Source: Oxalobacteraceae bacterium
Lineage (GTDB): Bacteria > Pseudomonadota > Gammaproteobacteria > Burkholderiales > Burkholderiaceae_D
Reading direction: 5' to 3'
DNA: 36,552 nucleotides
Assembly (NCBI GenBank): GCA_027485795.1
Contig: JAIXQK010000085.1
Location: 1-36,552 of the forward strand
The position numbers and the translations under genes were made by a program. Each line of letters begins with the position of its first letter. Position 1 is the first letter of the stretch. Shown piece by piece: positions 1-36,552 of the stretch. The notes under the pieces were generated by a model. That model worked only from the letters and a program-made list of their open reading frames with translations. It had not been told where the DNA came from and ran no database searches.

Positions 1-864
1 GAAGAAATGCTCGAAAACGAGCAAATCGATCTGGTTGCCCTTTGCACGCCAAGTGGTATTCATCCTGACCAGGCTGTGCTGGCGGCTGGGCACAAGGTCC
101 ACGTCATGACAGAGAAGCCCATGGCCACCCGCTGGAACGATGGTGTGCGCATGGTCAAAGCCTGTGATGAGGCTGGAGTTCGGTTGTTTGTGGTCAAACA
201 AAACCGTCGTAACACGACCCTGCAACTGCTCAAGCGAGCAGTTACCGAAAAACGCTTCGGCAAGATCCATATGGTCCACCTCAACGTTTTCTGGACCCGC
301 CCTCAGTCGTACTACGACCAAGGCAATGGCTGGCGCGGCACCTGGGAGTTCGACGGCGGTGCTTTTATGAACCAAGCTAGCCATTATGTTGATCTGCTTG
401 ATTGGCTGATTGGCCCTGTCGAAAAGGTGCAGGCCATGATGAGCACGACCCGCGACATTGAGGTCGAAGACACTGGGGTGCTGAACGTCAAGTGGCGTAA
501 TGGGGCGCTAGGCTCTATGAGCGTCACGATGCTCACTTATCCTCAAAATCTTGAGGGCAGTATTACGATCCTCGGCGAAAAAGGCACCGTGCGTATTGGA
601 GGTGTGGCAGTCAATGACATCCAACTTTGGCAATTCGACGAGCCTAAAGACTACGACCACCAAATTCAGGATGCGAATTATGAAACCACTTCAGTCTATG
701 GTTTTGGTCATCCCCTTTACTACAAGAACGTTGTCGATGTCATGCGAGGGGAAGCGGAGCCCGAGACTGATGGCCGCGAAGGCTTAAAGTCTTTGGAGCT
801 GCTAATTGCCGCTTACTTGTCCTCTCGAGACGGGAAGACGGTTTCATTGCCCCTGGAGTATTGA
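1..864 (+). CDS. wlbA: UDP-GlcNAcA 3-dehydrogenase, WlbA/WbpB type (5' partial)
   Basis: This is a Gfo/Idh/MocA-family oxidoreductase. Family knowledge: WlbA/WbpB oxidises C-3 of UDP-N-acetylglucosaminuronic acid with tightly bound NAD and, in several homologues, reoxidises NADH with 2-oxoglutarate. The reading frame is open from the first base, so the N-terminal Rossmann glycine motif lies outside the window; roughly 30-60 residues are missing compared with the usual 316-350. Visible are the EKP motif with its conserved lysine (codons near 115-123), the [17 protein letters not shown] segment typical of this subfamily (349-393) and the C-terminal beta-sheet domain. The first ATG at position 7 is internal and is not the start. 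The stop overlaps the next ATG by one base (TGATG). The following acetyltransferase and aminotransferase complete the known three-enzyme pathway, which makes the assignment firm. Confidence 0.9.
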
Positions 865-1445
865 TGAGTGTGACTATTCACCCCACAGCCATCGTTGACG
901 AAGGTGCGCAGATTGGCGAAGGCAGCCGCGTTTGGCACTGGGTTCATGTGTGTGGAGCCGCAAAGATTGGCAAAGGTGTCTCACTTGGTCAGAACGTATT
1001 TGTTGGCAATAAAGTGATCATCGGAGATCGATGCAAAATCCAAAACAACGTGAGCGTTTATGACAATGTAACGCTCGAAGAGGGGGTGTTTTGTGGTCCA
1101 AGCATGGTATTCACCAATGTGTATAACCCGCGTTCTTTGATTGAGCGTAAAAGCGAGTACCTTGACACATTAGTCAAGCGAGGCGCGACTTTGGGTGCTA
1201 ATTGCACGATTGTCTGCGGCGTCACCATCGGTGAATACGCCTTTGTTGGTGCGGGCACTGTAGTCAACAAAAATGTTCCTGCCTATGCCCTGATGGTTGG
1301 CGTGCCTGCTCGGCAGATCGGTTGGATGAGTGAATACGGCGAACAGATTCCACTGCCCATCAAAGGTCAGGGGCAATACCAATGCCCTTATACTGGCCAC
1401 CAATACGAATTGGCGGGCGAAAGCCTAAAGCGAGTTGATGCATGA
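864..1445 (+). CDS. wlbB: UDP-GlcNAc3NA N-acetyltransferase, WlbB/WbpD type
   Basis: A 193-residue left-handed beta-helix acyltransferase built of hexapeptide repeats (for example [16 protein letters not shown] at residues 5-20 and [17 protein letters not shown] near 109-125). Family knowledge: WbpD/WlbB, about 190 residues, transfers acetyl from acetyl-CoA to the 3-amino group of UDP-2-acetamido-3-amino-2,3-dideoxy-glucuronate, giving UDP-GlcNAc3NAcA in the cytoplasm. I chose ATG 864, which overlaps the upstream stop by one base (TGATG). A TTG three bases earlier (861) is in frame but adds only one residue. The gene ends in an ATGA overlap with the aminotransferase. The order dehydrogenase, acetyltransferase, aminotransferase is the classic wlbABC arrangement. 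Confidence 0.92.
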
Positions 1446-2542
1446 CAATCCCCTTTATCGATCTTAAGTCACAGTATCAGGCGCTGAAGACGTCGGTTGA
1501 CGCGCGTATTCACAAAGTGCTAGATCACGGCCAGTACATCATGGGCCCAGAGGTAAAAGAGCTTGAGGAGCGACTCGAAGCTTATACCGGTGCGCGCCAC
1601 TGCATAACCGTTGCTAGTGGAACCGAAGCCCTACTCATTTCACTCATGGCGCTGGGCATCAAGCCAGGCGACGAAATTATCACCACTCCGTTTACCTTTA
1701 TTGCGACTGCGGAGGTCATTGTCTTGCTCGGGGCTGTCCCAGTTTTTGTCGACATCGAACTGGACACCTGCAACATCAATGCGAGCCTGATAGAGGCAGC
1801 TATTACACCCAAGACTAAGGCCATTATGCCGGTTAGCCTGTACGGCCAACCAGCGGATATGGATGCAATTAATGCTATTGCAGTGCGGCACGGCAATATT
1901 CCAGTCATCGAAGATGCAGCACAGAGCTTTGGTGCTGAATACAAGGGCCGCAAAAGCTGCAATCTTTCGTCTATCGGTTGCACCAGTTTTTTCCCCAGTA
2001 AGCCACTTGGCTGCTACGGTGACGGGGGGGCGATTTTTACCAATGACGATGCATTGGCGCAAGCCATGCGCGAAATTCGTGTGCATGGTCAAAGCAAACG
2101 CTATGTGCATACACGTGTTGGTGTAGGTGGCCGAATGGACACGATTCAGTGTGCCGTCGTGCTAGCTAAGCTAGAGCGGTTTGACTGGGAGATAGAACAA
2201 CGCCTTGTAATTGGACAGCGCTACAACGAATGGATCGACAGCGCTGGATTGAAGCGAGTGCAACAAAGACCAGACCGTACCAGCGTCTTTGCCCAGTACA
2301 CCATACTTTTGGACCAGCGCGAAGATGTGCAGAAGCACTTTAGTGACTTAGGAATTCCTACGACGGTACATTACCCGATTCCACTCAATGAGCAACCGGC
2401 TTACAAACACCTGTGTTGTCCAGATTGCACGCCAGTAGCGCAGGCGGTGTCCAAACGGGTATTGAGCCTGCCTATGGGCTCTGACCTTTCTACTTTCGAT
2501 CAGCAATCCATCATGGAAAGCCTAAAGAGTGCAGTTTCTTGA
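1442..2542 (+). CDS. wlbC: UDP-3-keto-GlcNAcA aminotransferase, WlbC/WbpE type
   Basis: A 366-residue DegT/DnrJ/EryC1 PLP-dependent sugar aminotransferase. The PLP Schiff-base lysine is K187 in [15 protein letters not shown], and the ring-nitrogen aspartate is D158 in [11 protein letters not shown]. Family knowledge: WbpE/WlbC transfers the amino group of L-glutamate to the 3-keto sugar made by WbpB/WlbA, releasing 2-oxoglutarate, which WbpB then uses as oxidant. Length and active-site spacing match the family. The start is the ATG in an ATGA overlap at 1442-1445, and the end abuts the oxidase gene by a TGATG junction. A run of seven G at 2024-2030 encodes part of the conserved glycine motif, so slippage there would destroy the enzyme; I regard it as ordinary. 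Confidence 0.92.
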
Positions 2543-3657
2543 TGGCCTACAGGTTTGATGTGGTTGTAGTCGGGGCCGGAGTTGTTGGTCTTGCATGTGC
2601 CAGGCACTTTGCCCTTAGCGGGTACGATACATTGCTGGTGGAGTCTGACGATAGTTTTGGCACAGGTACCAGCTCTCGCAATAGCGAGGTCATTCACGCA
2701 GGCATCTATTACAGATCAAATTCACACAAATCTCGCTTGTGCGTGCGTGGGCGCCACCTTCTGTACGACTATTGCAAATCGCACGGGGTGGCCCATAGAA
2801 AAACTGGAAAATGGATAGTCGCGCAGACCCCGGAGCAATCCGAGAAACTTGTCCAGTTACAGCAAGCTGGACAGGCGAATGGTTGTGATGATCTCTACTT
2901 TCTTGATTCACAGGCCATAGCAGACGGAGAGCCCATGCTCAAAGCGGGGGAGGTACTTTGCTCACCAAGTACCGGCATTGTGGACTCCCACGGTTTGATG
3001 CAGGGCTTTGCAACGGACTTGGCAGAGGCGGGCGGCATCATTGTGTACCGCAGCCCTTGCAAGTCAGCCACACGGACACGGGATGGATTTGAAGTTAGTC
3101 TTGGTGATCCAGATGGAACCGTTGTCAGATCTCGTTGGTTAGTAAATGCTTGTGGCCTGCATGCAATTGACTTTGCAAAAAAAATACCAGAACTGCAGGA
3201 GCATCTGGTTCCATCTACATGCTTCGCCAAAGGGAATTATTTTTCTTACAGTGGTAAGGTGCCTTTTCAACGTTTGATCTACCCGATTCCAGAGGTGGGT
3301 GGACTGGGCATTCACCTTACTTTGGATCTCGGCGGTCAGGCCAAATTTGGTCCAGACGTGGAGTGGGTTGATCAGATTGACTACCAGGTCAACGAAAATG
3401 CCAAGGCAAAGTTTGCAAAGGCAATTCAGCGTTACTGGCCTGGTTGTGATGGGAATAAGCTGCAACCGGGATATGCAGGTATCCGCCCTAAGCTAGGTAA
3501 GCCAGAAAATTTTCTGGATGATTTCCTTATTCAAGCCGAAGTAGACCATGCGGTAACAGGACTGGTTAATTTATTCGGTATTGAATCACCAGGATTGACG
3601 GCCAGTATGGCAATCGCAGAGAACGTATTTTCAACATTGGTTAAGGAGAAAATGTAA
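2542..3657 (+). CDS. lhgO: L-2-hydroxyglutarate oxidase-like FAD enzyme (LhgO family)
   Basis: A 371-residue FAD-dependent oxidoreductase of the DAO fold. The N-terminus carries the dinucleotide motif VGAGVVG (residues 10-16) with E34 closing the ADP-binding unit. The segment SRNSEVIHAGIYY (45-57) is characteristic of L-2-hydroxyglutarate oxidases/dehydrogenases, and the C-terminus has the expected GIRPKLG and FGIESPGLTAS flavin-contact motifs. Family enzymes oxidise L-2-hydroxyglutarate to 2-oxoglutarate and pass electrons to oxygen or quinone. Its place directly behind wlbABC, overlapping wlbC by one base, suggests that it recycles the 2-hydroxyglutarate left when WlbA regenerates NAD. That role is inference; the fold assignment is firm. 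ATG 2542 is preferred to the in-frame TTG at 2539. Confidence 0.85.
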   Translation: MAYRFDVVVVGAGVVGLACARHFALSGYDTLLVESDDSFGTGTSSRNSEVIHAGIYYRSNSHKSRLCVRGRHLLYDYCKSHGVAHRKTGKWIVAQTPEQSEKLVQLQQAGQANGCDDLYFLDSQAIADGEPMLKAGEVLCSPSTGIVDSHGLMQGFATDLAEAGGIIVYRSPCKSATRTRDGFEVSLGDPDGTVVRSRWLVNACGLHAIDFAKKIPELQEHLVPSTCFAKGNYFSYSGKVPFQRLIYPIPEVGGLGIHLTLDLGGQAKFGPDVEWVDQIDYQVNENAKAKFAKAIQRYWPGCDGNKLQPGYAGIRPKLGKPENFLDDFLIQAEVDHAVTGLVNLFGIESPGLTASMAIAENVFSTLVKEKM

Positions 3658-4659
3658 ATGGACATTAAGGGCAAAAAAATTGTAGTGGTCGGAGGCGCAG
3701 GCCTCATCGGTTCTCACACTGTTGATTGTCTTTTGAAGGAGGACATCAAGGAGGTAGTGGTCTACGACAATTTTGTGCGTGGTACCCGCGAGAACCTGGC
3801 CAACGCTTTACGCGACCCACGCGTTCGTATCTACGACGTGGGTGGCGATATCATGCAGACAGACATTCTGCAGTCAGCTTTTGACGGTGCTGATGGCGTT
3901 TTCCACCTCTCGGCGCTATGGCTTTTGCAATGTCACGAATACCCTCGCACGGCTTTTGACGTAAATGTGCGCGGAACCTTCAATGTCATGGAAGCCTGTG
4001 TGGCGAAAGGTGTCAAGCGCTTGGTGTATTCATCATCCGCCTCGGTTTATGGCGATGCCGTAGAAGAGCCGATGACCGAAGAACATCCATTCAACAATAA
4101 GAACTTTTACGGCGCCACTAAGATTGCTGGTGAGGCCATGCTGAGGGCCTTCCACCACCGCTATGGCCTGAACTTTGTCGGCCTTCGCTACATGAACGTG
4201 TATGGGCCTCGGCAGGACTACCACGGCGCCTACATCGCCGTGATTATGAAGATGTTGGACGCCATTGACCGCGGCGAGAGTCCCACCATCATGGGCGACG
4301 GCTCCGAGGCCTTCGACTTCGTGGCTGTGGAAGACTGCGGTCTTGCCAACGTGTGCGCCATGAAGGCCGATACTGTAGATGCCTTCTACAACGTGGGTAC
4401 TGGCAAGCGCACATCGCTCAAGGAACTGGCCGAGATGCTTATCCAGCTCACAGGTTGTACAAAGTCTATCCAATACGCATCGCGCAGCCAGGCCACGTTG
4501 GTGCGTAACCGTATCGGTTCGCCCAGAAAGGCGTCGGAAGAAATTGGCTTCACTGCCCGCATCGATCTGCTGGATGGACTGAACCGTCTGATCGAGTGGC
4601 GCGCTGCGCACAAGGCAGAAGTTGCTGCCAGGCGTTCTGCTGTGGGGCTGCCCGCGTAA
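3658..4659 (+). CDS. NAD-dependent nucleotide-sugar epimerase (GalE-like extended SDR)
   Basis: A 333-residue extended short-chain dehydrogenase with a GGAGLIG Rossmann motif (residues 12-18), D37 for NAD selectivity, the SSSASVYG strand (125-132) and the catalytic Y151-GAT-K155. It starts directly after the previous stop and has the best ribosome site of this part of the locus, AAGGAG at 3643-3648. It probably interconverts epimers of the diacetamido-uronic acid made by the preceding genes. Bordetella WbmF, a UDP-GlcNAc3NAcA 4-epimerase, is the comparison I would test first, although I cannot align it here. A plain UDP-glucose or UDP-GlcNAc 4-epimerase remains possible. The enzyme is cytoplasmic and has no signal peptide. 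Confidence 0.82.
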   Translation: MDIKGKKIVVVGGAGLIGSHTVDCLLKEDIKEVVVYDNFVRGTRENLANALRDPRVRIYDVGGDIMQTDILQSAFDGADGVFHLSALWLLQCHEYPRTAFDVNVRGTFNVMEACVAKGVKRLVYSSSASVYGDAVEEPMTEEHPFNNKNFYGATKIAGEAMLRAFHHRYGLNFVGLRYMNVYGPRQDYHGAYIAVIMKMLDAIDRGESPTIMGDGSEAFDFVAVEDCGLANVCAMKADTVDAFYNVGTGKRTSLKELAEMLIQLTGCTKSIQYASRSQATLVRNRIGSPRKASEEIGFTARIDLLDGLNRLIEWRAAHKAEVAARRSAVGLPA

Positions 4660-4665
4660 AGAGGT
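4660..4665 (+). promoter_or_regulatory. Ribosome binding site deciding the GTG start at 4673
   Basis: AGAGGT lies seven bases before GTG 4673 and supports that codon over the upstream TTG 4622, which would overlap the epimerase gene, and over ATG 4694, which has only a C-run in front of it. Confidence 0.5.
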
Positions 4666-4672
4666 CGAAATT

Positions 4673-5860
4673 GTGAATGCTAATACCCCCCCCATGCAGG
4701 TTCCCATTGCCCGCACCCAGTTGTCCGAGGACGAGATACAATGCGTTCTGGCGCCCCTGCGCAGCGGCTGGCTGGTGCAGGGGCCCAAAGTCCGGGAGTT
4801 CGAGGAAAAGTGGAGTGCCTTTACCGGAGCACAGCACTCCATCGCCGTTACTTCATGCACCACAGCGCTGCACCTCTCTCTGGCGGCGCTCGGATTCGGT
4901 CCGGGCGACGAAGCCATTGTTCCCGCCTTCACCTGGATCGCGACAGCCAATGTTGTCGAACATCTTGGTGGCAAGGTGGTTTTCTGTGACATCGACCTGG
5001 ATACCTTCAACCTGGACGTTGCCCAACTGGAAAGCAAAATCACATCACGGACGAAGGCCATCCTTCCGGTCCATCTCTTTGGCCTGGCTGCCGACATGGC
5101 GGCAATCAACTACCTAGCCAAGAAGCATCATCTCTGGATCGTAGAGGATGCCGCTTGTGGCTTTGGCGCCCGCTACAAGGGGCAGCATGTTGGCACCTTT
5201 GGCGATGCCGGTTGTTTCAGCTTCCATCCGCGTAAGTCGATCACCACTGGCGAAGGCGGCATGATCACCACCCAAAGTAGCGAATTGGCTGAGAAGCTGC
5301 GCCGTCTTCGGGATCACGGTGCCGCGATGAGCGACTTGCAGCGCCATTTGGGCGCCCGGCCCTACCTGCTGGCCGACCATCCCGATGCCGGCTACAACCA
5401 GCGCATGACCGACATCCAGGCAGCGCTGGGTTCGGCGCAGATGGAACGCGCGGCGGAGATTGTCACCGAGCGCCAGCGCCTGGCGGCAGTCTATGACCGC
5501 GCCTTCGCCGGCCTGTCCTGGCTGCGCACGCCGGTATGCCCGGAAGGCTACGAGCACGGCTACCAGAGCTATCCTTGCCTGTTCCAGCCTGAAGCCGCAA
5601 CGCCAGAGTCGATCCCGCGCATCAACGAGGCGCGCAACAAGTGGATGGACGATCTGCTGCAGGCGGGCGTGTCCACCCGCCCGGCTACGCATGCGGTGCA
5701 CATGCTGACTTACTACCGCGAGAAGTACAGCCTCAAGCCGGTCGACTTCCCCAATGCCTGGGCCGCTAACGACTGCAGCATCTCGCTGCCGCTGTTCCAC
5801 GGCATGACCGCAGCGGAGCAGGAACACGTGATCGAGCAAGTCCTGGTGAGAAAAGCCTGA
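4673..5860 (+). CDS. DegT/DnrJ/EryC1 sugar aminotransferase
   Basis: A second PLP sugar aminotransferase, 395 residues from GTG 4673. D159 (IVEDAACGFGA) and the Schiff-base lysine K188 in SFHPRKSITTGEGG are in place; this HPRK version is common in perosamine-synthase-like 4-aminotransferases and differs from the SKPLG version in WlbC. It probably installs an amino group, most likely at C-4, on a keto sugar that is then acylated by the downstream enzymes. It is followed without a gap by the amidotransferase (TGATG at 5858-5862). A run of eight C (4686-4693) lies between GTG 4673 and the alternative ATG 4694. Codon use is G+C-rich, unlike the genes on either side of the 4673-7755 block. The exact substrate is unknown. 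Confidence 0.85.
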   Translation: MNANTPPMQVPIARTQLSEDEIQCVLAPLRSGWLVQGPKVREFEEKWSAFTGAQHSIAVTSCTTALHLSLAALGFGPGDEAIVPAFTWIATANVVEHLGGKVVFCDIDLDTFNLDVAQLESKITSRTKAILPVHLFGLAADMAAINYLAKKHHLWIVEDAACGFGARYKGQHVGTFGDAGCFSFHPRKSITTGEGGMITTQSSELAEKLRRLRDHGAAMSDLQRHLGARPYLLADHPDAGYNQRMTDIQAALGSAQMERAAEIVTERQRLAAVYDRAFAGLSWLRTPVCPEGYEHGYQSYPCLFQPEAATPESIPRINEARNKWMDDLLQAGVSTRPATHAVHMLTYYREKYSLKPVDFPNAWAANDCSISLPLFHGMTAAEQEHVIEQVLVRKA

Positions 5861-7755
5861 TGTGTGGTGTAGCAGGACTGGTCAACCTTGGCGCTGAGCC
5901 GGTATCGCCCGTCATCCTCAAACGGATGACGGATGCGATCGCCCATCGCGGCCCGGATGGCGAGGGGCAATGGATAGAAGGCAATATCGGCCTGGGCCAC
6001 AGGCGGCTGGCCATCATCGACCTGTCGCCGGCGGGCCACCAGCCGATGATCAGCGCTGACCACCGCTACGTCATCTCCTATAACGGCGAGATCTACAACT
6101 ACCGCGAGCTGCGCGCCGAGCTGGAAACGGCCGGCTACTGGTTCCGTTCCAAGACCGATACCGAGGTCATGCTGGCCGCTTTTGCCCACTGGGGCGCCGA
6201 TGCGCTGTTGCGCTTCAACGGCATGTTTGCCGTGGTGCTGTGGGACCGCAAGGAAAAGCGTCTGCTGCTGGCGCGCGACCGCTACGGCATCAAGCCCCTG
6301 TACCTCAGCCGCCAGGGCCAGCGCCTAGCCTTCGCCTCCGAGCAGAAGGCCATCACCGCTCATCCTGAATTTCAGCGCGAAGTCGACCGCGAAGCCCTGC
6401 TGGAGTACTTCACCTTCCAGAACATCTTCACCGACCGCACCCTGCTGAAAGATGTGCAGTTGCTGCCGGCCGGGCATTACATGCTGGTCGAACTGGACCG
6501 CCCGGGCGCGCCATCCACCCTGCACCGCTACTGGGACTATCGCTTCCGCGAACCGAACCAGCCGGCAAGCAGGGAAGAATACCTGGAAGAACTGGACCGC
6601 CTCTTCCGCCAGGCAGTACAGCGCCAGCTGGTCAGCGATGTCGAACTGGGCGCCTATCTGAGCGGCGGCATGGACAGCGGCTCCATCACCGCCGTGGCGG
6701 CGCGCAATTTCCCCTACCTGAAAACCTTCACATGCGGTTTTGACCTGAGCTCTGCTTCCGGTATCGAACTGGGCTTCGACGAGCGGGTCAAGGCCGAAGC
6801 CATGTCGGCCCGCTTCAAGACCGAGCACTATGAAATGGTGCTCAAGGCTGGCGACATGGAACGCTGCCTGCCCAACCTTGCCTGGCACCTGGAAGAGCCG
6901 CGCGTCGGCCAGAGTTATCCAAACTATTACGCCGCCAAGCTGGCCAGCAAATTCGTCAAGGTGGTGCTCTCCGGCGGCGGCGGCGACGAGCTGTTCGGCG
7001 GCTATCCCTGGCGCTATTACCGCGCCGTGGTCAACCAGGATTTCGAGCACTACATCGACCAGTACTACGTATTCTGGCAGCGGCTGATTCCCAACAGTGT
7101 GCTGTCTAAGGTATTCGCGCCGGTATGGGGCGATGTCAAGCACGTCTGGACACGAGATATCTTCCGCAATGTTTTCCTCACCCACGACAACGAGCTTGAT
7201 CGCCCCGAGGACTACATCAATCACTCGCTGTATTTCGAGGCCAAAACTTTTCTGCATGGCCTGTTTGTAGTTGAGGATAAATTGAGCATGGCCCATAGCC
7301 TGGAGGCTCGTGTCCCTTTCATGGACAACGACCTGGTCGACTTTGCCATGCAATGCCCGGTGAACCTCAAACTGAACAATCTGGCAGAGGTGGTGCGAAT
7401 CAACGAGAACGAACCCAGCGGCAAGGCAATCAAGTATTTCGAGAAGACCCGCGATGGGAAGCAGTTGCTGCGCGACGTCATGCGCCGGCATATCCCGGCC
7501 GATATCACCGATGCAGAAAAGCAGGGTTTTTCTTCGCCGGACGCGAGCTGGTTTAAGGGAGAGAGTATCGATTTTGTGCGGCGCATGCTCTTGGGCAGTA
7601 ATGTGCGCCTCTATGAATATTTGGACCGGAATGCCGTTGGTTCGTTGGTCGGCCAGCATCTTGAAGGTAAAGAAAACCGTCGCTTGCTGATCTGGTCATT
7701 ACTAAATTTCGAACAATGGTTAAAGTCCATGGAAGTTGGGAGTAATAGTAGGTGA
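5860..7755 (+). CDS. Asparagine-synthase-like amidotransferase (probable uronic acid amidation)
   Basis: A 631-residue glutamine-hydrolysing asparagine synthetase homologue. C2 directly follows the initiator Met as the N-terminal nucleophile of the class II glutaminase domain (about residues 1-190; AHRGPDGEG at 28-36). The ATP-pyrophosphatase domain follows, with the PP-loop LSGGMDSGS near residue 267 and GGGGDELFGGYPWR near 371. In O-antigen loci such proteins (P. aeruginosa WbpS, Bordetella WbmI-type) turn the carboxyl of a sugar uronic acid into an amide. This fits here because the locus makes a uronic acid and free asparagine synthesis would be out of place. The G+C content falls along the gene, from about 67% in the line at 6241 to about 42% at 7681. 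Substrate specificity is inferred. Confidence 0.85.
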   Translation: MCGVAGLVNLGAEPVSPVILKRMTDAIAHRGPDGEGQWIEGNIGLGHRRLAIIDLSPAGHQPMISADHRYVISYNGEIYNYRELRAELETAGYWFRSKTDTEVMLAAFAHWGADALLRFNGMFAVVLWDRKEKRLLLARDRYGIKPLYLSRQGQRLAFASEQKAITAHPEFQREVDREALLEYFTFQNIFTDRTLLKDVQLLPAGHYMLVELDRPGAPSTLHRYWDYRFREPNQPASREEYLEELDRLFRQAVQRQLVSDVELGAYLSGGMDSGSITAVAARNFPYLKTFTCGFDLSSASGIELGFDERVKAEAMSARFKTEHYEMVLKAGDMERCLPNLAWHLEEPRVGQSYPNYYAAKLASKFVKVVLSGGGGDELFGGYPWRYYRAVVNQDFEHYIDQYYVFWQRLIPNSVLSKVFAPVWGDVKHVWTRDIFRNVFLTHDNELDRPEDYINHSLYFEAKTFLHGLFVVEDKLSMAHSLEARVPFMDNDLVDFAMQCPVNLKLNNLAEVVRINENEPSGKAIKYFEKTRDGKQLLRDVMRRHIPADITDAEKQGFSSPDASWFKGESIDFVRRMLLGSNVRLYEYLDRNAVGSLVGQHLEGKENRRLLIWSLLNFEQWLKSMEVGSNSR

Positions 7756-8702
7756 GGATGGTTTTTATCGGCGCCAGCGGCTTTGGCCTGCGTGCCGCCG
7801 AAACTTTGGCCAGATTGGCGGATTGTCAGTTGGTCGGCGTAGTTACGGCGCCCCGTCAGTTTTCAATTTCTTACCGACCGACAGGTGTTACTAACGTTCT
7901 TTTTGCTGACCTAAGTGAGTTCGCGTCCGCTCGCGACATCCCGTGCCATATTCTGAACAGAGGGATGAACGACCCGGAACTGTTTAGCGTGGTCTGCAAT
8001 TGGCAGCCGGATTGTTTTGTTGTGGTCGGCTGGTATCACATGGTCCCTGCTTCGTGGCGAAAAATTGCTCCTGCATACGGCCTCCACGCCTCCCTCTTGC
8101 CAAACTATAGTGGGGGCGCGCCGCTAGTCTGGGCTATGATCAATGGCGAAGCAAGGACTGGAATTACTCTTTTTCAGTTTGACGATGGTGTGGATAGCGG
8201 TCCCATTCTCGGCAGTCTCGCAACTGATATTGCGCATGACGATACCATAGCGACTCTCTACTCGCGAATTGAAGATTTGGGCTTAAAGCTTCTCAAGGAA
8301 AAGCTCCCCCTATTAGCGAGGGGAGCGGGCAAGTTCATCGTGCAAGACGAAAGTCAACGCCGTGTATTTCCGCAACGTGGTCCTGAAGACGGAAAGATCG
8401 ACTGGACGCAACACGCTAATCGTATTCATGATTTCATTCGTGCCCAGACACGGCCCTACCCTGGGGCGTTTTCGTGCTTTCAATCTTCGAGGATCACTAT
8501 TTGGCGAACCTCATTACTGGAGCAGAATAGCGACAACCTTCAACCGGGTGAACTTGCAATGAGTGGAGGACGCCTTGTGGTTGGCTGTGGACAAAGCACG
8601 TGTCTTCAAGTTGTATTGCTAAATGAAAATGGGTGCGATATCGACGCAGCTGCATGGGCGGAAAGTAAGTCACTCGGCTCGAGCGAATTATTCGATGCCT
8701 AA
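7752..8702 (+). CDS. Formyltransferase-fold protein lacking the usual catalytic Asn
   Basis: A 316-residue protein with the N-terminal formyltransferase domain and the C-terminal OB-like part (KIDWTQHANRIHDFIRA, about 218-234) of the Fmt/ArnA family. Family enzymes use 10-formyltetrahydrofolate to formylate an amine. The catalytic His and Asp are present as H112 (HASLLP) and D148 (DDGVDSG), with the 36-residue spacing of ArnA H104/D140. The position matching the catalytic Asn (ArnA N102) is G110. The partner aminotransferase, hydrolase and methyltransferase genes argue for acylation of an amino sugar, not initiator tRNA. GTG 7752, in a GTGA overlap and nine bases after GGGAG, is preferred to ATG 7758. 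An acyl donor other than formyl is conceivable. Confidence 0.78.
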   Translation: MRMVFIGASGFGLRAAETLARLADCQLVGVVTAPRQFSISYRPTGVTNVLFADLSEFASARDIPCHILNRGMNDPELFSVVCNWQPDCFVVVGWYHMVPASWRKIAPAYGLHASLLPNYSGGAPLVWAMINGEARTGITLFQFDDGVDSGPILGSLATDIAHDDTIATLYSRIEDLGLKLLKEKLPLLARGAGKFIVQDESQRRVFPQRGPEDGKIDWTQHANRIHDFIRAQTRPYPGAFSCFQSSRITIWRTSLLEQNSDNLQPGELAMSGGRLVVGCGQSTCLQVVLLNENGCDIDAAAWAESKSLGSSELFDA

Positions 8703-8720
8703 AAGTTGTCAAGGGACTAA

Positions 8721-9923
8721 ATGAACCTTTGCTTATCAATCAGGCCGGTTCGGGCACTCCCCTATCCTTACCGAGCAGGCATCGCGATCTCCAACGATGC
8801 TGAGTTTATGTCTGCCGAATTTTTTGAAGGGTTGATGGCGTTCCTCAACAGCTCAGGGCCATCGCCGCTGGGAATCGGTCTCGGCCTCGAGGTAACTTCG
8901 AGTGCTTTTTTTTATTCGGCACATCCTTACAGCGTCTCCTATTTCGATGGGGCTGAAGTAGATAGTCGACCAACGCCGTTTGCGACGCGTATGGCTGACT
9001 ATCTTCGCGCGGGTTGGATTGATACCTTGCATGCTTACGGTGATTTCGATTGCGTTGGGGGTTTTGTGCGGCCGCATGCCGAGCGGACGTTCGACACTTT
9101 GAGTCGACTTTGCACGGTCATCCCAGTATTCACAAATCACGGTGACAGCGCCAATTGTCAGAACATCGGAGGCGATGCTGCTTATCACAAGGGAGATGTG
9201 CCTAGCGAAGCTTGCTATCACACCGACTTGCTCGCTGCGCATGGCACCCGTTACATCTGGACCGACACAGCGGTAGTCGGTGAGACGCAGCAACAGCGCA
9301 GCGGGTGGCGTCGGTTTCTGCCCCAAGGCGCATCAACACCAGCTCCACCCTTTATGGCTAATTGGCAGTTGCAAGATGGTCGAACTATGCAACGGTTCGT
9401 GCGTTTTCGTGGGACTGGTGCGAATGCGCCCAACCTGTCTTCACTGGCATATCAGATAGAGCGGCTGGACCTGCCGGGCCTCTACCGTCAGAACGGAATC
9501 GCCGTGGTGTATCAGCACCTCGGCGTGTTGCATCGCAGCGGAGGAAAGTGTACTGCAGCAACATTTGAGGCAATGCTGGAACGCCCCGAAATATATCTTG
9601 CTCCTTGGTACCGCTTGGCACGGGAGGTAGGCGAGGGACGACTCTGGCTACCCGGGTTAGCTCGATTACTGAAATATAGCGACATGCTCTCTGGGCTTGG
9701 CGTCGAGATGGGCCACAAAGGAGCGATCAAGCTTACCAGCGACCGGCCAGTTGGCGAGCCGGAGGATTACTTCCAAGGGCTAACCCTTTATGTTGAACCT
9801 GGTATGACTCCCGTCGTAACTTATGGCGAACGTCAGCTGACAATTGTTCATAACGGTCCTGACGAAAGTGGCCGCTATTCGATTTCAATTCCATTTAAGA
9901 AAACAACAAATATATGGCACTGA
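8721..9923 (+). CDS. Putative NodB-like carbohydrate hydrolase/deacetylase (WbmS-like?)
   Basis: A 400-residue protein without a clear membrane segment. I read it as a divergent NodB-type (CE4-like) barrel. The first strand ends in ISNDAEF with D26 and E28, later segments carry H104 (DTLHAYGDFD) and H140 (TNHGDSANCQNIG), and an AHGTRYIWTDT strand follows near 173. These are acid/His positions of the sort used for metal binding, but the motifs are not canonical, so the assignment is tentative. Genes with this context (amidotransferase, formyltransferase, methyltransferase) occur in Bordetella wbm loci, where WbmS is described as deacetylase-like; that comparison is from memory. Start ATG 8721 has AAGGGA four bases upstream. 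It overlaps the methyltransferase gene by ten bases. Confidence 0.5.
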   Translation: MNLCLSIRPVRALPYPYRAGIAISNDAEFMSAEFFEGLMAFLNSSGPSPLGIGLGLEVTSSAFFYSAHPYSVSYFDGAEVDSRPTPFATRMADYLRAGWIDTLHAYGDFDCVGGFVRPHAERTFDTLSRLCTVIPVFTNHGDSANCQNIGGDAAYHKGDVPSEACYHTDLLAAHGTRYIWTDTAVVGETQQQRSGWRRFLPQGASTPAPPFMANWQLQDGRTMQRFVRFRGTGANAPNLSSLAYQIERLDLPGLYRQNGIAVVYQHLGVLHRSGGKCTAATFEAMLERPEIYLAPWYRLAREVGEGRLWLPGLARLLKYSDMLSGLGVEMGHKGAIKLTSDRPVGEPEDYFQGLTLYVEPGMTPVVTYGERQLTIVHNGPDESGRYSISIPFKKTTNIWH

Positions 9924-10696
9924 CCGATTGTGATCTTCAACGGATTCATGCTGCGGGCTGGAAGTTTCCGCCCGATCTATGGGCAACGCTCAATGATTAC
10001 GAAAAGAGCTTCGCTGTCCTAGAGTTCGACGGAATTAAAACGCCAAATTACTATCGTGAACGTCTCGCCGCGCTTGGTTTTGCCCAACGCGGCCGGGTTC
10101 TTGATGCGGCTTGCGGAATGGGGCAGTGGGCGAACGCGCTTGCCGCGCTTGGCAATCAGGTTGATGGCGTAGACCTCATGGAGTCGCGAATCGACGTTGC
10201 CAAGGCTTTGTCGGCGGCGCAAGGTAACGTTTGTGAGTTTCAGACAGGTTCTATCGAGAAGTTGCCTTTTTCGGATTGCTCATTTGATGGGGTGTTCTGT
10301 TATGGGGCATTTATGTTTACAGACATGCCGCTTACGTTAAGCGAGTTCGCGCGCGTGTTGAAGCCTGGAGGGCGCCTCTACCTTAATGGCAACACATGGG
10401 GCTGGTATGCGCATCTGATCCTTGATCGTGGTTTTAGGGGCGGAAATTATTCTCTTATACATGCGGCATTGCGTATGATCGCGCGGACACTTGTTGGTAG
10501 ATCCACACAAATCGTCATTACTGAAGGTTGGTTGCGCAATAAATTGCAGCAAGCTGGTTTCTCTGTTTTGAAACTTGGGGCGGAAGGGGCTGTGTCGCTG
10601 AACACGGGTTATGTCAATGCGCCGCCGCCTGCCTATCCGCCGACGTTTTATGGTTTGCGGTCGATAATCGAGCTTGTGGCTGAACGTACCGCATGA
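9914..10696 (+). CDS. Class I SAM-dependent methyltransferase
   Basis: A 260-residue methyltransferase of the Methyltransf_11 type. Motif I is VLDAACGMGQW (residues 62-72), the acidic ribose-binding residue is in DGVDLME (84-90), and motif IV/post-IV is visible in SFDGVFCYGAFMFTD with RVLKPGGRLYLNGN after it. The C-terminus carries TEGWLRNKLQQAGFSV, the usual final helix-strand pair. It starts inside the previous gene (ten-base overlap) and ends in ATGA with the next. Position in the modification block suggests O- or N-methylation of a sugar residue before export, perhaps of the terminal residue to stop chain growth. The target is unknown. Confidence 0.82.
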   Translation: MALTDCDLQRIHAAGWKFPPDLWATLNDYEKSFAVLEFDGIKTPNYYRERLAALGFAQRGRVLDAACGMGQWANALAALGNQVDGVDLMESRIDVAKALSAAQGNVCEFQTGSIEKLPFSDCSFDGVFCYGAFMFTDMPLTLSEFARVLKPGGRLYLNGNTWGWYAHLILDRGFRGGNYSLIHAALRMIARTLVGRSTQIVITEGWLRNKLQQAGFSVLKLGAEGAVSLNTGYVNAPPPAYPPTFYGLRSIIELVAERTA

Positions 10697-12018
10697 AGAT
10701 AGGGCTTTACGGCGGCTTGGCGAACAATTGCTATGTTTTCGCCAAAGCTCTGCGACAGGCTGGGCAGGATGTCATATTCATTCGTGACCGAAATGACCGT
10801 TATGCCTTTAGCCAGCCGGTGTGGGAAGACGTCGCGTTTGTCATGGGCTACGAAGATGTTGCCGGATCCTCTTCGTTGTCTTGGGAGCACTGGAAACGTA
10901 TAGAGGTAGATCAACAATGGCTGCCGCCGATTTGGCTAGTAGACCCACTGGACATGCAAAGCAATCCGATCGAGATCGGCGATAGCACAATCCCTCTCTG
11001 GTTGAAGCCTTTGGCTAACCAATGTATTTTCCAAGGCAAACATCGGTCGGGTGTTGTCGCAACAATGCGGACTTGTGATGTGCTTTTGGTTTGCGGAATC
11101 GAGGCTGCCATTCTCGCAATGGTGTCCGGTCGCCCTTATATTATTTGGCCGCATGGTGGGGACATTCGAATGGCAGCCGGCCTTGCGACTCCACCAAAGG
11201 GTATGCGCGCCCGAATGAGCTACGAATTGCAGAAGTTGTTGCTTCTCGCGGCCTATGATCGAGCTGGTTATGTTGGAACCCACGATGCGAGAGCACTTGG
11301 CGGCTCCGCCGGCGATGTAGGAAAGGCCCTACGTAATACAAGTTTCATTCACCTGCCGATCCCGGTGTCTTGTAGAGCTAGAGCAAGCAAGACAGAGCGG
11401 AATTTTAGGTTATCTGCGTTGTGTGAGCGCCTAAATCTTCCAGCAATGCAGGGGGGGGTAATTGGTTTGATTCCTTCCAGGGTTGACTTCACCTGGAAAG
11501 GGCATGACCTCCTACTCGGCGCATTGAAACGTGTAACTAGTCGAGAGAGGCTGCACTTGATTTTTTCGGGTTGGGGTAACGATTACGCACATGCGAAAAC
11601 ATATGTCGCCCAACACGGGCTTGAGGCGCAAGTGACTTTTTTACCTTTCTCATTATCGAAGCCTGTATTGGCTGAATTTTTCACGCTGGTAGATTTTGCG
11701 GTGGACCAGTTTCGTTTTATGGGAACCTACGGCACCGCCTTGGTCGAAGCGCTTGCAGCCGGCTGCCCCACACTGATGTGGATTGATGAACATGCCTTTC
11801 ATGCTCGCGGCTGGGAGCCTCCGCCGGTGTTAAATGCGCAGAGTGAGGTGGATATAGTTGAATGTTTGGAAAATATTGCCTGCGGGGCTATCGATTTGGA
11901 AGATATCTCTCAACGCTCCCAGGCCTGGATCCAACGTGTGCACGCCCCTGAAGCAGTATTGCCGCATCTATTACACTGTTTCGAAAAGATGCAGTCCTCT
12001 GTGCTGGAGATAGCTTGA
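10693..12018 (+). CDS. Glycosyltransferase, GT-B fold (GT4-like)
   Basis: A 441-residue GT-B-type protein. The N-terminal domain begins MKIGLYGGLANN and includes IIWPHGGDIRMA near residues 150-161. The C-terminal domain has LIPSRVDFTWKGHDLLL (probably the nucleotide-binding region, near 257-273) and the signature FAVDQFRFMGTYGTALVEALAAGCPT (about 335-360, quoted in parts in the finding on this group). It shares the V-D-Q plus E-A-x-A-x-G pattern with the proteins at 16025 and 18136. It should transfer a sugar from a nucleotide donor to the lipid-linked intermediate at the cytoplasmic membrane face. Joined by ATGA to the methyltransferase and TTGA to wzx. A run of eight G at 11451-11458 falls in the interdomain region. 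Confidence 0.8.
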   Translation: MKIGLYGGLANNCYVFAKALRQAGQDVIFIRDRNDRYAFSQPVWEDVAFVMGYEDVAGSSSLSWEHWKRIEVDQQWLPPIWLVDPLDMQSNPIEIGDSTIPLWLKPLANQCIFQGKHRSGVVATMRTCDVLLVCGIEAAILAMVSGRPYIIWPHGGDIRMAAGLATPPKGMRARMSYELQKLLLLAAYDRAGYVGTHDARALGGSAGDVGKALRNTSFIHLPIPVSCRARASKTERNFRLSALCERLNLPAMQGGVIGLIPSRVDFTWKGHDLLLGALKRVTSRERLHLIFSGWGNDYAHAKTYVAQHGLEAQVTFLPFSLSKPVLAEFFTLVDFAVDQFRFMGTYGTALVEALAAGCPTLMWIDEHAFHARGWEPPPVLNAQSEVDIVECLENIACGAIDLEDISQRSQAWIQRVHAPEAVLPHLLHCFEKMQSSVLEIA

Positions 12019-13502
12019 GCTTTACGCGCAACATTGCAATCTATGCTGCGGCAGATGTTCTTGGCGCGGGTATCGGCCTGATCACCTCGCCCATTTCAAC
12101 GCGGTTACTGACACAGGAGCAATACGGTGCGTTGCCGCTGCTTAGCGCAGTGTGGGGGGTTGTGGCGCTTGTTCAGTATGTGGGTATGGACTGGGCGTTT
12201 CCGTTTTTTCGTTCTCAAAAGCAACATGACTCTGCCAAAGTGTTGGTTAGTGCAAGCATATTAGCCAGTGTCGGCGGATTGCTGCTTTGGGGGCTGTTTT
12301 TCGCAGCAAACATGCTCACCCCCTGGCTTCGTGATTATGCCGAGGTTAGCGCCTTGGAGTTGGGCCTTTTCTTGCTGGGTATACTGCCTGGCACGTTATT
12401 GAATTGGTATCTATATATCCTGCGCTATGAAAATCAGGCCATGGCATTCGCCCGGATTTCGTTGCTTGGGCGAACCTTGTCTACGGTGTTGGCATTGCCG
12501 GCAATGGCCCTTGTTCCTCAAGATTGGCGGCTGATCGCTGGCCTTGGTATTGGCTCATTCGTTTCTTTGATTGCGCTAGCCTGGGCGCTACGTGAACTCC
12601 GAATCCTTAACCTTCCTATATATGACAAAACTGCTTGGTCGAGTGATCTAGCGAAGAAAATGCTTCGGTACGGACTTCTGTTAGTGCCGGGGGGAATGGT
12701 GTATTCAATCACTACCGTCGTAGATCGCCTGCTGGTTGGATGGTTTGTGGGGCCACAAGGCAATGCCATTTTGGCATTGACCGCTGCGGTCGGTGGAGCA
12801 GCTCTGTTACTCAAGCTTTGGTTCGCGCGAGCGTGGGATCCGAAAATGGTCGAGTGGGTGAGATCTGGCGATCCGCGAATCTACCTGCCACGACTTCAAA
12901 TCGGTATCAAAATATTGCTGCTAGGGATGTTGCCGTTGCCGCTTCTGGCTATGTTATGGATAGAACCTATTATCCATTGGCTCTATCCTGCTCAATATGC
13001 GCCCGTTGCCCCTCTGATTCCAGCACTGATTTCGTCGGGCGTGATATCGACCTTCTCTCTTGTCGCTGTAGCAACGGTACTGATCGCCAATACAGCGAGG
13101 TGGCACCTGCCAATTTACGGCATCGCGTTACTGCTTAATACGGCCGTCGCAACTTTAGTGATACCGGCACATGGTGTCTTTGGGGCAATAATTGGCACGT
13201 TACTGGGCGAAGCATTCATCTTGGTGGCGTGGGTTTTTGTGGGCACTCGGGTTTATGGCAATTTGCATTTGCGGTGGAGGAATTGTCTGATGCTGCTTGG
13301 CGGAGTCGCCCTACTTTCCTGCGCATATTCCCCGGGAATACTTTTCCCTGGAGCGCCAACAGAGGAAAGGCTAGGTTTGTCAGTAGTTGTTGTCCTTGCT
13401 TGGGCGATTGGATGGAAGATTTTTCAGCCAATCAGAGCGTGGAAGTTATTGAAAGTAGATACTTCGCACAGCCCAACCGGTGGGGTAACGTTAAAAGTTT
13501 GA
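12015..13502 (+). CDS. wzx: Wzx-type lipid-linked oligosaccharide flippase
   Basis: A 495-residue polytopic membrane protein with about 12 or more hydrophobic segments, typical of the polysaccharide transport (PST/MATE-like) exporters. The N-terminus, RNIAIYAAADVLGAGIGLI, followed by STRLLTQEQYG matches the usual Wzx opening. It would flip undecaprenyl-pyrophosphate-linked repeat units to the periplasm. Initiation is probably at TTG 12015, overlapping the upstream stop (TTGA) and seven bases from a GGAG; no ATG or GTG occurs in frame before the first membrane segment. It is the only flippase of this family in the window and implies a Wzx/Wzy pathway, since no ABC transporter genes are seen. 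Confidence 0.88.
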   Translation: MSFTRNIAIYAAADVLGAGIGLITSPISTRLLTQEQYGALPLLSAVWGVVALVQYVGMDWAFPFFRSQKQHDSAKVLVSASILASVGGLLLWGLFFAANMLTPWLRDYAEVSALELGLFLLGILPGTLLNWYLYILRYENQAMAFARISLLGRTLSTVLALPAMALVPQDWRLIAGLGIGSFVSLIALAWALRELRILNLPIYDKTAWSSDLAKKMLRYGLLLVPGGMVYSITTVVDRLLVGWFVGPQGNAILALTAAVGGAALLLKLWFARAWDPKMVEWVRSGDPRIYLPRLQIGIKILLLGMLPLPLLAMLWIEPIIHWLYPAQYAPVAPLIPALISSGVISTFSLVAVATVLIANTARWHLPIYGIALLLNTAVATLVIPAHGVFGAIIGTLLGEAFILVAWVFVGTRVYGNLHLRWRNCLMLLGGVALLSCAYSPGILFPGAPTEERLGLSVVVVLAWAIGWKIFQPIRAWKLLKVDTSHSPTGGVTLKV

Positions 13503-13524
13503 TATTTGAATTAAATGGATTTTT

Positions 13525-15111
13525 ATGAAAAAACTAAAAATTTTTTTTGGCCCCAACGTTGTCAAGAGTCCTCTCCTTAGTGCTTGGTTAAGCGATCGAG
13601 GTTATAACGAATCTTGGGTTGCCGGGATCGATGATGTGGCGTTGCGGAGGGCTTGGGAACGACTGGCAAGAGAGAGTGTGCCTGGCCTATTTTTTGATTA
13701 TCCAATTGATGCTAAACAGGATCTGCAAGCGGTTGACGCATTTGTCGCGCATGTGATTAAAAATGGCGGCGAATGGTATTACGCCCCTCGGCCCAATGAC
13801 TATGTGGAGGTTGCCGACGCTGCGATGGTTGGTATGTCGCCAGCCTGCTCCCTCGGGGTCCCCTCATTGAAAGAAAGGGTAAAACCCTACGCCAAACGCG
13901 TTATTGACGCATTGCCACGGCATTGGAGGAAGCCAGTACGTAACCTCGCATTGCGCTTGTACCGCAATTCATCAGTCGTTGCACTTAACTATGGCTCGTC
14001 GCCAGATTCTCGAGGGGGTGATACAGAGCGGGATTTCAGCCCTGAAGTCAAGACACCGGCCTCGCTTCGTCGATTCAAGTTTGGCTGGAAAAGCTGGCAA
14101 GCACCGCGCGAGATTTTGAAACGCGATCTGTTGGATCGTGTCGCTGCGTTCTTCCCGCAGCCAAGTAACATCCATGTCATTGTACTCAATCAGTGCAATC
14201 TCAAGTGCGTGATGTGCCCTTATCACTCTCCGAAATACAAGCCGTATCAGACATCGGGCTATTTTGACGAGCGCAAATCTCTTTCCGTCGAAACCTTCAA
14301 GAAGGTGGCAGAGTATGCGGGAGCCCGGAAGGTCGGCCTACAGTTCGGCCAGATTGAGGAAGTGCTGATGCATAAGCAGTTCTTCGATTTTTTAGACATC
14401 TCGAAAGAGTGTGGCGTGCCGATTGTACATGTGACAACCAATGGTGTGCTCTTGGATCAAGCCAAGGCCGAACGACTTGCCGCCAGTGGGGTTACGTCCG
14501 TGATGTTCAGCATTGACTCGGTAAACCCAGAAACTTATCGCGAAATACGGGGTAGTGATCTCTCGCAATTAGAAAAAAATATTAAATTCTTTATGCCATT
14601 GGCTAAACGTGCCGGCATTACCGTCACGGCGTCATTTATTTTGCAACCGCAGGCGCTCGCAGAGCGAGATCAATTTCTAGAAAAATGGAAAGCGTTAGGG
14701 ATTGATCAAGTCACATTCTACGTTTTGACAGAGAACGACTTGAAAACCGGTGAAATGATACGTGATGGTGGGGAGATGTATGACAAAGGCAAGCGCTACC
14801 CATGTGCATCTCCGTGGACCCAAACGGTTATCTTCCCGGAAGGAGAGGTTTCCTTGTGCTGTAAAACGATGTCAGATGTTGGGTGGCGCGGCGTGGTTTC
14901 TATGGGTAGCGTCCCTGAACTGTCTATGGAAGCCGTTTGGGATGGTGATAGGTATCGTAAAGTCCGGGAAGAGTTACTAGACAATACTTTTGACCAGTTC
15001 CCTGTCTGCGTCAATTGCGAAATTTGGTCCGCATCGACCAGTCTCGTGGAAGAGGGTAAAGACTATCGGCGGACATTTAACGAGACGATGGAAACCTATC
15101 AGTTCTTATGA
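13525..15111 (+). CDS. Radical SAM/SPASM protein with a long N-terminal extension
   Basis: A 528-residue protein. The radical SAM cluster motif is CNLKCVMC with C224, C228 and C231. SAM-contact features follow (FGQIEEVLMHKQ; VTTNGVLL; MFSIDSVNPETYREIRG). The C-terminal SPASM/Twitch region has cysteines C427, C445, C446, C495 and C498 that could bind auxiliary iron-sulfur clusters. Residues 1-215 precede the barrel and show no motif I recognise. Family members carry out radical chemistry on peptides or small molecules; some occur in polysaccharide loci with unknown substrates. The gene starts at ATG 13525 after a 22-base gap with no clear ribosome site and overlaps the next gene by ATGA. A run of eight T (13541-13548) lies at codons 6-8. 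Confidence 0.85.
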   Translation: MKKLKIFFGPNVVKSPLLSAWLSDRGYNESWVAGIDDVALRRAWERLARESVPGLFFDYPIDAKQDLQAVDAFVAHVIKNGGEWYYAPRPNDYVEVADAAMVGMSPACSLGVPSLKERVKPYAKRVIDALPRHWRKPVRNLALRLYRNSSVVALNYGSSPDSRGGDTERDFSPEVKTPASLRRFKFGWKSWQAPREILKRDLLDRVAAFFPQPSNIHVIVLNQCNLKCVMCPYHSPKYKPYQTSGYFDERKSLSVETFKKVAEYAGARKVGLQFGQIEEVLMHKQFFDFLDISKECGVPIVHVTTNGVLLDQAKAERLAASGVTSVMFSIDSVNPETYREIRGSDLSQLEKNIKFFMPLAKRAGITVTASFILQPQALAERDQFLEKWKALGIDQVTFYVLTENDLKTGEMIRDGGEMYDKGKRYPCASPWTQTVIFPEGEVSLCCKTMSDVGWRGVVSMGSVPELSMEAVWDGDRYRKVREELLDNTFDQFPVCVNCEIWSASTSLVEEGKDYRRTFNETMETYQFL

Positions 15112-16028
15112 CTGCTAGAGAATTCATCTACCGAGCCATCTATAAGCTAAAACAAGCCGTTCTGCGTCCGCGTGACCCTTTTGTTTTTGAGGAAACCAAT
15201 CCACTGGTAGGTTACCGCTGCTATGGAGGGGAGGTTGAACGTCTCGCGCCACTAACCGAACCGGCTGATGTCCCACTCTCGAACAGCGTAATGCAAACGC
15301 GTGGTCTGGTCGAAGTCGCAGGAGTTGTATTTGATTTGAGGCGCGATGGCGTGTACCGCTTTTATCGATTACCCAGTCTCAGTGAGCAGCGGGTTGTCTG
15401 CACACGAGGAAGGGAATCAATACTGCAGTCGGTCGGATACTTGCTCGGCTACGGCGATGACGATGACAAAATTTCAGAATCCGATTTGATCAAGGGCCTA
15501 TCCCGACGGCGTGTTGTTGGTGGCTGCGGTACGCTTTCCCGTGTAACCCAGAAAATTCTGTCCTACGTCCAGGTTCCCTCACGTGTGGTCGCCCTGATGA
15601 CTCTCGATCCGTGGGGTGGTCAAGACGACGGCCATACCTTGCTCGAGATTGCAGATTATGATGAGAACTGGTTTCTTTATGATCCCTCTTTTGGGGTGTG
15701 TTTCAAAAAAGACGGGAGGCGACTTTCTTTGGTCGAATTCTCGAAGTCGAGAAATGAAAGGCTAGAACTAGAGTATCTACCGGTAGGTTCCGGCTATAGC
15801 CGTTTTGCTAGTCAAGGTTACGGTTACGATTTCTGGATCGGGGAACGCTTTTTGTCTCCCGGTCGTTTGTGGGACTGGTATCGCCGGATCGGCGACCTTC
15901 CGTTGGTGTTTGACAAGGACCGTCTGTATTGTCCCCAAAGCAGTGTTAAGACTGGTAGCGATCGAAGGATATCAAGTCGCTATGTGATTTTGTCTGATGG
16001 CGACTTCCAAAAGAGATTCTATTCATGA
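15108..16028 (+). CDS. Transglutaminase-like cysteine-fold protein
   Basis: A 306-residue protein not obviously in a named family. I recognise the transglutaminase-like core: C140 in GGCGTLSRVTQKIL, the VPSRVVALM strand after it (156-164), H176 in DDGHTLLEIAD and D192 in WFLYDPSFG. The order and spacing (36 and 16 residues) match the Cys-His-Asp triad of transglutaminase-like and arylamine-N-acetyltransferase-like enzymes. Such folds do amide cleavage, amide exchange or acyl transfer. There is no signal peptide or clear membrane helix, so a cytoplasmic role acting with the upstream radical SAM protein (ATGA overlap) and the downstream glycosyltransferase (ATGA overlap) is likely. An aminoacyl or amide modification of the sugar is one hypothesis. 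Function is unassigned. Confidence 0.7.
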   Translation: MTAREFIYRAIYKLKQAVLRPRDPFVFEETNPLVGYRCYGGEVERLAPLTEPADVPLSNSVMQTRGLVEVAGVVFDLRRDGVYRFYRLPSLSEQRVVCTRGRESILQSVGYLLGYGDDDDKISESDLIKGLSRRRVVGGCGTLSRVTQKILSYVQVPSRVVALMTLDPWGGQDDGHTLLEIADYDENWFLYDPSFGVCFKKDGRRLSLVEFSKSRNERLELEYLPVGSGYSRFASQGYGYDFWIGERFLSPGRLWDWYRRIGDLPLVFDKDRLYCPQSSVKTGSDRRISSRYVILSDGDFQKRFYS

Positions 16029-17245
16029 TCGTTACATTGCTCAAGATGCTTAAGAAATGCCTGCGGTTGCTAATCGAATTTTTGGAACTCCCTTTTCTGA
16101 TTGGAATCGCGATCCTGTCACGATTGGTGCCGCGGCCGATCGACATCGGCCTTGGTCCAATGCCGATGATCAACAACATCTATCACAAGAAGGCGTTGGT
16201 TCAGCAGGGGTATTCGGTAGAGACCTTCGTCGATGATCTCTATTTCATTACGGATGAATTTGACCGGAAGTTTTTGCCAACCTCCCGCATTATGCGCAGA
16301 CTTCTTCGCGAAACAAATTTTCTATTCCTGTTCGCGATATTTCGGTATCGCTGCCTTTACGTGTATTTCACTGGCGGCCCACTCTACGCAACCGCACTGT
16401 TGTGGCGATTCGAACCCCAACTTTATCGACTTGCGGGTGTGCGCACCGTAATCATGCCTTACGGCGGTGATGTGCAGGATCTCTTAAGAACGCCAAATCT
16501 AGTCTTTCGCCATGTAATGGCAAAAGACTATCCTCTGCAAAGGCATACCCGCAACACCATCGCGAAGAAAATCGACATCTGGAGTTCGCATGCCAACCAC
16601 GTTATTTCAGGCTGCGACTGGGTTGATTATATGCATTTCTGGCACACCCTGATGGTTGCGCACTTCTCCATTGATACTCAGCGTTGGCAGCCAACGAATA
16701 AGACGTCTCTCTCCACGCCAGTCGATTCAGTGCGGCCGTTCAGGGTGTTGCACGCGCCAAATCACAAAGCAATCAAAGGAACAGATTTCTTTATCCGGGC
16801 AGTGGAGGAATTGCGGGTAGAAGGTGAGGAAATCGAACTGGTCTTGGTGCAGAAACTACCAAACGATGAAATTCGGCGACTGATCGATACCGTAGATGTA
16901 GTGGTCGACCAGTTGATCATTGGCTGGTATGCGATGTTTGCAATTGAGGCCATGGCCATGGGCAAGCCAGTACTTTGTTATCTTCGAGACGATCTCGAAA
17001 GACTTTATGTTGATGCGGGATTGCTTGAAGAGAATGAGATTCCACTGATTAATTGCTCGCCGAGGACTGTCAAGGAAACCTTGCGTAAGCTGATGCATGA
17101 CCCAGAGGGGCTGAAAGAAACGGGGCGCCGTGGTCCCGATTATGTTAAGCGCCATCACTCGGTCGAATCGGTGGGGGAGGTGTTTGCTCAAATCAACAAG
17201 AGCATTGGGTTATTTCCGAAGGGTAGTCAGGATTTTGCGCTATGA
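16025..17245 (+). CDS. Glycosyltransferase, GT-B fold
   Basis: A 406-residue GT-B-like protein. A hydrophobic stretch near residues 15-35 (FLELPFLIGIAILSRLV) may attach it to the membrane. It contains VIMPYGGDVQDLL (near 141-153), comparable to the PHGGD motif in the 10693 protein, and FRVLHAPNHKAIKGTDFFI (near 239-257), a common donor-domain strand pattern. VDVVVDQLIIGW and AIEAMAMGKPVL close the donor site (about 290-318). It probably adds one sugar of the repeat unit. Both ends are ATGA overlaps, so it is translationally coupled to the transglutaminase-like gene and the downstream dehydrogenase. Donor and linkage cannot be read from sequence. Confidence 0.8.
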   Translation: MIVTLLKMLKKCLRLLIEFLELPFLIGIAILSRLVPRPIDIGLGPMPMINNIYHKKALVQQGYSVETFVDDLYFITDEFDRKFLPTSRIMRRLLRETNFLFLFAIFRYRCLYVYFTGGPLYATALLWRFEPQLYRLAGVRTVIMPYGGDVQDLLRTPNLVFRHVMAKDYPLQRHTRNTIAKKIDIWSSHANHVISGCDWVDYMHFWHTLMVAHFSIDTQRWQPTNKTSLSTPVDSVRPFRVLHAPNHKAIKGTDFFIRAVEELRVEGEEIELVLVQKLPNDEIRRLIDTVDVVVDQLIIGWYAMFAIEAMAMGKPVLCYLRDDLERLYVDAGLLEENEIPLINCSPRTVKETLRKLMHDPEGLKETGRRGPDYVKRHHSVESVGEVFAQINKSIGLFPKGSQDFAL

Positions 17246-18117
17246 GGAAAATTCTTGTTACGGGTGCTAGCGGGCTGATCGGAGCACGCCTATTGCAGTG
17301 TCTTGATAAGGAGAATGAAGTATTTGCAGTGGCCCGGGCGGGCAGTGTGCCCGTTGCTACCCATACGTTGAACATTGATCTTGGCCAGCCATGGTCGGCA
17401 ACTGCACTGCCCAAGGATATCGACATCATCGTGCACCTGGCGCAATCGAATCATTATCGAGAGTTCCCGCAGCGAGCCGAAGATGTTTTCAATGTTAATA
17501 CAGCGAGTACAGTGCGGCTGCTTGCTTATGCTCGGGAAATTGGGGTCAAGCAATTCGTGCTGGCGTCGTCCGGGGGTATCTATGGTACCCGCTCGGATAG
17601 CTTCTCCGAAGACGAGGAAATTGTCGCAAAGGGCGAGTTGGGCTTTTACTTGGGGACCCGACTTTGTTCAGAGTTGCTGTCCGATAGTTACGCGTCGTTC
17701 ATGAACGTTATCAGCTTGCGTTTCTTCTTTGCGTACGGGCCGGGGCAGCGGTCTCAGATGCTTATCCCGCGGCTGGTCAGTTCCGTCCGTAATGGAACAC
17801 CTATCAGGCTGATTGGCGAGGATGGTCTGAAGATTAATCCAATCTATGTTGACGATGCGGTTCGTGCGGTACAGGCAGCAATGGTTCTGCAGGGCAGCCA
17901 CAAAATAAATGTGGCAGGTCCAGAGGTGTTGAGCCTGCGCAAAATCGCGGAGACGATAGGCGATGCTCTAGGGAGAAGGCCAGAGTTCGAGATTCTTCCC
18001 GCAAGTGGCAGCGCTGATCTGATCGCCGATATCCGGCGCATGAGCTTTATGTTGGATGAGCCTGGCATTTTCTTTGCAAACGGTATAAAAGCCTACATCT
18101 CAAGCTTGAGTGTTTAA
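17242..18117 (+). CDS. NAD(P)-dependent SDR epimerase/dehydratase-like protein with Arg in place of catalytic Lys
   Basis: A 291-residue extended SDR with VTGASGLIG (residues 6-14), the central strand LASSGGIYG (107-115) and the FFFAYGPGQRS substrate-domain motif. The active-site pattern is Y136-LGT-R140 where the family has YxxxK, so the catalytic lysine is replaced by arginine. The protein is also shorter than most sugar epimerases (about 310-340). It may be a reductase with altered chemistry, a partner subunit, or inactive. It overlaps the preceding glycosyltransferase by ATGA and is separated by 18 bases from the next gene, where base composition shifts sharply. The substrate is presumably a nucleotide sugar. 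Confidence 0.75.
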   Translation: MRKILVTGASGLIGARLLQCLDKENEVFAVARAGSVPVATHTLNIDLGQPWSATALPKDIDIIVHLAQSNHYREFPQRAEDVFNVNTASTVRLLAYAREIGVKQFVLASSGGIYGTRSDSFSEDEEIVAKGELGFYLGTRLCSELLSDSYASFMNVISLRFFFAYGPGQRSQMLIPRLVSSVRNGTPIRLIGEDGLKINPIYVDDAVRAVQAAMVLQGSHKINVAGPEVLSLRKIAETIGDALGRRPEFEILPASGSADLIADIRRMSFMLDEPGIFFANGIKAYISSLSV

Positions 18118-18135
18118 TCTCGGGCCGAGAAAAGC

Positions 18136-19500
18136 ATGAGGGTATTCCTCGGACTAGCGGAAGTATCGGGCTTCTACAGCAACCTGAAGAAGGGATTCGA
18201 TGCCATCGGCGTGCAGGCCGAGTTGGTCACGCTCACTCGTCATCGCTTCGGCTACGAGGATCCGCACCGATCGATCTGGATCCGCATGGCGCAGGCAGCA
18301 GTGGCAGGACGCATACGCCACCGTGATGCCAGCGCGCCGGTACGCTTGGCGTGGTCGGCGCTGGCGGGTATTACCCGCGCCCTGCTGCTGGCCTGGGCCT
18401 TGCTGCGCTTTGACGTATTCGTATTCTGCTGCGCCACCAGCTTTTTCCGCTTTCGCGAACTGCCGCTGTTGAAGTTTTTGGGAAAGAAGATCGTCTATAA
18501 CTTCCATGGCACCGATGGCCGCTGCGGTTTCATGGACGGCTTTGCCGAGGACATGTACCTGCCGGCGGCGATGCGCGAAGGCACCGGCTATATCGGTCCG
18601 CTGCGGGATGCCGACAGCGAGGAAGTCAAAGCCTGCAAGCTGGACGCCTATGCTGCCCTCACCGCCGCCCGCAAGGCCAACGTGGACCGTATCGACCGCT
18701 ATGCCGACGTGGTGATCAATTCGCCTTCGCATGGCCAGCACCATACCCGTCCCTTCGTGCAACGGCTGATCGTCGGCATGCCTTACATGCCCGACCGCGC
18801 GCTGCTGGCGCAGCAGCCTGCGCGCCGCGAAAACCAGGAAGTGACAATCCTGCACAGCCCATCTTTTCCGGAGGGCAAGGGCACTCCCGGCATCCGCGCG
18901 GCGGTCGCGACCCTGCAGGCCAAAGGTAACAAGATTCGATTCATCGAGATCACCGGCCGTCCCAACCGCGAGGTGCTGGAATTGATCGCTCAATGCGATT
19001 TCGTTATCGACCAGTTGTATTCCGACATGGCGATGGTGGGCTTCGCCACTGAGGCTGCCTTCTTTGGCAAACCAGCTATCGTCGGCGGCTATTACGCCGC
19101 CCACCAGCCCGCGGACATTGCCGACGAATGGATACCGCCTACCCTGTTTTGCCTGCCTGAAGACATCGAGGCGGCCATCGAAAAACTGGTGGTCGATGCC
19201 GAATTCCGATGCATTCTCGGGGCGCGCGCGCGCGAGTTCGTCGAGAGCCGATGGCTCGCCAGTCGCTCAGCCGAACGCATCCTGGCGTTGGCGCGCGGCG
19301 ACTTTCCAGCAGAGTGGTTATATGACCCGGCGCACTGCGATTACATCCATGGCATGGGGATGTCCAAACAGAATATGCAGCGCGTCATGCGAGGCATATT
19401 GGAACGCCACGGCATGCCGGCTTTCGGGTTGAGCGACAAGCCGGGCATAGAAAAACTTATACAGCAATTCGCCGGCACGCCAACGCTGGCAAGCAAATAA
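18136..19500 (+). CDS. Glycosyltransferase, GT-B fold
   Basis: A 454-residue protein related to the glycosyltransferases at 10693 and 16025. Visible are [16 protein letters not shown] (near 119-135), an [16 protein letters not shown] donor-domain strand (near 238-253) and [17 protein letters not shown] followed by [15 protein letters not shown] (near 289-319). A hydrophobic segment near residues 75-95 ([18 protein letters not shown]) may contact the membrane. The gene is distinctly G+C-rich (39 of 60 bases at 18361-18420), in contrast to its upstream neighbour, and marks the start of a block that ends inside the next gene. The start at ATG 18136 has only a weak GAGA upstream. Confidence 0.78.
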
Positions 19501-19528
19501 CAGCAAACACGACCACAGGAGTAGCAGC

Positions 19529-20488
19529 ATGGCCATCAGCGGAAAACGCATCGTCATTACCGGGGGAGCCGGCTTCATCGGTTCCACCCTCGCTGACCGA
19601 CTGGCCGGCGACAACCAGATCGTCCTGTTCGACAACCTGGCGCGCAACACCATTCAGCATACAGGCTTGCAGAACAACGCCAATATCAGCCTGGTCCAGG
19701 GGGACATACTCGACCCCCAGGCCGTGGCCAAAGCGGTGGAGGGCGCCGACATCGTAGTGCATGCGGCGGCGATTGCCGGAATCGACACCGTGATCAAGTC
19801 GCCGGTGCGCACCATGGAAGTCAACATGATTGGTACAGCCAACGTGCTGCGTGCCGCGCAACTGGCTGGCGTACGCGACCGGGTGATCGAGTTTTCGACC
19901 TCTGAGGTGTTTGGAAGCATGGCCTACCGCGTGAGCGAAGAAAACCAAGCTGTCGCGGGTTCGGCAGGCGAGGCTCGCTGGGTATATGCAGTAAGCAAGC
20001 TAGCAGGCGAGCACTTGGCTCATGCTTATTTCCGGGAGCACAATCTGCCGACCGTAACGCTGCGGCCATTCAATATTTATGGCCCTGGTCAAACCGGTGA
20101 GGGTGCAATCCAGATTTTTATTCGAAAGGCTTTAAAGAATGAGCCGATCACCATCTATGGCGACGGCACACAGATCCGCGCGTGGTGCTTTGTTGACGAT
20201 ATGGTCGATGCCTTGATGCTTGCCTTGGATCGTCCAGAGGCTGTTGGTGAATCGTTCAATGTTGGTAACGCCCGTGCTGTGACTACAATTTTTGGCCTTG
20301 CAGAGGCCGTGTGTCGTGTTCTAGGTTCTTCATCCGAAATTGTCTTCAAGCCACCACTTTCAGCGGATATTGAGCTACGCATACCTGAGACTAAGAAAGC
20401 AGAGAACCTGCTCGGATATAAGGCAAAAGTCGATCTGGAAGAGGGCATACGCCGGACGGCCGACTGGTATCGCGTCAACGTGATCTAA
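19529..20488 (+). CDS. NAD-dependent nucleotide-sugar epimerase (extended SDR)
   Basis: A 319-residue extended SDR with TGGAGFIG (11-18), D35, the FSTSEVFG strand (122-129) and catalytic Y153-AVS-K157. The [11 protein letters not shown] segment is well conserved. A good AGGAG (19517-19521) lies seven bases before ATG 19529. It likely epimerises a nucleotide sugar such as the diacetamido-uronic acid. Bordetella WbmG, a C-5 epimerase of that pathway, is the comparison to test; an ordinary 4-epimerase is the alternative. The first half of the gene is G+C-rich (41 of 60 bases at 19561-19620) and the second is not (25 of 60 at 20101-20160), which suggests a recombination junction near 19980. Confidence 0.82.
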
Positions 20489-20495
20489 CTAGAAC

Positions 20496-21152
20496 ATGAG
20501 CGGAGTTCGGAAACTGGTCCTAGTAGGTGCTGCTGGAACGGGCAGCGATGTGCTGGCTCTGATCGCGTCAATCAACCGTGACTCGATGCGTTACCAAGTG
20601 ATGGGCCTCTTGGATGATGCTATCCCGGAAGGTACCCTTCGGTTCGGTGTTCCGGTGCTGGGGCCAATTGCTAGTTGGAAATCCTTTGAAAACGCATGGT
20701 TTGTTGATTGCTTGGGTAGTCCTCGTAGTTATCGGAAACGTGAAGAATTACTGGAACGAAACGGCATGCTGCCGGCTCAATTCGAGACGTTGATACACCC
20801 TTCGGCAATTGTCGCTGATGATGTGCAGATAGGGCAAGGAAGCATCATTTATCCGAATGTGGTCGCGCTGTCCAATGTGCGAATCGGCCAGCACGCAACC
20901 GTTCTTTCTGGAACGGTGCTGAACCATGATGTGGAAGTTGGCGACTGGTCGATCTTGGGCAGCGGGGTGATGTTGTCAGGTGCTGTCAAGGTCGGTCGTA
21001 CTTGTTACCTTGGGACTTCCTGTTCGGTTCGTGAGGGCGTGGCCATCGGGGACGGTAGCCTCGTCGGGATGGGGGCCGCTGTAACAGCGAATATTGAGGC
21101 CAACGTAGTGGTCACAGGAGTGCCAGCCAGATTTATCCGGAGCGCAGATTGA
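20496..21152 (+). CDS. NeuD/PglD-family sugar O- or N-acyltransferase
   Basis: A 218-residue acyltransferase. The N-terminal nucleotide-sugar-binding domain begins KLVLVGAAGTGSDVLALI (6-23), with FDCLGSPRSYRKRE-like residues near 68-83. The C-terminal left-handed beta helix (about 100-212) has hexapeptide repeats and the catalytic-type His H144 in LNHDVEVGDW, as in PglD and NeuD. Family enzymes acetylate a 4-amino UDP-sugar (PglD) or O-acetylate sialic-acid-type sugars (NeuD) with acetyl-CoA. No Pse/Neu synthase is present, so acetylation of an amino sugar in this locus is more likely. Starts at ATG 20496, seven bases after the preceding stop, and ends in TTGA with the next gene. Confidence 0.83.
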   Translation: MSGVRKLVLVGAAGTGSDVLALIASINRDSMRYQVMGLLDDAIPEGTLRFGVPVLGPIASWKSFENAWFVDCLGSPRSYRKREELLERNGMLPAQFETLIHPSAIVADDVQIGQGSIIYPNVVALSNVRIGQHATVLSGTVLNHDVEVGDWSILGSGVMLSGAVKVGRTCYLGTSCSVREGVAIGDGSLVGMGAAVTANIEANVVVTGVPARFIRSAD

Positions 21153-22324
21153 AAATTCTGGTTGTTGGTGGGATGTTCCCGCCGATGCGCACCGGCACGG
21201 CTTTCTACACACGAAATTTAGCCATGGCACTGCAGGGTCATGGTCACCAGATTGAAGTCGTGACCCTGGGGGAGGTGGACACTGGTAGTGAAGATGGGCT
21301 GACGGTTCACCGGTTGCCAGCAATTAGTCTGCCACTTGCGGGTTTCTTCAAGCATTTTCGTTTGTGTGCGTGGAAACCGGCTAACTGGTGGCGTCTCAAC
21401 CGCATAGCAAGACTTAGTGGCGCAGAAGCAATTCTCCTAGTCAATCACTATCTGGATATTGCTTTTCCCGCGCGCTTTGCAGCATGGCTGAACCGGATTC
21501 CACTCGTTTGTTCAGTCGGAACTCAGTTACAGTCATTAAACCCGCGACGTAATCGCATTTTGAATGTGCTTGATCGCCTGGTGTGTGGCCTGTTGGTTTT
21601 TCCAGGTTGTGACCGAATCATTGCTTGGGATAACCAGATCCGCCAATACTTGCTGGACGTTCAAGGTAAGGAGATCCTGCGTAAAGTCGTGATTGTCAAT
21701 TATGGAGTCAATGGGGATCCTGCCCGCCTGCTGAGCCGTCAGCACGACTACCAAAAGGATGATGAAATTCTTGGCGTTGGCGCGGTAAGTGAACAGCGCA
21801 GCTTTGTACCATTGGTGAGAGCTTTCGCCCAGTTGGCGCCCGAATATCCCCGATTGCGCTTACGCATCGTTGGTCATGTCTACTACGATGCTGCCCCGCG
21901 TCTGGCTGCTGAACTGGGTCTGTCCGACAGGATCGCATTCGTGGGTGAAATGTCGCATGAACAGGTAATCGCTCAAATGCATCGTGCTACCGTGTTTTAT
22001 TCCTCACTTACCGGACAATACGTCGGCTTGGGTACCGCCACGATCGAAGCGATGTTGTTAGGCGTGCCCACGGTGGTCAACACTCCGCTCGATCTCTTGG
22101 GTACCGGAGTTCTGGTGGATCAACAACATCTGATTCAATGCACTTCCGGCGATCCGGCCGAGATCTCCGCCCGCCTAAAGCTATTGTTGGAAGACGGCGA
22201 GTTACGCTGTCGTGTTGGGGAGGGTGGGCGTACATTTGTTAACCAGTACCTCAACTGGGATGTCGTGGCACGCCAAATGGCCGATGTTCTGGGGCAGGCG
22301 GCAGACGAATTCAGATCAAATTGA
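21149..22324 (+). CDS. Glycosyltransferase family 4
   Basis: A 391-residue GT4-type protein with the opening KILVVGGMFPPMRTGTAFYT, where the glycine-rich loop follows the first strand. In the C-terminal domain are ILGVGAVSEQRSFVPLVRAF, RLRIVGHVYYD and VGLGTATIEAMLLGVPTVVN, the last holding the E-x7-type motif of GT4 retaining transferases. It begins at TTG 21149 inside a TTGA overlap with the acyltransferase stop; no ATG lies in frame before the conserved first strand, so the TTG is well supported. Predicted to act on the lipid-linked intermediate at the cytoplasmic membrane. Specificity unknown. Confidence 0.85.
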   Translation: MKILVVGGMFPPMRTGTAFYTRNLAMALQGHGHQIEVVTLGEVDTGSEDGLTVHRLPAISLPLAGFFKHFRLCAWKPANWWRLNRIARLSGAEAILLVNHYLDIAFPARFAAWLNRIPLVCSVGTQLQSLNPRRNRILNVLDRLVCGLLVFPGCDRIIAWDNQIRQYLLDVQGKEILRKVVIVNYGVNGDPARLLSRQHDYQKDDEILGVGAVSEQRSFVPLVRAFAQLAPEYPRLRLRIVGHVYYDAAPRLAAELGLSDRIAFVGEMSHEQVIAQMHRATVFYSSLTGQYVGLGTATIEAMLLGVPTVVNTPLDLLGTGVLVDQQHLIQCTSGDPAEISARLKLLLEDGELRCRVGEGGRTFVNQYLNWDVVARQMADVLGQAADEFRSN

Positions 22325-23304
22325 GTCGCCGTCATCTTCCTACTGTTCTGGGCTTACTTATTAGTGCATCTGCACTATTCTGGCTCGCCCAACAGTTCAA
22401 CTTTGCTGAGTTGACCAGCGCCCTGAGTCAAGTCGATATTTCGGTGCTTGCCCCGGTTCCGGTGTTGATCTTTATGTCGTTCATAACGCGCGCCCAAAGA
22501 TGGCGTCTATTGGTTGACCACCAACCGCCGGTTCGCTTCTGGCAAAGTTTTTCCGCATTGATGGTCGGCTACCTTTTGAACAATATTCTTCCTGCTCGAG
22601 CAGGGGATGTAGCACGAGCACTCGAACTGGGCAGGTCTGAAAGGATGTCGCGAACTAAGGTGTTTGCCACCTTGGTGACAGAGCGAACAGTCGACCTAGT
22701 AACGACTTTAACCCTTTTGGCAGCGGTCCTCATAAGCTATCCCGCACTGCCGGAGTGGATTAAAAAAGCGGGTATCTTGCTTTCCCTGTTATCTATTTCT
22801 GCCATGAGCTTACTGGTTTTGGTACACACCACGGGTCGGCGTTGGCTTCCGCCATTGGTTGCGATGTTAGCTCGATGGTTACCCGTGGCAGTGGGGACAA
22901 AGCTGGATCATATGGTGATATCGGCTCTGCAGGGAATAGCCGGAATGTTCAGACCTTCACATGCTGTCGGTTTTCTACTGCTCACAGGATTGATTTGGAC
23001 TATCGAGGTTGTCATAGTCTACATTGTGGCTACCTCGGTCGGCTTGCCGCTAGCATTAGGTAATGCGCTTTTAGTGCTTTTGGTATTGGCAATGGGATCG
23101 ATGGTGCCTTCTTCTCCTGGACAAGTGGGCACATACGAGTTCGTTGGGCTTGCCGGATTGGCTCTGGTTGCACTCCAAGGACCTTTGGCCTTGGCGTTTA
23201 TCGTCCTGCTGCATCTGCTGACTTTGGTTGGCTCGACAATGATTGGAGTGATGTGCATGCTGTTGCGTGAGCGCTCACCTCTGCCACTCAAGGATATGCC
23301 ATGA
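22321..23304 (+). CDS. UPF0104/LPG-synthase-like integral membrane protein
   Basis: A 327-residue protein with about seven or eight hydrophobic segments, matching the lysylphosphatidylglycerol synthase transmembrane domain family (AglD/YbhN group). Typical features are ITRAQRWRLLV after the second helix, GYLLNNILPARAGDVARA (about 81-98) and TERTVDL (about 120-126), with GSMVPSSPGQVGTYE toward the C-terminus. The soluble acyltransferase half of MprF is absent. In glycan loci these proteins are placed near glycosyltransferases and may handle lipid carriers, but no single reaction is established. The TTG start at 22321 sits in a TTGA overlap. It overlaps a 61-residue gene by ATGA. Confidence 0.83.
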   Translation: MSRRHLPTVLGLLISASALFWLAQQFNFAELTSALSQVDISVLAPVPVLIFMSFITRAQRWRLLVDHQPPVRFWQSFSALMVGYLLNNILPARAGDVARALELGRSERMSRTKVFATLVTERTVDLVTTLTLLAAVLISYPALPEWIKKAGILLSLLSISAMSLLVLVHTTGRRWLPPLVAMLARWLPVAVGTKLDHMVISALQGIAGMFRPSHAVGFLLLTGLIWTIEVVIVYIVATSVGLPLALGNALLVLLVLAMGSMVPSSPGQVGTYEFVGLAGLALVALQGPLALAFIVLLHLLTLVGSTMIGVMCMLLRERSPLPLKDMP

Positions 23305-23486
23305 CCATGAAGTCACTAGGTGCAGCATCCACATTTCTTATCCTTGTGTGGTTTTTCCTTCTGATTGCGGTGTTTGTGATTGTCACAATACCCGCAGTGG
23401 GACGTGTTACTAGTCTGCTACCCGAGGTTTTTTGGAGGGTTCGCGAAGTGATCTATCCGCTTTTCTTTAGTCCTTCTCTATATTGA
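23301..23486 (+). CDS. Small single-pass membrane protein of unknown function
   Basis: A 61-residue frame starting with ATG in an ATGA overlap with the UPF0104-like gene and ending four bases before the next gene. One long hydrophobic helix covers about residues 9-32 (FLILVWFFLLIAVFVIVTIP), with a positively charged N-terminus and a short aromatic C-terminal tail. Nothing else in the space between the two membrane genes competes as a coding frame on the + strand, and the tight packing argues that it is real. It could be a small subunit of the following membrane glycosyltransferase. I do not recognise the family. Confidence 0.6.
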   Translation: MTMKSLGAASTFLILVWFFLLIAVFVIVTIPAVGRVTSLLPEVFWRVREVIYPLFFSPSLY

Positions 23487-23490
23487 TTCG

Positions 23491-25434
23491 ATGCACTGGA
23501 TGCTGTCACTTGCGATTTCCGTCGCCTATGTTGTTGTCTGCCTGGGGTGGGGATTTCTGATTGTCCAAGCGTTTGGTCGCTGTCGCATCAAGATATCCAC
23601 AGATGAAAGTTCCTCTGACGATTCATCAATTCTCGTTGCCAGCGGTTTCTTGGCAGGTGCTGCAGTAATTTCAGCACTATTGACAGTCCTGGGATTGATT
23701 GGGCAGTTACGTACGCTACCGCTGATCTTGGTTTTGTTACCCGGTACAGTTGGTTTGGTGTTGGGTCGCAAAAGTCTGCGAGATTGGATGTATGCATCCC
23801 TTGATCCTCTGAGGGCGTTCAGGGTGATGCCCCTATGGCTATTCCTTATTGCTGGGTTCACTGCATTGCTTGCCCTAGGTAGTGGCATTGGCGCATGGGT
23901 TTTGCCACCGAAGGGGGATGCCGCGGCTTTCTATATGGTCTATCCGAAAATTATCGCTGCTACCGGGGTACTTGAACCGATGCACGGGCCGTTCTATTTT
24001 TTTTCGGCTATCGGACTGCCCGTTGAACTTCACTACGCGGCATTGATGGTGTTGGCTGATGAACATGCCGCCAAGTTCTTCATGTTTCCAATTGCTGTTT
24101 CAGTCGGAGTAATGCTGGCCGGCATAGTGCGTTTGTGTGGTGGGGGAATCGCTGCAGTTGCGCTTTCGTGGGCCATGCTGTTTAGCTCATACACATTTCA
24201 TCACTACGTCTACGACGGTAAAGTTGATCTGGCTGCCGCTGCATTTGGTCTTGCCGCAGTTTATTGGTTGTTGCGTGGAACGGAATCACGGGTCTCAGTA
24301 CTGGCGTTTGGTGTGGCAGGATGGTTTGCCGGCTTGGCAACTACTGCCAAGTTTTCGTACCTATTGGTGCTGGGTGTTAGTTTGTTTGTATTGCTTGCTT
24401 GGCGACTGGTAGTAAGTCGTTCTGAAGAAACTAGATTAGGGGAGTCGTCAGTCAACCTGGCTCGGGTGAGTGGGTTGATGGCAATTGCGGCGCTTGTCGC
24501 ATGGATTCCCCAGCTACTCAAAAATGGAATGCTCTTTGATGCGCCGCTTGCGCCATTCTTGGGTGGCCAAGGCGAAGGCAATCTGCTCAGTCAGGTTTGG
24601 TTCTCCCCTGAGGATACGAGAAAAATCCTACTTACATATCCCTTTGCTCTGGTCTTCGGACGTTATCCGATGCAAGGCGGTGGCCTATCGTTTTTATTCC
24701 TTGCATTCCTGCCATTCCTAGCCTGGATGGCACGCCCGGCATCATGGAGAAGAAGCATGACGGTGGCGGTGACGGTTGCCGCATTTGCGGGGGTAGCGGC
24801 ATGGATGGTGCTGCGGCCCTCGGTGATCGCACCTAGATATATTCTCGCGACGCTGCTGCTTTTCGTGCCAATACTTGCGATTGCGGCAGAAGATGTGCTT
24901 ACAAGGATGCCTGTGTCCCGAGTGCTGCAGACGGGGACCGCGGCCACAGTCATGCTAGCAATAGCGGCTTCTTTCTGGCATCTTTTACCCATAGCCGGAG
25001 CGATCCTTTCCGGAACGTATGCGCGGAACAATAAGTGCCTGCTTGCCAGTGTGGAGTGCAGCTCATTTCAGCAACTCGAGGAGGTCGCTCGTCCGGGCGA
25101 TCGAATATTGATTTCCTCCTACTATCCCTACTGGCTAGCGCCTTCTCATCTTCAATGCAGGGACTCGTTGCAGGAGCAGCGAGAGATACCTGACCAGGCA
25201 CAGCTCCTGCCTTGGCTGCAGTCGCATGGGTTCGCTTACCTAGTTATTGACGCCCAAGTCTCTGGGAAGCTTGCGGATGACATGGCGCAGCTTGCCGTCA
25301 GTCACGCTGCTGAAGTTCAGGAATTGCTTGATGCGCAGCCTTTGAAGATGTACCGAATCAAGAGCGAGACGCCGGGTCATGTGCGGTGTTTGAGGTCCAC
25401 ACCGGGCAGATGGTATCTGCAGCGAGATCCATGA
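23491..25434 (+). CDS. GT-C-like polytopic membrane protein (membrane glycosyltransferase or Wzy candidate)
   Basis: A 647-residue protein with about ten or more membrane segments over residues 1-510 and a soluble C-terminal domain (about 515-647). The first large outer loop has VLPPKGDAAAFYMVYPKII (137-155), resembling the acidic loop motif of GT-C enzymes that use lipid-phosphate donors (D143 would be the key residue). The segment YDGKVDLAAAAFGLAAVYWL follows later. GT-C enzymes add single sugars in the periplasm. No classic Wzy was found in the window, and this is the only remaining large polytopic protein, so it is also the best polymerase candidate. A run of eight T at 23997-24004 lies in the gene. 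It overlaps the GT2 gene. Confidence 0.65.
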   Translation: MHWMLSLAISVAYVVVCLGWGFLIVQAFGRCRIKISTDESSSDDSSILVASGFLAGAAVISALLTVLGLIGQLRTLPLILVLLPGTVGLVLGRKSLRDWMYASLDPLRAFRVMPLWLFLIAGFTALLALGSGIGAWVLPPKGDAAAFYMVYPKIIAATGVLEPMHGPFYFFSAIGLPVELHYAALMVLADEHAAKFFMFPIAVSVGVMLAGIVRLCGGGIAAVALSWAMLFSSYTFHHYVYDGKVDLAAAAFGLAAVYWLLRGTESRVSVLAFGVAGWFAGLATTAKFSYLLVLGVSLFVLLAWRLVVSRSEETRLGESSVNLARVSGLMAIAALVAWIPQLLKNGMLFDAPLAPFLGGQGEGNLLSQVWFSPEDTRKILLTYPFALVFGRYPMQGGGLSFLFLAFLPFLAWMARPASWRRSMTVAVTVAAFAGVAAWMVLRPSVIAPRYILATLLLFVPILAIAAEDVLTRMPVSRVLQTGTAATVMLAIAASFWHLLPIAGAILSGTYARNNKCLLASVECSSFQQLEEVARPGDRILISSYYPYWLAPSHLQCRDSLQEQREIPDQAQLLPWLQSHGFAYLVIDAQVSGKLADDMAQLAVSHAAEVQELLDAQPLKMYRIKSETPGHVRCLRSTPGRWYLQRDP

Positions 25435-26393
25435 TGAGTGCAACAGCGGCTGAAATTGACCGCCCGCTCGTTTCGCTGGTAATACCCGCGTATAACCATG
25501 CCGGCTATCTGGCAGCGGCGGTAAAAAGTGTGTTGGGCCAGGACTATCCCAAGGTCGAACTGATAGTCCTTAACGACGGGTCGACAGATGACACGGCTGC
25601 GGTACTCGCGGAACTCGGCGACGGATTCTATTGGGAGACCCAGACCAACTTGGGGCAATCTCGTACGTTAGCCCGCGGGTGGGAAATGGCCAAGGGGGAG
25701 GTTCTCGGCTATCTCAGTGCCGATGACGTGCTGGAGCCAAGCGCGGTAAGTTGTGCCGTAGCGGTACTGATGACGATGCCGGCAGTAGTGGCCACGTATG
25801 GTGACTTCCACCTGATTGATCCGGAGTCGCGTCGGGTGCGCACGGTAAGGCTACCCAAATTCAGCTACGAACATATGTTGACCCGCACGTCCTGCCCTAT
25901 TGGACCAGGGGCCTTCTTCCGGCGCTCGGCGTATCTGAAGTCGGGGCCGTGGAATCCTCAATTTCGGCAAATGCCGGATTATGATTTCTGGCTGCGAATT
26001 GGGCTACATGGCAACATTCATCACCTGCCGCAGGTGCTCGCTGCGTTCCGTGTACACGAAGGTTCTCAGACATTTTCAGTAACAACCCCGGAACGCGCCG
26101 CAGAGCCGGTGCTGATCGTTTCAGGCATATTGAACGATGCCGCCGCGAGGGCTTTGGATAATGCGCTTAAAGAATGTGCGCTGGCAAGCGCCAATTTGGT
26201 TAGTGCGCAACTGCACCTACGTGCCGGCAGACTCCGCAGCGCTTGGCAGTGCATACAACAAGCACTCCGACATGCGCCGAAGAAGGTACTGTCCCCGGCC
26301 ACGCTACGGATGTTGGCGAATGCAGCGATCAACCGCACTGCGCATAGGCTGCTTTGGAAACTACGCGGTATCTTGAAGACTGATAAAAAATGA
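25431..26393 (+). CDS. Glycosyltransferase family 2
   Basis: A 320-residue GT2 (GT-A fold) enzyme. Visible are LVSLVIPAYNHAGYLAAAVKS (13-33, in part), LNDGSTDD (47-54), the metal-site region YLSADDV (94-100), a GPGAFFRRSAY acceptor loop, and MPDYDFWLRIG carrying the catalytic-base Asp near residue 183. The C-terminal 80 residues are helical and rich in Ala and Arg. ATG 25431 (ATGA overlap) is chosen; the longer in-frame reading from GTG 25386 lies inside the previous gene and precedes no family motif. It ends in ATGA with the methyltransferase. It should build one inverting linkage of the repeat unit. Confidence 0.88.
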   Translation: MMSATAAEIDRPLVSLVIPAYNHAGYLAAAVKSVLGQDYPKVELIVLNDGSTDDTAAVLAELGDGFYWETQTNLGQSRTLARGWEMAKGEVLGYLSADDVLEPSAVSCAVAVLMTMPAVVATYGDFHLIDPESRRVRTVRLPKFSYEHMLTRTSCPIGPGAFFRRSAYLKSGPWNPQFRQMPDYDFWLRIGLHGNIHHLPQVLAAFRVHEGSQTFSVTTPERAAEPVLIVSGILNDAAARALDNALKECALASANLVSAQLHLRAGRLRSAWQCIQQALRHAPKKVLSPATLRMLANAAINRTAHRLLWKLRGILKTDKK

Positions 26394-27118
26394 GCGCGCG
26401 ACAAGACCCCACGCTGGATCGCTACCTGAATGGCGACTACGCACGAAAAAATCCTGACTGGGACAGTAAAGATGCAATTTGGAAAGCCGGTAAGTTGTAT
26501 CAGCTGCTCGTCGATCACGAATTTCAGCCGTCTAGTATTGTTGAGATTGGTTGTGGCTCAGGTGCGGTACTAGCGGCGTTGCGCGGGCATTACCCCCAAG
26601 CCTCTTTGGCGGGATTCGACATCGCACCAGAAGCTAGTAATTTCTGGTCTGACGCATCCGTGCGAGGGATACGTTTCGAACTGGCCGATTACCTGTCTTT
26701 GGACGAGCCCATCCCAGACCTCATTCTGTTGCTAGATGTGTTGGAGCATCTAGGCAATCCTTGGGAGTTTCTGGCGCGGCTACAACAAAGAGCCAAACTG
26801 GTGGCATTCCACTTTCCGCTCGATCTCTCCGCACTCGGAGTCCTGCGCGAGAGCCCTCTCCTGCAAGTGCGGGACAAGGTAGGGCATCTGCATTACTTCA
26901 CCCGGGGGTTGGCCCTGTCTCTACTCCGGGAGTCGGGTTTTGAGATCGTAGAAGCTCGTTTTACAGGTGCCGCAGTGAATGCACCGCAACGTTCCTTTAA
27001 AACGAGAGTTGCTGGATGTGTGCGGAGTCTAGCGTACGCTATAGACCGCGACTTAGGCGCCCGGCTGTTGGGCGGCGAGACCTTGATGGTATTGGCACGG
27101 CCCGGAGTTCGGAATTGA
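26390..27118 (+). CDS. Class I SAM-dependent methyltransferase
   Basis: A 242-residue methyltransferase with motif I IVEIGCGSGAVLAAL (50-64), the acidic residue in AGFDIAPEA (74-82), and LILLLDVLEHLGNPW (111-125), typical of ubiquinone-biosynthesis-like class I enzymes. RESGFEIVEARFTG is the C-terminal strand pair. It is unrelated in detail to the methyltransferase at 9914. Placed between two glycosyltransferase genes and joined to both (ATGA at 26390, TTGA at 27115), it most likely methylates a sugar of the glycan, though the acceptor is unknown. Confidence 0.82.
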   Translation: MSARQDPTLDRYLNGDYARKNPDWDSKDAIWKAGKLYQLLVDHEFQPSSIVEIGCGSGAVLAALRGHYPQASLAGFDIAPEASNFWSDASVRGIRFELADYLSLDEPIPDLILLLDVLEHLGNPWEFLARLQQRAKLVAFHFPLDLSALGVLRESPLLQVRDKVGHLHYFTRGLALSLLRESGFEIVEARFTGAAVNAPQRSFKTRVAGCVRSLAYAIDRDLGARLLGGETLMVLARPGVRN

Positions 27119-28122
27119 ATTTGGTCATTCACGCGCCGAATATACATCTCGGCGGCGGACGTACGCTGCTGCTGGCCTTGCTTTCCTCGTTAAAACAACC
27201 CGCTGTAGTGCAGCTGGACGAGCGTTTTGAACCGTTGCCTGAGCTTGATCCCAAGGTACAGGTGATTCGGGTCCCGCCAAGCCTAGTTGGCAGGCTGCAG
27301 GCCGAGCGTCGCTTGCAGTTGCTCTGTCAAAGAGACGACGTTCTGCTGTGCTTCGGTAATTTGCCGCCTTTATTTCGTAGTTCCGCTCGGGTTTTTGTAT
27401 ACCTGCAAAATCGCTATTTGATAGGTTCTCGGCGCTTAGTTGGTCTGCCGTGGTCGGCTCGCCTCCGCATTCGTATCGAGCGTCTTTGGTTGCGCCATCG
27501 CTTACGTAACGCTACCTTGTTGGTGCAAACGGAAACAATGTTGCAGGAGGTGCGAGAGAATTTCGGATGTGAAGCCAGTATATTGCCGTTCCTTCCTCGT
27601 GAAGTCCAACCATCGGTGGGACAGCTGCCGGTTCTCTATGACTACCTGTATGTGGCTTCGGGTGAGCCGCACAAGAATCATCGTCGCTTGCTCCAAGCAT
27701 GGATTCTGCTTGCGAGTCGCGGCTTTCGACCGTCTCTTTGTCTGACCTTGGATACGCAGCGTGAAGCAGCGCTTTGCGCTTTGGTGGAGCGGTTGGTGCG
27801 TCAGCATGGCCTGCGTGTTGCCAATAAACCAGTACCACCGAGTCAGATTTCCGGACTGTATTCGCAGTGCGGTGCCCTCATCTATCCTTCGCTATTCGAA
27901 TCCTTTGGCTTGCCGTTGTTGGAAGCGCGCCGGGCGGGAATGTCTATTGTCGCGGCGGAACGCGATTACGTGCGCGATGTGGTAACACCGGTCGTCACCT
28001 TTGATCCGGAGTCCGCGCTGTCGATTGCGCGTGCAGTTATGCGATACCAGGGTGAGGTGGTGGAGCCTGCCATGCCAGGTGATGCGGCCAGCTTCCTGGT
28101 GCGGCTGGCAGAGTCGGGCTGA
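27115..28122 (+). CDS. Glycosyltransferase family 4 (TTG start)
   Basis: A 335-residue GT4-type protein. The N-terminal strand reads NLVIHAPNIHLGGGRTLLLA with the glycine loop at residues 12-14, and the donor domain has YLYVASGEPHKNHRRLLQAW, ALIYPSLFESFGLPLLEA and RRAGMSIVAAERD; the E-S-F-G-L-P-L-L-E-A motif is the E-x7-E signature. The open frame extends back to 27016, but that extension lies in the methyltransferase gene. TTG 27115, overlapping the stop as TTGA and immediately before the first conserved strand, is the probable start. The gene ends one base before the next start region (28124). Confidence 0.84.
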   Translation: MNLVIHAPNIHLGGGRTLLLALLSSLKQPAVVQLDERFEPLPELDPKVQVIRVPPSLVGRLQAERRLQLLCQRDDVLLCFGNLPPLFRSSARVFVYLQNRYLIGSRRLVGLPWSARLRIRIERLWLRHRLRNATLLVQTETMLQEVRENFGCEASILPFLPREVQPSVGQLPVLYDYLYVASGEPHKNHRRLLQAWILLASRGFRPSLCLTLDTQREAALCALVERLVRQHGLRVANKPVPPSQISGLYSQCGALIYPSLFESFGLPLLEARRAGMSIVAAERDYVRDVVTPVVTFDPESALSIARAVMRYQGEVVEPAMPGDAASFLVRLAESG

Positions 28123-28123
28123 G

Positions 28124-29362
28124 ATGCGAATTCTGTTGCTGTCCCAGTATTATTGGCCAGAAAATTTTTTAATTAATAGCCTTGTGCCGTTACTCGTCGC
28201 GCGCGGCGTTGAATTGACTGTTTTGACCGGCAAGCCAAACTATCCTGACGGACTGATTTTTGAAGGTTATCGGGCGGGAGGCCGACAGAGGGAGCAGCGT
28301 GACGGGACGACCATTCTGCGGCTGCCCATCGTGGCACGGGGACGTCGTTCCCGCATACGGTTAGCGTTGAACTATCTTTCATTCATTATCTCGGGCATTT
28401 TGTTTGGACGAAGTTTGGTTGGAAACGACGAATACGATCTCGTATTCGTTTACGCTCCATCACCGTTGCTGCAAGCACTACCGGCGATCTGGTTGGCGCG
28501 GAGGCGGCAAGTGCCGCTAGTAGTTTGGGTTCAAGATTTGTGGCCTGAGAGTTTGTCTGCCGCGGGGGGAATCAAAAACCAGTGGCTGCTGGGTGCGGTG
28601 GCACGTATCGTGCGTCTAATTTACCGTGCCTGTGATCGCATTCTGGTGCAATCTAGGGCCTTCGTTGCACCGGTAGCAGCACTGACCGATAATCCAGGCA
28701 AAATCCATTACTACCCGAATCTGTACAAAACAAGTAGCGAGCGCCATGCCAGTCAGCGTGCAATGGCATTGGTGAAAGAACTTCAGACTTATTTCAGTGT
28801 GGTGTTCGCTGGTAATCTTGGAAACGCTCAGGGTTTGGACACTATCGTTGAGGCAGCGCGCGAATTACTTCCGTATCCAGAGGTTCGCATAGTATTGGTA
28901 GGCAGCGGCAGCATGGATGCTTGGCTGATGCAACAGCGTGATATCTATGGACTGTCCAACCTGATTCTGTCTGGCCGCTTCGATGCCTCGGACATGCACG
29001 TAATCTTTGGTGTCGCTGAAGCATTGCTGGTGAGTCTACGGCCGGACCCGACTTTTAGTCTGACGATACCGAGCAAGGTGCAGGCTTATCTGGCGGCAGG
29101 TCGACCAGTATTGGCAGCCTTGGATGGAGAAGGTTCTCGCATCATTAGCGAAGCTGGCGCAGGCCTCTGCTCCGAAGCAGGAAACGCACAGGCACTGGCG
29201 GAAAACGTACTGCAGCTGGCAGCGCTGTCACCTCTTGAGCGCCAGCAGATGGGCCAACGCGGCCGTAGGTATTTTGACAGGCATTTTGCACCAGATGTAT
29301 TAGCTGACGAATTGATTGAACATTTCATGGAAGTAATTTCCGGACGAGAGAAGACAGCATGA
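28124..29362 (+). CDS. wbuB: Glycosyltransferase family 4, WbuB/WbjE-like
   Basis: A 412-residue GT4 enzyme opening MRILLLSQYYWPENFLIN, then GVELTVLTGKPNYPDG, a form typical of WbuB/WbjE/WcaI transferases. These commonly sit beside the WbjB-C-D genes and are assigned transfer of L-FucNAc-type sugars. The donor domain shows VVFAGNLGNAQGLDTIVEA, ILSGRFDASDMHVIFGVAEAL and IPSKVQAYLAAGRPVLAALDGEGS. ATG 28124 is one base after the preceding stop; an upstream in-frame reading to 28001 lies inside the neighbouring gene and has no family similarity. Its position just ahead of the L-amino-sugar pathway genes suggests it uses their product. Confidence 0.85.
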   Translation: MRILLLSQYYWPENFLINSLVPLLVARGVELTVLTGKPNYPDGLIFEGYRAGGRQREQRDGTTILRLPIVARGRRSRIRLALNYLSFIISGILFGRSLVGNDEYDLVFVYAPSPLLQALPAIWLARRRQVPLVVWVQDLWPESLSAAGGIKNQWLLGAVARIVRLIYRACDRILVQSRAFVAPVAALTDNPGKIHYYPNLYKTSSERHASQRAMALVKELQTYFSVVFAGNLGNAQGLDTIVEAARELLPYPEVRIVLVGSGSMDAWLMQQRDIYGLSNLILSGRFDASDMHVIFGVAEALLVSLRPDPTFSLTIPSKVQAYLAAGRPVLAALDGEGSRIISEAGAGLCSEAGNAQALAENVLQLAALSPLERQQMGQRGRRYFDRHFAPDVLADELIEHFMEVISGREKTA

Positions 29363-30213
29363 GAATTCTGGTACTTGGAGCCTCAGGCATGCTTGGCAAT
29401 GCCGTGTTTAGGTTGATGGCACATGGAGGGCATCATGAGGTTTTTGGAAGTGCTCGTTCAGCATTGGTGAAAGGATTCTTCGCCAGTGAAATGGCGGACA
29501 ACATCATTACAGGTATCGACGTTGAGAACACGGATTCGTTGATCCGGCTGTTTTCAAACGTGCAGCCCGAAGTGGTCATTAATTGTATTGGCTTGGTCAA
29601 GCAGCTTTCAGAAGCGGATGACCCTCTATCTGCGTTACCCATCAACGCTTTGCTACCACACCGCTTAGCGCGCCTGTGTGAGCTGGTTCGTGCGCGGCTA
29701 GTACACATCAGTACCGATTGTGTGTTTTCCGGACGCAAAGGAGATTATCTTGAGGTAGACGAACCCGATGCTCAAGATCTTTATGGGCGGTCGAAGCTCA
29801 TAGGCGAAGTGGATTATCCGCACGCAGTTACTTTGCGTACTTCGATCATTGGGCACGAGTTGAATAGTGCCCACGGCTTGATCGGTTGGTTTCTCGCGCA
29901 ACAAGGGAATGTCAAAGGCTTCACACACGCAATTTTTTCCGGGTTGCCCACCTGCGAGCTGGCGAGAGTAATCCGCGATCAGGTTTTGCCGCACAAAGAT
30001 TTGCATGGGCTGTACCATGTCGCCGCCCAACCGATATCAAAATATGAGCTGCTGGAGATAGTGAACCGGGAGTACGGCAAAGGGCTGAAAATCGAGCCGG
30101 ATGGCAACTTAAAAATTGATCGATCACTGAATGCCAGCCGGTTTCGGGAGGTTACGGGTTATGTAGCACCCGCATGGCCAGATCTGATCGCGCAAATGCG
30201 CGAGTTCCGGTGA
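29359..30213 (+). CDS. RmlD-like 4-keto-reductase (WbvR/QnlA type)
   Basis: A 284-residue SDR of the dTDP-4-dehydrorhamnose reductase (RmlD) type. It has LGASGMLG (6-13), the INCIGLVKQ strand (74-82), STDCVFSG (118-125) and catalytic Y142-GRS-K146. The usual L-FucNAc reductase FnlB/WbjC is longer, about 370 residues with an added cupin domain. A short RmlD-like protein in this position matches the Vibrio WbvR / E. coli QnlA enzyme, which reduces the 4-keto intermediate toward UDP-L-RhaNAc before 2-epimerisation to UDP-L-QuiNAc. Joined to the WbuB-like gene by ATGA. The family placement is firm; the end product is inferred. Confidence 0.82.
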   Translation: MRILVLGASGMLGNAVFRLMAHGGHHEVFGSARSALVKGFFASEMADNIITGIDVENTDSLIRLFSNVQPEVVINCIGLVKQLSEADDPLSALPINALLPHRLARLCELVRARLVHISTDCVFSGRKGDYLEVDEPDAQDLYGRSKLIGEVDYPHAVTLRTSIIGHELNSAHGLIGWFLAQQGNVKGFTHAIFSGLPTCELARVIRDQVLPHKDLHGLYHVAAQPISKYELLEIVNREYGKGLKIEPDGNLKIDRSLNASRFREVTGYVAPAWPDLIAQMREFR

Positions 30214-30218
30214 AAGGA
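30213..30218 (+). promoter_or_regulatory. Ribosome binding site deciding the TTG start at 30225
   Basis: AAAGGA lies seven bases before TTG 30225. With the family-typical start of the protein (MFNNKTLMITGG), it favours TTG over GTG 30210, which has no such site. Confidence 0.55.
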
Positions 30219-30224
30219 AAAACA

Positions 30225-31238
30225 TTGTTCAACAACAAAACCCTGATGATCACTGGTGGCACCGGTTCCTTTGGACAGACGGTGCTAAAACGTTTTCTGG
30301 ATACGGATGTCAAGGAAATTCGCATTTTCAGCCGGGATGAGAAAAAGCAAGAGGACATGCGCATTGCGCTCAATCACCCCAAGCTGCGGTTTTACATTGG
30401 CGACGTGCGTGATGAAGACAGTCTGCGCCAAGCCATGAAGGGGGTGAACTACGTTTTCCATGCGGCCGCATTGAAGCAGGTGCCATCTTGCGAGTTCTAC
30501 CCAATGCAAGCCTTGCGAACCAACGTAATGGGCACCGAAAACGTGCTGAATGCAGCTACGGACGCGGGTGTTGAGCGTGTAGTAGTGTTGTCCACGGACA
30601 AGGCGGTCTATCCGATCAACGCCATGGGAATTTCTAAGGCGATGGCCGAGAAGGTCATGGTCGCCAAAGCGCGTTTGCAACAGAAGGGCGAGACAGTCTT
30701 TTGCGCCACGCGCTACGGCAACGTGATGGCCTCCCGTGGGTCTGTCATTCCGCTGTTCGTATCCCAGCTCAAAGAAGGTCGTCCACTGACCGTCACCGAC
30801 CCGAACATGACCCGCTTCCTGATGTCTTTGGAAGACTCCGTGGACCTGGTGCTGTATGCCATCACGCACGGTAAGCAGGGTGACATTTTTGTCCAGAAGG
30901 CACCGGCATCGACCGTGGGAGACCTTGCACAAGCGTTGAAAGAGCTGTTTGGCCACCCCGAGAAGCAAACGCAGGTGATTGGAACGCGGCACGGTGAGAA
31001 GCTTTACGAATCGCTGATATCCCGTGAGGAGATGGCGCATGCCATCGACATGGGTGGCTATTACCGTATTCCTGCCGACAACCGCGACCTGAACTACGCC
31101 AAATACTTCAGCGAGGGAGAGACGGACATCTCGACCCTCGACGACTACACCTCGCACAACACAAAGCGCCTGAATGTTCAAGAGGTCAAGTCATTACTCC
31201 TGTCCCTGGACTACATCAAGGATGAGTTGCATGCTTAA
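30225..31238 (+). CDS. wbjB: UDP-GlcNAc 4,6-dehydratase/5-epimerase (WbjB/FnlA/CapE type)
   Basis: A 337-residue inverting dehydratase. It has ITGGTGSFG (9-17), LSTDKAVYPINAMGISK (122-138) and a C-terminal DYTSHNTKRLNVQEVK tail typical of WbjB. The active site reads M134-GIS-K138, the Ser-Met-Lys form normal for this subfamily, so the absent Tyr is not a defect. Family enzymes take UDP-GlcNAc to UDP-2-acetamido-2,6-dideoxy-beta-L-arabino-hexos-4-ulose. The start is TTG 30225 with AAAGGA upstream; the longer reading from 30174 overlaps the reductase gene. It overlaps the 2-epimerase by eight bases. Confidence 0.9.
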   Translation: MFNNKTLMITGGTGSFGQTVLKRFLDTDVKEIRIFSRDEKKQEDMRIALNHPKLRFYIGDVRDEDSLRQAMKGVNYVFHAAALKQVPSCEFYPMQALRTNVMGTENVLNAATDAGVERVVVLSTDKAVYPINAMGISKAMAEKVMVAKARLQQKGETVFCATRYGNVMASRGSVIPLFVSQLKEGRPLTVTDPNMTRFLMSLEDSVDLVLYAITHGKQGDIFVQKAPASTVGDLAQALKELFGHPEKQTQVIGTRHGEKLYESLISREEMAHAIDMGGYYRIPADNRDLNYAKYFSEGETDISTLDDYTSHNTKRLNVQEVKSLLLSLDYIKDELHA

Positions 31239-32361
31239 GGTCATGACCATCGTGGGTACCCGGCCAGAGCTCATCAAGATGAGTCGGGTGATTGCCGAGT
31301 TCGACCGCCACACCCAGCATGTGTTGGTGCACACCGGGCAGAACTACGACTACGAGCTGAATCAGGTCTTCTTCGACGATCTGGAAATCCGCAAGCCTGA
31401 CCACTTTCTGGAAGCGGTGGGCGACAACGCGGCCCAGACCATAGCCCGGGTGATCGAGAAAGCCGACGAGGTGTTGGCGTCTGAGCAGCCTGACGCCGTG
31501 ATGCTGTACGGCGATACCAACTCCTGCCTGGCAGTCATCGCAGCCAAGCGTCGTAAAGTGCCTGTCTTCCATATGGAGGCGGGTAATCGCTGCTTTGATC
31601 AGCGCGTGCCCGAAGAACTCAATCGCAAGGTGCTGGATCACCTGAGCGATATCAACCTGGTGCTGACAGAGCACGCCCGTCGCTATCTTATCGCCGAAGG
31701 CATCCGTCCTGAGACGATCATCAAAACCGGCTCGCACATGCGTGAAGTCTTGGATCACTACATGCCCAAGATTCAGGCCTCAGACGTGCTCCAGCGCATG
31801 CAACTTAAGCAGGGTAAGTACTTCATCGTCAGCGCGCACCGGGAAGAGAATGTGGACTCAGAAGAGAACCTCCGGGATCTGCTGGAAACGCTGAACGCAC
31901 TGGCCGAAACCTATGGCGTGCCAGTGATCGTTTCGACCCACCCAAGAACTCGCAAGCGGTTGGATGCCTTGTCGGGTGTGAAGCCTGATGCCAGGATTCA
32001 ATTCATGAAGCCGTTTGGCTTTTGCGACTATATCCGGCTGCAGATGGACAGCCTGTGCGTGATTTCTGACAGCGGAACCATCACCGAAGAAGCATCGCTG
32101 CTGAATCTGCCTGCCATCACGATTCGCAATGCTCATGAGCGACCTGAAGGCATGGATGCCGGGACGCTGATCATGGCGGGGCTCAAGAAGGATCGCGTTT
32201 TGGATGCAGTTCGAGTGACCCTTGCCCAACATAGCCCTGCAGCACATCCGGTTCGGCCTGTTCAGGATTACGAAAACCCATCGGTCTCTAAGCAGGTGCT
32301 TCGTATCGTGGAAAGCTACACCGATTACGTAAAACGAACGGTCTGGCGCAAGACCCTGTGA
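31231..32361 (+). CDS. wbjD: UDP-N-acetyl-hexosamine C-2 epimerase (WbjD/FnlC, WecB family)
   Basis: A 376-residue non-hydrolysing 2-epimerase. It shows MTIVGTRPELIKMS (5-18), HTGQNYDYELNQVFF, MLYGDTNSCLA, MEAGNRCFDQRVPEELNRK and SAHREENVDSEENL. The GNRCFDQRVPEE wording is that of WbjD/FnlC/Cap5G, whereas WecB proper has a GLRTGD-type motif. It would epimerise C-2 of UDP-L-RhaNAc (or L-PneNAc) to give UDP-L-QuiNAc (or L-FucNAc). ATG 31231 matches the family start and lies eight bases into the end of the previous gene; the frame open to 31174 is spurious. Confidence 0.9.
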   Translation: MLKVMTIVGTRPELIKMSRVIAEFDRHTQHVLVHTGQNYDYELNQVFFDDLEIRKPDHFLEAVGDNAAQTIARVIEKADEVLASEQPDAVMLYGDTNSCLAVIAAKRRKVPVFHMEAGNRCFDQRVPEELNRKVLDHLSDINLVLTEHARRYLIAEGIRPETIIKTGSHMREVLDHYMPKIQASDVLQRMQLKQGKYFIVSAHREENVDSEENLRDLLETLNALAETYGVPVIVSTHPRTRKRLDALSGVKPDARIQFMKPFGFCDYIRLQMDSLCVISDSGTITEEASLLNLPAITIRNAHERPEGMDAGTLIMAGLKKDRVLDAVRVTLAQHSPAAHPVRPVQDYENPSVSKQVLRIVESYTDYVKRTVWRKTL

Positions 32362-32365
32362 CCCC

Positions 32366-33313
32366 ATGACAACGTTGGTAACAGGCGCGAACGGGTTTGT
32401 AGGCTCCGCGCTTTGTGCAAGACTGGTCAGGGATGGGACAGCGGTGCGGGGTACTGTGAGGTCCTTGAGCTCGGTACCTGATGGTGTTGAGGTTATCGCG
32501 ATGGGAGGCCTTTCGGCAGAGACCGATTGGACGGTGGTCCTGAGAAGCGTGGATCAAGTTGTGCATCTGGCCGCTCGCGTTCACGTCATAAACGACAAGA
32601 GCATGGATCCATTGGCTGAGTTTCGCCAGGTGAACGTCGAAGGCACAGCCAACCTCGCTCGCCAGGCGGCAGCAGCTGGTGTACGTCGCTTCGTCTACCT
32701 AAGCTCCATCAAGGTCAACGGTGAATTCACCCAAGAAGGGCACCCCTTCACCGCCGATGATACTCCGGCACCGGAAGACCCCTATGGCGTGTCCAAGCAT
32801 GAAGCAGAGCAGGCTCTGCGCCAGATAGCCGCTGACACGACGATGGAGGTGGTGATCATTCGGCCTCCCCTGGTGTATGGGCCAGGAGTCAAGGCCAACT
32901 TTGAATCGATGATGCGTTGGCTGTCGCGTGGGGTGCCTCTGCCATTGGCTGTGGTCACCAAAAACCGTCGCAGTTTGGTTGCATTGGACAACCTAGTGGA
33001 CTTGAGCATGACCTGTTTGAGCCACCCTGCCGCCGCAAACCAGACCTTCTTGGTGAGTGACGGTGAAGATCTTTCTACCGCTGGCTTGCTCAGACGCATG
33101 GGTGCTGCTTTAGGCCACCCCGCACGCCTGTTTTATGTGCCGCCTTTGATGTTGAAGATCGGCGCTCATGCAGTGAAGAAGACCGGTATTTACCAGCGGT
33201 TGTGCGGCTCGTTGCAACTGGACATTACCAAGACACGACGGCTACTGGATTGGATACCGCCGGTTTCAGTCGATGAGGGCCTGCGACGTGCAGCAGAAGG
33301 GTTTAGAGCGTGA
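32366..33313 (+). CDS. UDP-4-keto-6-deoxy-GlcNAc C-4 reductase (WbpV/WbpK-like SDR)
   Basis: A 315-residue extended SDR with TGANGFVG (6-13), LSSIKVNGE (112-120) and catalytic Y140-GVS-K144. The short N-terminus and PPLVYGPGVKANF are typical of the WbpV/WbpK group, which reduces the 4-keto sugar from WbpM to UDP-D-QuiNAc or UDP-D-FucNAc. It is followed at once by the initiating transferase and then the WbpM-like dehydratase, the usual trio that makes and loads the first sugar. Which C-4 epimer results cannot be read here. Starts four bases after the preceding stop and ends in GTGA with the transferase. Confidence 0.84.
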   Translation: MTTLVTGANGFVGSALCARLVRDGTAVRGTVRSLSSVPDGVEVIAMGGLSAETDWTVVLRSVDQVVHLAARVHVINDKSMDPLAEFRQVNVEGTANLARQAAAAGVRRFVYLSSIKVNGEFTQEGHPFTADDTPAPEDPYGVSKHEAEQALRQIAADTTMEVVIIRPPLVYGPGVKANFESMMRWLSRGVPLPLAVVTKNRRSLVALDNLVDLSMTCLSHPAAANQTFLVSDGEDLSTAGLLRRMGAALGHPARLFYVPPLMLKIGAHAVKKTGIYQRLCGSLQLDITKTRRLLDWIPPVSVDEGLRRAAEGFRA

Positions 33314-33870
33314 AGCGCTTGTTTGACCTGGCGCTGGCGGTGGTGGCGGCCGTGCTTTTGGCGCTGCCAATTGCGGTGGTGTCGATTGCCGTTCGTCTGA
33401 CTTCACCGGGCCCCGCACTGTACTGGAGCGAGCGGGTCGGCCGCCAGAACCGCATCTTCAAAATGCCCAAGTTTCGCAGCATGCGGACCGACACACCGGC
33501 AGTGGCCACACATTTGCTTCAGAACCCGGACCAATGGCTAACCCCAATTGGCCCCTTCTTGCGCAAATCTAGTTTGGACGAGTTGCCCCAGCTGTGGAGC
33601 ATCCTGAAAGGCGACATGAGTTTTGTGGGCCCGCGTCCAGCGTTGTTCAACCAGGATGACTTGATTGCGTTGCGCACGGAAAAAGGCGTACACAAATTGG
33701 TGCCGGGCCTGACCGGTTGGGCCCAAGTCAACGGAAGAGATGAGCTGCCGATCCCTCAGAAGGTGGCGTTAGACGCGGAGTACTTGCAGGGTCAGTCGCT
33801 GAGGTTCGATCTGAAGATTTTATGGATGACGGTGTTGAAGGTTCTGGCAAGGGATGGAGTTTCACATTGA
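33310..33870 (+). CDS. Small initiating phosphoglycosyltransferase (PglC/WbaP-C-like)
   Basis: A 186-residue bacterial sugar transferase (PF02397). Features are one N-terminal re-entrant hydrophobic helix (about 8-30) with a proline at position 20, the FRSMRTD motif (55-61), the catalytic D90-E91 in SSLDELPQL and FVGPRPAL. This minimal monotopic form transfers a phospho-sugar from UDP-sugar to undecaprenyl phosphate. The neighbouring reductase and WbpM homologue suggest UDP-D-QuiNAc or UDP-D-FucNAc as donor. GTG 33310 overlaps the previous stop (GTGA). It is followed by a 64-base gap that holds a heptamer repeat. Confidence 0.88.
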   Translation: MKRLFDLALAVVAAVLLALPIAVVSIAVRLTSPGPALYWSERVGRQNRIFKMPKFRSMRTDTPAVATHLLQNPDQWLTPIGPFLRKSSLDELPQLWSILKGDMSFVGPRPALFNQDDLIALRTEKGVHKLVPGLTGWAQVNGRDELPIPQKVALDAEYLQGQSLRFDLKILWMTVLKVLARDGVSH

Positions 33871-33892
33871 AGAAAAATTTGGATCATCTTGA

Positions 33893-33920
33893 GGACTCAG
33901 GACTCAGGACTCAGTACTCA
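33893..33920 (+). repeat. Tandem 7-bp repeat upstream of wbpM-like gene
   Basis: Three exact GGACTCA units at 33893-33913 are followed by one variant GTACTCA (33914-33920) and then GGGGG. The array fills half of the only sizeable gap in the + strand operon, ending 14 bases before ATG 33935, so copy-number change would alter the leader of the wbpM-like gene. No such repeat was noticed elsewhere in the window. Confidence 0.85.
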
Positions 33921-33934
33921 GGGGGTTGCACGCC

Positions 33935-35881
33935 ATGAAACAGTCTCTGTTTAAGTTGGCAGTACCGATGTTGGCATTGCCAAGACCTGCGAAGCGTTTT
34001 GTCGTTTTGTCCGTTGATTTGGGTCTGTGCGTTCTAACTGTATGGCTGGCCTACTACCTGCGACTCGGCGAGTTTGTGGCGATGTCTGGTACTGCCTTGT
34101 GGGCCGTTGTTGCATCCATTGGCATCGCGCTGCCTATCTTTATCGTGTCAGGCCTGTACCGAGCCATCTTTCGCTATAGCGGCTGGCCAGCACTGCTTGC
34201 TGTGGCCCGCGCGGTGGGCATTTACGGCCTGCTGTATGCGTCTATTTTTACCGCCATTGGTGTCGCAGGCGTGCCGCGTACCGTGGGCCTCATCCAGCCC
34301 ATTCTGCTGCTCTTGTTCGTGGGGGCTTCCCGCGCGTTAGCGCGTGTCTGGCTGGGAGACCAGTATCTGAGCATTCTGAAGCATGCTTCACGGCCAAAGG
34401 TGTTGATCTATGGCGCTGGGAGCACCGGGCGCCAATTGGTGGCTGCAATGGCCAATAGTCATGAAATGCAGGTTGTCGGGTTCTTGGATGACGACGATCG
34501 CCTGCACGGCCATGTGTTGAATGGTCAGCCGATTTACAACCCGGCGGATCTGGTCAATTTAGTCCCTACATTGACCATTAGTGACGTGTTGCTGGCCATG
34601 CCAAGACTGAGTCGAAAGCGCCGCAATGATATCTTGGCCCAGATTCGAACATCGCGTGTGGCTGTTCGCACCTTGCCTAGTGTGAATGATTTGGCACAAG
34701 GCAAAGTTAGTGTCTCCGATCTACGTGATCTGGACATTGACGACCTGCTCGGCCGCGAACCGGTTATGCCCAACCACATCCTGTTGGCCATGAATGTGCG
34801 AAGCAAGGTCGTCATGGTGACAGGCGCTGGTGGCTCGATTGGCAGCGAACTCTGTCGTCAGATCTTGGCTGTCGGTCCAAGCAAACTGCTACTGATCGAG
34901 CAGAGTGAGTTTGCTCTCTATGGCATTCATCAAGAACTTGAGGAAAAGCTGGCCGGTCGTGAAATTGTGCTGGTGCCTTTGCTGGCTTCGGTGCAAGACA
35001 ACGAGCGCATACGCGAGATCATGTCTACCTGGCACCCGGACACGGTCTATCACGTTGCCGCCTACAAACATGTACCCTTGGTCGAACACAACCCGGCCGA
35101 AGGCATCAAGAACAACGTGTTGGGCACGCTGCGTACAGCTCAAGCCGCTGTAGAAAACGGGGTTTCCGACTTCGTTCTGATCAGCACTGACAAAGCAGTT
35201 AGACCGACCAATATCATGGGGGCCAGCAAGCGATTGGCTGAAATGGCGCTGCAGGCACTGGCAGCAGCTACTCCTGGCACCAAATTCAGCATGGTCCGCT
35301 TTGGCAATGTACTGGGCTCGTCAGGTTCGGTGGTGCCCAAGTTCCGCCAGCAAATCCGCGACGGTGGTCCGATCACGTTGACCCATCCGGAAATCACCCG
35401 CTACTTCATGACGATCCCCGAAGCCTCCCAATTGGTAATCCAAGCAGGTGCGATGGCCAAGGGAGGCGACGTGTTCGTCCTCGACATGGGGCAGTCCGTC
35501 AAGATCATAGACCTAGCGAGGCGCATGATCGAACTCTCGGGTCTGACCGTCAAAGATGAGCAAAACCCTGATGGCGATATCGAGATCGAAATAACTGGCC
35601 TGCGCCCAGGTGAGAAACTCTACGAGGAGCTACTGATTGGCGACAACCCCAAGCCCACATCACACTCACGGATCATGAAAGCCCACGAAGAGTTCATTCC
35701 TTGGTCAGAGCTTGAGGACAATTTGAAAGCGTTGGAGATGGCGCTCAATGTGAACGACGTCGGCGTCATTCGTTTGATGATGGAAAAGCTCGTCACTGGC
35801 TATACGCCAAGCGATGAGATTGTTGATTGGGTGTATCTGGAGCAGGAAGCCGAGGCACAGGCGTTGGGGTTGGCCGGATAG
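33935..35881 (+). CDS. wbpM: UDP-GlcNAc 4,6-dehydratase, WbpM/CapD type
   Basis: A 648-residue membrane-anchored nucleotide-sugar dehydratase. About four hydrophobic helices occupy residues 20-135. An N-terminal Rossmann-like domain follows (VLIYGAGSTGRQLV near 155), then the catalytic SDR domain (VTGAGGSIGSEL near 292) with STDKAVRPTNIMGASK (near 416-431), the Met-Lys active site normal for WbpM. The C-terminal ITGLRPGEKLYEELL is typical. The enzyme converts UDP-GlcNAc to UDP-2-acetamido-2,6-dideoxy-D-xylo-hexos-4-ulose for D-QuiNAc and D-FucNAc. ATG 33935 is chosen, with a GGGGG run about nine bases upstream; TTG 33926 is the alternative. It is the last gene of the operon. Confidence 0.92.
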   Translation: MKQSLFKLAVPMLALPRPAKRFVVLSVDLGLCVLTVWLAYYLRLGEFVAMSGTALWAVVASIGIALPIFIVSGLYRAIFRYSGWPALLAVARAVGIYGLLYASIFTAIGVAGVPRTVGLIQPILLLLFVGASRALARVWLGDQYLSILKHASRPKVLIYGAGSTGRQLVAAMANSHEMQVVGFLDDDDRLHGHVLNGQPIYNPADLVNLVPTLTISDVLLAMPRLSRKRRNDILAQIRTSRVAVRTLPSVNDLAQGKVSVSDLRDLDIDDLLGREPVMPNHILLAMNVRSKVVMVTGAGGSIGSELCRQILAVGPSKLLLIEQSEFALYGIHQELEEKLAGREIVLVPLLASVQDNERIREIMSTWHPDTVYHVAAYKHVPLVEHNPAEGIKNNVLGTLRTAQAAVENGVSDFVLISTDKAVRPTNIMGASKRLAEMALQALAAATPGTKFSMVRFGNVLGSSGSVVPKFRQQIRDGGPITLTHPEITRYFMTIPEASQLVIQAGAMAKGGDVFVLDMGQSVKIIDLARRMIELSGLTVKDEQNPDGDIEIEITGLRPGEKLYEELLIGDNPKPTSHSRIMKAHEEFIPWSELEDNLKALEMALNVNDVGVIRLMMEKLVTGYTPSDEIVDWVYLEQEAEAQALGLAG

Positions 35882-35923
35882 AGCGGGCAATTGGGTCCAA
35901 TCTGTCACTGCCTATGTTTGCGA

Positions 35924-36271
35924 TCATCGACGGTGCAAAGTTCGTGTGGCGACCAACGGGCGCAGACGTGTGTTGCGAGAGCCTGTGCGTAACCAGATCG
36001 TGATCGGTCGAGCGGACTTAGCGACGTGCGGGGAAGGCCGAGATGCAGGACGCGGGGCTGTTGCAGGTTGTTCGACCCCGCCGTCGGTTTTGGTCGAACC
36101 GCGCAACGCGACGTCCTCGAAAGCTTCAACATCTTGAACCCGGTAGCGCACCTGGTTGCCGAGCTTGAGAAACAGAGGTCCATTCGATTCGGTGCGCCAG
36201 CGTTCCAGCGTGGCCTCGCTAATCCGCCAGCGTTCGGCCAGCTCGGTTTGGGTCATGCATCGTCCGTCCAT
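35924..36271 (-). CDS. Small helix-turn-helix DNA-binding protein (excisionase/AlpA-like)
   Basis: A 115-residue protein on the minus strand, convergent with wbpM and ending 43 bases after it. The N-terminal half reads as a winged HTH_17/excisionase-type domain: TELAERWRISEATLERWR (about 8-25), then LFLKLGNQVRYRVQDVEAFE (about 33-52), the strand-turn-helix that ends such domains. The C-terminal half is rich in Pro, Ala and Arg and probably disordered. ATG at 36271 has AAAGG about eight bases before it and is preferred to the more upstream reading from 36406 and the ATG at 36256. Such proteins regulate excision or plasmid and island genes; no integrase is visible. Confidence 0.7.
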   Translation of the reverse strand: MDGRCMTQTELAERWRISEATLERWRTESNGPLFLKLGNQVRYRVQDVEAFEDVALRGSTKTDGGVEQPATAPRPASRPSPHVAKSARPITIWLRTGSRNTRLRPLVATRTLHRR

Positions 36272-36452
36272 TCTTGGCACCTTTCCGCAGGAGTTGTCGG
36301 GACTGTCATAAAGGCGCTTTTTTCCAGAAAAGCCAAGTGGGCTGTTGATCCGGTTCGAAATCTGAACTGAATGATACAACGTGGGGGATGACGGAAGAAC
36401 GGCCAAACGCCCGAATCTTTCCTCACCAACCCCAAGCGTTACTCAGGTGTTT

Positions 36453-36490
36453 GGAGAGTTGGTTCGAAACCAGTCTCCTCTGCACCACCA
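36453..36490 (+). other. tRNA-3'-end-like hairpin with CACCACCA (remnant or att-like site?)
   Basis: GGAGA pairs with TCTCC, and inner TTGGTT pairs with AACCAG around a CGA loop, making an 11-bp stem with one bulge. The loop region TTCGAAA imitates a tRNA T-loop, and the sequence ends GCACCACCA. The distance from the T-arm to CCA (ten bases) is not that of a tRNA, and I find no matching D and anticodon arms, so this is not called as a tRNA. It may be a degraded 3' end or a recombination site. Confidence 0.3.
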
Positions 36491-36499
36491 AGTAAGCTA

Positions 36500-36530
36500 A
36501 GCCCTCGTTAGCGATAACGGGGGCTTTTCT
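36500..36530 (+). terminator. Rho-independent terminator
   Basis: AGCCCTCGTTA (36500-36510), loop GCGA, then TAACGGGGGCT (36515-36525) form an 11-bp stem with a single G-T pair, followed by TTTCT. The T-rich side is on the + strand, so it ends + strand transcription. It lies more than 600 bases past the wbpM stop and may serve a short transcript starting after it or read-through of the operon. Confidence 0.8.
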
Positions 36531-36552
36531 GTTTAAGCGCCTGAGCATACAA

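Follow-up and report, generated by a model that had tools for sequence, protein, structure and literature searches.

Many surface sugars of bacteria bear amide-linked groups, and to our knowledge few of the enzymes responsible for attaching them have been identified. Uronamides are made in O antigens by WbpS-type enzymes (PMC3684757, PMC7468200), and the sugar of the Wbp/Vim system of Porphyromonas gingivalis and Tannerella forsythia is described as a uronamide that also carries an amide-linked amino acid (PMC7468200). Transglutaminases (TGs) use or break amides through a cysteine thioester, and the TG homologue HvyA of Caulobacter is reported to limit capsulation, for which its catalytic residues are needed (PMC4241560). 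Among radical SAM enzymes, the twitch domain is a truncated SPASM domain that binds one auxiliary cluster; the text on BtrN gives four cysteines as the ligands of its single auxiliary cluster (PMC9012708).

Here we analyse 36,552 nucleotides of an Oxalobacteraceae genome (contig JAIXQK010000085.1; this whole stretch is called the window). The genes predicted in the window are on the + strand. Their products are those expected for surface-polysaccharide synthesis and include enzymes of sugar nucleotides, an initiating sugar transferase (at 33310, PF02397), a CapD-type dehydratase (at 33926), glycosyltransferases and a Wzx-type flippase. A preliminary description, made from the sequence, had pointed out a radical SAM gene coupled to a TG-like gene inside a glycan locus, and the surface-polysaccharide genes around the pair bear out this setting. 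It had also proposed that the two proteins handle an amide-linked group on a sugar, an idea that is plausible. Our main reading, to which we give a probability of about 0.4, is that the pair belongs to a surface-glycan module of distant bacteria which builds and tailors an amino or uronamide sugar.

The radical SAM protein and its neighbour

The radical SAM gene (13525..15111, +) encodes 528 residues, as had been described, with cysteines at positions 108, 224, 228, 231, 296, 427, 445, 446, 495 and 498. The protein matches Radical_SAM (PF04055, E = 1.1e-16) and SPASM (PF13186, E = 4.8e-11), both above the gathering score, and the CxxxCxxC motif at 224/228/231 together with the core, which is mostly of high confidence in the structure model, makes it a member of the radical SAM superfamily. 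The five auxiliary cysteines assigned earlier to a SPASM domain all exist, but only four of them are conserved: in an alignment of 19 rows C427, C445, C495 and C498 are invariant, as are C224, C228 and C231, while C446 is not. SPASM domains with two auxiliary clusters have about seven auxiliary cysteines, so that with four conserved ones the protein falls outside this type despite its above-threshold Pfam match. Since four is also the number of ligands of the BtrN cluster, we read the auxiliary domain as twitch-like; the protein fits the twitch type (BtrN, MoaA), with one predicted auxiliary cluster, rather than a full SPASM domain.

The protein was also compared with known structures and families. 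Searched against the PDB, the profile of the radical SAM protein matched MoaA (E = 4.6e-10) and the auxiliary domain of BtrN (E = 2e-9). No cut-off was reached among the 25 NCBIfam families listed, the best being TIGR04311 (80 of 400 bits) and TIGR04317 (79 of 380 bits). The structure model has a mean pLDDT of 57 and is well predicted over most of the core only; the N-terminal 200 residues or so are poorly resolved and have no assigned fold. The best Foldseek neighbours of this model are BlsE, DesII, SuiB, MoaA and BtrN (E between 1.9e-11 and 2.9e-10; TM-scores of 0.33-0.41 when normalised to the query). BlsE and DesII have sugar substrates, and the protein is similar to enzymes (BtrN, DesII, BlsE) whose reactions are oxidations or rearrangements of sugars and cyclitols.

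The next gene (15108..16028, +) encodes 306 residues. As noted before, it overlaps the radical SAM gene and the following glycosyltransferase gene; the overlaps are of four bases (ATGA) and lie at 15108 and 16025, with another of the same kind at 17242 between the glycosyltransferase and an SDR gene. The residues C140, H176 and D192 do stand in TG order, and they align with the Cys, His and Asp columns of a profile of eight TG domains from other genomes. Support for the fold is moderate. The match to PF01841 covers residues 131-193 and scores 17.6 bits (E = 0.0048; 19.9 bits in a genome-wide search), under the gathering score of 23. With the eight-domain profile the protein scored 7.8 bits, first of the 32 window proteins, and 0 of 2000 shuffled sequences scored as high (821 scored at all, the best 2.0). 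This profile was also run over all reading frames of at least 60 amino acids in the window and 40 other loci, and there the protein reached 8.9 bits (E = 0.3). Because chance frames elsewhere in the same scan come close to this score (7.6-7.8 bits), we call the product a probable TG-fold protein, an assignment that rests on about 65 residues.

There are no relatives for an alignment, and a single-sequence AlphaFold model of the TG protein had a pLDDT of 35. As no hydrophobic N-terminus or signal sequence is seen by eye, the protein is read as cytosolic. Beyond its own copy, we found no relatives among 398 genomes of the phylum and 21 of the genus, none in genome_contigs or viral contigs when searched with short exact patterns (six for genome_contigs), and none in plasmids or phages.

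A module shared with distant genomes

The radical SAM protein, on the other hand, has relatives. Searching genome_contigs with it gave 19 named loci, namely the Nitrospirota MAG L008 and 18 cyanobacterial loci; a further locus, L004, lies on a Calothrix plasmid. Among 295 genomes drawn from the phylum of L008, 25 had a match at E up to 1e-30, and the one further close match was G1111 (E = 2.5e-94). The genomes of the window and of L008 appear to belong to different phyla, since the 294 genomes drawn along with L008 from its phylum have no member in common with the 398 drawn from the phylum of the window. Among the genomes sampled closer to home the clade was absent: outside the window's own genome it was found neither in the family (97 genomes, best other match 8.1e-11) nor in the class (369 genomes, best other match 1.7e-31).

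Both L008 and G1111 have a radical SAM protein of the same clade as the window, and both have a methyltransferase-TG fusion. In L008 the fusion is encoded directly after the radical SAM gene; it is 720 amino acids long, one half being the methyltransferase and the other the TG domain, which matches PF01841 above threshold (E = 4.2e-7). Searching 146 genomes of the class of G1111 with its TG domain revealed one more locus, G1159, that has the module and the fusion; no radical SAM protein of the window clade was found in its 19.9-kb stretch or in the whole genome (best match 7.4e-43, on another contig). All three fusions keep the Cys, His and Asp of the TG site without variation. Against the PDB, the best match of the fused domain was a peptide N-glycanase, which is not significant (E = 0.031). 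A search of plasmids with the TG domain of G1111 gave no match, and the single match of the fused-TG profile among the 398 genomes of the window's phylum (G141) turned out to be an unrelated membrane protein. The module is rare.

What recurs is a larger gene set. In the window it includes a hexapeptide sugar acyltransferase (861..1445; 55% in G1111 and in L079), a DegT-type aminotransferase (1442..2542; G1111 40%), an NDP-sugar SDR (3658..4659; G1111 61%, L008 and L079 41%), a second, PseC/ArnB-like DegT-type aminotransferase (4622..5860; G1111 57%, L008 46%), an AsnB-type glutamine amidotransferase (5860..7755; G1111 68%, L008 45%, L079 44%), an ArnA-like sugar N-formyltransferase (7752..8702; G1111 37.5%) and a conserved protein of unknown kind (8721..9923; L008 26%, G1111 33%, also in L079). 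These genes are followed by a methyltransferase (9914..10696), a glycosyltransferase (10693..12018; G1111 32%, L008 25-29%), a Wzx-type flippase (12015..13502, PF01943), the radical SAM and TG genes, the glycosyltransferase behind them (16025..17245; L008 34%, G1111 41%, L079 34%) and a short-chain NDP-sugar epimerase/dehydratase-like SDR (17242..18117; L008 38%, G1111 45%, L079 38%). The methyltransferase is homologous to the methyltransferase half of the fusions (40% over 236 residues in G1111, 47% over 150 in L008). Instead of a flippase gene, L008, G1111 and L079 have what look by eye like ABC-transporter genes.

Nine of these families are common to the window and L008: the AsnB-type enzyme, the aminotransferase at 4622, both SDRs (3658, 17242), the radical SAM protein (37%), the glycosyltransferases at 10693 and 16025, the methyltransferase and the protein at 8721. 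G1111 has twelve in common with the window in nearly the same order. The order there runs from the acyltransferase through the aminotransferase at 1442, the SDR at 3658, the aminotransferase at 4622, the AsnB-type enzyme and the formyltransferase to the relative of 8721; then come the methyltransferase-TG fusion, the glycosyltransferase at 10693, the radical SAM protein (39%), the glycosyltransferase at 16025, the ABC-transporter genes and the SDR at 17242. The sequences themselves show that the module exists, that it is nearly collinear with the locus of G1111, and that the catalytic residues are in place.

Two of the shared proteins deserve a closer look. The AsnB-type enzyme has an N-terminal cysteine (MCGVAG) and passes the cut-off of asn_synth_AEB (452 bits versus 267), but it stays below that of the WbpS-type family eps_aminotran_1, TIGR03108 (448 bits versus 816.9); with its N-terminal cysteine it still resembles the uronamide-forming WbpS. 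The protein at 8721-9923 has no match in Pfam, NCBIfam, PHROG or PDB and occurs in 1 of 200 genomes of the window's order, which is its own. In an alignment of five rows D26, H104, H140 and H266 are invariant. As a candidate CE4 enzyme it was rejected: hhalign gave a probability of 0.1, compared with 99.8 when one half of the CE4 set was aligned with the other, and Pfam gave nothing of note (the row L090, in a wrong reading frame, was left out of this test).

The preliminary description had treated the radical SAM and TG genes as partners, and this is correct in part. All three glycan loci found with the radical SAM clade (the window, L008 and G1111) contain a TG domain, and the two genes are adjacent in the window and L008 and one gene apart in G1111. 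On the other hand, G1159 lacks the radical SAM protein and 19 cyanobacterial loci of the clade lack a TG. A tight pair is not supported. The recurring unit is the larger module of AsnB-type enzyme, aminotransferases, formyltransferase, methyltransferase, unknown protein, glycosyltransferases and SDRs, which the preliminary description had not covered. The module reading draws on the way the loci were reached: L008 and G1111 came up through the radical SAM protein and both have a TG, and G1159 came up through the TG and has the same module.

Chance, descent and a possible peptide substrate

We wanted to know how easily a TG could lie beside these radical SAM genes by chance. TG genes are common but sparse; all 19 genomes searched have them, with 1-12 matches each. 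L008 and G1111 are used here because the searches that led to them started from the radical SAM protein and not from a TG; that each should have a TG inside 10 kb has a rough chance of 2e-4 (0.0237 x 0.0087, an even spread being assumed). Including the window the product becomes 5e-6, a figure that counts a locus picked for the pair, and G1159, which was found through its TG, gives no independent count. Counted across the clade as a whole, with its 21 loci besides the window, cyanobacteria included, a TG at two of them would not be rare (chance about 0.1). The case therefore stands on the glycan context, on the gene order held in common and on the fusion; the pair by itself does not carry it. 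Among 15 control genomes with other radical SAM proteins (those with a fetched radical SAM stretch other than G1111, G858 and G1159), PF01841 (E up to 0.5) matched nothing in stretches of up to 19.5 kb, four of which (L062, L064, L065 and L069) were shortened by contig ends; two TG profiles likewise found no TG in these loci.

Between the TG of the window and the fused domains no homology was detectable (probability 0.8%). In a second comparison 27 of 2000 shuffled sequences did as well, and the window protein ranked fourth of 32. Beyond the general TG pattern there appears to be no sequence link between the two types, so that they are either far diverged or the outcome of two separate recruitments. 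A sceptical explanation is that the gene at 15108 is an accidental neighbour, or no TG at all, and that its resemblance to the fused TGs of L008, G1111 and G1159 is a coincidence. The missing homology, the moderate scores of the window protein, the abundance of TG genes and the absence of TGs from the cyanobacterial loci (0 of 19) would all agree with it, but ATGA overlaps flank the gene on both sides, and both glycan loci found through the radical SAM protein carry a TG, at the low chance given above. We consider this explanation distinctly unlikely.

In the tree of the radical SAM proteins the whole clade is separate from six outgroup rows (98/96), the window and G1111 are joined (97/89), and L008 stands beside the cyanobacteria (95/94), which places the glycan-plus-TG context on both deep branches; the window and G1111 are on long branches and their fine placement is unsure. 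In the 19 cyanobacterial loci no TG was found by phmmer with the window TG or by two TG profiles (best E = 0.77), nor, in 18 of them, by BLAST with the TG domain of L008. Instead, in 18 of the 19 the radical SAM gene lies near that of a protein, mostly of 195-252 amino acids, with a recurring C-terminal tail.

This partner protein raises the question whether the substrate of the radical SAM protein, and perhaps of the TG too, is a peptide or protein to which the glycan is later linked, as in a RiPP- or lasso-like pathway or in C-terminal protein glycosylation. An AsnB-type enzyme and a TG do occur together in lasso-peptide clusters. However, the cyanobacterial type of tail is absent from all six frames of the window, and the window differs from lasso-peptide systems, which have a precursor peptide, an RRE protein and a lasso cyclase, in that no precursor peptide gene is seen beside the pair. 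The intergenic gaps are at most 22 bp throughout 10693 to 18117, although small overlapping genes could remain. Moreover, the AsnB-type enzyme keeps its N-terminal cysteine and reaches 237 bits where the cut-off for lasso cyclases is 525, and the TG matches no lasso-type family. The preliminary description had named an unseen small peptide as one possible substrate. We think a peptide or protein substrate quite improbable.

Possible chemistry and comparison with described systems

If the pair is part of a sugar-tailoring module, its steps could be as follows. The DegT aminotransferases, the acyltransferase and the formyltransferase would produce N-acylated amino sugars, and the AsnB-type enzyme would convert a sugar carboxylate to a carboxamide in the manner of WbpS. 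For a uronamide that also bears an amino acid in amide linkage, the Wbp/Vim system is the precedent (PMC7468200). The radical SAM protein, read as a twitch enzyme, may take a hydrogen from a sugar carbon, after which the sugar would be either oxidised, in a BtrN-like manner with the one auxiliary cluster as electron acceptor, or inverted. The TG-fold enzyme would form a thioester at Cys140 from an amide (a uronamide or an aminoacyl donor) and pass it on to a sugar amine or to water; by analogy, the fold would be chemically apt for using or breaking an amide on a uronamide. The methyltransferase at 9914 probably modifies the same group as the TG, because its relatives are fused to a TG in L008, G1111 and G1159.

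In its strongest form this would amount to a new glycan-tailoring chemistry, in which a TG makes or exchanges amides on a cytosolic sugar (a uronamide or aminoacyl amino sugar) after oxidation or inversion by a radical SAM protein of a new clade, the TG having been recruited twice, stand-alone and methyltransferase-fused, in distant bacteria. We put this forward tentatively and regard it as somewhat doubtful. Potentially, the two enzymes act separately on one glycan, the radical SAM protein, like others next to DegT aminotransferases, preparing a keto sugar for amination and the TG trimming or reversing an amide as an amidase or deamidase. Relatives of the window aminotransferases and of the AsnB-type enzyme are found in 8 and 5, respectively, of the 15 TG-free control loci, BtrN is known together with an aminotransferase from butirosin (PMC9012708), and G1159 has kept its TG without the radical SAM protein. 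Separate roles agree less well with the closeness of the two genes in the window, L008 and G1111, and we consider them unlikely.

We found no published description of a radical SAM/TG pair in a glycan locus in the open-licence literature, in agreement with the earlier remark that no O-antigen system with such a pair was known; a search for andrimid also found nothing. The individual parts are of known kinds and their combination was not found in print. The recurrence of much of the gene set in distant Nitrospirota-group genomes suggests an undescribed surface-sugar decoration. If our main reading is true, the coupling of a TG-fold enzyme to radical chemistry would be a mechanism that could not be foreseen from present annotation. 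With its recurrence the module offers a defined gene set for testing, and the radical SAM clade ties it to an uncharacterised cyanobacterial pair of radical SAM enzyme and protein.

How do the described systems compare? BtrN is a twitch enzyme with a four-cysteine auxiliary cluster, as is predicted for the window radical SAM protein, and its substrate is an aminocyclitol (PMC9012708); its PDB chains have about 270 residues as compared with 528, and it serves an antibiotic and not a surface glycan. HvyA is, as the window TG probably is, a Cys-His-Asp protein of TG fold from a capsule locus, but it belongs to the BTLCP family, is exported via a signal sequence and regulates capsulation, and the words "radical SAM" are absent from the text of the paper (PMC4241560). 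The window TG, in contrast, matched PF01841 alone and not BTLCP (E up to 0.01), and no signal sequence is seen by eye. In the Wbp/Vim system the transfer of the amino acid is ascribed to the acetyltransferase-like VimA after deacetylation by VimE, a CE4 enzyme, and the main text names neither "radical SAM" nor "transglutaminase" (PMC7468200). The window protein at 8721-9923 shows no relation to CE4 by profile. What the Wbp/Vim system does have in common with the window is the combination of amino-sugar enzymes with an AsnB-type enzyme, there the uronamide-forming WbpS (PMC7468200).

A conserved family and two further ORFs of the window

The protein encoded at window 8721-9923 belongs to a conserved family with invariant D26, H104, H140 and H266. 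Its members (window 8721-9923, L008:8731-9621, L057:3476-4741, L079:7860-9023 and L076:17803-19218) come from the window, the Nitrospirota MAG locus L008, the genome G1111 drawn from the same phylum, G1159, which has the glycan module without a radical SAM protein of the window's clade, and a plasmid of Alicyclobacillus dauci. On this plasmid, no glycan genes are found among the listed neighbours of the family member.

Within the glycan operon, window 2539-3657 encodes an FAD protein that resembles L-2-hydroxyglutarate oxidase; none of the G1111 ORFs of at least 150 aa is its counterpart. Between 22321-23304 and 23491-25434 lies a hydrophobic ORF of 61 aa (window 23301-23486), perhaps a small membrane protein.

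Radical SAM genes on two plasmids

On the plasmid of Deltaproteobacteria bacterium Smac51 (L006:9947-13928), a more distant radical SAM gene adjoins genes for DegT and AsnB (46% and 59% identity to the window proteins, respectively), and a relative of the protein at window 18136 (34%) is encoded nearby. The Brachyspira hyodysenteriae plasmid L007 carries several radical SAM/SPASM genes next to rfb sugar genes and an ATP-grasp amidoligase gene.

Cyanobacterial loci of the same clade

The cyanobacterial loci L004 (a Calothrix plasmid) and L009-L026 hold radical SAM proteins of the same clade as that of the window. In 18 of these 19 loci, a nearby protein, mostly of 195-252 aa and without a Pfam match, ends in a recurring tail of the NPYIPTTCS or PHIPFTT type. 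Near the radical SAM gene, 18 of the 19 loci also encode a protein related to a giant kinase/AAA protein. Pfam was run on three of these proteins. Taken together, the radical SAM and tail-bearing proteins (for example at L010, 8759-9382 and 9614-11002) look like an uncharacterised system of a radical SAM enzyme and a precursor protein.
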